From Bacteroidaceae bacterium (GTDB lineage Bacteria; Bacteroidota; Bacteroidia; Bacteroidales; Bacteroidaceae), in NCBI GenBank assembly GCA_016284115.1, contig JAEEOD010000145.1:1-38629 (forward strand): 38,629 bases of DNA, in the 5' to 3' direction. The notes below the pieces were generated by a model that saw only the letters and a list, made by a program, of their open reading frames with translations, was not told the DNA's origin and ran no database searches. This document shows, piece by piece, positions 1-38,629 of the stretch. Position 1 is the first letter of the stretch. Every line of letters begins with the position of its first letter. The position numbers were made by a program, and so were the translations under genes.

Positions 1-614
1 TGAAGGTATTGCGTAGCATCAGCATCGACATCAACAAAGGCGAGATTGTAAGCATTGTTGGCCCTAGTGGTGCAGGCAAGACCACCTTGCTACAAATCAT
101 GGGCACTTTAGACACACCTGATGCAGGTAAGGTAATCATAGATGGTAAAGATGTAATAAGCCTGAAGGAAAAAGAGCTATCGGCTTTTAGGAACCTGCAT
201 ATTGGTTTCGTGTTTCAATTTCATCAACTGCTACCAGAGTTTACTGCTATCGAAAACGTGATGATGCCGGCACTAATTGCTGGTAAAAATCGCCAGACAG
301 CACGTCAGGAAGCAATGAAACTGCTTTCGTTCATGGGATTGCAGCAGAGGGCTGAGCATAAACCTAATGAGCTATCAGGTGGTGAGAAACAACGTGTTGC
401 AGTGGCTCGTGCTTTGGTAAACCATCCAAGCGTAGTACTAGCCGACGAGCCTTCTGGCAGTCTAGACTCACAGAATAAACTGGAGCTGCATCGATTGTTT
501 TTCGATTTGCGTGACCGACTTGGTCAGACGTTTGTCATTGTGACGCATGATGAAGCGTTAGCGCAAATGACAGACAGAGTTATCCATTTGAAAGACGGAT
601 TAATCGAAAGATAA
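1..614 (+). CDS. lolD: ABC transporter ATPase, LolD-like, 5' end cut off by the window
   Basis: This is the ATP-binding subunit of an ABC exporter, most like LolD, which drives release of lipoproteins from the inner membrane as part of LolCDE. The reading frame is open to the left edge, and residues K-V-L precede the first internal start candidate, so the true start lies outside the window. Visible motifs in order are Walker A (GPSGAGKTT), a Q-loop ([10 protein letters not shown]), the ABC signature ([15 protein letters not shown]), Walker B ([12 protein letters not shown]) and the H-loop (VTHDEAL). The Q-loop and Walker A context match the LolD/MacB group closely, but a MacB-type or FtsE-like ATPase cannot be fully excluded. 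Its last 15 bases overlap the convergent helix-hairpin-helix gene. Confidence 0.88.
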
Positions 615-1373
615 ATAGTGTGAGATTCGTTCTAAGTCCGCCTCTGTGAACTCTTCGTAAAGAACAAAAGGTTTGAGACTGGTTAAGTTGCCATGTTTGC
701 GGCGATGTTCTACTATGGCCTTGGCTTGATAGAAGTTGATGTAAGGATGACGACGAAGGCGGTCGGCACTACTATTATTGACAGCTAATTTACGAATATC
801 AGCCTCATCAATACTAAACCATGACAATAATTGACTGGCATCTAAATTTATCTCTCTTAGTTGCTCTACTTCAAAAAAACCTCCTAACTGATTACGATAG
901 TTCACAATCATACGGGCTATAGCACTGCCTATACCAGGGATCTTCTTTAGTTCTGTAGTATCAGCTTTGTTCAAATCAACCACTGTTCCAACCTCATATT
1001 TCTCAATCTTTTCATAACGGGGCAGCGTGTCTATGAGCAAAGAACGAACTGTATCTTTTTGTACACGTGCAGGTCTTTCTTTCTGACGAGGTTTCGAGGT
1101 ATAATGCTGAGCTCTTGAATGACGCATGTACTGTGCGTCATTACGTTGGTTTACATAGCGTCGAGAACGACGAGCCGCAAGACTATCTCGTTGTTGTAAA
1201 GAGTCGGCAAAAGCTTGCAATGCTGTCTCATCAGTAGGAAGGATACCAGACTTTTGAGTTCGCTCAATGAAGAAAGTGGCACTAATGGTCAATACAATGA
1301 GGGTGAGCAATACGATGATGGCACGCTTCTCTTCGGGGCGGTAAAAATGATAATCTTTAATAAACTGCCACAT
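600..1373 (-). CDS. Membrane-anchored helix-hairpin-helix (ComEA-like) protein
   Basis: The 257-residue protein starts with a short cytosolic stretch and one hydrophobic segment (about residues 18-37), so it is probably anchored in the inner membrane. A charged, low-complexity linker rich in Arg and Gln follows. Then come at least two helix-hairpin-helix units. One contains [20 protein letters not shown], the classic ComEA-type HhH signature; the other lies near the C-terminus around [17 protein letters not shown]. HhH domains bind DNA backbones without sequence specificity, and ComEA relatives take part in DNA uptake. A role in DNA binding is likely, but competence is only inferred. It lies 12 bases downstream of the NSS transporter gene on the same strand, probably co-transcribed, and its 3' end overlaps the convergent ABC ATPase gene. 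Confidence 0.85.
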
Positions 1374-1385
1374 AAGGCTAGCAGG

Positions 1386-2750
1386 TTACAAGATGCCTAA
1401 CTCATTGATAAAAACGAAGCCGATGCCTATTGGAGCCACTACACGCAAGATAAAGACAATGGCCTTATAGATAAACAACGGCAAATGACCTCCACTATTA
1501 AGCTCGTCGTGAAGGATCTTCTTATCGAGATACCACCCAGTAAAAATAGAAATAAAGAAACCGCCGATAGGCAACATCAGTTTGGCAGTGACAAAATCAA
1601 AGATATCAAACAGATTCATGCCAAAGAACGTGTATTCTTTACCAATGCCCATTGACAATGCACAGAAAATGCCAATGACACCACATACCAAAGTGACAAG
1701 CCATGCAGCCTTGCGACGGCTCATCTTGAATTCCTCATGCAGATAGACTGTCACCACTTCATGCATGGAGATGGTGGAAGTAAGGGCGGCCAACGCTAAC
1801 AACAGATAGAATGCCGTACTAAGAATATAGGTTAGCCAAGGCAAACCAGCGAAAGCTTGGGTAAGCACATTGGGCAAGGTGATAAACACCAGACTAGGAC
1901 CTGCATCAGGCTGAATTCCCACCGAAAATGCAGCAGGGAAGATAATGAGACCTGCTAATATAGCTACCAAACTGTCAATAGTAGCTACATTAAGAGCGGT
2001 CTTAGTAAGATTGGTGTCACTTTGGAAATAGGAAGCATAGGTGCAAAGGCAACCCATACCTAAACTCAATGAGTAGAAAGTCTGTCCCATTGCAGAGAGC
2101 AACACGCCTGGATTGACCTTATTGAAATCAGGCATAAACAAAAACTCCAAACCTGGCCCAGAGCCTGGCAGCATGATGGAACAAATTGCCATAATGATAA
2201 GCAAAATAAAAAGTACAGGCATGAGAATCTTTGCTGAACGTTCTATTCCTTGCTGAACACCTTTAACAATAATGTAATGGGTAGCAAACAAAAACAAAGC
2301 TAGCCATAAAGCAGGACGCCATGGACTCGCAGTAAAGGTGTTGAACGATTCGGTAAACTGCTCAGGAGTCTTGCCAATAAAAGCATTACCAGCAGCCTGC
2401 AAGAAATATTCAAGTGTCCAACCTGCTACCACAGCATAGTAACTCAAGATAAGAAAACCCGTAAGAACGCCCCATCGACCTACCCATTTCCATTGAGTGC
2501 CTGGGGCTAGTATCTGATAAGCCCTTGCTGTGTTGGAACGAGAATGACGACCAATGGTAAACTCAGCAATCATTACAGGAATACCAAAGAAAAGGATACA
2601 CCCTATATAGATGAGGATAAATGCAGCACCACCATCATTCCCTGTCTGATATGGGAAACGCCAGATGTTCCCCAAGCCTACGGCCGAGCCTGCCGCTGCC
2701 AAAATGGCTCCTATCTTGCTACCAAAGTTTGCCCTACTCTCGTCACTCAT
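1386..2750 (-). CDS. Sodium-dependent transporter, neurotransmitter:sodium symporter (NSS/SNF) family
   Basis: This is an integral inner-membrane symporter that couples Na+ entry to uptake of an amino acid or related amine. The first membrane helix carries the family hallmark GSAVGLGNIWRFPYQTGNDG, the unwound TM1 segment that forms the Na+ and substrate sites in LeuT-type proteins. About eleven hydrophobic helices follow, and the length of 454 residues fits the bacterial branch with eleven to twelve segments. The substrate cannot be read from the sequence. The gene is the first of a short minus-strand operon with the HhH gene. Its upstream region contains a perfect inverted repeat shared with the divergent VanZ-like gene. 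Confidence 0.93.
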   Translation of the reverse strand: MSDESRANFGSKIGAILAAAGSAVGLGNIWRFPYQTGNDGGAAFILIYIGCILFFGIPVMIAEFTIGRHSRSNTARAYQILAPGTQWKWVGRWGVLTGFLILSYYAVVAGWTLEYFLQAAGNAFIGKTPEQFTESFNTFTASPWRPALWLALFLFATHYIIVKGVQQGIERSAKILMPVLFILLIIMAICSIMLPGSGPGLEFLFMPDFNKVNPGVLLSAMGQTFYSLSLGMGCLCTYASYFQSDTNLTKTALNVATIDSLVAILAGLIIFPAAFSVGIQPDAGPSLVFITLPNVLTQAFAGLPWLTYILSTAFYLLLALAALTSTISMHEVVTVYLHEEFKMSRRKAAWLVTLVCGVIGIFCALSMGIGKEYTFFGMNLFDIFDFVTAKLMLPIGGFFISIFTGWYLDKKILHDELNSGGHLPLFIYKAIVFILRVVAPIGIGFVFINELGIL

Positions 2751-2793
2751 AAAGCATATAAAATGTCAATTATTGCTTATCTCTATCATTTAA

Positions 2794-2829
2794 GGCACAA
2801 AAATACACAATTATTCGTATTTTTGTGCC
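2794..2829. promoter_or_regulatory. 13-bp perfect inverted repeat holding back-to-back -7 elements
   Basis: The left arm GGCACAAAAATAC (2794-2806) is the exact reverse complement of GTATTTTTGTGCC (2817-2829), with a 10-base A/T-rich spacer. Each arm contains TATTTTTG in the outward direction, which fits the Bacteroidota -7 consensus TAnnTTTG: 2818-2825 for the VanZ-like gene and 2805-2798 for the transporter gene. The site is therefore probably a shared divergent promoter, and its symmetry may also serve as an operator. No clear -33 element was found for either direction. Confidence 0.5.
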
Positions 2830-2850
2830 AGAATTATAAAGTTTTTACTT

Positions 2851-3243
2851 ATGAAAGCATTTGTCTTACGATATCCATTCTCAATCGCCATCATTTTGCT
2901 GGTAACATTCCTTTCTTTTTTCAAGCCACCATCGACAGACCTAGATAATGTGCCAGGCATTGACAAGCTAGTACATACTGGTATGTATTTCGTGATGGCA
3001 AGTCTATTGTGGTGGGAGTTCTACATAGGTCAACAAAAAACCAACGCCCCCATGTGGCATGGGTGGGTAGGAGCTCTCCTCTGTCCACTTGTGTATGGTG
3101 GCGTGGTGGAACTTCTACAAGAATATTGCACAGCATATCGTGGTGGCGAATGGTTAGACTTTGCTGCCAATTCTGCTGGAGTAATCATCGCTGCTGTAGC
3201 CGCGATGTTTTATCGCAAATATGCGATAAAACATAACCACTAA
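2851..3243 (+). CDS. VanZ-like family membrane protein
   Basis: This is a small integral membrane protein of 130 residues with about four hydrophobic segments. The family pattern is visible: an acidic-lysine-His motif early on (GIDKLVHTGMYFVMASLLWW), a conserved Glu before Gln in the third segment (VVELLQEY), and R-x6-D-x3-N (RGGEWLDFAANSAG). VanZ relatives are linked to glycopeptide or lipid-related envelope functions, but the biochemical role of most members, including this one, is unknown. It stands alone on the plus strand and is transcribed divergently from the NSS transporter. It ends 11 bases before the convergent murF stop, leaving no room for a separate terminator. Confidence 0.85.
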   Translation: MKAFVLRYPFSIAIILLVTFLSFFKPPSTDLDNVPGIDKLVHTGMYFVMASLLWWEFYIGQQKTNAPMWHGWVGALLCPLVYGGVVELLQEYCTAYRGGEWLDFAANSAGVIIAAVAAMFYRKYAIKHNH

Positions 3244-3254
3244 ACGGTTAACCC

Positions 3255-4616
3255 CTATAATAGTTCAGGCAATGTAAATAGCTTCGTACCATTAGATCCC
3301 TTAATAAGGATAGTCTTATGCTGCGGCGGTTGCTGCTGAATGAAAGCCGTCAGAGCGGTAATGTCACTGAAACAACGGAAAGACGTACCCGTTTTGATGA
3401 ACTCCTCACCTACTAACAACACATCCTTGAAACCATACTCTTGAATAAGTTGAACAATCTGCTGGTGTTCTTTAACGCTATCAGCGCCCAATTCACGCAT
3501 CTCACCTAATATCAACATCTTGTTACTGGCCTCTATGAGATGAAAATTGTCTAGTGCGGCTTTCATGCTAGTAGGATTGGCATTGTAAGCATCGACTACC
3601 AAGGTGTTATGTTCTGTTTTGGTAAGCTGAGAGCGATTGTTATGAGGTTCATATGAACGCAAGGCCTCACAGATATCATCGGGAGACACCCCAAATCTCA
3701 CACCTATAGTGATGGCTGCTAACATGTTACTAAGATTATATTCGCCAATGAGGCGGGTCTGAACATCATGCCATGAACCTACCTCACCAGAAAGAGGAAT
3801 CTCGTCTCGCCAATGGAAATGCAGGAAGGCAGAATGATCTGCTATCTCACCACGTATTGAGATTATGTACTTATTTTCTGTCACTCCATAATAGATAATC
3901 TTTTGCAAAACATCCATCCCTCTTTCTGCTATCATTTGCATTAGATCATCACTGTCTGCATTGACAATCACCTCTCCTTTAGTAGCTTTAATGAAATCGT
4001 ATAGTTCACCTTTGGTACGCTTTACCCCTTCGAACGAACCAAAGCCTAGTAGATGCGCCCTACCCACATTGGTGATTATACCTATATTGGGTTCAGATAC
4101 ATTTACCAACTCCTGGATGTCACCAGGATGACTGGCTCCCATCTCCACAATGGCTATTTCGTGTTCTGGTTTTAAACGAAGTATAGTAAGAGGCACGCCA
4201 ATACTGTTATTAAGGTTGCCCTGAGTGTAAAGTACATTGTATTTCTTAGAAAGCACAGAAGCAGTGAGCTCTTTAGTAGTTGTCTTGCCATTAGTGCCGG
4301 TTATGCCAATAACAGGAATTCCTGAACCACTGGATCCAAGTGGCCTACCTAACTGACGACGATGGTAGTTGGCTAGCTGTTGCAAAGTCTGCAAACAGTT
4401 ATCCACCAAAAAATAGCGCTTATCGCCTTGAGGCAGATAGGCAACCTCATCAATCACAACATACTTGCATCCTGCCTGGAGTGCCTTAGCAGCAAACGCA
4501 TTACCATTGAAATTTTCACCTTTAAGGGCTATAAAAAGCGAATCCTGAGGGCAGTTACGGCTATCGGTGGTTACACAACTGCATTGCAGAAATAACTGAT
4601 ATAGATTTTCTATCAT
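3255..4616 (-). CDS. murF: UDP-N-acetylmuramoyl-tripeptide--D-alanyl-D-alanine ligase
   Basis: MurF adds D-Ala-D-Ala to UDP-MurNAc-tripeptide, the last cytosolic step in making the peptidoglycan precursor. The protein has 453 residues, the usual length. The N-terminal part carries the MurF-type substrate domain (TDSRNCPQDSLFIALKGENF, near residues 17-36). The central ATP-binding loop GITGTNGKTTTKEL is followed by the Mur ligase segments EMGASHPGDI and GIITNVGRAHLLGFGS. The C-terminal domain contains VVDAYNANPTSMKAAL, a diagnostic MurF segment. It is a single gene here rather than part of the dcw cluster, as is common in Bacteroidota. It is divergent from folP. Confidence 0.95.
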   Translation of the reverse strand: MIENLYQLFLQCSCVTTDSRNCPQDSLFIALKGENFNGNAFAAKALQAGCKYVVIDEVAYLPQGDKRYFLVDNCLQTLQQLANYHRRQLGRPLGSSGSGIPVIGITGTNGKTTTKELTASVLSKKYNVLYTQGNLNNSIGVPLTILRLKPEHEIAIVEMGASHPGDIQELVNVSEPNIGIITNVGRAHLLGFGSFEGVKRTKGELYDFIKATKGEVIVNADSDDLMQMIAERGMDVLQKIIYYGVTENKYIISIRGEIADHSAFLHFHWRDEIPLSGEVGSWHDVQTRLIGEYNLSNMLAAITIGVRFGVSPDDICEALRSYEPHNNRSQLTKTEHNTLVVDAYNANPTSMKAALDNFHLIEASNKMLILGEMRELGADSVKEHQQIVQLIQEYGFKDVLLVGEEFIKTGTSFRCFSDITALTAFIQQQPPQHKTILIKGSNGTKLFTLPELL

Positions 4617-4638
4617 ATTTTCTTGGGGTTATTTCATG

Positions 4639-4666
4639 CAAAAATAACGTTTTTTCCTTACATTTG
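4639..4666. promoter_or_regulatory. Divergent murF/folP promoter elements
   Basis: Two -7 elements of the Bacteroidota type sit in the 71-base gap. TACATTTG at 4659-4666 faces folP, and the minus-strand TATTTTTG (plus-strand CAAAAATA, 4639-4646) faces murF. Both match TAnnTTTG exactly. A CAAA at 4671-4674 could act as a loosely spaced -33 element for murF. This is a motif match only, without transcript evidence. Confidence 0.45.
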
Positions 4667-4687
4667 TAGTCAAATGCACAGAAAGTT

Positions 4688-5545
4688 ATGTTTACAGGAA
4701 CAATAAACGTAAATGGACAACTATTTGACCTCGCCACGCCAAAGGTGATGGCCATTTTGAACCTAACGCCTGATTCTTTCTTTGAAGGTAGCAGAATGCA
4801 GACTGCTAAACAAGTGGCACAAAGGGTGACACAGATGTTGGCTGAAGGGGCCGACTTTTTGGATGTGGGAGCCTACTCATCACGCCCATGGGCAGATAAC
4901 GTACCTATGGAGGAGGAAATGAGGCGCCTACGTGAGGGACTGACTGTTTTGCGTAAGGAAGCGCCTGATGCCATTGTTTCTGTTGATACTTTTAGGGCTG
5001 ATATAGCTCGAATGTGCATTGAGGAGTTCGGAGTGGCAATGGTGAATGATATCTCTGGAGGGGAGTTGGACAATCAGATGTTTGACACTATAGCTCGTGC
5101 GCGCGTACCATATATAATTATGCATATGCAAGGAACGCCTCAGAATATGCAACAGGCTCCCCATTATGAGAATGTGTTAAAAGAGGTAATGCTTCACCTA
5201 GCAGAAAAAGTGGAGAAACTTCATGAGATGAAGGTGAATGATATCATCCTTGACCCTGGATTTGGCTTTGGCAAAACACTGACACACAACTTTGAACTGC
5301 TGGCGCATCTGAATGAGTTCGACATCTTTCAACTTCCCATCTTAGTAGGTATATCACGAAAATCAATGGTATATAAGACACTGGGCATCACTCCTCAAGA
5401 AGCCCTAAATGGCACTACCGCGTTACATACCATTGCCTTAAGCAAGGGGGCCAATATCCTGAGGGTACATGATGTGAAAGAGGCCGTAGAAACCATCAAA
5501 CTATGGCAGGCTGTCAACAAACATGAGTTTAACCAAGATAATTGA
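4688..5545 (+). CDS. folP: Dihydropteroate synthase
   Basis: FolP condenses p-aminobenzoate with dihydropterin pyrophosphate to give dihydropteroate, a cytosolic step of folate synthesis and the sulfonamide target. The 285-residue TIM-barrel protein shows the expected motifs in order: ILNLTPDSFFEGS, DVGAYSSRPWA, SVDTFRADIA, VNDISGGELD, LDPGFGFGKT and VGISRKSM. All key pterin- and phosphate-binding segments are present, and the length is normal. The gene lies 13 bases upstream of cdaA on the same strand. This folP-cdaA pairing is common in Bacteroidota, so the two are likely one operon ending at the terminator at 6332-6361. Confidence 0.96.
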   Translation: MFTGTINVNGQLFDLATPKVMAILNLTPDSFFEGSRMQTAKQVAQRVTQMLAEGADFLDVGAYSSRPWADNVPMEEEMRRLREGLTVLRKEAPDAIVSVDTFRADIARMCIEEFGVAMVNDISGGELDNQMFDTIARARVPYIIMHMQGTPQNMQQAPHYENVLKEVMLHLAEKVEKLHEMKVNDIILDPGFGFGKTLTHNFELLAHLNEFDIFQLPILVGISRKSMVYKTLGITPQEALNGTTALHTIALSKGANILRVHDVKEAVETIKLWQAVNKHEFNQDN

Positions 5546-5558
5546 AATAGTATAAGAT

Positions 5559-6323
5559 ATGTTTTTCCAATTTGGCATTAAAGATTTAATTGACATCTTG
5601 CTGGTAGCAACCTTGTTGTACTACCTTTATAAACTGATGAAATCAACAGGCTCAATGAAAGTGTTTATAGGTCTGATGATATTCGTGCTATCTTGGCTTG
5701 TAGTTACCCAAGTATTGGAAATGAGGTTATTGGGGTCAGTTTTCGACAAACTGATAAGTGTGGGTGTGATAGCTATTATTGTGCTCTTTCAGGAAGAAAT
5801 TCGTCATTTCCTTTTCTCATTAGGTTCACACCATAGTGCCAGCGCCCTGGTAAAGCTATTTTTCGGCAGCAAAGAAAACCAAAGTACACATGAGGATGTA
5901 CTGCCCATCGTGATGGCTTGCCTAAACATGTCCAAAGGGAAGGTAGGAGCATTAATAGTAATAGAACGCAATGTACCACTTGACAATATCGTACGTACGG
6001 GCGACACCATTGATGCCAATATCAATCAACGCTTGATTGAAAACATTTTCTTCAAAAATAGTCCGCTGCATGACGGAGCGATGGTAATTAGTCATAAACG
6101 CATTAAAGCTGCTGGTTGTATCCTGCCAGTAGCGCATAATTTGGATATACCTAAGGAGTTGGGATTGCGTCATCGTGCCGGCATGGGTATTTCACAAGAG
6201 ACAGATGCTTTGGCCATTATTGTAAGCGAGGAAACGGGTAGTATATCAGTAGCAAAAAAGGGAGAGTTCTATCTTAAACTGAATGCTGAAGAGTTGGAGA
6301 GATTACTAACAACAGAAGATTAA
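5559..6323 (+). CDS. cdaA: Diadenylate cyclase CdaA (DacA), c-di-AMP synthase
   Basis: The enzyme makes cyclic di-AMP from two ATP molecules at the inner membrane. The first ~80 residues contain about three hydrophobic helices, as in CdaA. The DisA_N-type catalytic domain follows, with the DGA motif in SPLHDGAMVISHKRIKAAGC and the RHR motif in LGLRHRAGMGISQETDALA. Both motifs are needed for catalysis and are intact. The length of 254 residues matches CdaA rather than DisA or CdaS. It follows folP closely and ends just before a strong bidirectional hairpin. In this phylum c-di-AMP is mainly tied to osmotic and cell-wall homeostasis, a family-level statement not shown by this sequence. Confidence 0.95.
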   Translation: MFFQFGIKDLIDILLVATLLYYLYKLMKSTGSMKVFIGLMIFVLSWLVVTQVLEMRLLGSVFDKLISVGVIAIIVLFQEEIRHFLFSLGSHHSASALVKLFFGSKENQSTHEDVLPIVMACLNMSKGKVGALIVIERNVPLDNIVRTGDTIDANINQRLIENIFFKNSPLHDGAMVISHKRIKAAGCILPVAHNLDIPKELGLRHRAGMGISQETDALAIIVSEETGSISVAKKGEFYLKLNAEELERLLTTED

Positions 6324-6331
6324 TAACCAAT

Positions 6332-6361
6332 AAAAAAGGCTGCGAAATGCAGCCTTTTTTA
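6332..6361. terminator. Bidirectional rho-independent terminator
   Basis: GGCTGC (6338-6343) pairs with GCAGCC (6349-6354) around a GAAAT loop. Six A on the left and six T on the right flank the stem, so it can stop transcripts from both cdaA and the convergent lipoprotein gene. Confidence 0.85.
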
Positions 6362-6376
6362 ATCCGTTCAACTAGC

Positions 6377-7363
6377 TTATCTTGTACGAGTACGAGTACG
6401 AGAAGTGTTTGTATTGGTAGTAGTTGTTGTACTACTGCCTGAAGTGTTGCTATTACTGCGAACTCTTGTACCAGTAGTAGAAGTAGCAGGAGTAGTAGAG
6501 TTACTATTACTGCGAACCCTTGTACCAGTAGTAGTCGTAGAAGGAGTTGTTGTGTTACTATTCCTGCGAACCCTTGTACCGTTTGTGGTAGTAGAAGGAG
6601 TCGTAGAGTTGCTATTACTGCGAACCCTTGTACCAGTAGTAGAAGGTGTAGTAGGAGTGCCAGTATTCGTATTGGTTCGAACATTGCTGTTAGTACGAGT
6701 ACGAGTAGCTGGTACAGCAGTACCGTTAGTGGTTGCCCTCTCTGAGTTCAAGTTAGGATTAACACGTACAGCGTTCACTTTCTGGTTAGCAGTTTTGGCA
6801 TCAGTACGTACCCTATTCTCAAATACAGAATAGTTTTGGTTGCCCACTACTGACTTCACCGCACGGGTATATTCCTTTGCTGCAGCCTGAAGGTCGCGCT
6901 CAGTCATATTCACGTCGTAGTCGGAACGGTATCCACCTTGTCCACGTCCATAGTAATTACCATAACCATTGCCATAGCCTCCACCATAAGGTGGGCGGTT
7001 AGGACCACCATAGTAGCCAGGACCTACAGGACCACGTGGTGGTGGAGGAGGTCCAGGGTTGAAATTATAATAACCAAAGCTATAGTTTGGCATGCTGTGG
7101 AAGATATAGAAATACCTTCTGTTCAACTCCAGCAAGCGAGCAGCACGAGCACGGTCGAGAGCCATTTCCAACACCATGCGATTGGTGATAGCATCAATCA
7201 CACTGGCATTGTAGATATAACGATAACCATTGTTAATGATGATATACTCTTGAGTATAACCATAATTATAGTCGTTATATCCATATCCGTCATAGGTGTC
7301 ATAAGGGGTTACGCATCCAGTAAGTGCGAAGCCCATAGCTAATGCAAATAAAACCTTCTTCAT
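6377..7363 (-). CDS. Tyr/Gly-rich lipoprotein with Thr/Ser/Asn repeat tail
   Basis: I do not recognise a named family. The 328-residue product has a lipoprotein signal (MKKVLFALAMGFALTGC) with the acylated Cys in the LTGC lipobox, so it is probably attached to the outer or inner membrane. A Tyr- and Gly-rich segment follows, then a short helical region (about 55-90), a Pro/Gly-rich stretch (PGPPPPPRGPVGPG) and a second helical patch (MTERDLQAAAKEYTRAVKSV). The last ~110 residues are low-complexity Thr, Ser, Asn and Arg, made of 18-residue units containing TGTRVRSNSNSTTPS. Such tails are usually flexible surface or periplasmic linkers. It ends at the bidirectional terminator. Confidence 0.75.
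   Translation of the reverse strand: MKKVLFALAMGFALTGCVTPYDTYDGYGYNDYNYGYTQEYIIINNGYRYIYNASVIDAITNRMVLEMALDRARAARLLELNRRYFYIFHSMPNYSFGYYNFNPGPPPPPRGPVGPGYYGGPNRPPYGGGYGNGYGNYYGRGQGGYRSDYDVNMTERDLQAAAKEYTRAVKSVVGNQNYSVFENRVRTDAKTANQKVNAVRVNPNLNSERATTNGTAVPATRTRTNSNVRTNTNTGTPTTPSTTGTRVRSNSNSTTPSTTTNGTRVRRNSNTTTPSTTTTGTRVRSNSNSTTPATSTTGTRVRSNSNTSGSSTTTTTNTNTSRTRTRTR
6450..6665 (-). repeat. 54-bp in-frame tandem repeats inside the lipoprotein gene
   Basis: Units begin at 6450, 6504, 6558 and 6612 on the plus strand, each opening with CTATTACTGCGAAC or a one-base variant. The period is exactly 54 bases, encoding 18 residues (core TGTRVRSNSN). The fourth unit is shortened at its end. The period is a multiple of three, so copy number can change without a frameshift. 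Confidence 0.85.
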
Positions 7364-7426
7364 ATCTATGCCCTTTCCTTACTTTAAATGGTTATTGTTT
7401 TATTAGATAATGAGAGGAGAATAATA

Positions 7427-7462
7427 ATACTGCACAAGATTTTGATTTTTCTTGTGCAGTAT
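7427..7462 (-). terminator. Probable terminator downstream of ackA
   Basis: ATACTGCACAAGA (7427-7439) is perfectly complementary to TCTTGTGCAGTAT (7450-7462) around a 10-base T-rich loop, 15 bases past the ackA stop. On the minus strand the stem is followed by a TATTATTATTC tract, a weak U-run. The stem strength supports a terminator or an mRNA 3'-end stabiliser. Confidence 0.65.
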
Positions 7463-7476
7463 GTTACATTTTTGTC

Positions 7477-8679
7477 TTAAGAGTTAACAATATTTTCGGT
7501 ATCCTCAGCAATCATTAACTCTTCGTCAGTTGCCAAGATTACTACCTTTACCTTAGAGTCAGGAGTAGAGATAACACCCTCTTTCCCCCTTACAGTAGCA
7601 GCATTCAATGCTGGATCCAGCTTCACGCCCAAGAACTCCATGCCCTGTAGCGCATTGGCACGCATACTGGCCTGGTTTTCCCCAACACCACCAGTAAAGA
7701 CAATCACATCAACGCCTCCCAAGGCAGCTGCATATGCACCAATATACTTTTTGATGCGGTAGTTATACATCTTGTCGGCGAGGATGGCACGTTGGTTACC
7801 TTCTTTTTGAGCCACTTCAAGCTCGCGCATATCGCTTGATACGCCTGTTATACCCATCATACCACTCTTCTTATTCAAGATATCACTCATTTGAGCAGCA
7901 TTCACACCCAACTTGTTCTCCAAAAATGTTACCACACCACCATCGATATCGCCGCTTCTTGTACCCATAATAAGACCTTCCAGTGGGGTGAGACCCATAG
8001 AAGTATCTATCACCTTTCCATCCTTGATAGCTGCAATGGAAGCACCATTACCGATGTGACAAGTAATGAGTTTCAAACCTTCTTTCTTGATACCTAGAAA
8101 ATCACAAACATATTGCGTGATGAAACGATGAGAGGTGCCGTGGAAACCATAGCGACGGATTTTATATTTCTCGTAAAACTCGTATGGCAAAGCATACATA
8201 AAAGCGTAGTCAGGCATCGTCTGATGGAAAGCTGTGTCGAACACACCAACTTGAGGCACATTAGGCAGAATAGCTTTAACAGCATTCACACCTTTCAGAT
8301 TGGCAGGATTGTGTAACGGCGCAAGGTCGTTGCAAGCCTCAAACTCCTTCAATACTTCTGGCGTGAGCAACACAGACTCCGTAAAATGCTCTCCACCATG
8401 CACCATGCGGTGGCCTACCGCATCAATCTCGTCATAACTCTTGATGGCTCCATACTGAGGATCAATCAAAGTTTGGAGAATCAACTCAACACCCACTGTA
8501 TGCTCAGAGATATCTTTATGTACAATTTTCTTCTCACCGTTAGGCAACGCAAACTTCAAGAAAGAATCAGCTAAGCCGATTTTCTCAATTCCGCCAGAAG
8601 CGATGACGGATTTATCTGACATGTCAAACAATTTGTACTTGATTGACGAACTACCACAATTTAATACTAATATCTTCAT
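7477..8679 (-). CDS. ackA: Acetate kinase
   Basis: AckA interconverts acetyl phosphate plus ADP and acetate plus ATP in the cytosol, giving ATP by substrate-level phosphorylation during fermentation. The 400-residue protein shows the ASKHA kinase fold signatures. These are NCGSSSIKYKLF at the N-terminus, HRMVHGGEHF, the phosphoryl-transfer segment VFDTAFHQTMP, YGFHGTSHRFI, CHIGNGAS, and GLTPLEGLIMGTRSGDID. The C-terminal adenine-binding segment VFTGGVGENQ is also present. All catalytic motifs are intact and the length is typical. It is 19 bases downstream of pta and surely co-transcribed with it, giving the classical Pta-AckA acetate pathway. Confidence 0.97.
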   Translation of the reverse strand: MKILVLNCGSSSIKYKLFDMSDKSVIASGGIEKIGLADSFLKFALPNGEKKIVHKDISEHTVGVELILQTLIDPQYGAIKSYDEIDAVGHRMVHGGEHFTESVLLTPEVLKEFEACNDLAPLHNPANLKGVNAVKAILPNVPQVGVFDTAFHQTMPDYAFMYALPYEFYEKYKIRRYGFHGTSHRFITQYVCDFLGIKKEGLKLITCHIGNGASIAAIKDGKVIDTSMGLTPLEGLIMGTRSGDIDGGVVTFLENKLGVNAAQMSDILNKKSGMMGITGVSSDMRELEVAQKEGNQRAILADKMYNYRIKKYIGAYAAALGGVDVIVFTGGVGENQASMRANALQGMEFLGVKLDPALNAATVRGKEGVISTPDSKVKVVILATDEELMIAEDTENIVNS

Positions 8680-8698
8680 TATTATATATTATTTAAAA

Positions 8699-9712
8699 TT
8701 ACTTTTTAGCGGCCTGTGCCTGACAAGAGGTAATGGCTATCATATAAAATACATCGTCAATCGAGCATCCGCGGCTTAGGTCGTTGACAGGACGAGCGAT
8801 ACCCTGCAAAATCGGACCGATGGCCAACGCATCACCCAAACGTTGTACTAACTTATAGGCAATGTTACCTACTTCCAAATTGGGGAACACTAGTACATTA
8901 GCATTGCCTGCAATTTCGCTTCCAGGTGCTTTCTTCTTACCCACAGATGGCACCAAAGCAGCATCAGCCTGCAACTCGCCATCAATTTTAAGTTCAGGAG
9001 CCATTTCTTTTGCCAACTTAGTTGCTTCTAATACCTTATCAACTACCTCATGTGATGCTGAACCTTTTGTAGAGAAACTGAGCATAGCCACTCTTGGGTC
9101 AACAAAACCACCTACCGCACGAGCTGTTTCAGCCGTACATACTGCAATCTGAGCTAGCTGATTGGCATCAGGCATTGGGGTAACAGCTACATCACCTACC
9201 ACCAACACACCATCTTCACCATATTGAGGTTGTTGAGTAATCATCAGCATAGCACCACTTACACAAGTAATTCCCGGAGAGCACTTAATGATCTGCAGAG
9301 CTGGGCGAAGCGTTTCTCCAGTAGTACTCAAAGCACCTGAAATCTGACCATCTGCATCACCAGTTTTGATAATCATGCAGCCCAGATAAAGGGGATTCTT
9401 AACTAACTCACGAGCTTGCTCAATGGTCATTCCTTTTTTCTTACGAAGTTCTGTCAACAATGTAGCATATTCTTCTGCCTTAGGGTTGTTCAATGGATCA
9501 ATCAATGTTGCCTTACCAATGTTTTTCAAGCCAAACTCATCAGCCATGCGGTGAATCTCTTTAATGTCACCTATCAAGATGATGTCGGCAATGTTTTCGC
9601 CCAAAGCACGATCGGCAGCCTTCAAGGTGCGCTCTTCTGTAGCTTCTGGTAGTACGATGCGCTGGCGGTTAGCCTTAGCGCGCTCAATGATACCTTGGAT
9701 TAGTTTATTCAT
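8699..9712 (-). CDS. pta: Phosphate acetyltransferase
   Basis: Pta converts acetyl-CoA and phosphate to acetyl phosphate and CoA, feeding AckA. At 337 residues it is the short, single-domain form lacking the N-terminal DRTGG and AAA-like regions found in the long enterobacterial enzyme. Family motifs are visible: RIVLPEATEERTLKAA near the N-terminus, IIKTGDADGQISGAL in the middle, SFSTKGSASHE, and the C-terminal NVLVFPNLEVGNIAYKLVQR. It is the first gene of the pta-ackA operon. A good -7 element lies 32-39 bases upstream of the start. Confidence 0.96.
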   Translation of the reverse strand: MNKLIQGIIERAKANRQRIVLPEATEERTLKAADRALGENIADIILIGDIKEIHRMADEFGLKNIGKATLIDPLNNPKAEEYATLLTELRKKKGMTIEQARELVKNPLYLGCMIIKTGDADGQISGALSTTGETLRPALQIIKCSPGITCVSGAMLMITQQPQYGEDGVLVVGDVAVTPMPDANQLAQIAVCTAETARAVGGFVDPRVAMLSFSTKGSASHEVVDKVLEATKLAKEMAPELKIDGELQADAALVPSVGKKKAPGSEIAGNANVLVFPNLEVGNIAYKLVQRLGDALAIGPILQGIARPVNDLSRGCSIDDVFYMIAITSCQAQAAKK

Positions 9713-9743
9713 AGGTTTTCAGATTTTGTTAAATGTTTAGGTG

Positions 9744-9751
9744 CAAATATA
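9744..9751 (-). promoter_or_regulatory. Possible pta -7 element
   Basis: The plus-strand CAAATATA reads TATATTTG on the minus strand, an exact TAnnTTTG match located about 32 bases before the pta start. A CAAA at 9776 is a loosely spaced -33 candidate. Confidence 0.45.
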
Positions 9752-9848
9752 ATAATTATTGTGCAATTCACCTTACAAAAGCAGCATGTTTTCTGTCCAC
9801 CAAATAGATTGTTGAATATTTTAACAATTTGTGACAATATTGGATAGA

Positions 9849-9884
9849 TAAAAAAGGAGTGACATCTCTCAAAAATGCCACTCC
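9849..9884 (-). terminator. Rho-independent terminator after the HU-like gene
   Basis: GGAGTGaCAT (9856-9865) pairs with ATGcCACTCC (9875-9884), with one internal mismatch. On the minus strand the stem is followed by a T6 run (plus-strand A at 9850-9855), 26 bases after the stop of the HU-like gene. Confidence 0.75.
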
Positions 9885-9909
9885 TCTCTATAGTTATAAT
9901 TTCTTTCTC

Positions 9910-10185
9910 CTAATCATTAAGTTCATCTAATACATTTGCACTAACTTTAAACTTAATGGTCACACGTTCAGGAATATCATGATACTCACCGTTACGAGGA
10001 TCACGTCCTGGACGTCTAGGCTGACGATGAGGAATGAATTTACCAAAATACTGTAGTTTAACCTCCTCACCCTCGCACATCTTGTCAATAACCAGCCTGT
10101 TATATTCATCTACAAAGGCTTTTGCTGCTGTGTCGGTGATTTGTAATCGACGTGCTAATTCTTTTACAAAACTAAATTTATTCAT
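9910..10185 (-). CDS. HU/IHF-family DNA-binding protein
   Basis: This is a small basic histone-like protein of 91 residues that is expected to dimerise and bend DNA. The N-terminal helical pair (FVKELARRLQITDTAAKAFV) and the LQYFGKFIPHRQPRRPGRDP segment match the HU fold. In canonical HU the latter region reads GFGTF-x-RAARKGRNP, and it leads into the flexible DNA-binding arm with its Pro. Here the arm segment is HDIPERVTIKFKVS. It is one of the divergent HU paralogues common in Bacteroidota rather than an obvious main HU, so I give no gene symbol. It is monocistronic, with its own terminator. Confidence 0.88.
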   Translation of the reverse strand: MNKFSFVKELARRLQITDTAAKAFVDEYNRLVIDKMCEGEEVKLQYFGKFIPHRQPRRPGRDPRNGEYHDIPERVTIKFKVSANVLDELND

Positions 10186-10237
10186 ATTTTTGATCAGTTG
10201 TTGTTTCTCTCTAAATACTTATCATCAAATATTGTTA

Positions 10238-10245
10238 CAAATATA
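10238..10245 (-). promoter_or_regulatory. Possible -7 element of the HU-like gene
   Basis: The minus-strand TATATTTG (plus-strand CAAATATA) lies 53-60 bases upstream of the start and matches TAnnTTTG. No well-spaced -33 element was found. The rest of the 240-base gap between the HU-like and phosphatase genes is A/T-rich, and apart from the phosphatase promoter I see nothing else in it. Confidence 0.4.
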
Positions 10246-10357
10246 CGCTATATATACTTTTGCTAATCTAAACAAATGCAAAAAAGTTTCAACAAACCAT
10301 AATATCGCAATAATGCCATAGAAAAAAGTCATCTATAAAGATATTTATTATAGGTTT

Positions 10358-10391
10358 TTTGCCTAAATAAAAACAATTTCTTATATCTTTG
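10358..10391 (+). promoter_or_regulatory. Likely promoter of the alkaline phosphatase gene
   Basis: TTTG at 10358-10361 and TATCTTTG at 10384-10391 match the Bacteroidota -33 (TTTG) and -7 (TAnnTTTG) elements with a 22-base gap, close to the usual spacing. The start codon follows 35 bases later. No Pho-box-like repeat was recognised. Confidence 0.5.
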
Positions 10392-10425
10392 TCAACAAAC
10401 TTTAAAATTAAAAATCAATAATCCT

Positions 10426-11832
10426 ATGAAAAAGTTATTTGTTGCGATGATGCTGGTAATGGCAGTTTGCCAAATTAATGCCCAGCAAGCTAAGTATGTT
10501 TTTTATTTTATTGGCGATGGCATGGGCCTAAATCAAGTAAATACAACGGAAATGTATCTGGCGGAAGTTGAAGGTCGCATCGGCATTAAACCATTGTTGT
10601 TCCCATCATTCCCTGTGGCAAGCTATGCTAACTCGCATTCGGCTTCCAACTCGATTACAGACTCGGCTGCAGGTGGTACTGCATTAGCTACGGGTACAAA
10701 AACTTACAACAATGCTATGGGTGTAGATGCCAACAAAAACCCCGTAGAATCATTAGCTGAGAAGGCTAAAAAAGCTGGTAAGCGTGTAGGTATCACTACT
10801 TCAGTGAGTATTGACCATGCGACTCCTGGTTCTCAATATGCTCACGAGGAGCACAGAAGCATGTATTACGAAGTAGCGAGTTGGTTACCTAAATCAAATT
10901 TTGATTTCTTTGCTGGCAGTGGCTTCTTAAGACTCGACAAGACTTATGGTGGCAAGGATGCACCTAACCTTTTCCCTATTTTCGAAGAGGCAGGTTACAC
11001 GTTAGCTCGTGGCGTGAATGATTATAAAGCAAAGCGTAATGGCGCCAAGAAAATGATTCTGATGGAAAAGGAAAATGCAGACCAAGCAAGTTTGCGTTAT
11101 GCGATTGACCGTCAGCCAGGTGACTTGACATTGGCTGAAATTACTGAGAGTGCCATTGACTTCTTAATGAAAGAGGATGCCAAGAAAGGATTCTATTTGA
11201 TGATTGAAGGTGGAAAGATAGATTGGGCAAGTCATGCCAATGATGCAGCCACCATGGTGCATGAACTAGAGGATATGGATAATGCCGTAAAAGTGGCCTA
11301 TGAATTCTATAAGAAGCATCCGAAGGAAACTTTGATTGTGATTACTGCGGACCATGAAACTGGTGGCTTATCAATGGGACGCTCAAGTGGCGGTTATACC
11401 CTGAACCTGAAGGCTCTGTCTTACCAAAAACAGTCAATCGACGTGCTGTCACGCTATATCACCGACCTGCGAAAGGAAGGAAAGACGACTTGGGAAGATG
11501 TAAAGGCGCTGTTAGGCGAGAAGATGGGCTTCTGGAAGGAGTTGACTATTACATGGGAACAAGAAAAGCAGTTACGCGACTGTTTCGAGGAAACTTTCAC
11601 CAGAAACAGAACCAAGTTTGATGAGAACATGTATTCACGTACTGAACAGTTAGCTACTGTAGCAAAGAACGTGATGGCTGAACAGGCTCACTTGTTATGG
11701 TCATCTGGCAGCCACACAGCAGCATACGTGCCTGTGTATGCCGTAGGAGCTGGCGCTCAGGAATTTGTTGGCCACATGGATAACACAGAGATTATCCGAA
11801 AGGTCGCCAAAGTATCAGGTATTAAGTGGTAA
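10426..11832 (+). CDS. Secreted alkaline phosphatase
   Basis: This is a periplasmic phosphomonoesterase that releases phosphate from organic esters. A Sec signal peptide (MKKLFVAMMLVMAVCQINAQ) heads the 468-residue protein, which then shows the alkaline phosphatase metal and nucleophile motifs. IGDGMG supplies a metal-binding Asp, and TDSAAGGTALATG contains the Ser that becomes phosphorylated. IDHATPGSQYAH and EGGKIDWASHAND hold further metal ligands, ADHETGG is the late Asp-His pair, and the C-terminal SSGSHTAAYVPVYAVG carries the last His. All expected residues are present. It is a single transcription unit with its own promoter and terminator. Pho control is plausible but not visible. Confidence 0.94.
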   Translation: MKKLFVAMMLVMAVCQINAQQAKYVFYFIGDGMGLNQVNTTEMYLAEVEGRIGIKPLLFPSFPVASYANSHSASNSITDSAAGGTALATGTKTYNNAMGVDANKNPVESLAEKAKKAGKRVGITTSVSIDHATPGSQYAHEEHRSMYYEVASWLPKSNFDFFAGSGFLRLDKTYGGKDAPNLFPIFEEAGYTLARGVNDYKAKRNGAKKMILMEKENADQASLRYAIDRQPGDLTLAEITESAIDFLMKEDAKKGFYLMIEGGKIDWASHANDAATMVHELEDMDNAVKVAYEFYKKHPKETLIVITADHETGGLSMGRSSGGYTLNLKALSYQKQSIDVLSRYITDLRKEGKTTWEDVKALLGEKMGFWKELTITWEQEKQLRDCFEETFTRNRTKFDENMYSRTEQLATVAKNVMAEQAHLLWSSGSHTAAYVPVYAVGAGAQEFVGHMDNTEIIRKVAKVSGIKW

Positions 11833-11859
11833 TAACGCCATTTCGAATTCTTTTAACGA

Positions 11860-11889
11860 GGGTGTGCCAAAATGAGCACATCCTTTTTT
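11860..11889 (+). terminator. Rho-independent terminator after the phosphatase gene
   Basis: GGGTGTGC (11860-11867) pairs with GCACATCC (11876-11883) with one G-T wobble, and is followed directly by TTTTTT. It separates the phosphatase from the T6SS operon. Confidence 0.85.
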
Positions 11890-11941
11890 GTCCTATTTAC
11901 TATAAAAAACAATATAAAAGCTGGCGTTTTTTATTAAAACT

Positions 11942-11973
11942 CTTGCAGGTTTTATGTTTTTTTCCTTACTTTG
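11942..11973 (+). promoter_or_regulatory. Candidate promoter of the T6SS operon
   Basis: CTTG (11942-11945) and TTACTTTG (11966-11973) resemble the -33 and -7 elements, with a 20-base gap and one mismatch to TAnnTTTG. It lies about 40 bases before the tssH start, in the only sizeable gap upstream of the run of T6SS genes. No operator repeat was recognised. Confidence 0.4.
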
Positions 11974-12014
11974 TAACAATTTAGACTAATTTTCATTAAT
12001 GAAAAACACATAAT

Positions 12015-14246
12015 ATGAATGAAAAGCTAAAAACCATTGCAAACTCTTACGCTGAGGATTTTTGCAGCGATGCTATCTATCCTGCCCATTTGTTTAAAGC
12101 TATCCTTCACCAAGAGATTGGGTTAGTACGCTTTATTGAAAAAGATTTAGATAAAGACTACTACTACTTGCAAGACTGGGCTGACATTCAGATGCAGTTG
12201 GCTCCTAAAGCTGTACGCCCTATGCGCGACTTGGATTATAGCGAAGAATCTCAAGCAGTTATAGACGAGGCAAAGAACTACATGGTAAAATTTGGACTAG
12301 ATGAATGTTCTGACGTTTGTGTGCTTGCTGCTTTAGTGACTCCTGGTGTGGGATTCACTTTCGACCAACTTAAGACATTGCCTTTAACTCCATCTGATAT
12401 CAGTGGCAAAATGGGAGGAGGTGTAAACGTGGAGGCTCCTTATATGGAAGGTACAGAACTGACCAAGCGCACTCCCGCTGCAGGAGGCAAAGGGAACCTT
12501 GCTAAGTATTGTACAGACAAAACAGCTGTTGCCCGTTCAGGCAATCTCGACAATGTTATAGGATTTGAGAAAGAAATATCCATCATTTATGAAATCTTAG
12601 GTCGAAAGACCAAGGCAAACTTACTTATTACTGGTGAAGCTGGTGTGGGCAAGACCTCACTAGTAAACGGTTTTATCCACGAACTAGCAGAAGGTCATGT
12701 TCCAGGTTTCCTCAGTGATGCGGTTGTCTATGAGTTGGATACAGCCGCATTGGGAGGTGATGCACAATACAAAGGAGAAGTCGAAGACCGCTTCAAGAGC
12801 GTAATTACTGAAATAGAAAATATGCAGAATGCCGTGCTGGTAATCGAAGCTATTGACAAGTTGTTCGATAAGCAAGGCTCGCTCTTTGGCTGCTCAACGC
12901 TTTTGAAGAATGAACTCAATAAAGGTCGCTTGCAACTGATTTGCACTTCTAGCATTGACGGTTATACCAAGAATATTGAAACAGACAAAGAGATGGTTTC
13001 TAACTTGGAAAAGATTACGGTAGAAGAACCAACAGCTGACCAAACAATAGAAATCCTGAAAGGCATCATGCCTGCCTATGAAGAATACCATGAGCTGACC
13101 GCTGATGAAACGGTCATGAATGAAGCTATCCGTTTAGCGAAACGTTATCTTACTGACAAGTCACTGCCTGCTTCAGCTATTGGCCTGATAGACCGTACAA
13201 TGGCTCATGTGAAGGTGGAGAATGATTTAGGTGACGAGGGGAAAAAGCATACTGAATTGAGGACTGAAGACCTGAGTACGGTGGTGGCAAAACAGACTGG
13301 CATCCCTTTGGGTAAAGTGCAGACACAAGAGCGTGACCGCTTGATGGGTGGTGAAGAAACGCTGAAAAAGCGTGTTGTTGGTCAGGATCATGCAGTAAAA
13401 AAAGTGCTTGATGCTGTATTTGAGGCTCGTTCTGGTTTGAACAAGAAAGGTCAGCCTATGGGTTCTTTCTTTTTCCTAGGTCCTACAGGTACAGGTAAGA
13501 CAGAGTTATCAAAGGCGCTGGCAGAATTCCTGTTTGGTGATGAGAGTGCACTGTTGCGCTTCGATATGTCAGAATTCAAAGAGGAACATTCTGTAGCTTT
13601 GCTGTATGGAGCGCCTCCGGGCTATGTGGGTTATGAAGAAGGTGGTTTGCTGGTTAACAAAATCCGGCAGACCCCTTATTCAGTGGTACTATTCGATGAA
13701 ATTGAGAAAGCTCATAAATCGGTGTTCGATCTCTTCTTACAAATATTAGACGAAGGCAAGTTGCATGACCGCTTAGGCCGTGTTGGTGATTTCTCTAATG
13801 CTTTGATATTATTTACTTCCAATATTGGCGCACAAACCATCGTAGAGAAGTTTAATAGTGGAGTAATACCAGAAAACAACGAGCTGATGGACATCATGCA
13901 AGGCTATTTCCGTCCTGAGTTCCTGGCTCGTCTAACTGAGATTGTGCCATTCTCTCCAATTACTGATAAGACTGTAACTGCTATCTTTGATATTCATCTT
14001 AAAGGGCTATTGAAGTTGTTGGCAGAGCAGGAGATCACTTTAGAATTGACGCCAGAGGCTCGTCAAGCCATTGCTTTACGTGGCTATAACCAACAGTATG
14101 GTGCACGTCCAGTATTGGGCATCATCCGTAAGGAACTCCGTCATCCAATATCCAAAATGCTGATTGCAGGTAAGATTAAGTCTGGCGACCATATCGTGGT
14201 TTCAGTGGATGCAGAGGGCAACCCTATCATTGAAGTGAAGAATTAG
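12015..14246 (+). CDS. tssH: T6SS sheath-recycling AAA+ ATPase TssH (ClpV)
   Basis: TssH disassembles the contracted TssB/TssC sheath in the cytosol. The 743-residue protein has a Clp_N-like helical region (about 1-135) and two AAA+ modules. Module 1 (about 180-430) keeps Walker A (GEAGVGKT), but its Walker B reads VLVIEAIDKLF, so the catalytic Glu is replaced by Ala. The segment that usually carries two arginine fingers reads DKEMVSNLEKI. Module 2 is intact: GPTGTGKTELSK, VVLFDEIEKAHK, sensor ILFTSNIGAQ, arginine finger in FRPEFLARLTE, and sensor 2 GARPVLGIIRKEL. It is shorter than typical ClpV (about 850-880), with a reduced middle domain. The T6SS context favours TssH over ClpB. Confidence 0.93.
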   Translation: MNEKLKTIANSYAEDFCSDAIYPAHLFKAILHQEIGLVRFIEKDLDKDYYYLQDWADIQMQLAPKAVRPMRDLDYSEESQAVIDEAKNYMVKFGLDECSDVCVLAALVTPGVGFTFDQLKTLPLTPSDISGKMGGGVNVEAPYMEGTELTKRTPAAGGKGNLAKYCTDKTAVARSGNLDNVIGFEKEISIIYEILGRKTKANLLITGEAGVGKTSLVNGFIHELAEGHVPGFLSDAVVYELDTAALGGDAQYKGEVEDRFKSVITEIENMQNAVLVIEAIDKLFDKQGSLFGCSTLLKNELNKGRLQLICTSSIDGYTKNIETDKEMVSNLEKITVEEPTADQTIEILKGIMPAYEEYHELTADETVMNEAIRLAKRYLTDKSLPASAIGLIDRTMAHVKVENDLGDEGKKHTELRTEDLSTVVAKQTGIPLGKVQTQERDRLMGGEETLKKRVVGQDHAVKKVLDAVFEARSGLNKKGQPMGSFFFLGPTGTGKTELSKALAEFLFGDESALLRFDMSEFKEEHSVALLYGAPPGYVGYEEGGLLVNKIRQTPYSVVLFDEIEKAHKSVFDLFLQILDEGKLHDRLGRVGDFSNALILFTSNIGAQTIVEKFNSGVIPENNELMDIMQGYFRPEFLARLTEIVPFSPITDKTVTAIFDIHLKGLLKLLAEQEITLELTPEARQAIALRGYNQQYGARPVLGIIRKELRHPISKMLIAGKIKSGDHIVVSVDAEGNPIIEVKN

Positions 14247-14291
14247 CAATTGATAATATGAATAATAATATAACATTAAATTTTTAAAACT

Positions 14292-14759
14292 ATGGCAATG
14301 AAAGAAAACTTTATTTCCATGGCTCCAGATGAGGAGTCCAGTGCGAAAGTCAGTCTGATTGATCAGAACAAGACACTGATGATGGACCAGTACACTTCAG
14401 ATGTTGAAGCTGGCGCACCTGAGTTTGTGGAAGACATCCAGAACATCAACGACGCTTTTGAGCATTTCAAGCCAAAGGTGAATGTTACATTTACTGATGA
14501 GGAGGGTGGAGCAGTAGAAGAGACTCTGCGTTTTGGTGAACTACGCGACTTTGAGGCTCAAGGTGGCAAGGGGCGTTTGGTTGAGAATAGCCCATTCCTG
14601 AGTGGCGTTAAAATGAAAATCGAGACCAATACGAAGATCCGCAAGAGTATCGAGCAAAACCGGAAGTTACGTGAAATCCTGAAAGAATCAGGCTCACGTG
14701 AGGAATTGAAGGCAATGCTGGAGTCAATGCTTGCTGAGCTGAATGAGGCGAATAAATAA
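14292..14759 (+). CDS. tssB: T6SS contractile sheath small subunit TssB
   Basis: TssB forms the contractile sheath with TssC around the Hcp tube. The 155-residue protein is acidic in its first half. It then has the family's central pattern ALRFG-like segment (EETLRFGELRDFEAQGGKGR) and a C-terminal helical region with NRKLREILKES and a final long helix (REELKAMLESMLAELNEANK). This matches the Bacteroidota TssB type, which is diverged from proteobacterial VipA. Its position right between tssH and tssC supports the call. A 45-base A/T-rich gap separates it from tssH. Confidence 0.88.
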   Translation: MAMKENFISMAPDEESSAKVSLIDQNKTLMMDQYTSDVEAGAPEFVEDIQNINDAFEHFKPKVNVTFTDEEGGAVEETLRFGELRDFEAQGGKGRLVENSPFLSGVKMKIETNTKIRKSIEQNRKLREILKESGSREELKAMLESMLAELNEANK

Positions 14760-14800
14760 AGTATTACTAGAGACATATATTATAAGAAAGGTATATTATT

Positions 14801-16168
14801 ATGGCAGATACTGAAATGCAAAAAGCACAGGTAGCCGAACAGGCTGCTGGTGGGCTTCAAGAAAAAGTTGGACAGCAAAATGCATCCAAATTGCTGTCGG
14901 CATTTGGTGGATTTAATGCGATACGTGGCTTTATGCCAGACGCAGACAACATGAACCCTGCTAAGAAAGCAGCTAAGAACGTTTTCTTGTCTGACAAGAG
15001 GTTCAAGGGCAAGCGCGAAGATTTGGCTCGTGAAATCTCAAGGTGGTTGGAGTTATTGGATTCTGACATTGACAGTGCAACAGGTTTTGCAGATGCTTGC
15101 AAGAAAGATGAGGACAAATACACGGGCGTATTAAAGCAAGGCATTACAGATGCGCTTTATGCTACCCAAAATTTAGAGCGTTCATATCGCGAGCTTGATT
15201 CTTTCTTCAAGACTTGTGGTACAGATAAGGTTAAGAACCTACGAATCATTAATGTATTAAAAGAAGACATCGCTGACCCTGATTCTGGTTTCGCACAGGA
15301 AGTTGAAGACTTGTTGCGCAATGGCTTCGACCGTTTGAGCCTGAAAGATGCATATAGTTTGGTTTGCGTTCCTGGCGATGTATTCAAGGACAAAGTAACC
15401 CTGCTACAGTGGGCAAAGATAGCTTTCAAGTACAAAGTGATTCTTTTAACTGACCATGCTGATGAGTATTCATTCGATGATTTGAAAGACAATACCGAAG
15501 GCTATAGTGACAGCGATCAGGAATTGATGAACGTTGTAATGTGTGCTAACTGGATTGTAGGTCGTGAGGCGGAGAAGATGTCTGCTGACGAAGAAGATGC
15601 CAAAGCTTTTTATATCGCTCCTTCTGCAGCTCTTTGCGGTAAGTTGTATGACGAAACAGCTAATATGGCACAAGGTGCGGGTGGCAAGAAATATGGTACA
15701 CTGGATGGCGTGAAAGGTGTAAAACTCGACTTGCTGAAGTCAGAAATTGCATCTCTGATGGACAATCAGGTAATTCCGATGGTATATAGCGAAGGTCGTG
15801 TAATGGCATTTAACAACACCACTTTATATAATGGTGACCTGGAGGCCATGAAAGAATACCCTATCGTACGCGTATTTGACTGGGTTAAGAAAGTTTTGAT
15901 GAACTTCGTTCATGAAGTGGCTCTGGAGAACTGGGATCCTTACAACTCCCCTAAGAACTTGAAGGCAAAGATTCAAGAATTTTTGAATATGTATAAGGGC
16001 TATGGCAACTTGTTCCAGAACTACGAAATTGGCGAACCTCGGCAGGATCCTGTTACTAAGCGTATCACTTGCGACATCACACTGACTCCGTTCTATGCAG
16101 CAAAAAATTTCGTCATCAAGGTAGCTGCAGACAAGAAAGACAAGGAAGCTGCAATGGCAAGCGCATAA
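14801..16168 (+). CDS. tssC: T6SS contractile sheath large subunit TssC
   Basis: TssC is the large sheath subunit, which polymerises with TssB on the baseplate. The 455-residue protein has an Ala-rich N-terminal part with helices, a central alpha/beta region, and the C-terminal sheath handshake region. That region contains ENWDPYNSPKNLKAKIQEFL and ends in mixed beta segments (RITCDITLTPFYAAKNFVIK) as in TssC and phage sheath C-terminal domains. The sequence is of the Bacteroidota type and only distantly related to VipB. It sits 41 bases after tssB in the expected order. Confidence 0.9.
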   Translation: MADTEMQKAQVAEQAAGGLQEKVGQQNASKLLSAFGGFNAIRGFMPDADNMNPAKKAAKNVFLSDKRFKGKREDLAREISRWLELLDSDIDSATGFADACKKDEDKYTGVLKQGITDALYATQNLERSYRELDSFFKTCGTDKVKNLRIINVLKEDIADPDSGFAQEVEDLLRNGFDRLSLKDAYSLVCVPGDVFKDKVTLLQWAKIAFKYKVILLTDHADEYSFDDLKDNTEGYSDSDQELMNVVMCANWIVGREAEKMSADEEDAKAFYIAPSAALCGKLYDETANMAQGAGGKKYGTLDGVKGVKLDLLKSEIASLMDNQVIPMVYSEGRVMAFNNTTLYNGDLEAMKEYPIVRVFDWVKKVLMNFVHEVALENWDPYNSPKNLKAKIQEFLNMYKGYGNLFQNYEIGEPRQDPVTKRITCDITLTPFYAAKNFVIKVAADKKDKEAAMASA

Positions 16169-16215
16169 TAATTTAGAAATAAATCATTATATTATTAACC
16201 TTAAAAAAAATAGTT

Positions 16216-16608
16216 ATGGCAAAAACACCTGTAAAGTTGGAGATTGATGGCTATAAGGAAAGAGAAGTACTTATGGTTACGTATGAGTTTGATCAGGCAA
16301 CTGATGTAGAAGGTCAGATGACAGGTATTCCTCGTGGCGGGAAAATCACTATTCGTGTGAAGGCTTTAAACGATGGAACACCTGATCTGTTAGCTTGGAT
16401 GGTTGAGCGCAACCTGCCAAAGGATGGTACGATCACTTTCTTGGAAACCAAAACCGGCAAGGAGATGAAGACCATCAAGTTTTCAAAAGGTTACTGCGTT
16501 AACTTTGACGAAAAATGGGAAGACAAGATGGGTCACTATGAAGAAATCGTTGTGACTTGTCAGAAGATTGAGTTCGGCAACGTGGTTTACGAAAACGACT
16601 GGGCTTAA
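16216..16608 (+). CDS. tssD: T6SS tube protein Hcp/TssD, copy 1
   Basis: Hcp hexamers stack to form the inner tube that is fired through the sheath. The 130-residue product has the beta-barrel pattern of the Bacteroidota TssD family. It shows VTYEFDQATDVEGQMTGIPR, GGKITIRVKAL, a short helix segment LLAWMVERN, and a C-terminal run KGYCVNFDEKWE then EEIVVTCQKIEFGN. It is about half identical by eye to the next gene, so the pair arose by duplication. No effector domain is fused to it. It follows tssC by 47 bases. Confidence 0.9.
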   Translation: MAKTPVKLEIDGYKEREVLMVTYEFDQATDVEGQMTGIPRGGKITIRVKALNDGTPDLLAWMVERNLPKDGTITFLETKTGKEMKTIKFSKGYCVNFDEKWEDKMGHYEEIVVTCQKIEFGNVVYENDWA

Positions 16609-16669
16609 TGGATGTCTGAAATATTATTGTTTGAATTAAGATGTTATTTAATTTGTAAATTTTTGAATT

Positions 16670-17068
16670 ATGGCAGATAATATTAATCCCGTAATATTAG
16701 AGGTGAAGGATTTCGAACCTCGCGAAGTAATCTTGGTTGACTATAAGTTTGAACAAGCTACTGATATCGAAGGTCAGTTGGCAGGTATTCCCCGTGGCGG
16801 TAGAGTTACCATCCGCGTAAAGGCTATGAATGATGGCAATAATCAATTGCTATCATGGATGCTCGATCCAACAGGTCCTCGTGATTTCTCTGTGAAGTAT
16901 AGCAACACGATTGATGGCAGTGCTATGAAAGAACTAAAGGCGACTGGCGCTTATTGCATCCATTATATTGAGAAATGGGAAGATGGCCAACAACATTTTG
17001 AAGAAATCTTGGTGTCTTGCCAGAAACTAGAGAACGGTCCGGTTTCTTACGAGAACCCTTGGAAGTAA
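16670..17068 (+). CDS. tssD: T6SS tube protein Hcp/TssD, copy 2
   Basis: This is the second Hcp-family tube protein, 132 residues, with the same pattern as copy 1: FEQATDIEGQLAGIPRGGR, VTIRVKAMNDG, LLSWMLDP, then GAYCIHYIEKWEDG and EEILVSCQKLENG. The differences from copy 1 are spread along the length, so it is an older duplication and not a recent copy. The two could build mixed tubes or carry different effectors, which is inference. A stable stem-loop sits 22 bases after the stop. Confidence 0.9.
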   Translation: MADNINPVILEVKDFEPREVILVDYKFEQATDIEGQLAGIPRGGRVTIRVKAMNDGNNQLLSWMLDPTGPRDFSVKYSNTIDGSAMKELKATGAYCIHYIEKWEDGQQHFEEILVSCQKLENGPVSYENPWK

Positions 17069-17089
17069 TTCTACTTTAATAGGTTTTGT

Positions 17090-17122
17090 CTGTTGCTTTG
17101 CATATTTAATGCAAGGCAGCAG
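17090..17122 (+). promoter_or_regulatory. Intercistronic stem-loop between hcp copy 2 and the third hcp-like gene
   Basis: CTGTTGCTTTGCAT (17090-17103) pairs with ATGCAAGGCAGCAG (17109-17122) over 14 base pairs, including two G-U wobbles, around a 5-base ATTTA loop. No T-run follows, so it is unlikely to be a strong terminator. It may protect the upstream tube and sheath mRNA or partly attenuate the genes for low-copy spike parts. Confidence 0.55.
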
Positions 17123-17158
17123 GCATACTATGTATAATACATCATGAGACGATAGCTT

Positions 17159-17572
17159 ATGGCATATTCCGCTATATTGAAGTTGGGAAACGACCAAGGA
17201 ACAAACTCACAGGAATATATTGTGGCTGATTGCCATTGTCACTTTTCCAGAGAGTACAATCATTTGATTCCAGATTCTGACGCTCGCTGTGAAAGAATTG
17301 ACCTCACAGTAATAGCTCCTAACAAAGAACAATTAGGTCTATATGACTGGTTCGTCAATGCAAGTACCCTCAACGGAAGCATTGTTTTTGAAACTGTTAG
17401 TGCAAAAGACTTATATACTCCTAAGAAAAACATAACTTTCGAAGGTGCTTATTGTTGTGCTTTATCAGAAAAGTATAAGAATGATGGTTCAGAAGCGAGA
17501 ATGCTTAGTATCTCGATTGTTGCAGATAAAATCACCATCAGTGGAATCGATTTTGATAACTTTTATAAATAA
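17159..17572 (+). CDS. Divergent Hcp/TssD-like protein
   Basis: The 137-residue protein resembles the TssD fold at its ends. It has SREYNHLIPDSDARCERIDL as the expected second and third strands, a short LGLYDWFVNA helix, and FEGAYCCALSEKYKNDG matching the conserved AYC-x3-SEK region of Bacteroidota Hcp proteins. It lacks the central G-G-x-I/V-T-I-R-V pattern of copies 1 and 2 and is Cys-richer (DCHCHF at about residues 21-26). Lying directly before the VgrG gene, it may be a tube-to-spike adaptor or specialised cargo-carrying Hcp. That is inference from position. Confidence 0.72.
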   Translation: MAYSAILKLGNDQGTNSQEYIVADCHCHFSREYNHLIPDSDARCERIDLTVIAPNKEQLGLYDWFVNASTLNGSIVFETVSAKDLYTPKKNITFEGAYCCALSEKYKNDGSEARMLSISIVADKITISGIDFDNFYK

Positions 17573-17605
17573 TACGTTGAAACATAATATATAGTTGATA
17601 GTACT

Positions 17606-20600
17606 ATGAATGCTGTTCTCTACATTGGTGAATTTTCAGGTGATCTCAAAGGTATAACCCGCGATAATTGTTTGACATTGCAAAAGTATTCTTACTCATG
17701 CGAGCGAAGCCTAAATGATGCCAGTATTCCTTTTGGCCCTTGGTTAACCACTATCATTAATTTCACCATCCGTCTACTATTACCCGATGACAGCAAGGTA
17801 TTTCATGAACGTATGCGGGTTAAAGATGCATACTCATATACTTTCCTCTATGATCCTAAATTTTCTGATACAGATGGCATTAGCTTGAAAGATTACAGTC
17901 TTGCAATGCTTGTAAAAGGACATGTCATCGACGTGGAAGAATCTTTTGATGCTTCAATTGATGCCACTGGTACTTCTAAGCAAGTAGAGGTTCATGTGAA
18001 GCTGTTGCTTGACGAAATAGTATATGTAGGCGGAGTAGATCAAAACAATAATCTAATTCAAAAGAAATTGGTGCTCAGACAGGATGAAAGCACACTAGAA
18101 GACACCAAGACTTATGCTCTTTTTATTGATCAAGATACTCCAGATTCGGGTATTAAGAACGGCATTACTTTTACTACTGGGCAGGTTATAACCATCAATG
18201 AAAGTTGGAATAAGTCGTCCTCAACAATAAATGGATCAGATAAATATCTGGTAACTAAAGTTACTAGTATAAGGGCGTTCTTAAAAACTCTCAAATACCA
18301 TAAAAAAATCTATCAACCTAATAAAATAGATGTGACTATGTCTTTGGTTTGGCAGGAATCAAAGACTATGACATATCAAGTATATAATCAAATTGGTAGG
18401 TCACCAACCCTCATCAAAACTGAAATCTCGGACGACCCACCTTCTTTTGAAACACTCAAAGCTGGCTTTCTTAATAAAAAAGTAGGACTCAAACTATATG
18501 ATAAACTTAACTCAATAGACAAAATTATAGCAAAGAACTACTTTATTTATCAGATGAATCCTTGCTATAGGAAGAATGCTGCAGATTCTACCATAGATTT
18601 AGAACTACATATTTACAGCCTTGACAAACTACTTACCCTCGATAAGTACAGCAAGGCATACACCGCACAAAGATTAGGAACAGACATCTTTACCCCTGAA
18701 CTCAAAAATTTTAAAGTAGGGAATTTGACTGTAGAAGGTGATACTTCTAAAATGCAGTTTCTTAATCTTACTACAAGTGCCAAAGAAATGCGATTACCTT
18801 ATGTTGTGCAATACAATGAAACATTTTATGATTTCATGAAACGCATTTCACAACGATATGGAGAGTTCCTTTATCATGAGGACGGCAAGCTACGATTAGG
18901 TATGGAACTTGCAGACACGAACTACTGGCTAGATAAAACTAATAATAAAATCAAAGATTGGGCTTCTTGCAAAGATTTAAAAGTCAGATATTATCAAAGT
19001 TTTTTACCTGAGGCCCTTACTGTAGAAGATGAATACTCTGCATATAATGAACGAACAGATGACAACTCTGTAGTATACTCTCCCAGAAAAACGAAGGAAA
19101 ATGACGTGATTACTATTCATTTCTACAACCCAGATCCAGTATCGAGCGACGAGTATCTAGTAAAGGCAAAAAAAGATGGCGCAACCTCCTATAACAAGCA
19201 AATGCATGATTGGAAGTGGACTCGCTTTATGGAGGACCTATACAAAGCTCTAGGTGCTTCGTCACTGGCGGGCATCTTATCGAATTTATCTATTACGTGG
19301 GCATTCCGCGCTATCAAAGCTGCGAAGAATGTGAAGGATATGAATGAGTGGTATAACGAAGAAAATATAAAGCCATACGAGGGAGATAGCTACAAAGATC
19401 AGCGTAATAATGACGATAAAGAGAAATTTACTGAGGTTTCATTGTTCTCTTCTTTTGAAAACAACACAGCTTTCTCTGCAAAGTTAGGTAATGAAGTGGT
19501 GAACTTCTCTTCAGAATTTTATCAAACGGTAAGAAATATGGAGAAAAGTGTGACGGGCAAAGCTGTATTTTTAGAGTTTGGCGATCATACTCAACTTCTC
19601 TCATTGGGTGATAAGATACATGTGGATGGGACTGACTATGTAATTGTTGAAATTGAAGGACAGTCTGAAAAAGAGAAAGATGCTTTTAACGATATACAAA
19701 AAGTTGCAGCTATACCATTGTATCAATACGATTCATCTACAATACTTGTTCCTCCTGTCATACCTATTCCGCTAATACGTGAGTCTAAACCACAACGTGC
19801 TTTTGTGGCAGTGAACATGCAGGACCCAGAAAAATTGGGTAGGGTGCGTGTTCGTTATCCATGGCAGGATCCCGATGACGCACCTACACCTTGGATCAGG
19901 GTTACAGTGCCCATGGCAACAAATGGAGGTAGCGTAAATTTCAGACCTGAGGTTGGAGATGAAGTGATGGTCAGCTATGTAGATGGTAACATAGATAAAC
20001 CATATGTAACAGGCTATCTTATTTCACCTTATATCAAGCAGACCTGGGGTGCTGTGATTCCTGATAGGGGTATTATGTCGAAAAACGGTCATGCTTTGAC
20101 ATTCGACGATGGTCTTGACGGATTGAATTTCTTATGGGGGTGGTTACCTTTGTTCAATACTTTCAGGGATTTCATACCCGACACAGATTGGACAGATAAC
20201 TTTAAAGTGACAGACAGAAATAAAGCTAGTCAGAAGATGGTTGATCTAACGGGTGGTGTGACCCTTACCGACCGTTATGGATTGTACAAAATCAGTGGCT
20301 CGTCTGATGGGCGAAACATTACCTTGCAATCCCCTATGGGAGATGTAAAAATCAATGCTTTTACAGGCATTACTATCAGCGCACCAAATGGCGATATCAC
20401 CATTGCCGGTAAAAATGTGAACATCAAGGCAGGCAACAAATTGACATTGACTTCAGGTAGCAATATTAATGACCGTTTCATTAGCAAAAAGAGCTTCTTC
20501 ACACAAGGTGATGGCTTTTTGGATCGCGCATTGGGTACTGTAGAAGACATTGGCTTAGGGCTACTAAATGGCGTATCTAAAAAAGCAGAGGAAATGCTCG

Positions 20601-21901
20601 ATTTGTCATTTCTCCGCACGGTTTTAGAAGTTTTTATGCGGCCTATCGATGGTACGTTAAAGATTAAATCCACAACTTTTGTTATGGTTGAAGCAGGGCC
20701 TGGCAAAGTAGAAGTGCCGAGAGGCAGCTATGCCAAGAATCCAAAAGATTATATGAGCGATGCTGATTACGAAAACAAGACACATGTATACACAATAATG
20801 TCAAATACTTTAGCAACTGCTTCCATGAACATTGTTGATTTGGTAAACAACTTGAAGAAAGATGAAGAGGCTCTGGTTGATGCAATTCATGAGTTCAAGG
20901 ATTGGCAACAGAATAATCCAGGTTCTGAAACCATTATCAATTTTAATGAAATTAGGGCTATAGCTCAAGGAAATGATGCGACACTAGTAACAAATACCCT
21001 TGAGATAACAGATGGAGACATACATGCCGATGCGGATGTGATAAAAGATCCAGATCCTTTGCCGGAGGATGATAGTCAAAAGCCAGAGGAACCTAAACAA
21101 GATTCATCGATTACAAAAGAAATGTATAAATTAAAACTTATAATATATAAAAATGAACTTGAACTTTGGGAGAAAGCGCAACAAAATCGTAAGCTTAGAG
21201 AAGATGAAAGGAATCAAAAGATCCTTGAAAACTTAGCTCTCAAGATGACTGCTATACAGAAGGCCACTTCGTTGCTACGTAAGATGCATGACTTAAAGCG
21301 TTCTGCTAATAGTTGGCGCAATTTAGTGGTAACTTATCCTGATAGTATTACAGAGGCCTTGGTCTATAAGCCTGTGTTGGATTATTTGAAAGATACTGCA
21401 GAGTTAAGTAACAACTTCCCTATTACCGTTGCCAAATCTTTGAACCTCACTGTAGAGGATACTCTCGCCAAAATTGCTGAAAATACTTGGGAAAAGGAGA
21501 AAAAGATTCTAAAACGTAAAATTGCGTATCAGTTACTACAAGAGAATGAGGTTAAGAGTTTATTCAAAATTAAAGATAACATTACTGAACCTACCGATTA
21601 TGAAAATGATCAAACTTGGACTAATTTCGTTGGGGGAATTTATATAAATGATATTACATTTATATCGAAAGCAAAGGATTGGGCTATTGAACATTACGTG
21701 GAAAACTTCACAGATCTCCGTGACGTGTTTACTAAGAACAAGTTGTGGGACTCTAAGGTGAAAGGACAGATATTGTTCTCTGATAATCCTACAAAAACAG
21801 TAGCCTTCGCGCGAAAAGGAATGAATGAGCAAAGTAATATGGAGAATATCTCCTCTCGATTTGAGGCTGAAATTAAACGAATGTTGGGGGATGTGAAATA
21901 A
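17606..21901 (+). CDS. tssI: Oversized T6SS spike protein TssI (VgrG)
   Basis: TssI trimers form the puncturing spike on the Hcp tube. At 1431 residues it is about twice the usual VgrG length. The N-terminal gp27-like part is enlarged (about 1-720). A gp5-type OB domain follows (about 728-815) with RAFVAVNMQDPEKLGRVRVR and VGDEVMVSYVDGNIDKPYV. Next is a short beta-helical needle (about 895-950) with repeated NITLQSPMGDVKI and GDITIAGKNVNIKAG segments. The last ~480 residues are helical and charged, with a Pro/Asp/Glu-rich linker near 1150 and long coiled-coil-like helices after it. No known toxin motif was recognised there. Its stop overlaps the next start (TAATG), so the two spike proteins are translationally coupled. 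Confidence 0.9.
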   Translation: MNAVLYIGEFSGDLKGITRDNCLTLQKYSYSCERSLNDASIPFGPWLTTIINFTIRLLLPDDSKVFHERMRVKDAYSYTFLYDPKFSDTDGISLKDYSLAMLVKGHVIDVEESFDASIDATGTSKQVEVHVKLLLDEIVYVGGVDQNNNLIQKKLVLRQDESTLEDTKTYALFIDQDTPDSGIKNGITFTTGQVITINESWNKSSSTINGSDKYLVTKVTSIRAFLKTLKYHKKIYQPNKIDVTMSLVWQESKTMTYQVYNQIGRSPTLIKTEISDDPPSFETLKAGFLNKKVGLKLYDKLNSIDKIIAKNYFIYQMNPCYRKNAADSTIDLELHIYSLDKLLTLDKYSKAYTAQRLGTDIFTPELKNFKVGNLTVEGDTSKMQFLNLTTSAKEMRLPYVVQYNETFYDFMKRISQRYGEFLYHEDGKLRLGMELADTNYWLDKTNNKIKDWASCKDLKVRYYQSFLPEALTVEDEYSAYNERTDDNSVVYSPRKTKENDVITIHFYNPDPVSSDEYLVKAKKDGATSYNKQMHDWKWTRFMEDLYKALGASSLAGILSNLSITWAFRAIKAAKNVKDMNEWYNEENIKPYEGDSYKDQRNNDDKEKFTEVSLFSSFENNTAFSAKLGNEVVNFSSEFYQTVRNMEKSVTGKAVFLEFGDHTQLLSLGDKIHVDGTDYVIVEIEGQSEKEKDAFNDIQKVAAIPLYQYDSSTILVPPVIPIPLIRESKPQRAFVAVNMQDPEKLGRVRVRYPWQDPDDAPTPWIRVTVPMATNGGSVNFRPEVGDEVMVSYVDGNIDKPYVTGYLISPYIKQTWGAVIPDRGIMSKNGHALTFDDGLDGLNFLWGWLPLFNTFRDFIPDTDWTDNFKVTDRNKASQKMVDLTGGVTLTDRYGLYKISGSSDGRNITLQSPMGDVKINAFTGITISAPNGDITIAGKNVNIKAGNKLTLTSGSNINDRFISKKSFFTQGDGFLDRALGTVEDIGLGLLNGVSKKAEEMLDLSFLRTVLEVFMRPIDGTLKIKSTTFVMVEAGPGKVEVPRGSYAKNPKDYMSDADYENKTHVYTIMSNTLATASMNIVDLVNNLKKDEEALVDAIHEFKDWQQNNPGSETIINFNEIRAIAQGNDATLVTNTLEITDGDIHADADVIKDPDPLPEDDSQKPEEPKQDSSITKEMYKLKLIIYKNELELWEKAQQNRKLREDERNQKILENLALKMTAIQKATSLLRKMHDLKRSANSWRNLVVTYPDSITEALVYKPVLDYLKDTAELSNNFPITVAKSLNLTVEDTLAKIAENTWEKEKKILKRKIAYQLLQENEVKSLFKIKDNITEPTDYENDQTWTNFVGGIYINDITFISKAKDWAIEHYVENFTDLRDVFTKNKLWDSKVKGQILFSDNPTKTVAFARKGMNEQSNMENISSRFEAEIKRMLGDVK

Positions 21902-23880
21902 TGAGTACGGTTTTATCAGAATGGACGTCGGCACTGACTAAGCTACAGGCCAGTGTGACAAAGGATTTGGCTGAAATTCGCAAACAAAAAGCGGAAATAC
22001 AGCAATTAAAAGATGATATTTACACACGTCTTTCAGAGGAATTGTATATTCACAATGACAAACGTATTATTCTCTCTGCTCCAGAGGTTATTATCGGTAA
22101 CGTGGATGCTAACGGCATGTTGTATGGCGATTCGGGAATAGTAATCATTCGTGGTGGCAAGGTGAATCTGGAAGGCTCTGGCGAAACTGGTACAGTCAGC
22201 ACCAAAGCTTCTATAATTGAGCAAAAAGCAGTTGATCCTGGAGCTGATGGGATACAAGAAGCAGTATTGTCGAATTCGAAGATTATCAATCAAGCTAAAA
22301 ATATTGTAATACAAAGCAACGAGTCAGATGGCTATTTTTCTCAGACCCCTATTTCTACGGGTGGTACTGGAGTGCGTATTCATGCGGATGAGAATTTGGA
22401 GATTGATGTCACAAAATCTGTCGAAACGAGAGGTAAAACCATAGATGGCCTACTTTCAACATTGAACAAAGATAAGACAGATCTCTCTATGGCTGCTACA
22501 AAGCAGATTTCGGGAGTGACGGCACTTACCACTGAGATGGAGTTGCTTTTGAAAACAGAAGATTTGCTGAATGCAAGTGAAATCCTTACGCGTACCAATG
22601 TGGTGGATTTGGATGCAGCTCAAGATAAGTTTGAGGCAATGGTACCAGCTATGCACAATGCATTGGATAGTTGTATTAGAACGCTGTCGCAATTAGCAGA
22701 AACCAACCGACGAATTACTGCGTTGAAAGCTGAGCAGAAGAAACTAAATGCAGACAAGTCAAACTTTAAAAAGGAAACTATAAACACGCATCTTACACTA
22801 CGTGCTGAGAGCTTGGACATTGAAGCAGTAGATGGTGATGGCAATATTCGTGAAAATCCTGAGGCGGTTATTAACGTACAGACTGGTAAGGTGAGAATCA
22901 ATACTTGTAAAGCTGACGGTTCTTTGATAGATGACAGTAGTGTGGTTATCACCACCAAGAACATGGTGGTGGATACTGCCAATCCGAAGTTGGATGACAA
23001 GGGCAATGGCGAAATTCCGACAGTGGGAAGTTTTAAAGTGCGGGCTAAAGACATGGCGTTCGAAAGTGTGGACAATACCATTAAGGATGGCAAATTAGAA
23101 GAAAAGGAACAAACTAAAGATAGTGTTTTTAATGTTCGAGTTGAAAACACAAATTTCTCTTCTTTAGACGCAAAAGAAAATTCTACTTCTGGTAGGTTTA
23201 TGGTTGGCGTGGAAAATGTAATACTTGCTTCTCACGACAAAGATAAGAATGTTTCAGGCTCATTCAGTGTGATGCACCAGCAAATGTTGATGGCTTCAAT
23301 TGACAAAGACGGCAATGCTACAGGTTCCTTCAAAGTAAATGTGGAGAAGACAGATGTAGCTGCTGTGGATAAGGGCGGCAAGGCACTTGGACAAATTGTC
23401 TTAAACGGAAAGGATGTGTTTGTGAAATCTATGGACACAGACGATAAGGGCAAGGACAAGAACCTGGCTGCTGGTGGCAACATGGTATTGGTGGCTGAAA
23501 AGATGTTTTTGGGACGTACTGCCAAGAAAAATACTGCTAAGCAAGTGCAGATATCGGCAGATAAAACAGGTCTTTATGGTACTTCCACAACCGAAGTACA
23601 ACAAGGCGACGGCAAAGCTATCGTACAGCTTGATGGTGGCAACCTGTCAATGTCAGGCTCTAATATGCAACTTTATGGCAACACTACCGCCAATAGCAAT
23701 GTTGAATTTAAAGCAGAAGTCAAGGCTCCTAAGCTTACTGCTGATAACCTAGAGGCCAAGACTTCATTCAAAAGTGCGAATATCAGTGATGGTATTGCCA
23801 TTCCAGGTGCACCTTCTACAGCCAGTCTCAGTGCGAAGTTAAAGGAGGAAGATGCTCCTGAACCAAAACAAAATAGTTAG
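21901..23880 (+). CDS. Spike-associated beta-repeat protein
   Basis: I do not recognise a named family. The 659-residue protein begins with a coiled coil (about 10-45). Beta-rich segments resembling VgrG or phage tail-spike needles follow (RIILSAPEVIIGNVDANGML, GIVIIRGGKVNLEG), then a second helical region (about 165-300). A long beta-repeat region (about 300-640) contains five exact 22-residue units. There is no signal peptide and no enzyme motif. Sited between VgrG and the PAAR-like gene and coupled to both, it is probably a second spike or spike-extension component, or a carrier. The C-terminal tail is short and charged (KEEDAPEPKQNS). Confidence 0.65.
   Translation: MSTVLSEWTSALTKLQASVTKDLAEIRKQKAEIQQLKDDIYTRLSEELYIHNDKRIILSAPEVIIGNVDANGMLYGDSGIVIIRGGKVNLEGSGETGTVSTKASIIEQKAVDPGADGIQEAVLSNSKIINQAKNIVIQSNESDGYFSQTPISTGGTGVRIHADENLEIDVTKSVETRGKTIDGLLSTLNKDKTDLSMAATKQISGVTALTTEMELLLKTEDLLNASEILTRTNVVDLDAAQDKFEAMVPAMHNALDSCIRTLSQLAETNRRITALKAEQKKLNADKSNFKKETINTHLTLRAESLDIEAVDGDGNIRENPEAVINVQTGKVRINTCKADGSLIDDSSVVITTKNMVVDTANPKLDDKGNGEIPTVGSFKVRAKDMAFESVDNTIKDGKLEEKEQTKDSVFNVRVENTNFSSLDAKENSTSGRFMVGVENVILASHDKDKNVSGSFSVMHQQMLMASIDKDGNATGSFKVNVEKTDVAAVDKGGKALGQIVLNGKDVFVKSMDTDDKGKDKNLAAGGNMVLVAEKMFLGRTAKKNTAKQVQISADKTGLYGTSTTEVQQGDGKAIVQLDGGNLSMSGSNMQLYGNTTANSNVEFKAEVKAPKLTADNLEAKTSFKSANISDGIAIPGAPSTASLSAKLKEEDAPEPKQNS
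23122..23451 (+). repeat. Five 66-bp (22-residue) tandem repeats in the spike-associated gene
   Basis: Units start at 23122, 23188, 23254, 23320 and 23386, each exactly 66 bases apart. The protein core is about S-G-S-F-x-V followed by a beta stretch and A-S-x-D-K-D-G-N. Nucleotide identity between units is low while the protein pattern is kept, so they are old, selected repeats. They fit rungs of a beta-helix or stacked beta-prism. Confidence 0.8.
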
Positions 23881-23884
23881 AGGT

Positions 23885-24271
23885 ATGGGAAAGTTTGTTT
23901 GTATGGGCGCATTGCTGCAATGCAGCTTCGGAATGGCTCCATCTTCATTGATGGTGACAGTTCCTTTACGCCCAAAGGCACAAAACATGTTGATGGCCAC
24001 AATAATGGATATGGTGCCAATGACGAACATCTTGCCTTTTGGCATGTGCCAGTCGATGGCTAATCCACAGGTAGCAGCAGCAACTTCAGCTGCGATGGGT
24101 GTGCTGACACCTATGCCCTGCGTACCAGCCATCTTGGCGCCATGGGCACCCCCCAGCAAGGTAATGGTAATGAACCAGCCAGCCTTATTGGATAATGGTA
24201 AGTGTATGTGCATGTGGGGAGGACAGATTTCCATCACCAACCCAGGCAACATGATGGCAGAAGGGAAATGA
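23885..24271 (+). CDS. PAAR-like spike tip protein (DUF4280 type)
   Basis: PAAR-like proteins cap the VgrG tip and can attach effectors. The product from this ATG is 128 residues and begins MGKFVCMGALLQCSFGMAPS, the typical start of the DUF4280/PAAR-like group, with two early Cys. Later segments (PFGMCQSMANPQV, LTPMPCVPA, LLDNGKCMCMWGGQISITNP) give four more Cys that may bind a metal at the tip. It is unusually rich in Met. An upstream in-frame ATG at 23852 would add 11 residues, but that start overlaps the preceding gene and the conserved block begins here. There is no C-terminal toxin extension. The stop overlaps the PEGA gene start (ATGA). Confidence 0.87.
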   Translation: MGKFVCMGALLQCSFGMAPSSLMVTVPLRPKAQNMLMATIMDMVPMTNILPFGMCQSMANPQVAAATSAAMGVLTPMPCVPAILAPWAPPSKVMVMNQPALLDNGKCMCMWGGQISITNPGNMMAEGK

Positions 24272-25638
24272 GATGGCTTACCGTCATACTACTGTCGTTC
24301 CTATTGTTGCCGTTACAGGCACAACAGATGAAGATGACCGATTTTCATAAGTTGAAAAAAGGTCCTTTGAATATGCACCATGTGGTAACAGAGAAACGGC
24401 AAGCGACGCTTGACTTGGTGACGACGGAAAAAGGATTTACCTTCTTAGCTGATGGTGTAACTGAATTACAAGCTGAAAAAGGAGAAAAGGGCATTACCCT
24501 AAAGGCTCCGCACAAGACCAGATTCTTGCTTATCAAGCATGAAGAGTACGGACAGTTATTCTGGAAGGTGCCTGGTAGTAAAGGATTGAGAAAAAAGAAA
24601 CATTATGAGGCACAGCTCCTGACTAAGAGCCGTGAGAAGGACTATAAGTTGCAAAACCAGTGGGTGGTCTTTGAAGTATTGCCAGAAAATGCCATAGTAT
24701 ATGTGGATAGTACACAAATTGCCACACGTAATGGCAGGGTACAATTGGAATTAACGGTGGGTAAGCATCCTTATAAGGTTGAGTCACCGTTTCATGAACA
24801 GCAGGATGGAATAATTCAGATAGTAGATACTGTGAAAACTACTATACAAGTATCACTGCAGCCCATCTATTCCTACCTGACAGTTAAGACACCACAGGAA
24901 GATGGTGAGATATTAGTTGATGGTTTGACCATTGGCTATACAGAGGCCACCAGTGGGCGATTGATGGATGGAACTCACCGTTTGACAGTGATGAAAGGTG
25001 ATGTTTGCATATATGAGGCGGATGTGGTGATGGCAAAGGCCGAGAAGAAAACATTGACCTTAACTACCGACGACCTCTATCCTCGGTGGAAAAAGAAAGT
25101 TGTTTCATATGCCTTAGAAGATGGGCAGACATCAAGAACCGTAGAGGACAGGTCAGTAGCAGAACAGGTGAGCGATAGTGTAGCTATAGATAAAGAAAAG
25201 ACCGCTTTAGTGACCATATCAGCTCCCAATGACTCTACGGAGATATGGCTAAACAGGGAGCTATTGGGCACTGGACGATGGGAGGGACAACTGCCGATGG
25301 GTTTCTATGCCATCAATACTCGCTCTGACGGTATTGAGTCTACTCCACAATACCTATGGGTGGAAGATGAGTCACCACAACAGTTGGATTTATCCACTAC
25401 AATGGCAGATTATGGTTATTTGAATATCCATAGCAACGAAGTGGATGCAGATATATATATAAATGGTGTGTTAAGCGGATGCACCCCTTGGATAACGGGA
25501 AGGTTGTCAGCTGGTAGAACCTATAACATAAGGCTTAATAAACAGGGATTCAAGGATGTAACAAAGCAGGTAAAGGTGATTGGCAACACGCTGACAGATG
25601 TAGTTGTTAAGATGAAAAAGAAAAAAAATAAAAGATAA
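24268..25638 (+). CDS. Secreted four-repeat PEGA-domain protein
   Basis: From the ATG that overlaps the PAAR stop, the protein has 456 residues and a Sec signal peptide (MRWLTVILLSFLLLPLQAQ). After an N-terminal beta-rich domain come four PEGA-like beta units. They lie around VVFEVLPENAIVYVDSTQI, LTVKTPQEDGEILVDGLTIG, VTISAPNDSTEIWLNRELLG and LNIHSNEVDADIYINGVLSG. PEGA domains are extracytoplasmic binding modules often linked to surface layers or peptidoglycan. The protein ends in a very basic tail (KMKKKKNKR). Set inside the T6SS operon, it may be a periplasmic or outer-membrane-side part of the envelope complex. That role is inferred, and I could not match it to any TssN-R component. Confidence 0.75.
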   Translation: MRWLTVILLSFLLLPLQAQQMKMTDFHKLKKGPLNMHHVVTEKRQATLDLVTTEKGFTFLADGVTELQAEKGEKGITLKAPHKTRFLLIKHEEYGQLFWKVPGSKGLRKKKHYEAQLLTKSREKDYKLQNQWVVFEVLPENAIVYVDSTQIATRNGRVQLELTVGKHPYKVESPFHEQQDGIIQIVDTVKTTIQVSLQPIYSYLTVKTPQEDGEILVDGLTIGYTEATSGRLMDGTHRLTVMKGDVCIYEADVVMAKAEKKTLTLTTDDLYPRWKKKVVSYALEDGQTSRTVEDRSVAEQVSDSVAIDKEKTALVTISAPNDSTEIWLNRELLGTGRWEGQLPMGFYAINTRSDGIESTPQYLWVEDESPQQLDLSTTMADYGYLNIHSNEVDADIYINGVLSGCTPWITGRLSAGRTYNIRLNKQGFKDVTKQVKVIGNTLTDVVVKMKKKKNKR

Positions 25639-25643
25639 AGTCA

Positions 25644-26348
25644 ATGAAAAGGGCTATTTTAATATTGCTTGATGAGCTGAAAGGTAAACTGAGTGGTTAT
25701 GCCGTGTTGTTGCAATATCGGTATATGAACTTGTGTGTGAAGGCAGAGCCTTCCTCCTTGCTCTCGTTTTCAGTAGTGGATAATGAAGGGAGTGTCTTTG
25801 ATATAGAAAAGGTAGCAGGTGTCATGCAGAAAAACGACTATCAGTTTGAGATTGTTCCTCACAATGATGAATTTTTATTTCCTATCTGCAAGGCAATTAT
25901 GCAGACTCATCCAGAATTCAAGCAAAAGGTGATAGTAGCTGAGGAAGAAGATAAAGTGTTTCTGGATGATAGCGAAGAACGGCACATCATTTGTACCATG
26001 CCCGATGTAGACAATGATCGTCGTAAACTTTTGATAGATGCTGTATCCACGCTATACGATGATTGCGGGATGCAATTGGACAAGGCGAAAGGTGAATACA
26101 CGACTCGTCTGCTTTCAAAGATGGTAGGACAAAGCCCTTCTGATATTGACGAAGCAAAGGATGCTTTGGAAAAATTATATGACAGGCATAAAAGCATTGT
26201 CAAGAAGTATAAAGAAAACAAAGAAAAAGAGATAGAGGATGCATACCAACGTTGGCTAGCAGGAAAAGAGGAGAAAGACCAAAAGCAGCTAGAACAGAAT
26301 GAAGCGATGGGAGAGAAGGCTGCAAAAACATTGAATCTTGAGCATTAG
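25644..26348 (+). CDS. Ribosome-recycling-factor-like protein next to the E1 gene
   Basis: The 234-residue product resembles RRF over about residues 1-207. An N-terminal helix leads into a small beta domain (SVVDNEGSVFDIEKVAGV, then YQFEIVPHNDEFLFPICKAI, matching the RRF segment I-x-P-W-D near the domain II helix). Next come MPDVDNDRRKLLIDAV (RRF: P-P-L-T-E-E-R-R-x-x-L) and the two long helices ending KKYKENKEKEIEDA. The Arg-rich R-N-x-R-R stretch of real RRF, needed for its ribosomal work, is replaced (MQLDKAKGEY). An insertion of acidic residues lies near 100-112, and a charged tail follows. This is a paralogue with probably non-ribosomal work. It stands 5 bases after the PEGA gene and 13 before the E1 gene. 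The homology is by eye only. Confidence 0.6.
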   Translation: MKRAILILLDELKGKLSGYAVLLQYRYMNLCVKAEPSSLLSFSVVDNEGSVFDIEKVAGVMQKNDYQFEIVPHNDEFLFPICKAIMQTHPEFKQKVIVAEEEDKVFLDDSEERHIICTMPDVDNDRRKLLIDAVSTLYDDCGMQLDKAKGEYTTRLLSKMVGQSPSDIDEAKDALEKLYDRHKSIVKKYKENKEKEIEDAYQRWLAGKEEKDQKQLEQNEAMGEKAAKTLNLEH

Positions 26349-26361
26349 ATATTGGGAGTTA

Positions 26362-27471
26362 ATGTATAAAGACCAATCTCCTCATATTATGGTAGTAGGC
26401 TGCGGTGCCTTGGGCAACGAAGTACTGAAGAACTTGACGTTGATGGGTGTTGAACATATCGTTGTAGTAGATTTTGACCACGTGGAAATAGGCAACTTGA
26501 CACGTTCGGTGCTATTTAGGAAAGTTGATGCGGAGACAGGACGATGGAAGACCGATGTGGTGACGGAAAGACTCAAAGAACTGAATCCACAATTAGATAT
26601 AAAAGCCATAAGAGGTGACATTGCATATGATATTGGTTTAGGGTTGATAAGACAGATGGACGTGGTGATAGGCTGTGTGGATAGTCAATGGGCGCGTTTC
26701 TGTATCAACCGTCTCTGTATGAGAGCAGGGATACCATGGATAGATGGTGGCATCAGTGAATTGGAAGGTACAGTAAGGGTGTTTGTGCCAGACAAGAACT
26801 GTTATGCATGTAACTTAGGTCCTGAAGGTTTGAAAGATTTAAAGCGGAGGATGCCCTGTTCAGGTATCATCAGACGACATGAAGAAGCAGGCTCTGTCCC
26901 TACTACTTCGCTGATAGCTTCGATTATCGGGGCAGTGCAGGTGCAAGAAGCTTTAAAGTTTCTTCAACCTGATGCTTTGGAGAAGGGCAGTTTGGAGTCA
27001 CTATGTGGCAAGATGTTCTACTATGAGGGAGAACATTTGACCACACGTTTGATAAGTTTTCAGGCATGGGATGACGATTGCTTTGAACATGAGTGTTGGG
27101 AACCCGTGGAACCGACGAAGGTAACACCCCTAATGACAGTAAGTGAAGTATTACAGATACTGCGAGAAGAATTGGCTGCCAATGAAGTAGAGATAAGTTT
27201 ACGAAACGACTGCTTCGTGGATTATGTGATAGAACGTGCTACTGATAGGCAATGGGAAGTGATGCAAGCTGGAAGAAATGTAGAAGATTTTGTAGAGCGT
27301 CATAAACGGTTGGCTGGTATTCCTTTTAGTGAGTTGTATCAGCACGAATATCGACGTATAGAAATCGACTTCCCATATCAAGAATTGACGTTAGCAGCTT
27401 TGGGATTGCCTGAGCAGGATGTGCTTTGCGTGCATGCTGACGGAAAAGAACGATTTGTTGAGATGAAATGA
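26362..27471 (+). CDS. E1-like ubiquitin-activating enzyme (ThiF/MoeB fold)
   Basis: E1 enzymes adenylate the C-terminal Gly of a ubiquitin-like protein and load it on Cys. The 369-residue protein has the ThiF-type Rossmann loop GCGALG (13-18), DFDHVEIGNLTRSVLF (37-52) with the Asp and Arg of the ATP site, and GCVDSQWARFCINRLC with the Mg-binding Asp. Cys166 (MPCSGI) precedes SVPTTSLIASIIGAVQVQEA and is the best catalytic candidate. C147/C150 and C240/C245 may bind zinc. A C-terminal extension of ~115 residues ends YQELTLAALGLPEQDVLCV. I chose the ATG at 26362, preceded by GGGAG, over an upstream TTG at 26338. Its stop overlaps tssG (ATGA), coupling it to a baseplate gene. Confidence 0.88.
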   Translation: MYKDQSPHIMVVGCGALGNEVLKNLTLMGVEHIVVVDFDHVEIGNLTRSVLFRKVDAETGRWKTDVVTERLKELNPQLDIKAIRGDIAYDIGLGLIRQMDVVIGCVDSQWARFCINRLCMRAGIPWIDGGISELEGTVRVFVPDKNCYACNLGPEGLKDLKRRMPCSGIIRRHEEAGSVPTTSLIASIIGAVQVQEALKFLQPDALEKGSLESLCGKMFYYEGEHLTTRLISFQAWDDDCFEHECWEPVEPTKVTPLMTVSEVLQILREELAANEVEISLRNDCFVDYVIERATDRQWEVMQAGRNVEDFVERHKRLAGIPFSELYQHEYRRIEIDFPYQELTLAALGLPEQDVLCVHADGKERFVEMK

Positions 27472-28250
27472 AAGAAGAGACTAACATACCGCAGATTAGG
27501 GCAGAAGTGTTATTGAATCGTCTCTATCCAGAGATGGAACAGCAGTGGAAAACACGCTGCAGTGGCACTTTCTATCGCAACTATAACCAAGATATCCTAG
27601 ATCTGGATGACGAGAGTTGCGAGGTGGAATTGAGCCGTGATGGTTTTCTGAACCAGTTGCCTCAAGGACTCTATACACAACAAGATGACTTGAGAGGAGA
27701 GGACATGCGCACTAAATTCAAAGAGTTGGAGCGGCGTGTGAAACTCCTCAAAGAAACTTTTATTCCTTTCGACACTTATTGGTTCAGGCAGCAGTTGCTT
27801 GCTGAACGGAAAATTTCTGAACTACTGGATGAAAAATTGGAATATGTGTTGCGTACTTACTTTGATTTCGACTTGAATAAGGAACAAAATCCTCTGGTAA
27901 AAGAGGCGGCAGTGATATTGCCTTTTGTGAGCAGTAAACGAGGTGATTATGGCTTTGTGAGGTTGCTATTGGAGGCTTTATTACATTGTAAGGTAACGAT
28001 GGAGCTAGGGCGTTTTGGACATACGGATAGTTCTAAGCGATGGTTGCCAATAGTACGGTATGAGGTGTTGATGTCTGAACTCACAGCTAAAGAATTTATT
28101 AATAAAAACACAGCGTTAGACCCACTAAGAGCGTTTGTCTGTGAGTGGCTGATTCCAATGGAAGTGGAATGCCAAATCTTGATTAAGGAGCATGGCATGA
28201 CGCAACGGACGAATGAGCGGCTGACGTTGGATTATAACACAGAGTTTTAA
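27468..28250 (+). CDS. tssG: T6SS baseplate protein TssG
   Basis: TssG joins TssF and TssE in the baseplate wedge from which the sheath grows. The 260-residue protein is of the Bacteroidota type. It has an N-terminal helical part with FYRNYNQDILDLDDES, the wedge-like helix stretch FIPFDTYWFRQQLLAERKIS, then a beta-rich C-terminal region ending LTLDYNTEF, typical of this group. Sequence similarity to proteobacterial TssG is low, so the call also leans on order: it lies between the E1 gene and tssK, in a block of TssG-K-E-F. It has no signal peptide or membrane segment. Confidence 0.75.
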   Translation: MKEETNIPQIRAEVLLNRLYPEMEQQWKTRCSGTFYRNYNQDILDLDDESCEVELSRDGFLNQLPQGLYTQQDDLRGEDMRTKFKELERRVKLLKETFIPFDTYWFRQQLLAERKISELLDEKLEYVLRTYFDFDLNKEQNPLVKEAAVILPFVSSKRGDYGFVRLLLEALLHCKVTMELGRFGHTDSSKRWLPIVRYEVLMSELTAKEFINKNTALDPLRAFVCEWLIPMEVECQILIKEHGMTQRTNERLTLDYNTEF

Positions 28251-28251
28251 T

Positions 28252-29463
28252 ATGGGTGTAATGGATATTAATTCAAGAATCAACTGGAAACCTGGTATGG
28301 AGATTACCGCTGGAGCGATGCATGATATGGCATCCAGCGATAGCCTAAAGATTCGGGTGGCATTAAGGGCCTCCATGGCTGACATGCGTATGGGCAGATT
28401 GCCTAGTATGCCATTTGAATGTCAAGGAGTGTTTGTGAAGAATTGTTTCGAGGTAGATCATTTCAGGTGTATGGCCTTGTTGCCATCGGGTAACATAGTA
28501 GATGCTGATGAGGATGTAACGGTAAATATACCAATGTTGTTTGGGGAACGGTATTATTTGACTATAGGTATAGCTGAAGGGGATCGTGAGTTCGAAAAAG
28601 AGGGAATTCCTTATGTAACTACACGATATGAATATGCCATCCATTCATTACAAGAAATAGAGGAGAATGACCTATTCCCATTAGTTCGCTTCAATGCGAA
28701 GAATGGTGAACTAAGCATCGATACAGAATTCATCCCTCCTTGCCTGCTCTTGAAGGATGACCCTCGTTTCCAAGTTTATTTGGAAAACTTTACGAGTTCC
28801 TTTGAGCGATTGGCTATGCATTCTAATTTGGCAGAAGGTGATGGTAAACGAGCATTGTTACATTATCTTTTCCTCTTAAAAGGATACAATATGGATGGTA
28901 GTATGCAAGCATTGTTGTCATTACTGCAAGAAATCGCACAAGCTATCGACTACTTTGTGATGAAACCAAATACGGAGGTGCCCGTGCTTGTACCCGTTGC
29001 TTCTGTTGTAGATCCTCAAGATTGGCTACAATGGTTTGAGAATTATTTGTCAAGTGCTATCGCTTTGCTCAATAATGTAGTACTTGAGAATCATACCATT
29101 GACTATGAGGCTCTCCTGGCACAAGCAAAGGCTGAGCTTTATAGCCGCCTACATCCAGAACTGATAGAGAAGTTGCTGGCTGATTTAAAAGAGGAGGTGA
29201 GAGCAGAGATGCAACGTCAGACAGAAACGATAACTACCTATATCAATGATAATCTCAAAGTGGAACTGGAGAAACATTTGAGTGGCATTTTAGAGGAGAA
29301 AACTGAACAGATGAGTGAAGAACAGCGAGTGAAACTAACTAAGGCAACAGAGGAGATTACTAGTTCTCTCTATGAGAAGCTTTACATGGAGCTATTCGAC
29401 AATCTGTTCAATGCATTGTATGTGCCAGAACCTGAGAAGGAACCTTTTGTACCATTGATTTGA
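28252..29463 (+). CDS. tssK: T6SS baseplate-membrane connector TssK
   Basis: TssK links the baseplate to the membrane complex. The 403-residue protein starts INWKPGMEITAGAM, which fits the TssK opening V/I-x-W-x-x-G-M. It has a beta-rich shoulder domain to about residue 160 with the SIDTEFIPPCLLLKDDPRF segment typical of TssK. A helical neck and head domain follow (RALLHYLFLLKGYNMDGS onward), then a coiled coil-like region (about 290-385, EEVRAEMQRQTETITTYIND) that is longer than usual. It begins one base after the tssG stop. Since this system has no TssJLM, the C-terminal region probably contacts another membrane partner. Confidence 0.85.
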   Translation: MGVMDINSRINWKPGMEITAGAMHDMASSDSLKIRVALRASMADMRMGRLPSMPFECQGVFVKNCFEVDHFRCMALLPSGNIVDADEDVTVNIPMLFGERYYLTIGIAEGDREFEKEGIPYVTTRYEYAIHSLQEIEENDLFPLVRFNAKNGELSIDTEFIPPCLLLKDDPRFQVYLENFTSSFERLAMHSNLAEGDGKRALLHYLFLLKGYNMDGSMQALLSLLQEIAQAIDYFVMKPNTEVPVLVPVASVVDPQDWLQWFENYLSSAIALLNNVVLENHTIDYEALLAQAKAELYSRLHPELIEKLLADLKEEVRAEMQRQTETITTYINDNLKVELEKHLSGILEEKTEQMSEEQRVKLTKATEEITSSLYEKLYMELFDNLFNALYVPEPEKEPFVPLI

Positions 29464-29481
29464 TATACATTGGAAGATAAT

Positions 29482-29937
29482 ATGGATAGTCTCATAATAC
29501 CATTAAAGGTCACTGAAAAAGGTTTTGCAATAGAGAAGAATCTAAAGCGGAGCATTGATGCAATGATAGAACTTTTGCTTACTACTCCACAATTCAGTAT
29601 GCCTGCTGATTCTGGTTTTGGTTTCGTTTTCAACAACTTGCGTTTTGAAATATTCAACGAACAAGAGGGAGTGGTATTTGATAGTAATGACAAAGGGTCA
29701 GTGTACGGACTTCCTGGGTTATATAATAAAAAGATATCTGGTTCTTCTAATAATCTGAACACATATGCAACAGAATTGAAGAATGTTATAGAGAAATATG
29801 AAAATAGACTGAAAGACATAACTGTTTCCATGAATTATGTGCGTAAGGAACGTCAGGTTGATGTCAATGTTAAGGGAGTAATTGTATCCACTGGCAAAGA
29901 GTATGTCTATACTAATAAACTTAAGATTTGGAACTGA
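29482..29937 (+). CDS. tssE: T6SS baseplate gp25-like protein TssE
   Basis: TssE is the lysozyme-like gp25 homologue that starts sheath assembly in the baseplate. The product has 152 residues from this ATG and begins MDSLIIPLKVTEKGFAIEKN. The diagnostic segment is IELLLTTPQFSMPADSGFGF followed by VFNNLRFEIF, which fits the gp25 pattern of T-x-x-G-E/Q-x-x-x-P-x-x-G and a late acidic-aromatic helix. A TTG start 12 bases upstream is possible, but the ATG has GGAAG just ahead of it. It sits between tssK and tssF. Confidence 0.82.
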   Translation: MDSLIIPLKVTEKGFAIEKNLKRSIDAMIELLLTTPQFSMPADSGFGFVFNNLRFEIFNEQEGVVFDSNDKGSVYGLPGLYNKKISGSSNNLNTYATELKNVIEKYENRLKDITVSMNYVRKERQVDVNVKGVIVSTGKEYVYTNKLKIWN

Positions 29938-29960
29938 TTATTATAGATTGATTAATATTA

Positions 29961-31667
29961 ATGAAACAGACTATTTTTGAAACCAGAATAAAGGCTGATG
30001 AGTTACTTCGAGAAGCTCTGGACGTGTGGCGACTGAGCGACATGGATGATGCCCTAGAAGGTTTGGAGAACGATCCAGTGATGAAAATCTTACTCACTGC
30101 GCTCGCCTATCAAGCCAATGAAACTTCTGGTGACATTGAAGCTATCAAAGAGGAAGTGCTACAAGATTTTGCTAAAATGCTCGTTCCTTATGAGGTAGGT
30201 CATGCAGTGCCTGCCACTGCAGTTGTGGAAATGGCAATGGAAAACTCATTGTCTGAACAGATGGTGGATGAAAAGAGTGTATTTATGCTGGCAAACACTA
30301 CACATTCTTTTATTCCATTACTAAAGACCCATGTGTTGAATGCAGAAATACGCTCTATTGTGCGAATGGACGGACGTAGATGGAAGGTGTCACTAGAGTT
30401 TGCCACCCCAATTACAGATATATCTGGTATGAGTTTTGCTGTAAAGAATGCATATTTCCAAGATCTAATGGTAACATTGAACGGGCAAACTCTGCCAATA
30501 GTGAAACCATGGGATTTCTCTGAACTGCCTCTAACTGATTATTTCGGGTTAGACACCATCCTTTATAACCGTTCTCAAACCTATAATGCATCGGCTTTGT
30601 GTTTGGATTTGTTTGCTCGTCAGAATGTCAGATTATTCTTCCTAAAGAAATTTGATTATAATAGTGCCTTTTCTTTTGAAACTAAGCATTTAGATTTGGT
30701 TTTCGAGTTTTCTGGCATCACCGATCATTTTATGTTTGATAAGAATAATTTCTTCATCAATGCCACCGTATTGGTAAATGCGAAGAAGAAGACGGCAACA
30801 CTTTCTAAAGCAATGCCAGTGGCAAGGGTTGCAGGTACTGAGAATGGAATTGATCAGGAAGGTGAGCAGTTTCTACATGCCATTAGGCCTTCTGAGGAAC
30901 AATTGTATATGGATGCTTTGATAGAAGTGCGCCGTGTGGCTACCGACCGTTTCAACCAAAGTCGCCTTTTGAGTTTGTTGAACACGCTGGTTACAAAATA
31001 CCGCTCCGACTTCATAGCTTTCAAAAGTTTATCGGAGATCGCTAATGATAAAACGATGCAGGCTTTACAGAGTATATTATCTGGTTTGTTTAGTGAAATA
31101 GGTAAAGACAAGTTAAATGTTGTGCCAGGAGTATATCTGATGTTACGACAGCAAACAAGAAAGTCTCCAAAAGAACTTAGTCTAGATGTAGATTATTTGA
31201 CTACGAACGGTGCCAACGTAAATGCCTTATTGAAGGCAGACAGTAGATTTGAAACCCCTTATGGCATTTTAGCTGAAAAGACTCACCAAATCGCTGAACC
31301 AATCTTAGGCATTGATGAGATTAAGAACCAATATGTTGAAGAAAGTCTTACTCGTTATTATCTAATGACACACGATCGTATAGTGACTCCAGCTGACATA
31401 AAGATTTTCTGCTACAACGAACTATTGATTCATTACGGCATCAACCGTGATATGGTAAAAGCTATTTCGGTGAGCAGGAGACAAAGACAAGATTTGAAAT
31501 CTTGTGGTTATGAGGTGATTGTGGAGATTACATTGGTGAACAATCCTGTTATTATTCGTGGTTTTTCCGACAAGATGCAACAAGTTGCTATACTGATTGA
31601 GAAAATGATTGAAGTGAGAAGTGCTAATGTTTATCCAGTGTTTGTGACAATAAAGATAGAAGATTGA
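29961..31667 (+). CDS. tssF: T6SS baseplate protein TssF (VasA)
   Basis: TssF is the main baseplate wedge protein, comparable to phage gp6. The 568-residue product opens with helices, and near residue 74 has VLQDFAKMLVPYEVGHAVPA, which fits the conserved TssF segment with L-x-P-x-x-x-x-P-P just before the beta domain. A beta-rich centre follows (DITGMSFAV-like strands around 155-250). The C-terminal part holds helices and a final alpha/beta domain (YVEESLTRYYLMTHDRIVTP and onward) like baseplate J proteins. It is the longest of the baseplate genes, as expected, and ends 29 bases before the ubiquitin-like gene. Confidence 0.83.
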   Translation: MKQTIFETRIKADELLREALDVWRLSDMDDALEGLENDPVMKILLTALAYQANETSGDIEAIKEEVLQDFAKMLVPYEVGHAVPATAVVEMAMENSLSEQMVDEKSVFMLANTTHSFIPLLKTHVLNAEIRSIVRMDGRRWKVSLEFATPITDISGMSFAVKNAYFQDLMVTLNGQTLPIVKPWDFSELPLTDYFGLDTILYNRSQTYNASALCLDLFARQNVRLFFLKKFDYNSAFSFETKHLDLVFEFSGITDHFMFDKNNFFINATVLVNAKKKTATLSKAMPVARVAGTENGIDQEGEQFLHAIRPSEEQLYMDALIEVRRVATDRFNQSRLLSLLNTLVTKYRSDFIAFKSLSEIANDKTMQALQSILSGLFSEIGKDKLNVVPGVYLMLRQQTRKSPKELSLDVDYLTTNGANVNALLKADSRFETPYGILAEKTHQIAEPILGIDEIKNQYVEESLTRYYLMTHDRIVTPADIKIFCYNELLIHYGINRDMVKAISVSRRQRQDLKSCGYEVIVEITLVNNPVIIRGFSDKMQQVAILIEKMIEVRSANVYPVFVTIKIED

Positions 31668-31696
31668 TTTTTAGTTTGATTTTAAAATAATACTAT

Positions 31697-32014
31697 ATGG
31701 AAGATTTCTTTTTAGATATCACTTATAAGAATAAGACGGTGAGGTTTAAGGTAGTGAATCCTGATGCACCTTTGAGCCAGTTGATGAACAATCTGCGGCA
31801 TGCCGTAGGTAGTGATGGTAGGTTGATATTTGATTTTCCTTCTATTGACCAGACTGGTGCTCCCTTAGATTATTTCTTTGGGAAAGAAGACCCAGCCGTT
31901 AATGAGGTGAGGGTTTTGCGCCCTCGCATTGGCAAGAATGACCAAAAATTGAAGGATTATAATGTAAACAATGGGGACAAGTTGTTCCTCATACCTGACC
32001 CATTCCCCGGATGA
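31697..32014 (+). CDS. Ubiquitin-like beta-grasp protein with free C-terminal Gly
   Basis: The 105-residue protein fits the ubiquitin fold: two strands at the N-terminus (FFLDITYKNKTVRFKVVN), a helix (PLSQLMNNLRHAVG), more strands, then LKDYNVNNGDKLFLIPDP. That last part lines up with the ubiquitin element L-S-D-Y-N-I and its final strand. The chain ends in ...PFPG, so a Gly is already exposed and no trimming protease is needed for activation. It lacks the Gly-Gly of ubiquitin. It is coupled to the E2-like gene (stop and start overlap, ATGA), and the E1 is 4.2 kb upstream in the same operon. YukD-type or MoaD/ThiS assignment is less likely because of this E2 partner. Confidence 0.82.
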   Translation: MEDFFLDITYKNKTVRFKVVNPDAPLSQLMNNLRHAVGSDGRLIFDFPSIDQTGAPLDYFFGKEDPAVNEVRVLRPRIGKNDQKLKDYNVNNGDKLFLIPDPFPG

Positions 32015-32568
32015 ATGAGCTAAAAGGAAAGAATCGTCGCTTATATGCTGAGTGGCAACTGATAGAGAAAAGGCTGGCTGGTCGACAAGACATCAGCTAC
32101 GAGGTAACGAAACAAAATGTAGTAGGTTTACCTATTGGTTACCTGATACACTATAAATTGAAAAGCATCTGTGGAGTCAGCGAAGTAGAACATCTCAATG
32201 AACCTGATGTAAGCAACGTACCACAGTTTGCTACTGGATACTGGATGAGCATTCTACTGCCCGATGGATATCCATCGGTAGATGCGCCTCCTGTGTTCCA
32301 GTTCCTAACCAAGGACGAACAAGGGAAGCCAATACCACACCCTTGGCATCCCAATATACGGTATTTCGGTGCATTTGCCGGACGCGTCTGCATTAACATG
32401 GCAGACACATACACCAACTTGGCTTGGGGCGTGATGAGAGTGGCTGATTATTTGCGATACGAGATATATCATGCGGTGCAAGAGCCCCCATACCCAGAGG
32501 ATTTGAAAGTAGCTTCATGGGTAATGAGGCAAGGTGAGCCGAATGGCTGGATTTATTTTAACCAATAA
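32011..32568 (+). CDS. E2-like ubiquitin-conjugating enzyme (UBC fold)
   Basis: E2 enzymes receive a ubiquitin-like protein from E1 on a Cys and pass it to a target. The 185-residue protein shows the UBC order: N-terminal helix, strands, PSVDAPPVFQFLTKDEQGKP, then the HPN motif (His113-Pro114-Asn115), Cys127 in GRVCINMAD as the thioester site, and TYTNLAWGVMRVADYLRYEI as the helix with the conserved Trp. The Asn-to-Cys gap is 12 residues, slightly longer than in UbcH5-type enzymes. All core residues are present, so it should be active. It follows the Ubl with a 4-base overlap and precedes a secreted protein. Confidence 0.9.
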   Translation: MNELKGKNRRLYAEWQLIEKRLAGRQDISYEVTKQNVVGLPIGYLIHYKLKSICGVSEVEHLNEPDVSNVPQFATGYWMSILLPDGYPSVDAPPVFQFLTKDEQGKPIPHPWHPNIRYFGAFAGRVCINMADTYTNLAWGVMRVADYLRYEIYHAVQEPPYPEDLKVASWVMRQGEPNGWIYFNQ

Positions 32569-32584
32569 GTTGAGGATGAAAGGA

Positions 32585-33736
32585 ATGAATAAAAGAATAT
32601 TGTGGATAGGGTGGTTCTGCTTACTGATGCAGGGCTCTTGGGCGCAGACGATGAAAACCATCACCGTCAGCCAGCAGACACCATATACCGATCACCTAAC
32701 TTTGGCAAAAGATACACGTGACATGGACCTGATGGTGAAGTTCATCTTTAATGAAGGTGAAAATACGCTTACGGTAAGCCTCATTTCTTATCGTTCGTTC
32801 TTCGTATTTTGGGACCAAGTGCGCTATAAGCCTGCCGTCTGGAAAGGGAAAGTGCATCAGGAGTTACTACCATATGTCGTAGATGAGAACCCTAAAACCA
32901 AGTTCAAACTCAGTCGTGCATTTAAGCGTTCGATTCCGAAGCCACGAAAAGACCATGTGTTTAATCGCTGGATTACAGTTGAGGGCTTACAGCCAGTACC
33001 AGTACCTTATAAAATGGTGAACTCCATCATTGAGCAGAAATATGATATTGTAGGCAAACGTGATTTAGTAAAAGTCACTTTGCGCGACATTCTATTGGCT
33101 GATAAAAAAGATACACGCGTAGGTAAACCTGAACGCTACGAGATATCCTTTGGCACTGACCTTAATCTTCAATATCAAGTGCTCATCAATCGTGACCCAT
33201 GTTTCGGTATGGAAGAGGAAATAACTGCTGCTCAAAAAGCCACTGCCAGTGCCAAGAATGGAGCCGAAGCCATCAAGAATCGCTTCGGTAGCGGTTTAGT
33301 AGCTAACAAAGAACAACTTGCCTTATTTGAGCAAATGAAAGGGCTGTTTGTGCAACAGTTCCCACTGCATGAGGGCGCTGCTAGTACTTGCCCAACGATA
33401 AACCAAGCCTGGGAAGAATACAACAGTTATATTAACGAAATCTCCGCCATGGAATGCTCCGTGAGCCTAACAGGTGCTGCAGGAGTTGCCGGTGATGGAG
33501 TGAATGCACGACTGTTATTGGTTAAAGCTCGTCAAATAGATAACCTTGTATCGCGCTGGCTACTATCTAACGATACCATTGAACGTCGAGACATTATTAC
33601 TAAATGCGAAGAAGTAATTGCTGAAGTGGATGCTCTGGTAAAGCAACAGGGCATCAAAACTGCAGAACAACGTAATGCCTTTAACGTATTCCGTGAGGCA
33701 CAGCAATATTATAAAACCAACTGCTCTAAACCATGA
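32585..33736 (+). CDS. Secreted protein of unknown function in the T6SS operon
   Basis: I do not recognise this 383-residue protein. The ATG chosen gives a clean signal peptide (MNKRILWIGWFCLLMQGSWA), whereas upstream in-frame starts (GTG 32534, ATG 32543, ATG 32576) would add residues ahead of it, and the first two overlap the E2 gene. The first half is beta-rich and mentions of MVKFIFNEGENTLTVSLISY and RYEISFGTDLNLQYQ suggest a beta-sandwich. The second half is helical. Several late Cys (DPCFG, STCPTI, MECSVS, TKCEE, TNCSKP) could form disulfides. It overlaps the next gene by 4 bases (ATGA). A periplasmic role in the T6SS envelope complex is inferred. Confidence 0.7.
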   Translation: MNKRILWIGWFCLLMQGSWAQTMKTITVSQQTPYTDHLTLAKDTRDMDLMVKFIFNEGENTLTVSLISYRSFFVFWDQVRYKPAVWKGKVHQELLPYVVDENPKTKFKLSRAFKRSIPKPRKDHVFNRWITVEGLQPVPVPYKMVNSIIEQKYDIVGKRDLVKVTLRDILLADKKDTRVGKPERYEISFGTDLNLQYQVLINRDPCFGMEEEITAAQKATASAKNGAEAIKNRFGSGLVANKEQLALFEQMKGLFVQQFPLHEGAASTCPTINQAWEEYNSYINEISAMECSVSLTGAAGVAGDGVNARLLLVKARQIDNLVSRWLLSNDTIERRDIITKCEEVIAEVDALVKQQGIKTAEQRNAFNVFREAQQYYKTNCSKP

Positions 33737-34581
33737 GGTATGCATGTATATTGTTGGCATGGCTGTGGTTGCCATTAGGTGGCATGGCACAGACTTATGA
33801 GGATCTTAGTCCTTATGAGGTGGAGATGCGTGTGCTTCAGTTCTATGACGAGTTGGATGAGCTATTTCTTAGAAGCAGTCAAAAATTAGACTTTGACTAT
33901 GAGAGTCCAATGCCTGAAGGTTTGGTACAATCGGTGGATGAAAACATTAACTCGATGGAAGGTGATTTGCAGTCATTCAATACCCGTTGGAATACCTATC
34001 AGCAGGGTGTACAATCCTACATCGCATCTGATGACACACTACTTGTGAAGGTTGCGGATGTTCAACAATTACAACAAAAAGTTACAGAGTCAATAGCCAG
34101 CTTGCGGCAACAATTTGACCAGATGGAGGCTTTTAACCGTGCCGAAGTGTATTTGTTCAGTCAAGACTCTACCTATAGCAGCCTCTACAGCCAAGCGATG
34201 AAACTGACGTTATCTGCCAAGCTACAAGCACAGCTAGAGAAGGTTAAGGCGTCTGAGCAATTACAGTTTGCCAATGTACAGAAATCCTATGAAGAAGCCA
34301 AGCAGACAGCAGAGGCCATACCCCAATTGAAGGACCGTATGCAGAGGTTAGAAAACAAATATGTTGAGCTGAAAGTAGTGTCTGGTAAAATTCAGGAAGC
34401 TGTCTACAAGCCACTCATGGAACGCATAAAGGACTGGCTCATGTCAACTGCAGCAGTAGCAATCGTGCTGATGTTTGCCAATATGGTGATTGCCCGTATA
34501 AAGGCAGCTAGAAAAGCGGTTGCACAGGCTAAGAAATTAAAAGATATGATGGGAGGGGCGCAAGATTACCCCACAATATAA
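33733..34581 (+). CDS. Periplasmic coiled-coil protein with one C-terminal membrane segment
   Basis: The 282-residue protein starts with a signal peptide (MRYACILLAWLWLPLGGMA). A mostly helical, Gln/Glu-rich region follows, with heptad-like coiled coils (about 75-125 and 160-225). Near 236-256 is one hydrophobic segment (LMSTAAVAIVLMFANMVIAR), then a basic tail of about 25 residues (KAARKAVAQAKKLKD) predicted to be in the cytosol. The shape, long in the periplasm with one inner-membrane anchor, suits a trans-envelope T6SS membrane-complex part. I could not match it with confidence to TssN, TssO, TssP, TssQ or TssR. Confidence 0.72.
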   Translation: MRYACILLAWLWLPLGGMAQTYEDLSPYEVEMRVLQFYDELDELFLRSSQKLDFDYESPMPEGLVQSVDENINSMEGDLQSFNTRWNTYQQGVQSYIASDDTLLVKVADVQQLQQKVTESIASLRQQFDQMEAFNRAEVYLFSQDSTYSSLYSQAMKLTLSAKLQAQLEKVKASEQLQFANVQKSYEEAKQTAEAIPQLKDRMQRLENKYVELKVVSGKIQEAVYKPLMERIKDWLMSTAAVAIVLMFANMVIARIKAARKAVAQAKKLKDMMGGAQDYPTI

Positions 34582-34630
34582 CATTGGCGATTTATGATAA
34601 GCCATTAAACAAATAACATTGAAGAATGAG

Positions 34631-37096
34631 ATGAAGGTTTTGAATAAATATATTGGATACATGAGGATTGTCTCTTTCCTGTTGGTATCAAGTTTCTTGG
34701 GCTCATGTGATTTCAAGGAGAACCTTGAGATTGATTCGTTGCTGACAAAATTCGATAGTGCTGTATCACAAAAGAAGCAGGTAGAGTGTTTGGTAACCAA
34801 AGTGGAGACCTCTGACGATTATAAGTTCATGAACTTATCTGTAAAACTCAACAAAGGAACAGGAGTGGTGGATATTTCTGACACTACTGCTGTTCAAGTG
34901 AATCTCCATCAAAAAGCTGGTTTGATAACAGGTATAATGGTGAACGACGAACGACCTCCTATCTTTTATGCCATCCACCATATAGCAAAGGACTCAGTGG
35001 CTGCTTCCAAAATCAAAATGTTGATGCTTGTTGATCTCAGTTTACCTCAGTATCTGATAGATCTGGAACAAGAGGCTGTATTACAAGCGCGGACATTACT
35101 TGGCTCTCAACACCTTTATGTAGCTTTCATGCAGGACGGAAATGTGTCTGAGACCTACGAAGCAACAGACTATATTATAAATACATATTTTAAAAACCAG
35201 TCATCATCAAATATTTTCCTATACCGCTCCTTACTAACGAAACTGGAGGAGATAGTAGACTCAACTAGCTTGTTATCTAATGCCAAGCACAAAGGGTTGA
35301 TAGTGCTTTCGGGAGGTCGAACTTATGAGAATGATCGTCCAATCGACCCACGTCATTTCGTTATTCAACAACGTTTAGCAGAGCTGGCTCCACAACTTCA
35401 AAAGCGCGATATAACGGTGAGCTACGCACAGTTCTCGCCATCGAGTGAGGCTTCTTCCAAAAAAGCCGATGCTTCTTCAAAGCAGGTGTCAACTAACAAC
35501 CAACAGGAGTTGGGTATTATGCGCTTGATATGTAGCCAAACTGACGGTGTGTTCCAAAACACTTTCGATTGGATAGGCATTCGCGATGACTTTATGAAAG
35601 ATCATCAGATTAGTTACGACGATTACCTCATAACTTTAATGATGCCAGAGAATAAGGTCTTTCATGGCAATCATATGTCTCTTGACTTGGATTTCATCAA
35701 CAAGCAAAATGAGGAAAAATTAACTACCTGTCATTTAGACTATTCCTTTGGTAGCGTGTTCTATCCCATCATTGTTGGAGGGAAGAATCTCATAGAGATA
35801 TTGCTTCGTGGACTGTTGGTGGCATTGTGTTTGGCACTTGCTATCTGGCTTGCCTTGCAGTTGGTAGTGCCATGGGTACGCTATCAGTTATTCCTCCGCC
35901 GTTACGTAATTCGCTACACAGGCAAACAGATGAGCAAGGATGGCATTCTCCTAAGTGAAACTTGTTATTCCTGTAAAGCTCCATTTGAAGAGGGTGATGA
36001 GATAGTAACCAAATGCAGTCACACCATGCATAAAGAGTGCTGGGACGAAATTGGCTACCAATGTCCTGAGCATGGGCGCAATTGTGCTCATGGTTCACAC
36101 TATTATAACAGCAATAACCTGCTTGACACCCGAAATGCCACATTCTACCAGCAGTGGATTTTAGCAGGTTTGTTGGCAGGACTGTTAGCATGGGTATTCT
36201 TTATGTTACGCATACATCTGTTTAGTACTCAGCTGCTCACCAATTTGATGTTTTTTATCTTTGGCATTAAAGCTGGCACACCAGAGGCAGAGCGTTTTTT
36301 ACTAGACCATTCTGTACATTTGGATTTCCAGCCTTCATTTGGCTTCTGTATAGCTTTCTTTACTACCTTGCTTTTATCTATGCTCTCGTTGCGCAGTGTA
36401 AATTGGAAGTCGCGCCTCAGTAATATACTTGTACGTGCAGGCATAGCTGGTTTGTTGAGCTATCTACTATTTGCCTTTAGTTGTGTAATTGCAATATTGT
36501 TGGGTATTAAGACCAACTCGATGATTCTAGATTGTTTGCCTTGGATTCTCATGACGGCTATCATCATGTACTGTGTCACTTGGCACACTCGTGTACGCAT
36601 ACGCCCGTTGTGGTTGGTGACAGCTTGTCTAGCGGGCGTCATCTCCTTCTATATGTGGATGTTGTTATACCGTGACACATTTGTAGATTTCCGCCTGTTC
36701 CTTTTGCTCAGCTTCCTCTTTACTACCATTATAATAGCTATTTGTATTGCATATGAGGCTCCTCATTCAGAACATTATTTCTTGCAAGCAAGTGGCGTCA
36801 TCAAACCAGTAGAAATTGCTCTGTATAAGTGGTTAAGAACAGATCCATCGGCTGTTGTTACTTTAGGTCAGTCTCCTGATAATTCTATCCAACTATCTTG
36901 GGATCTTTCAGGCAATGTAGCTCCTACACATGCAGAAATACGTTTGCGAAACAATTCCATTTGGCTTACAGCTTTGGAACAAGGAGTCATCATTGATGAT
37001 ACTCTCCTTGCTGCCGGAACATCTGAGCCGCTATGGCATGGACGTAGTTTTACCATCGGTAATACAACGTTCACTTATATCGAAAAAGACCTGTAA
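34631..37096 (+). CDS. vWA / 7-TM / RING-H2-like / FHA-like membrane protein
   Basis: This is an 821-residue membrane protein that I infer is the E3-like or sensor element. Parts in order: lipoprotein signal (SSFLGSC, with Asp at +2); a periplasmic vWA-like domain (about 120-300; MLMLVDLSLPQ replaces the DxSxS site); first membrane segment (about 385-412). Then a cytosolic zinc-binding site C445-x2-C448-x13-C462-x1-H464-x2-H467-x2-C470-x7-C478-x2-H481, a RING-H2 spacing. Six more membrane segments follow (about 500-725), then an FHA-like domain (about 740-821; VVTLGQSPDNSI, PTHAEIRL, LWHGRSFTIGNTTF). Seven segments put the vWA outside and RING and FHA inside, which agrees with the positive-inside rule. 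Start chosen at ATG 34631 rather than TTG 34619. Confidence 0.82.
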   Translation: MKVLNKYIGYMRIVSFLLVSSFLGSCDFKENLEIDSLLTKFDSAVSQKKQVECLVTKVETSDDYKFMNLSVKLNKGTGVVDISDTTAVQVNLHQKAGLITGIMVNDERPPIFYAIHHIAKDSVAASKIKMLMLVDLSLPQYLIDLEQEAVLQARTLLGSQHLYVAFMQDGNVSETYEATDYIINTYFKNQSSSNIFLYRSLLTKLEEIVDSTSLLSNAKHKGLIVLSGGRTYENDRPIDPRHFVIQQRLAELAPQLQKRDITVSYAQFSPSSEASSKKADASSKQVSTNNQQELGIMRLICSQTDGVFQNTFDWIGIRDDFMKDHQISYDDYLITLMMPENKVFHGNHMSLDLDFINKQNEEKLTTCHLDYSFGSVFYPIIVGGKNLIEILLRGLLVALCLALAIWLALQLVVPWVRYQLFLRRYVIRYTGKQMSKDGILLSETCYSCKAPFEEGDEIVTKCSHTMHKECWDEIGYQCPEHGRNCAHGSHYYNSNNLLDTRNATFYQQWILAGLLAGLLAWVFFMLRIHLFSTQLLTNLMFFIFGIKAGTPEAERFLLDHSVHLDFQPSFGFCIAFFTTLLLSMLSLRSVNWKSRLSNILVRAGIAGLLSYLLFAFSCVIAILLGIKTNSMILDCLPWILMTAIIMYCVTWHTRVRIRPLWLVTACLAGVISFYMWMLLYRDTFVDFRLFLLLSFLFTTIIIAICIAYEAPHSEHYFLQASGVIKPVEIALYKWLRTDPSAVVTLGQSPDNSIQLSWDLSGNVAPTHAEIRLRNNSIWLTALEQGVIIDDTLLAAGTSEPLWHGRSFTIGNTTFTYIEKDL

Positions 37097-37121
37097 CTTT
37101 TTAGAAGTACAAATAATACAA

Positions 37122-37156
37122 AAGATGAGGTAGAGGTTGTTTCCCTACCTCATCTT
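37122..37156. terminator. Hairpin at the end of the T6SS operon
   Basis: AAGATGAGGTAG (37122-37133) and CTACCTCATCTT (37145-37156) form a perfect 12-bp stem with an 11-base loop. It lies 25 bases after the last T6SS gene and between convergent genes, so it can serve both strands. Flanking U-runs are short and mixed. Confidence 0.75.
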
Positions 37157-37179
37157 ATTATTTATCTTATCCTTATAAC

Positions 37180-38250
37180 TTACAATACTGGCAAAATGTA
37201 ATCCCAAATCAAGTTGATTTCGGCTTGCATATCGCCAATGTTGGCAGTAGTAACAACTACAGCATCTTTATCAGGAATAACGATAATATACTGGCCGTTT
37301 GCACCATCAGCACGGAAAGCATTGTGACGACAACGCCACATCTGATAGCCGTAACCCTGTACCCAATCACTATTCTCTTTGGTCAAGCCCATCTCTGCTG
37401 CTTGCTGAGGTTTAACACCCGAAGGTACACAAGGCACTTGGGCTTTCTGCATTTCTGCCACATAATCAGCTGGCAACACCTGTTTGCCATTCCATTTGCC
37501 ACCCTGTAAAATAAGTTGGCCCATCTTTGCCAAATCTTCAGTTTTAAGATAAAGTCCCCAACCACCAGTATTGATGCCTTGCGGACTTTCTTGCCACTCT
37601 GGTTTCTCTATGTTCAAAGGTTCAAAAAGGCGAGGCATGAGATAATCTACCACTTTCTCTCCTGTAACTTTTTGGACTATAGCTGAAAGCATGTAAGTTC
37701 CCAAACTATTATAGCAATAGAAGGTGCCTGGCTTATGTTCTACAGGATAAGCTAAGAAAGCTTTAATCCAATCACCATCCTCAGCATTACGGATAATACG
37801 CGTAGGGTCAGTATCATAACCACAGTTCATAGTCAGCAAGTCGCTGACGGTTATAGCTTTTAAATTGCCACTTTGCTCTGCAGGCAACTGATCAGGAAAG
37901 AAATCTACCAGTTTGTCGGTAAGTTTAATCTTACCCTCAGAAATAGCCAGGCCCACAGCTGCAGAAGTGAAAGTCTTACTTACAGAGTTAAGGATATGAG
38001 GCTTGTTCTCCTCACCTTCGCTCAGCCATTTCTGATAAATCACGTTGCCATGTTGCACCACCATAATGCTATGCAAATCTTGCTGGGCAGCTTCTACACC
38101 TTTTAAATAATTATCCATCGCTGATGATACAGCTTCAGGAGTCTCAACTCGTGGCAGGTCAATTATTTCAACAGCTTCCTGCTTGCTGCTGCTTTTACAT
38201 GCAGCTAATGCAATCAATAGCATGGCTGCAAAAAGAATTTTGTTTTTCAT
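37180..38250 (-). CDS. Serine hydrolase lipoprotein, class C beta-lactamase/PBP-like family
   Basis: The start used here gives a lipoprotein signal (MKNKILFAAMLLIALAAC), while a longer in-frame extension upstream to 38484 overlaps the divergent gene and lacks family similarity. The 356-residue protein has the S-x-x-K motif in NSVSKTFTSAAVG (nucleophile Ser and general-base Lys), and the second motif Y-x-N in FYCYNSLGTYML. The last part has RADGANGQYIIVIPDKDAVV, where the family's H/K-x-G motif lies and where here DGANGQ is seen. It is anchored in the envelope, probably acting as a peptidase or esterase. Beta-lactam resistance is not implied. Not part of the T6SS operon. Confidence 0.88.
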   Translation of the reverse strand: MKNKILFAAMLLIALAACKSSSKQEAVEIIDLPRVETPEAVSSAMDNYLKGVEAAQQDLHSIMVVQHGNVIYQKWLSEGEENKPHILNSVSKTFTSAAVGLAISEGKIKLTDKLVDFFPDQLPAEQSGNLKAITVSDLLTMNCGYDTDPTRIIRNAEDGDWIKAFLAYPVEHKPGTFYCYNSLGTYMLSAIVQKVTGEKVVDYLMPRLFEPLNIEKPEWQESPQGINTGGWGLYLKTEDLAKMGQLILQGGKWNGKQVLPADYVAEMQKAQVPCVPSGVKPQQAAEMGLTKENSDWVQGYGYQMWRCRHNAFRADGANGQYIIVIPDKDAVVVTTANIGDMQAEINLIWDYILPVL

Positions 38251-38279
38251 CGCTTTACTTTTTAAAGGTAATAATGCCA

Positions 38280-38329
38280 CAAAATTAAGACTTTGTTTGC
38301 AATTCTCAATAAAAATAGCGAAAATTGCA
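38280..38329. promoter_or_regulatory. Possible divergent control region
   Basis: The 106-base gap between the hydrolase and dipeptidase genes holds a minus-strand -7 match (plus-strand CAAAATTA, 38280-38287) and an inverted repeat TGCAATT/AATTGCA (38298-38304 and 38323-38329). Short, A/T-rich matches of this sort are weak evidence. Confidence 0.3.
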
Positions 38330-38356
38330 CATTCAATTTCTAAAATAACTACAAAT

Positions 38357-38629
38357 ATGAAAATCAGACACCTCTTTGTATCAACGATGGCAATTGCTGC
38401 TATCCAATTATCAACACCAGTTGAGGCTTGCACCAACCTGATAGTAGGTAAGGCTGCCTCTGTTGACGGCTCTGTTATTTGCACTTATAATTGCGACGGG
38501 TATGGTTTTGCCGGATCTATGAGTCGTACTCCGGGAGGCAGACATGAACCAGGAGAAAAGATAGCCATTCGCGGTTGGGGCAATAACGGTCAGGTTAGAG
38601 GTTATATCGACCAAGTTGAATATACCTAC
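38357..38629 (+). CDS. C69-family dipeptidase, N-terminal part (runs off the window)
   Basis: The open frame from this ATG continues through the last base, so only 91 residues are visible. A signal peptide (MKIRHLFVSTMAIAAIQL...VEA) ends before Cys-Thr-Asn-Leu-Ile-Val-Gly, the conserved start of mature C69 (PepD-like) dipeptidases, in which Cys1 becomes the Ntn-hydrolase nucleophile after cleavage. The following residues ASVDGSVICTYNCDGYG and a late GYIDQVEYTY also fit the family (canonical S-x-D-G-S and G-x-I/N-x-x-x-x-T-Y). It is divergent from the serine hydrolase gene. Confidence 0.85.
   Translation, partial: MKIRHLFVSTMAIAAIQLSTPVEACTNLIVGKAASVDGSVICTYNCDGYGFAGSMSRTPGGRHEPGEKIAIRGWGNNGQVRGYIDQVEYTY

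Follow-up and report, generated by a model that had tools for sequence, protein, structure and literature searches.

The locus described here raises the question of whether a ubiquitin-like conjugation set encoded among T6SS genes belongs to the secretion machine, and what it might do there. The window (the whole stretch of DNA analysed, 38,629 nucleotides) encodes a Bacteroidales-type T6SS with ClpV, TssB/C, three Hcp, VgrG, PAAR and TssG/K/E/F, and interleaved with its genes are an E1, a Ubl, a UBC-type E2 and a vWA-TM-RING-TM-FHA membrane protein. The relevant features are as follows:

12015..14246, + strand: ClpV-type AAA+ ATPase (Pfam AAA_2 and ClpB_D2-small).
14292..14759, + strand: TssB (sheath), without a Pfam match, named from its position and from the same family beside TssC in relatives and canonical loci.
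14801..16168, + strand: TssC (sheath), PF17541 5.3e-101.
16216..17572, + strand: three Hcp/TssD paralogs, PF17642 in 3/3.
17606..21901, + strand: VgrG with a long C-terminal extension, Phage_base_V above and Phage_GPD below the cut-off.
23852..24271, + strand: DUF4280 protein (PF14107 1.1e-32), PAAR-like, which we take to be PAAR.
26362..27471, + strand: E1, ThiF-fold Ubl-activating enzyme, ThiF 9.1e-50, with invariant residues.
27468..28250, + strand: TssG, by profile match to the tssG position of canonical loci L129 and L130 (weak PF06996 in L129).
28252..29463, + strand: TssK, TIGR03353 1.6e-5, below its cut-off.
29470..29937, + strand: TssE, with an insert carrying K88, PF04965 2.9e-7.
29961..31667, + strand: TssF, weak PF05947, profile matches to canonical tssF.
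31697..32014, + strand: Ubl, beta-grasp, ending exactly in Gly.
32011..32568, + strand: E2 of UBC type, HPN (113-115) and Cys127, UQ_con in family members.
32585..33736, + strand: conserved protein with a signal-like start, of no known family and without a Pfam match, in 79/80 loci.
33733..34581, + strand: coiled-coil-like protein with one predicted TM (236-254), in 73/80 loci.
34661..37096 (about), + strand: vWA-TM-RING-TMs-FHA membrane protein, with vWA and FHA by model and RING from its ligands.

An earlier note had located the E1, Ubl, E2 and RING protein at these positions, with GCGALG, a terminal Gly, HPN and Cys127 as their marks, and had described them as interleaved with baseplate genes. 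The coordinates bear this out: tssG (27468), tssK (28252), tssE (29470) and tssF (29961) lie between the E1 and the Ubl, and 4-base overlaps are present at E1/tssG, at Ubl/E2 and between the genes at 32585 and 33733. Sheath and tube components (TssB/C, ClpV, Hcp, VgrG, PAAR) are all present, TssB by position and homology only, as are the four baseplate components TssE/F/G/K, with TssF, TssG and TssK below curated cut-offs. In Pfam, window TssE exceeds its cut-off, TssK and TssF match weakly and TssG has no match; TssG, TssK and TssF were named chiefly because their profiles match the counterpart genes in canonical L129 and L130. In L129 itself, tssF and tssG fall below the Pfam cut-off and tssK has no match. 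Residue K88 in the TssE insert is kept in 80/80 relatives, and invariant lysines are many elsewhere too, above all in TssB and TssC.

The residues expected of a conjugation cascade are strictly conserved. The E1 shows, besides GCGALG, a candidate catalytic Cys (C166), candidate Zn ligands (C147/C150/C240/H243) and a C-terminal domain of ~110 aa, its Cys being invariant in the 75/75 relatives with a residue at that position. The window Ubl ends in ...DPFPG followed by the stop codon, so that its last residue is Gly105, and the end falls exactly on Gly in 81/81 cases. Its AlphaFold2 model adopts a beta-grasp fold (pLDDT 85; mean values across five Ubl models, 70.8 to 85.2) matching ubiquitin, SUMO, EccD and bacterial Ubls, including 8tyx and 8tyz; the top Foldseek match, and the sole one below 0.001, is a plexin Rho-binding domain (E 9e-4). 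The YukD profile matches 19/40 Ubls, no signal peptide was seen in the Ubl sequence, and among viral contigs 70 pattern matches to Ubl relatives yielded 0 confirmed. As for the E2, Cys127 is kept in 80/80, and its UBC assignment is made by sequence profile only, UQ_con matching 32/35 family members and not the window E2 itself. A ThiF-fold E1 with a conserved Cys, an E2 with a catalytic Cys and a beta-grasp Ubl with an exposed C-terminal Gly are thus all found, as expected of ubiquitin-like conjugation.

The membrane protein, whose ORF as annotated may begin at 34619, carries a lipobox-like Cys16 and, in the structure model, a vWA domain ahead of the RING. The RING-H2 pattern proposed earlier holds in its eight ligands (C435 C438 C452 H454 H457 C460 C468 C475), invariant in 76/76, but not in its spacing, the last pair being C-x6-C rather than C-x2-C; passages of PMC11354881 describe a longer insertion at this last-ligand spacing in bacterial RINGs. 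In Pfam, the window protein matches FHA (1.3e-5) and RING models below their cut-offs. Among 38 family members, FHA matches 20 and zf-RING_2 matches 37 at E up to 0.1, the window protein staying below Pfam's cut-off. Foldseek and VIA lists for this protein are taken up by vWA and FHA matches and are therefore uninformative on RING, which is a putative assignment made from the eight ligands and the sub-cut-off profiles. Of the folds predicted in the earlier note, the Ubl beta-grasp was thus recovered by model, with UBC and RING recognised at the level of profiles and ligands.

The set was found to recur with the T6SS. A search recovered 486 E2 homologs, and the window arrangement recurs in 80 E2-anchored loci, carried by gut and rumen Bacteroidales; together with the invariant catalytic and ligand residues, this places the arrangement beyond chance. 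Ubl, tssE and tssF are each present in 80/80 of these loci, the co-occurrence with tss genes that had been set beforehand as a check, and the E1 and the RING protein are each missing from 4, where in each case the contig ends. TssC was found in 28/28 chosen E2 genomes. In a sample of 241 genomes from one family, E2 occurs in 8, with TssC in 8/8 of these and on the same contig within ~20 kb in 7/8. In this sample, window-type TssC (335-347 bits) is accompanied by E2 in 5/5 genomes, two of which (G001, G011) were previously known E2 genomes; TssC of 419-441 bits occurs without E2 in 5/8 genomes, and E2 adjoins canonical TssC (737-759 bits) in 0/8. The claim that a complete set is tied to the T6SS is therefore upheld by both the 80 loci and the family sample.

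E2 and Ubl are found in five divergent T6SS loci as well, and two divergent lineages, L123 and L146, retain the order E1-tssG-tssK-tssE-tssF. Distances of E2 and TssC are correlated (Mantel r 0.91 for 39 pairs and 0.69 for 32 main-lineage pairs), with 0/2000 permutations reaching the observed r. The T6SS-linked E2s form one clade; in a quick TssC tree the Ub-linked rows are split rather than one clade (2 changes), and the canonical rows form their own clade (SH-aLRT 100). No E1/E2/Ubl matches were found in ten canonical T6SS loci, four of them contigs of < 10 kb.

Relatives of the set exist outside the T6SS, as stand-alone Bacteroidota E1-Ubl-E2-JAB-vWA/RING/FHA operons (L124, L144, L145), around which no T6SS genes were seen and whose genomes gave no TssC match. 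Their E1, E2 and vWA-TM-RING-like-TM-FHA proteins are homologous by profile to those of the window, and E1, Ubl, E2 and RING protein are colinear with the window set; unlike it, they include a JAB and are neighboured by SrfB and Virul_Fac, or by nSTAND1. The existence of such relatives suggests that the ubiquitin-like module was probably recruited into the T6SS. Described bacterial systems resemble the set in part. Bil (BilABCD) is likewise a bacterial Ubl, E2 and E1 set, and the window Ubl matches 8tyx and 8tyz, among others, in fold, but BilA contains a pair of Ubl domains, BilD carries an additional, inactive adenylation domain and BilB a CEHH motif (passages of PMC11354881). The window set has one Ubl domain, one ThiF domain, an HPN-type E2, a putative RING and no linked JAB, and so lacks the JAB in the operon, the two-domain Ubl, the CEHH-type E2 and the paired inactive and active E1 domains of Bil. 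The FtsH-ternary tri-ligase conflict systems also combine E1, E2, a RING-type E3 and Ubl in bacteria; in them, according to parts of PMC7159879, Ubl and E2 are fused, with EAD1, and MoxR-vWA, FtsH partners and JAB occur, whereas in the window Ubl and E2 are separate genes inside a T6SS. In the open PMC literature, mostly at the level of titles and abstract starts, there is no recognisable description of E1/E2/Ubl genes in a T6SS. RING E3s and conjugated YukD-like Ubls in bacteria were reportedly predicted by Burroughs, Iyer and Aravind in 2011, and their list may include some of these genes.

The window lineage differs from these relatives in its deconjugase. There is no JAMM pattern in the window, and a JAMM scan of the 80 loci gave two pattern matches (L013, L042), neither JAB-like as a gene; the JAMM-pattern ORFs in L013, L042 and L126 were all rejected as JABs on this ground. 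With a profile of the linked-type JAB, 0/26 genomes whose only E2-linked T6SS is of window type were positive. JABs were found in four divergent T6SS-linked loci by the JAMM scan and, by profile search of 32 genomes, in 5/5 divergent T6SS lineages, that of G270 lying on another contig; the idea that all T6SS-linked sets are devoid of JAB was thus rejected, the absence being limited to the window lineage. Pfam Prok-JAB, which misses all five T6SS-linked JABs, exceeded its cut-off in 7/32 genomes, namely G044 and six window-type genomes with unlinked copies (6/26: G001, G003, G005, G006, G017, G023). Since these could allow deconjugation in trans, we speak of a largely one-way rather than an irreversible bond; in the divergent lineages that keep JAB, reversible use of the Ubl is possible. 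A role of JAB as a mere trimmer of the Ubl tail was rejected, since the Ubls of all five divergent T6SS-linked sets have Gly as their last residue although a JAB accompanies them; among the stand-alone Ubls, two of three continue beyond a Gly (GYLVV, GGK) and the third stops at Gly. The protein at 33733 occupies the position of the JAB protein in divergent relatives, and its kinship with the membrane half of JAB proteins was rejected (hhalign probability < 1%).

A second difference concerns TssN. According to sections of PMC10781749, T6SS-iii, with all or part of its membrane complex, is the sole T6SS type in Bacteroidota, the TssN cytosolic domain has a ubiquitin-like fold, TssN binds TssK, and the lipoprotein TssR contains a vWA domain. 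The window system shares PF17541-type TssC, PF17642 Hcp, ClpV and TssE/F/G/K with canonical T6SS-iii (TssNQOPR), but TssN is present there, whereas here it was not found and a separate Ubl with E1, E2 and RING is. No TssN (PF17555) match was obtained among 21 window proteins scanned, nor any named TssO, TssP, TssQ or TssR in the general Pfam scan, at name level; the RING protein shares a TssR-like lipobox and vWA layout only. TssN exceeded its cut-off in 7/43 genomes, including just 1/32 E2 genomes, which also carries a second, canonical T6SS; three further E2 genomes (G001, G006, G008) gave sub-cut-off matches in long frames on other contigs. G286 has a Bacteroidales T6SS with neither E2 nor TssN, and in G267, G275 and G298, with canonical-clade TssC, TssN was not found. 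As T6SSs devoid of both exist, the absence of TssN alone does not demand a ubiquitin-like set. TssN was also compared with the Ubl and with the RING protein, and homology at the sequence level was rejected for both (probability <= 3.4%), so that a docking role is proposed by analogy.

From these observations, we read the locus as a T6SS subtype whose membrane or baseplate assembly would depend on largely one-way Ubl ligation. A complete E1-Ubl-E2-RING set lies within, and is co-inherited with, a T6SS in which tssN was not found, and we hold at about even odds (roughly 0.5) that, as predicted, the Ubl is attached through its C-terminal Gly to a part of the machine at the inner membrane. The E1 would adenylate the Ubl Gly and the Ubl would pass via E1 C166 to E2 Cys127; the membrane-borne RING, with the vWA periplasmic and RING and FHA cytosolic, would then recruit E2~Ubl to the T6SS dock, where a lysine on a baseplate or anchor protein may receive the Ubl. 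TssE K88 would be one candidate acceptor, a lead only among many invariant lysines. The bond would stand in for TssN in docking and, because the window lineage has no linked JAB peptidase, would probably be largely one-way and so structural rather than a switch. The fuller scheme, in which this isopeptide bond made by the RING on its membrane anchor replaces TssN, and in which the cascade derives from a stand-alone RING/JAB conflict module whose deconjugase was lost after its capture, is tentative, and we would expect it to fail rather than hold.

Other readings fit parts of the same evidence. A reversible regulatory tag, by which Ubl on sheath, baseplate or effector gates firing or hands spent parts to ClpV, seems unlikely though worth serious weight: the window encodes ClpV, the FHA domain suggests phospho-dependent control, and JABs accompany the divergent T6SS-linked sets and, unlinked, some window-type genomes. 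Against this, the linked JAB is absent from the window lineage, yet every conjugation residue is kept, and the E1 adjoins baseplate genes; as the set occurs where tssN was not found, docking or assembly is favoured over generic firing control. It is improbable that the Ubl serves as a loading or effector tag, attached to or travelling with a secreted component (Hcp, VgrG, PAAR or an effector), as could be supposed from the three Hcp paralogs, the long VgrG and the DUF4280 protein of the same gene run and from the reported secretion by B. fragilis of a ubiquitin homolog that acts on kin (PMC5705921); the Ubl has no visible signal peptide and the RING sits on an anchor-like membrane protein, although neither point is decisive.

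A Bil/Bub-like or RING-type antiphage module merely located in the operon would agree with the stand-alone relatives, one beside an nSTAND1 ATPase and one beside SrfB and Virul_Fac, but we consider it very improbable given the gene order kept in L123 and L146 and the co-inheritance of E2 with TssC, found in all eight E2 genomes of the family sample. Least probable of these is a non-covalent scaffold in which the Ubl docks like a YukD/EccD domain, with E1, E2 and RING acting as no more than its chaperones: the EccD ubiquitin-like domain is among the nearest solved folds and YukD matches about half of the Ubls, but without transfer chemistry it is difficult to see why the Cys of E2 and of E1 and the C-terminal Gly of the Ubl should be so strictly conserved. 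The earlier proposal of Ubl conjugation controlling firing, loading or assembly is thus supported in part, within a picture changed by the absence of the linked JAB from the window lineage, by tssN not being found and by the relatives free of T6SS.

In conclusion, if the assembly reading is true, an E1-E2-E3 cascade would for the first time be found to underlie the assembly of a secretion machine in bacteria. A eukaryote-like cascade (E1, E2, RING and a trim-free Ubl) acting on a contractile injection machine would extend Ubl conjugation beyond antiphage defence and cofactor synthesis, and machine assembly by covalent tagging would become directly testable, with the JAB-bearing and JAB-less lineages serving as a natural experiment that sets reversible against one-way conjugation. 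For the Bacteroidota, it would imply at least two anchoring solutions among their T6SSs, as against the sole T6SS-iii type given in the sections of PMC10781749 cited above.

The earlier note had placed a ubiquitin-like set (E1, Ubl, E2 and a RING-type protein) among T6SS genes, and the gene layout of the window confirmed this interleaving. On the plus strand, the T6SS begins with ClpV (12015) and ends with the RING/FHA protein (37096), and the genes flanking it look like putative chromosomal housekeeping genes. Along the run from E1 to the RING protein, neighbouring genes overlap by 4 bases or are separated by gaps of at most 79, in the following order:

from 26362, plus strand, E1
plus strand, tssG
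plus strand, tssK
29470-29937, plus strand, tssE
plus strand, tssF
plus strand, Ubl
32011-32568, plus strand, E2
32585-33736, plus strand, the 32534 gene
33733-34581, plus strand, the 33733 gene
34661-37096, plus strand, RING protein (vWA-TM-RING-TM-FHA)

Pfam matches over the cut-off in the window comprised ClpB-like AAA, TssC, three Hcp, the VgrG OB domain, DUF4280, PEGA, RRF, ThiF (E1), gp25 (TssE) and FHA, while those of Ubl, RING, TssK and TssF lay under it. The window E2 alone gave no Pfam match; UQ_con was matched by 32 of 35 aligned E2 members. The operon also encodes a PEGA-domain protein (24202-25638, present in 63 of 80 related loci) and a ribosome-recycling-factor-like protein (25644-26348, PF01765, 1.4e-10, in 55 of 80).

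The search for E2 homologs returned 486 at E ≤0.001, 120 of which were listed, and scanning genome contigs yielded 131 stretches, of which 120 were confirmed. Among the best 80 of these 120, kept as loci, Ubl, TssE and TssF were each present in all 80, the 32534 gene in 79, TssK in 78, TssG in 77, E1 and the RING protein in 76 each, and the 33733 gene in 73. E1 was missing from L006, L016, L036 and L049 and the RING protein from L031, L053, L054 and L078, all eight loci being cut off there by a contig end; the 33733 gene had no match in L006, L013 and L027 despite no contig end there. Genera among the E2 loci include Prevotella, Xylanibacter, Bacteroides, Mediterranea, Parabacteroides and Alistipes, and Paludibacteraceae were also represented.

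The Ubl ended exactly in Gly in 81/81 sequences (FPG or IPG); in the window this is Gly105, and the C-terminal tryptic peptide would read LFLIPDPFPG. The E2 kept H113 and Cys127 in 80/80 and P114 and N115 in ≥95%. E1 residues C147, C150, C166, C240 and H243 (numbered from 26362) were invariant where aligned. The eight RING ligands (C435, C438, C452, H454, H457, C460, C468 and C475, numbered from 34661) were present in 76/76 proteins, 75 of which also kept a lipobox-like Cys. In addition, TssE carries an insert whose lysine K88 is invariant (80/80), a feature shared with the divergent locus L146 and absent from L123, another divergent locus, and from the six canonical rows compared. TssE K88, TssK, TssF, TssG and the RING protein are the leading candidates for Ubl attachment.

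The expected co-occurrence with tss genes in relatives was borne out, as TssC was found in 28/28 genomes behind the chosen loci, three of them with a second TssC. In the order sample (295 genomes), TssC was present in 15 and E2 in five, four of these with TssC; the fifth, G044, holds a stand-alone E2. In the phylum sample (395 genomes), 24 had TssC and three E2, with no overlap. The one-family sample (241 genomes) gave TssC in 20 and E2 in eight, all eight with TssC and seven on the same contig. Within this family sample, E2 accompanied window-type TssC in 5/5 genomes (two of them, G001 and G011, with E2 known beforehand) and TssC of 419–441 bits in 3/8; among eight genomes with canonical TssC it was found only in G011, where it shares a contig with the window-type TssC. 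By these counts, E2 linkage characterises some T6SS lineages rather than T6SSs in general. In G024, the window-type TssC frame of L109 contains one in-frame TAA, so this system is perhaps decaying beside the second T6SS of the same genome.

Quick TssC and E2 trees, supported by SH-aLRT only and flagged for long branches and odd composition, grouped the canonical TssC rows as one clade (SH-aLRT 100) and split T6SS-linked from stand-alone E2s (SH-aLRT 97). The Ub-linked TssC rows do not form one clade, since they require two changes on the TssC tree. Patristic distances of E2 and TssC, to which shared species history contributes, correlated with r 0.91 over 39 pairs and r 0.69 over the 32 main-lineage pairs; no r as high arose in 2000 permutations.

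Divergent T6SS loci with E2 and Ubl were L113, L115, L122/L123, L125 and L127/L146. All five Ubls end in IAG. The RING protein was seen in four of the five systems, and E1 with tssG, tssK, tssE and tssF in two (L123, L146); for the others, the sequence covered stops short at a contig end or at the limit of the stretch examined. JAB was present in 5/5 of these systems. The JAB profile had no match in any of the 26 genomes whose sole E2-linked T6SS is of the window type, and its matches in G008 and G024 lie at their second T6SS. Operons L124, L144 and L145 contain E1, Ubl, E2, JAB and vWA/RING-like/FHA genes, with no T6SS genes seen nearby. That of L124 (1548-18543) is followed by SrfB (PF07520) and Virul_Fac (PF10139), which we take to be SrfC; that of L144 (2822-11725) adds an nSTAND1 ATPase and has partly lost the RING ligands. 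L145 has an ORF resembling this ATPase gene.

The TssN profile PF17555 was over the cut-off in 7/43 chosen genomes, six canonical ones plus G011. The latter, whose genome includes a canonical T6SS as well, was the only such case among 32 E2 genomes; weak matches below the cut-off occurred in G001, G006 and G008. Of 11 TssC-positive, E2-negative genomes in the order sample, six had TssN, and it was not found in G267, G275, G298, G286 and G301 (a fragment). In the canonical loci L129 and L130, tssN sits between tssK and tssG, as in the arrangement described in PMC10781749, whereas the window has tssK immediately after tssG. That paper proposes that the ubiquitin-like domain of TssN serves in baseplate docking. 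Separately, G286 (L138, L139) has a Bacteroidales T6SS in which neither this E2 nor TssN was found, with neighbours that appear to be putative Ser/Thr kinases and an FHA protein, possibly a third anchoring type.

Taken together, these data support a complete, conserved, T6SS-linked ubiquitin-like set, strongly constrained at every transfer residue; its novelty is judged within the limits of the literature searched. With neither TssN nor a linked JAB found, and the RING carried on an anchor-like membrane protein, the results point to Ubl ligation at the T6SS dock that is predicted to be largely one-way and would serve a structural role.
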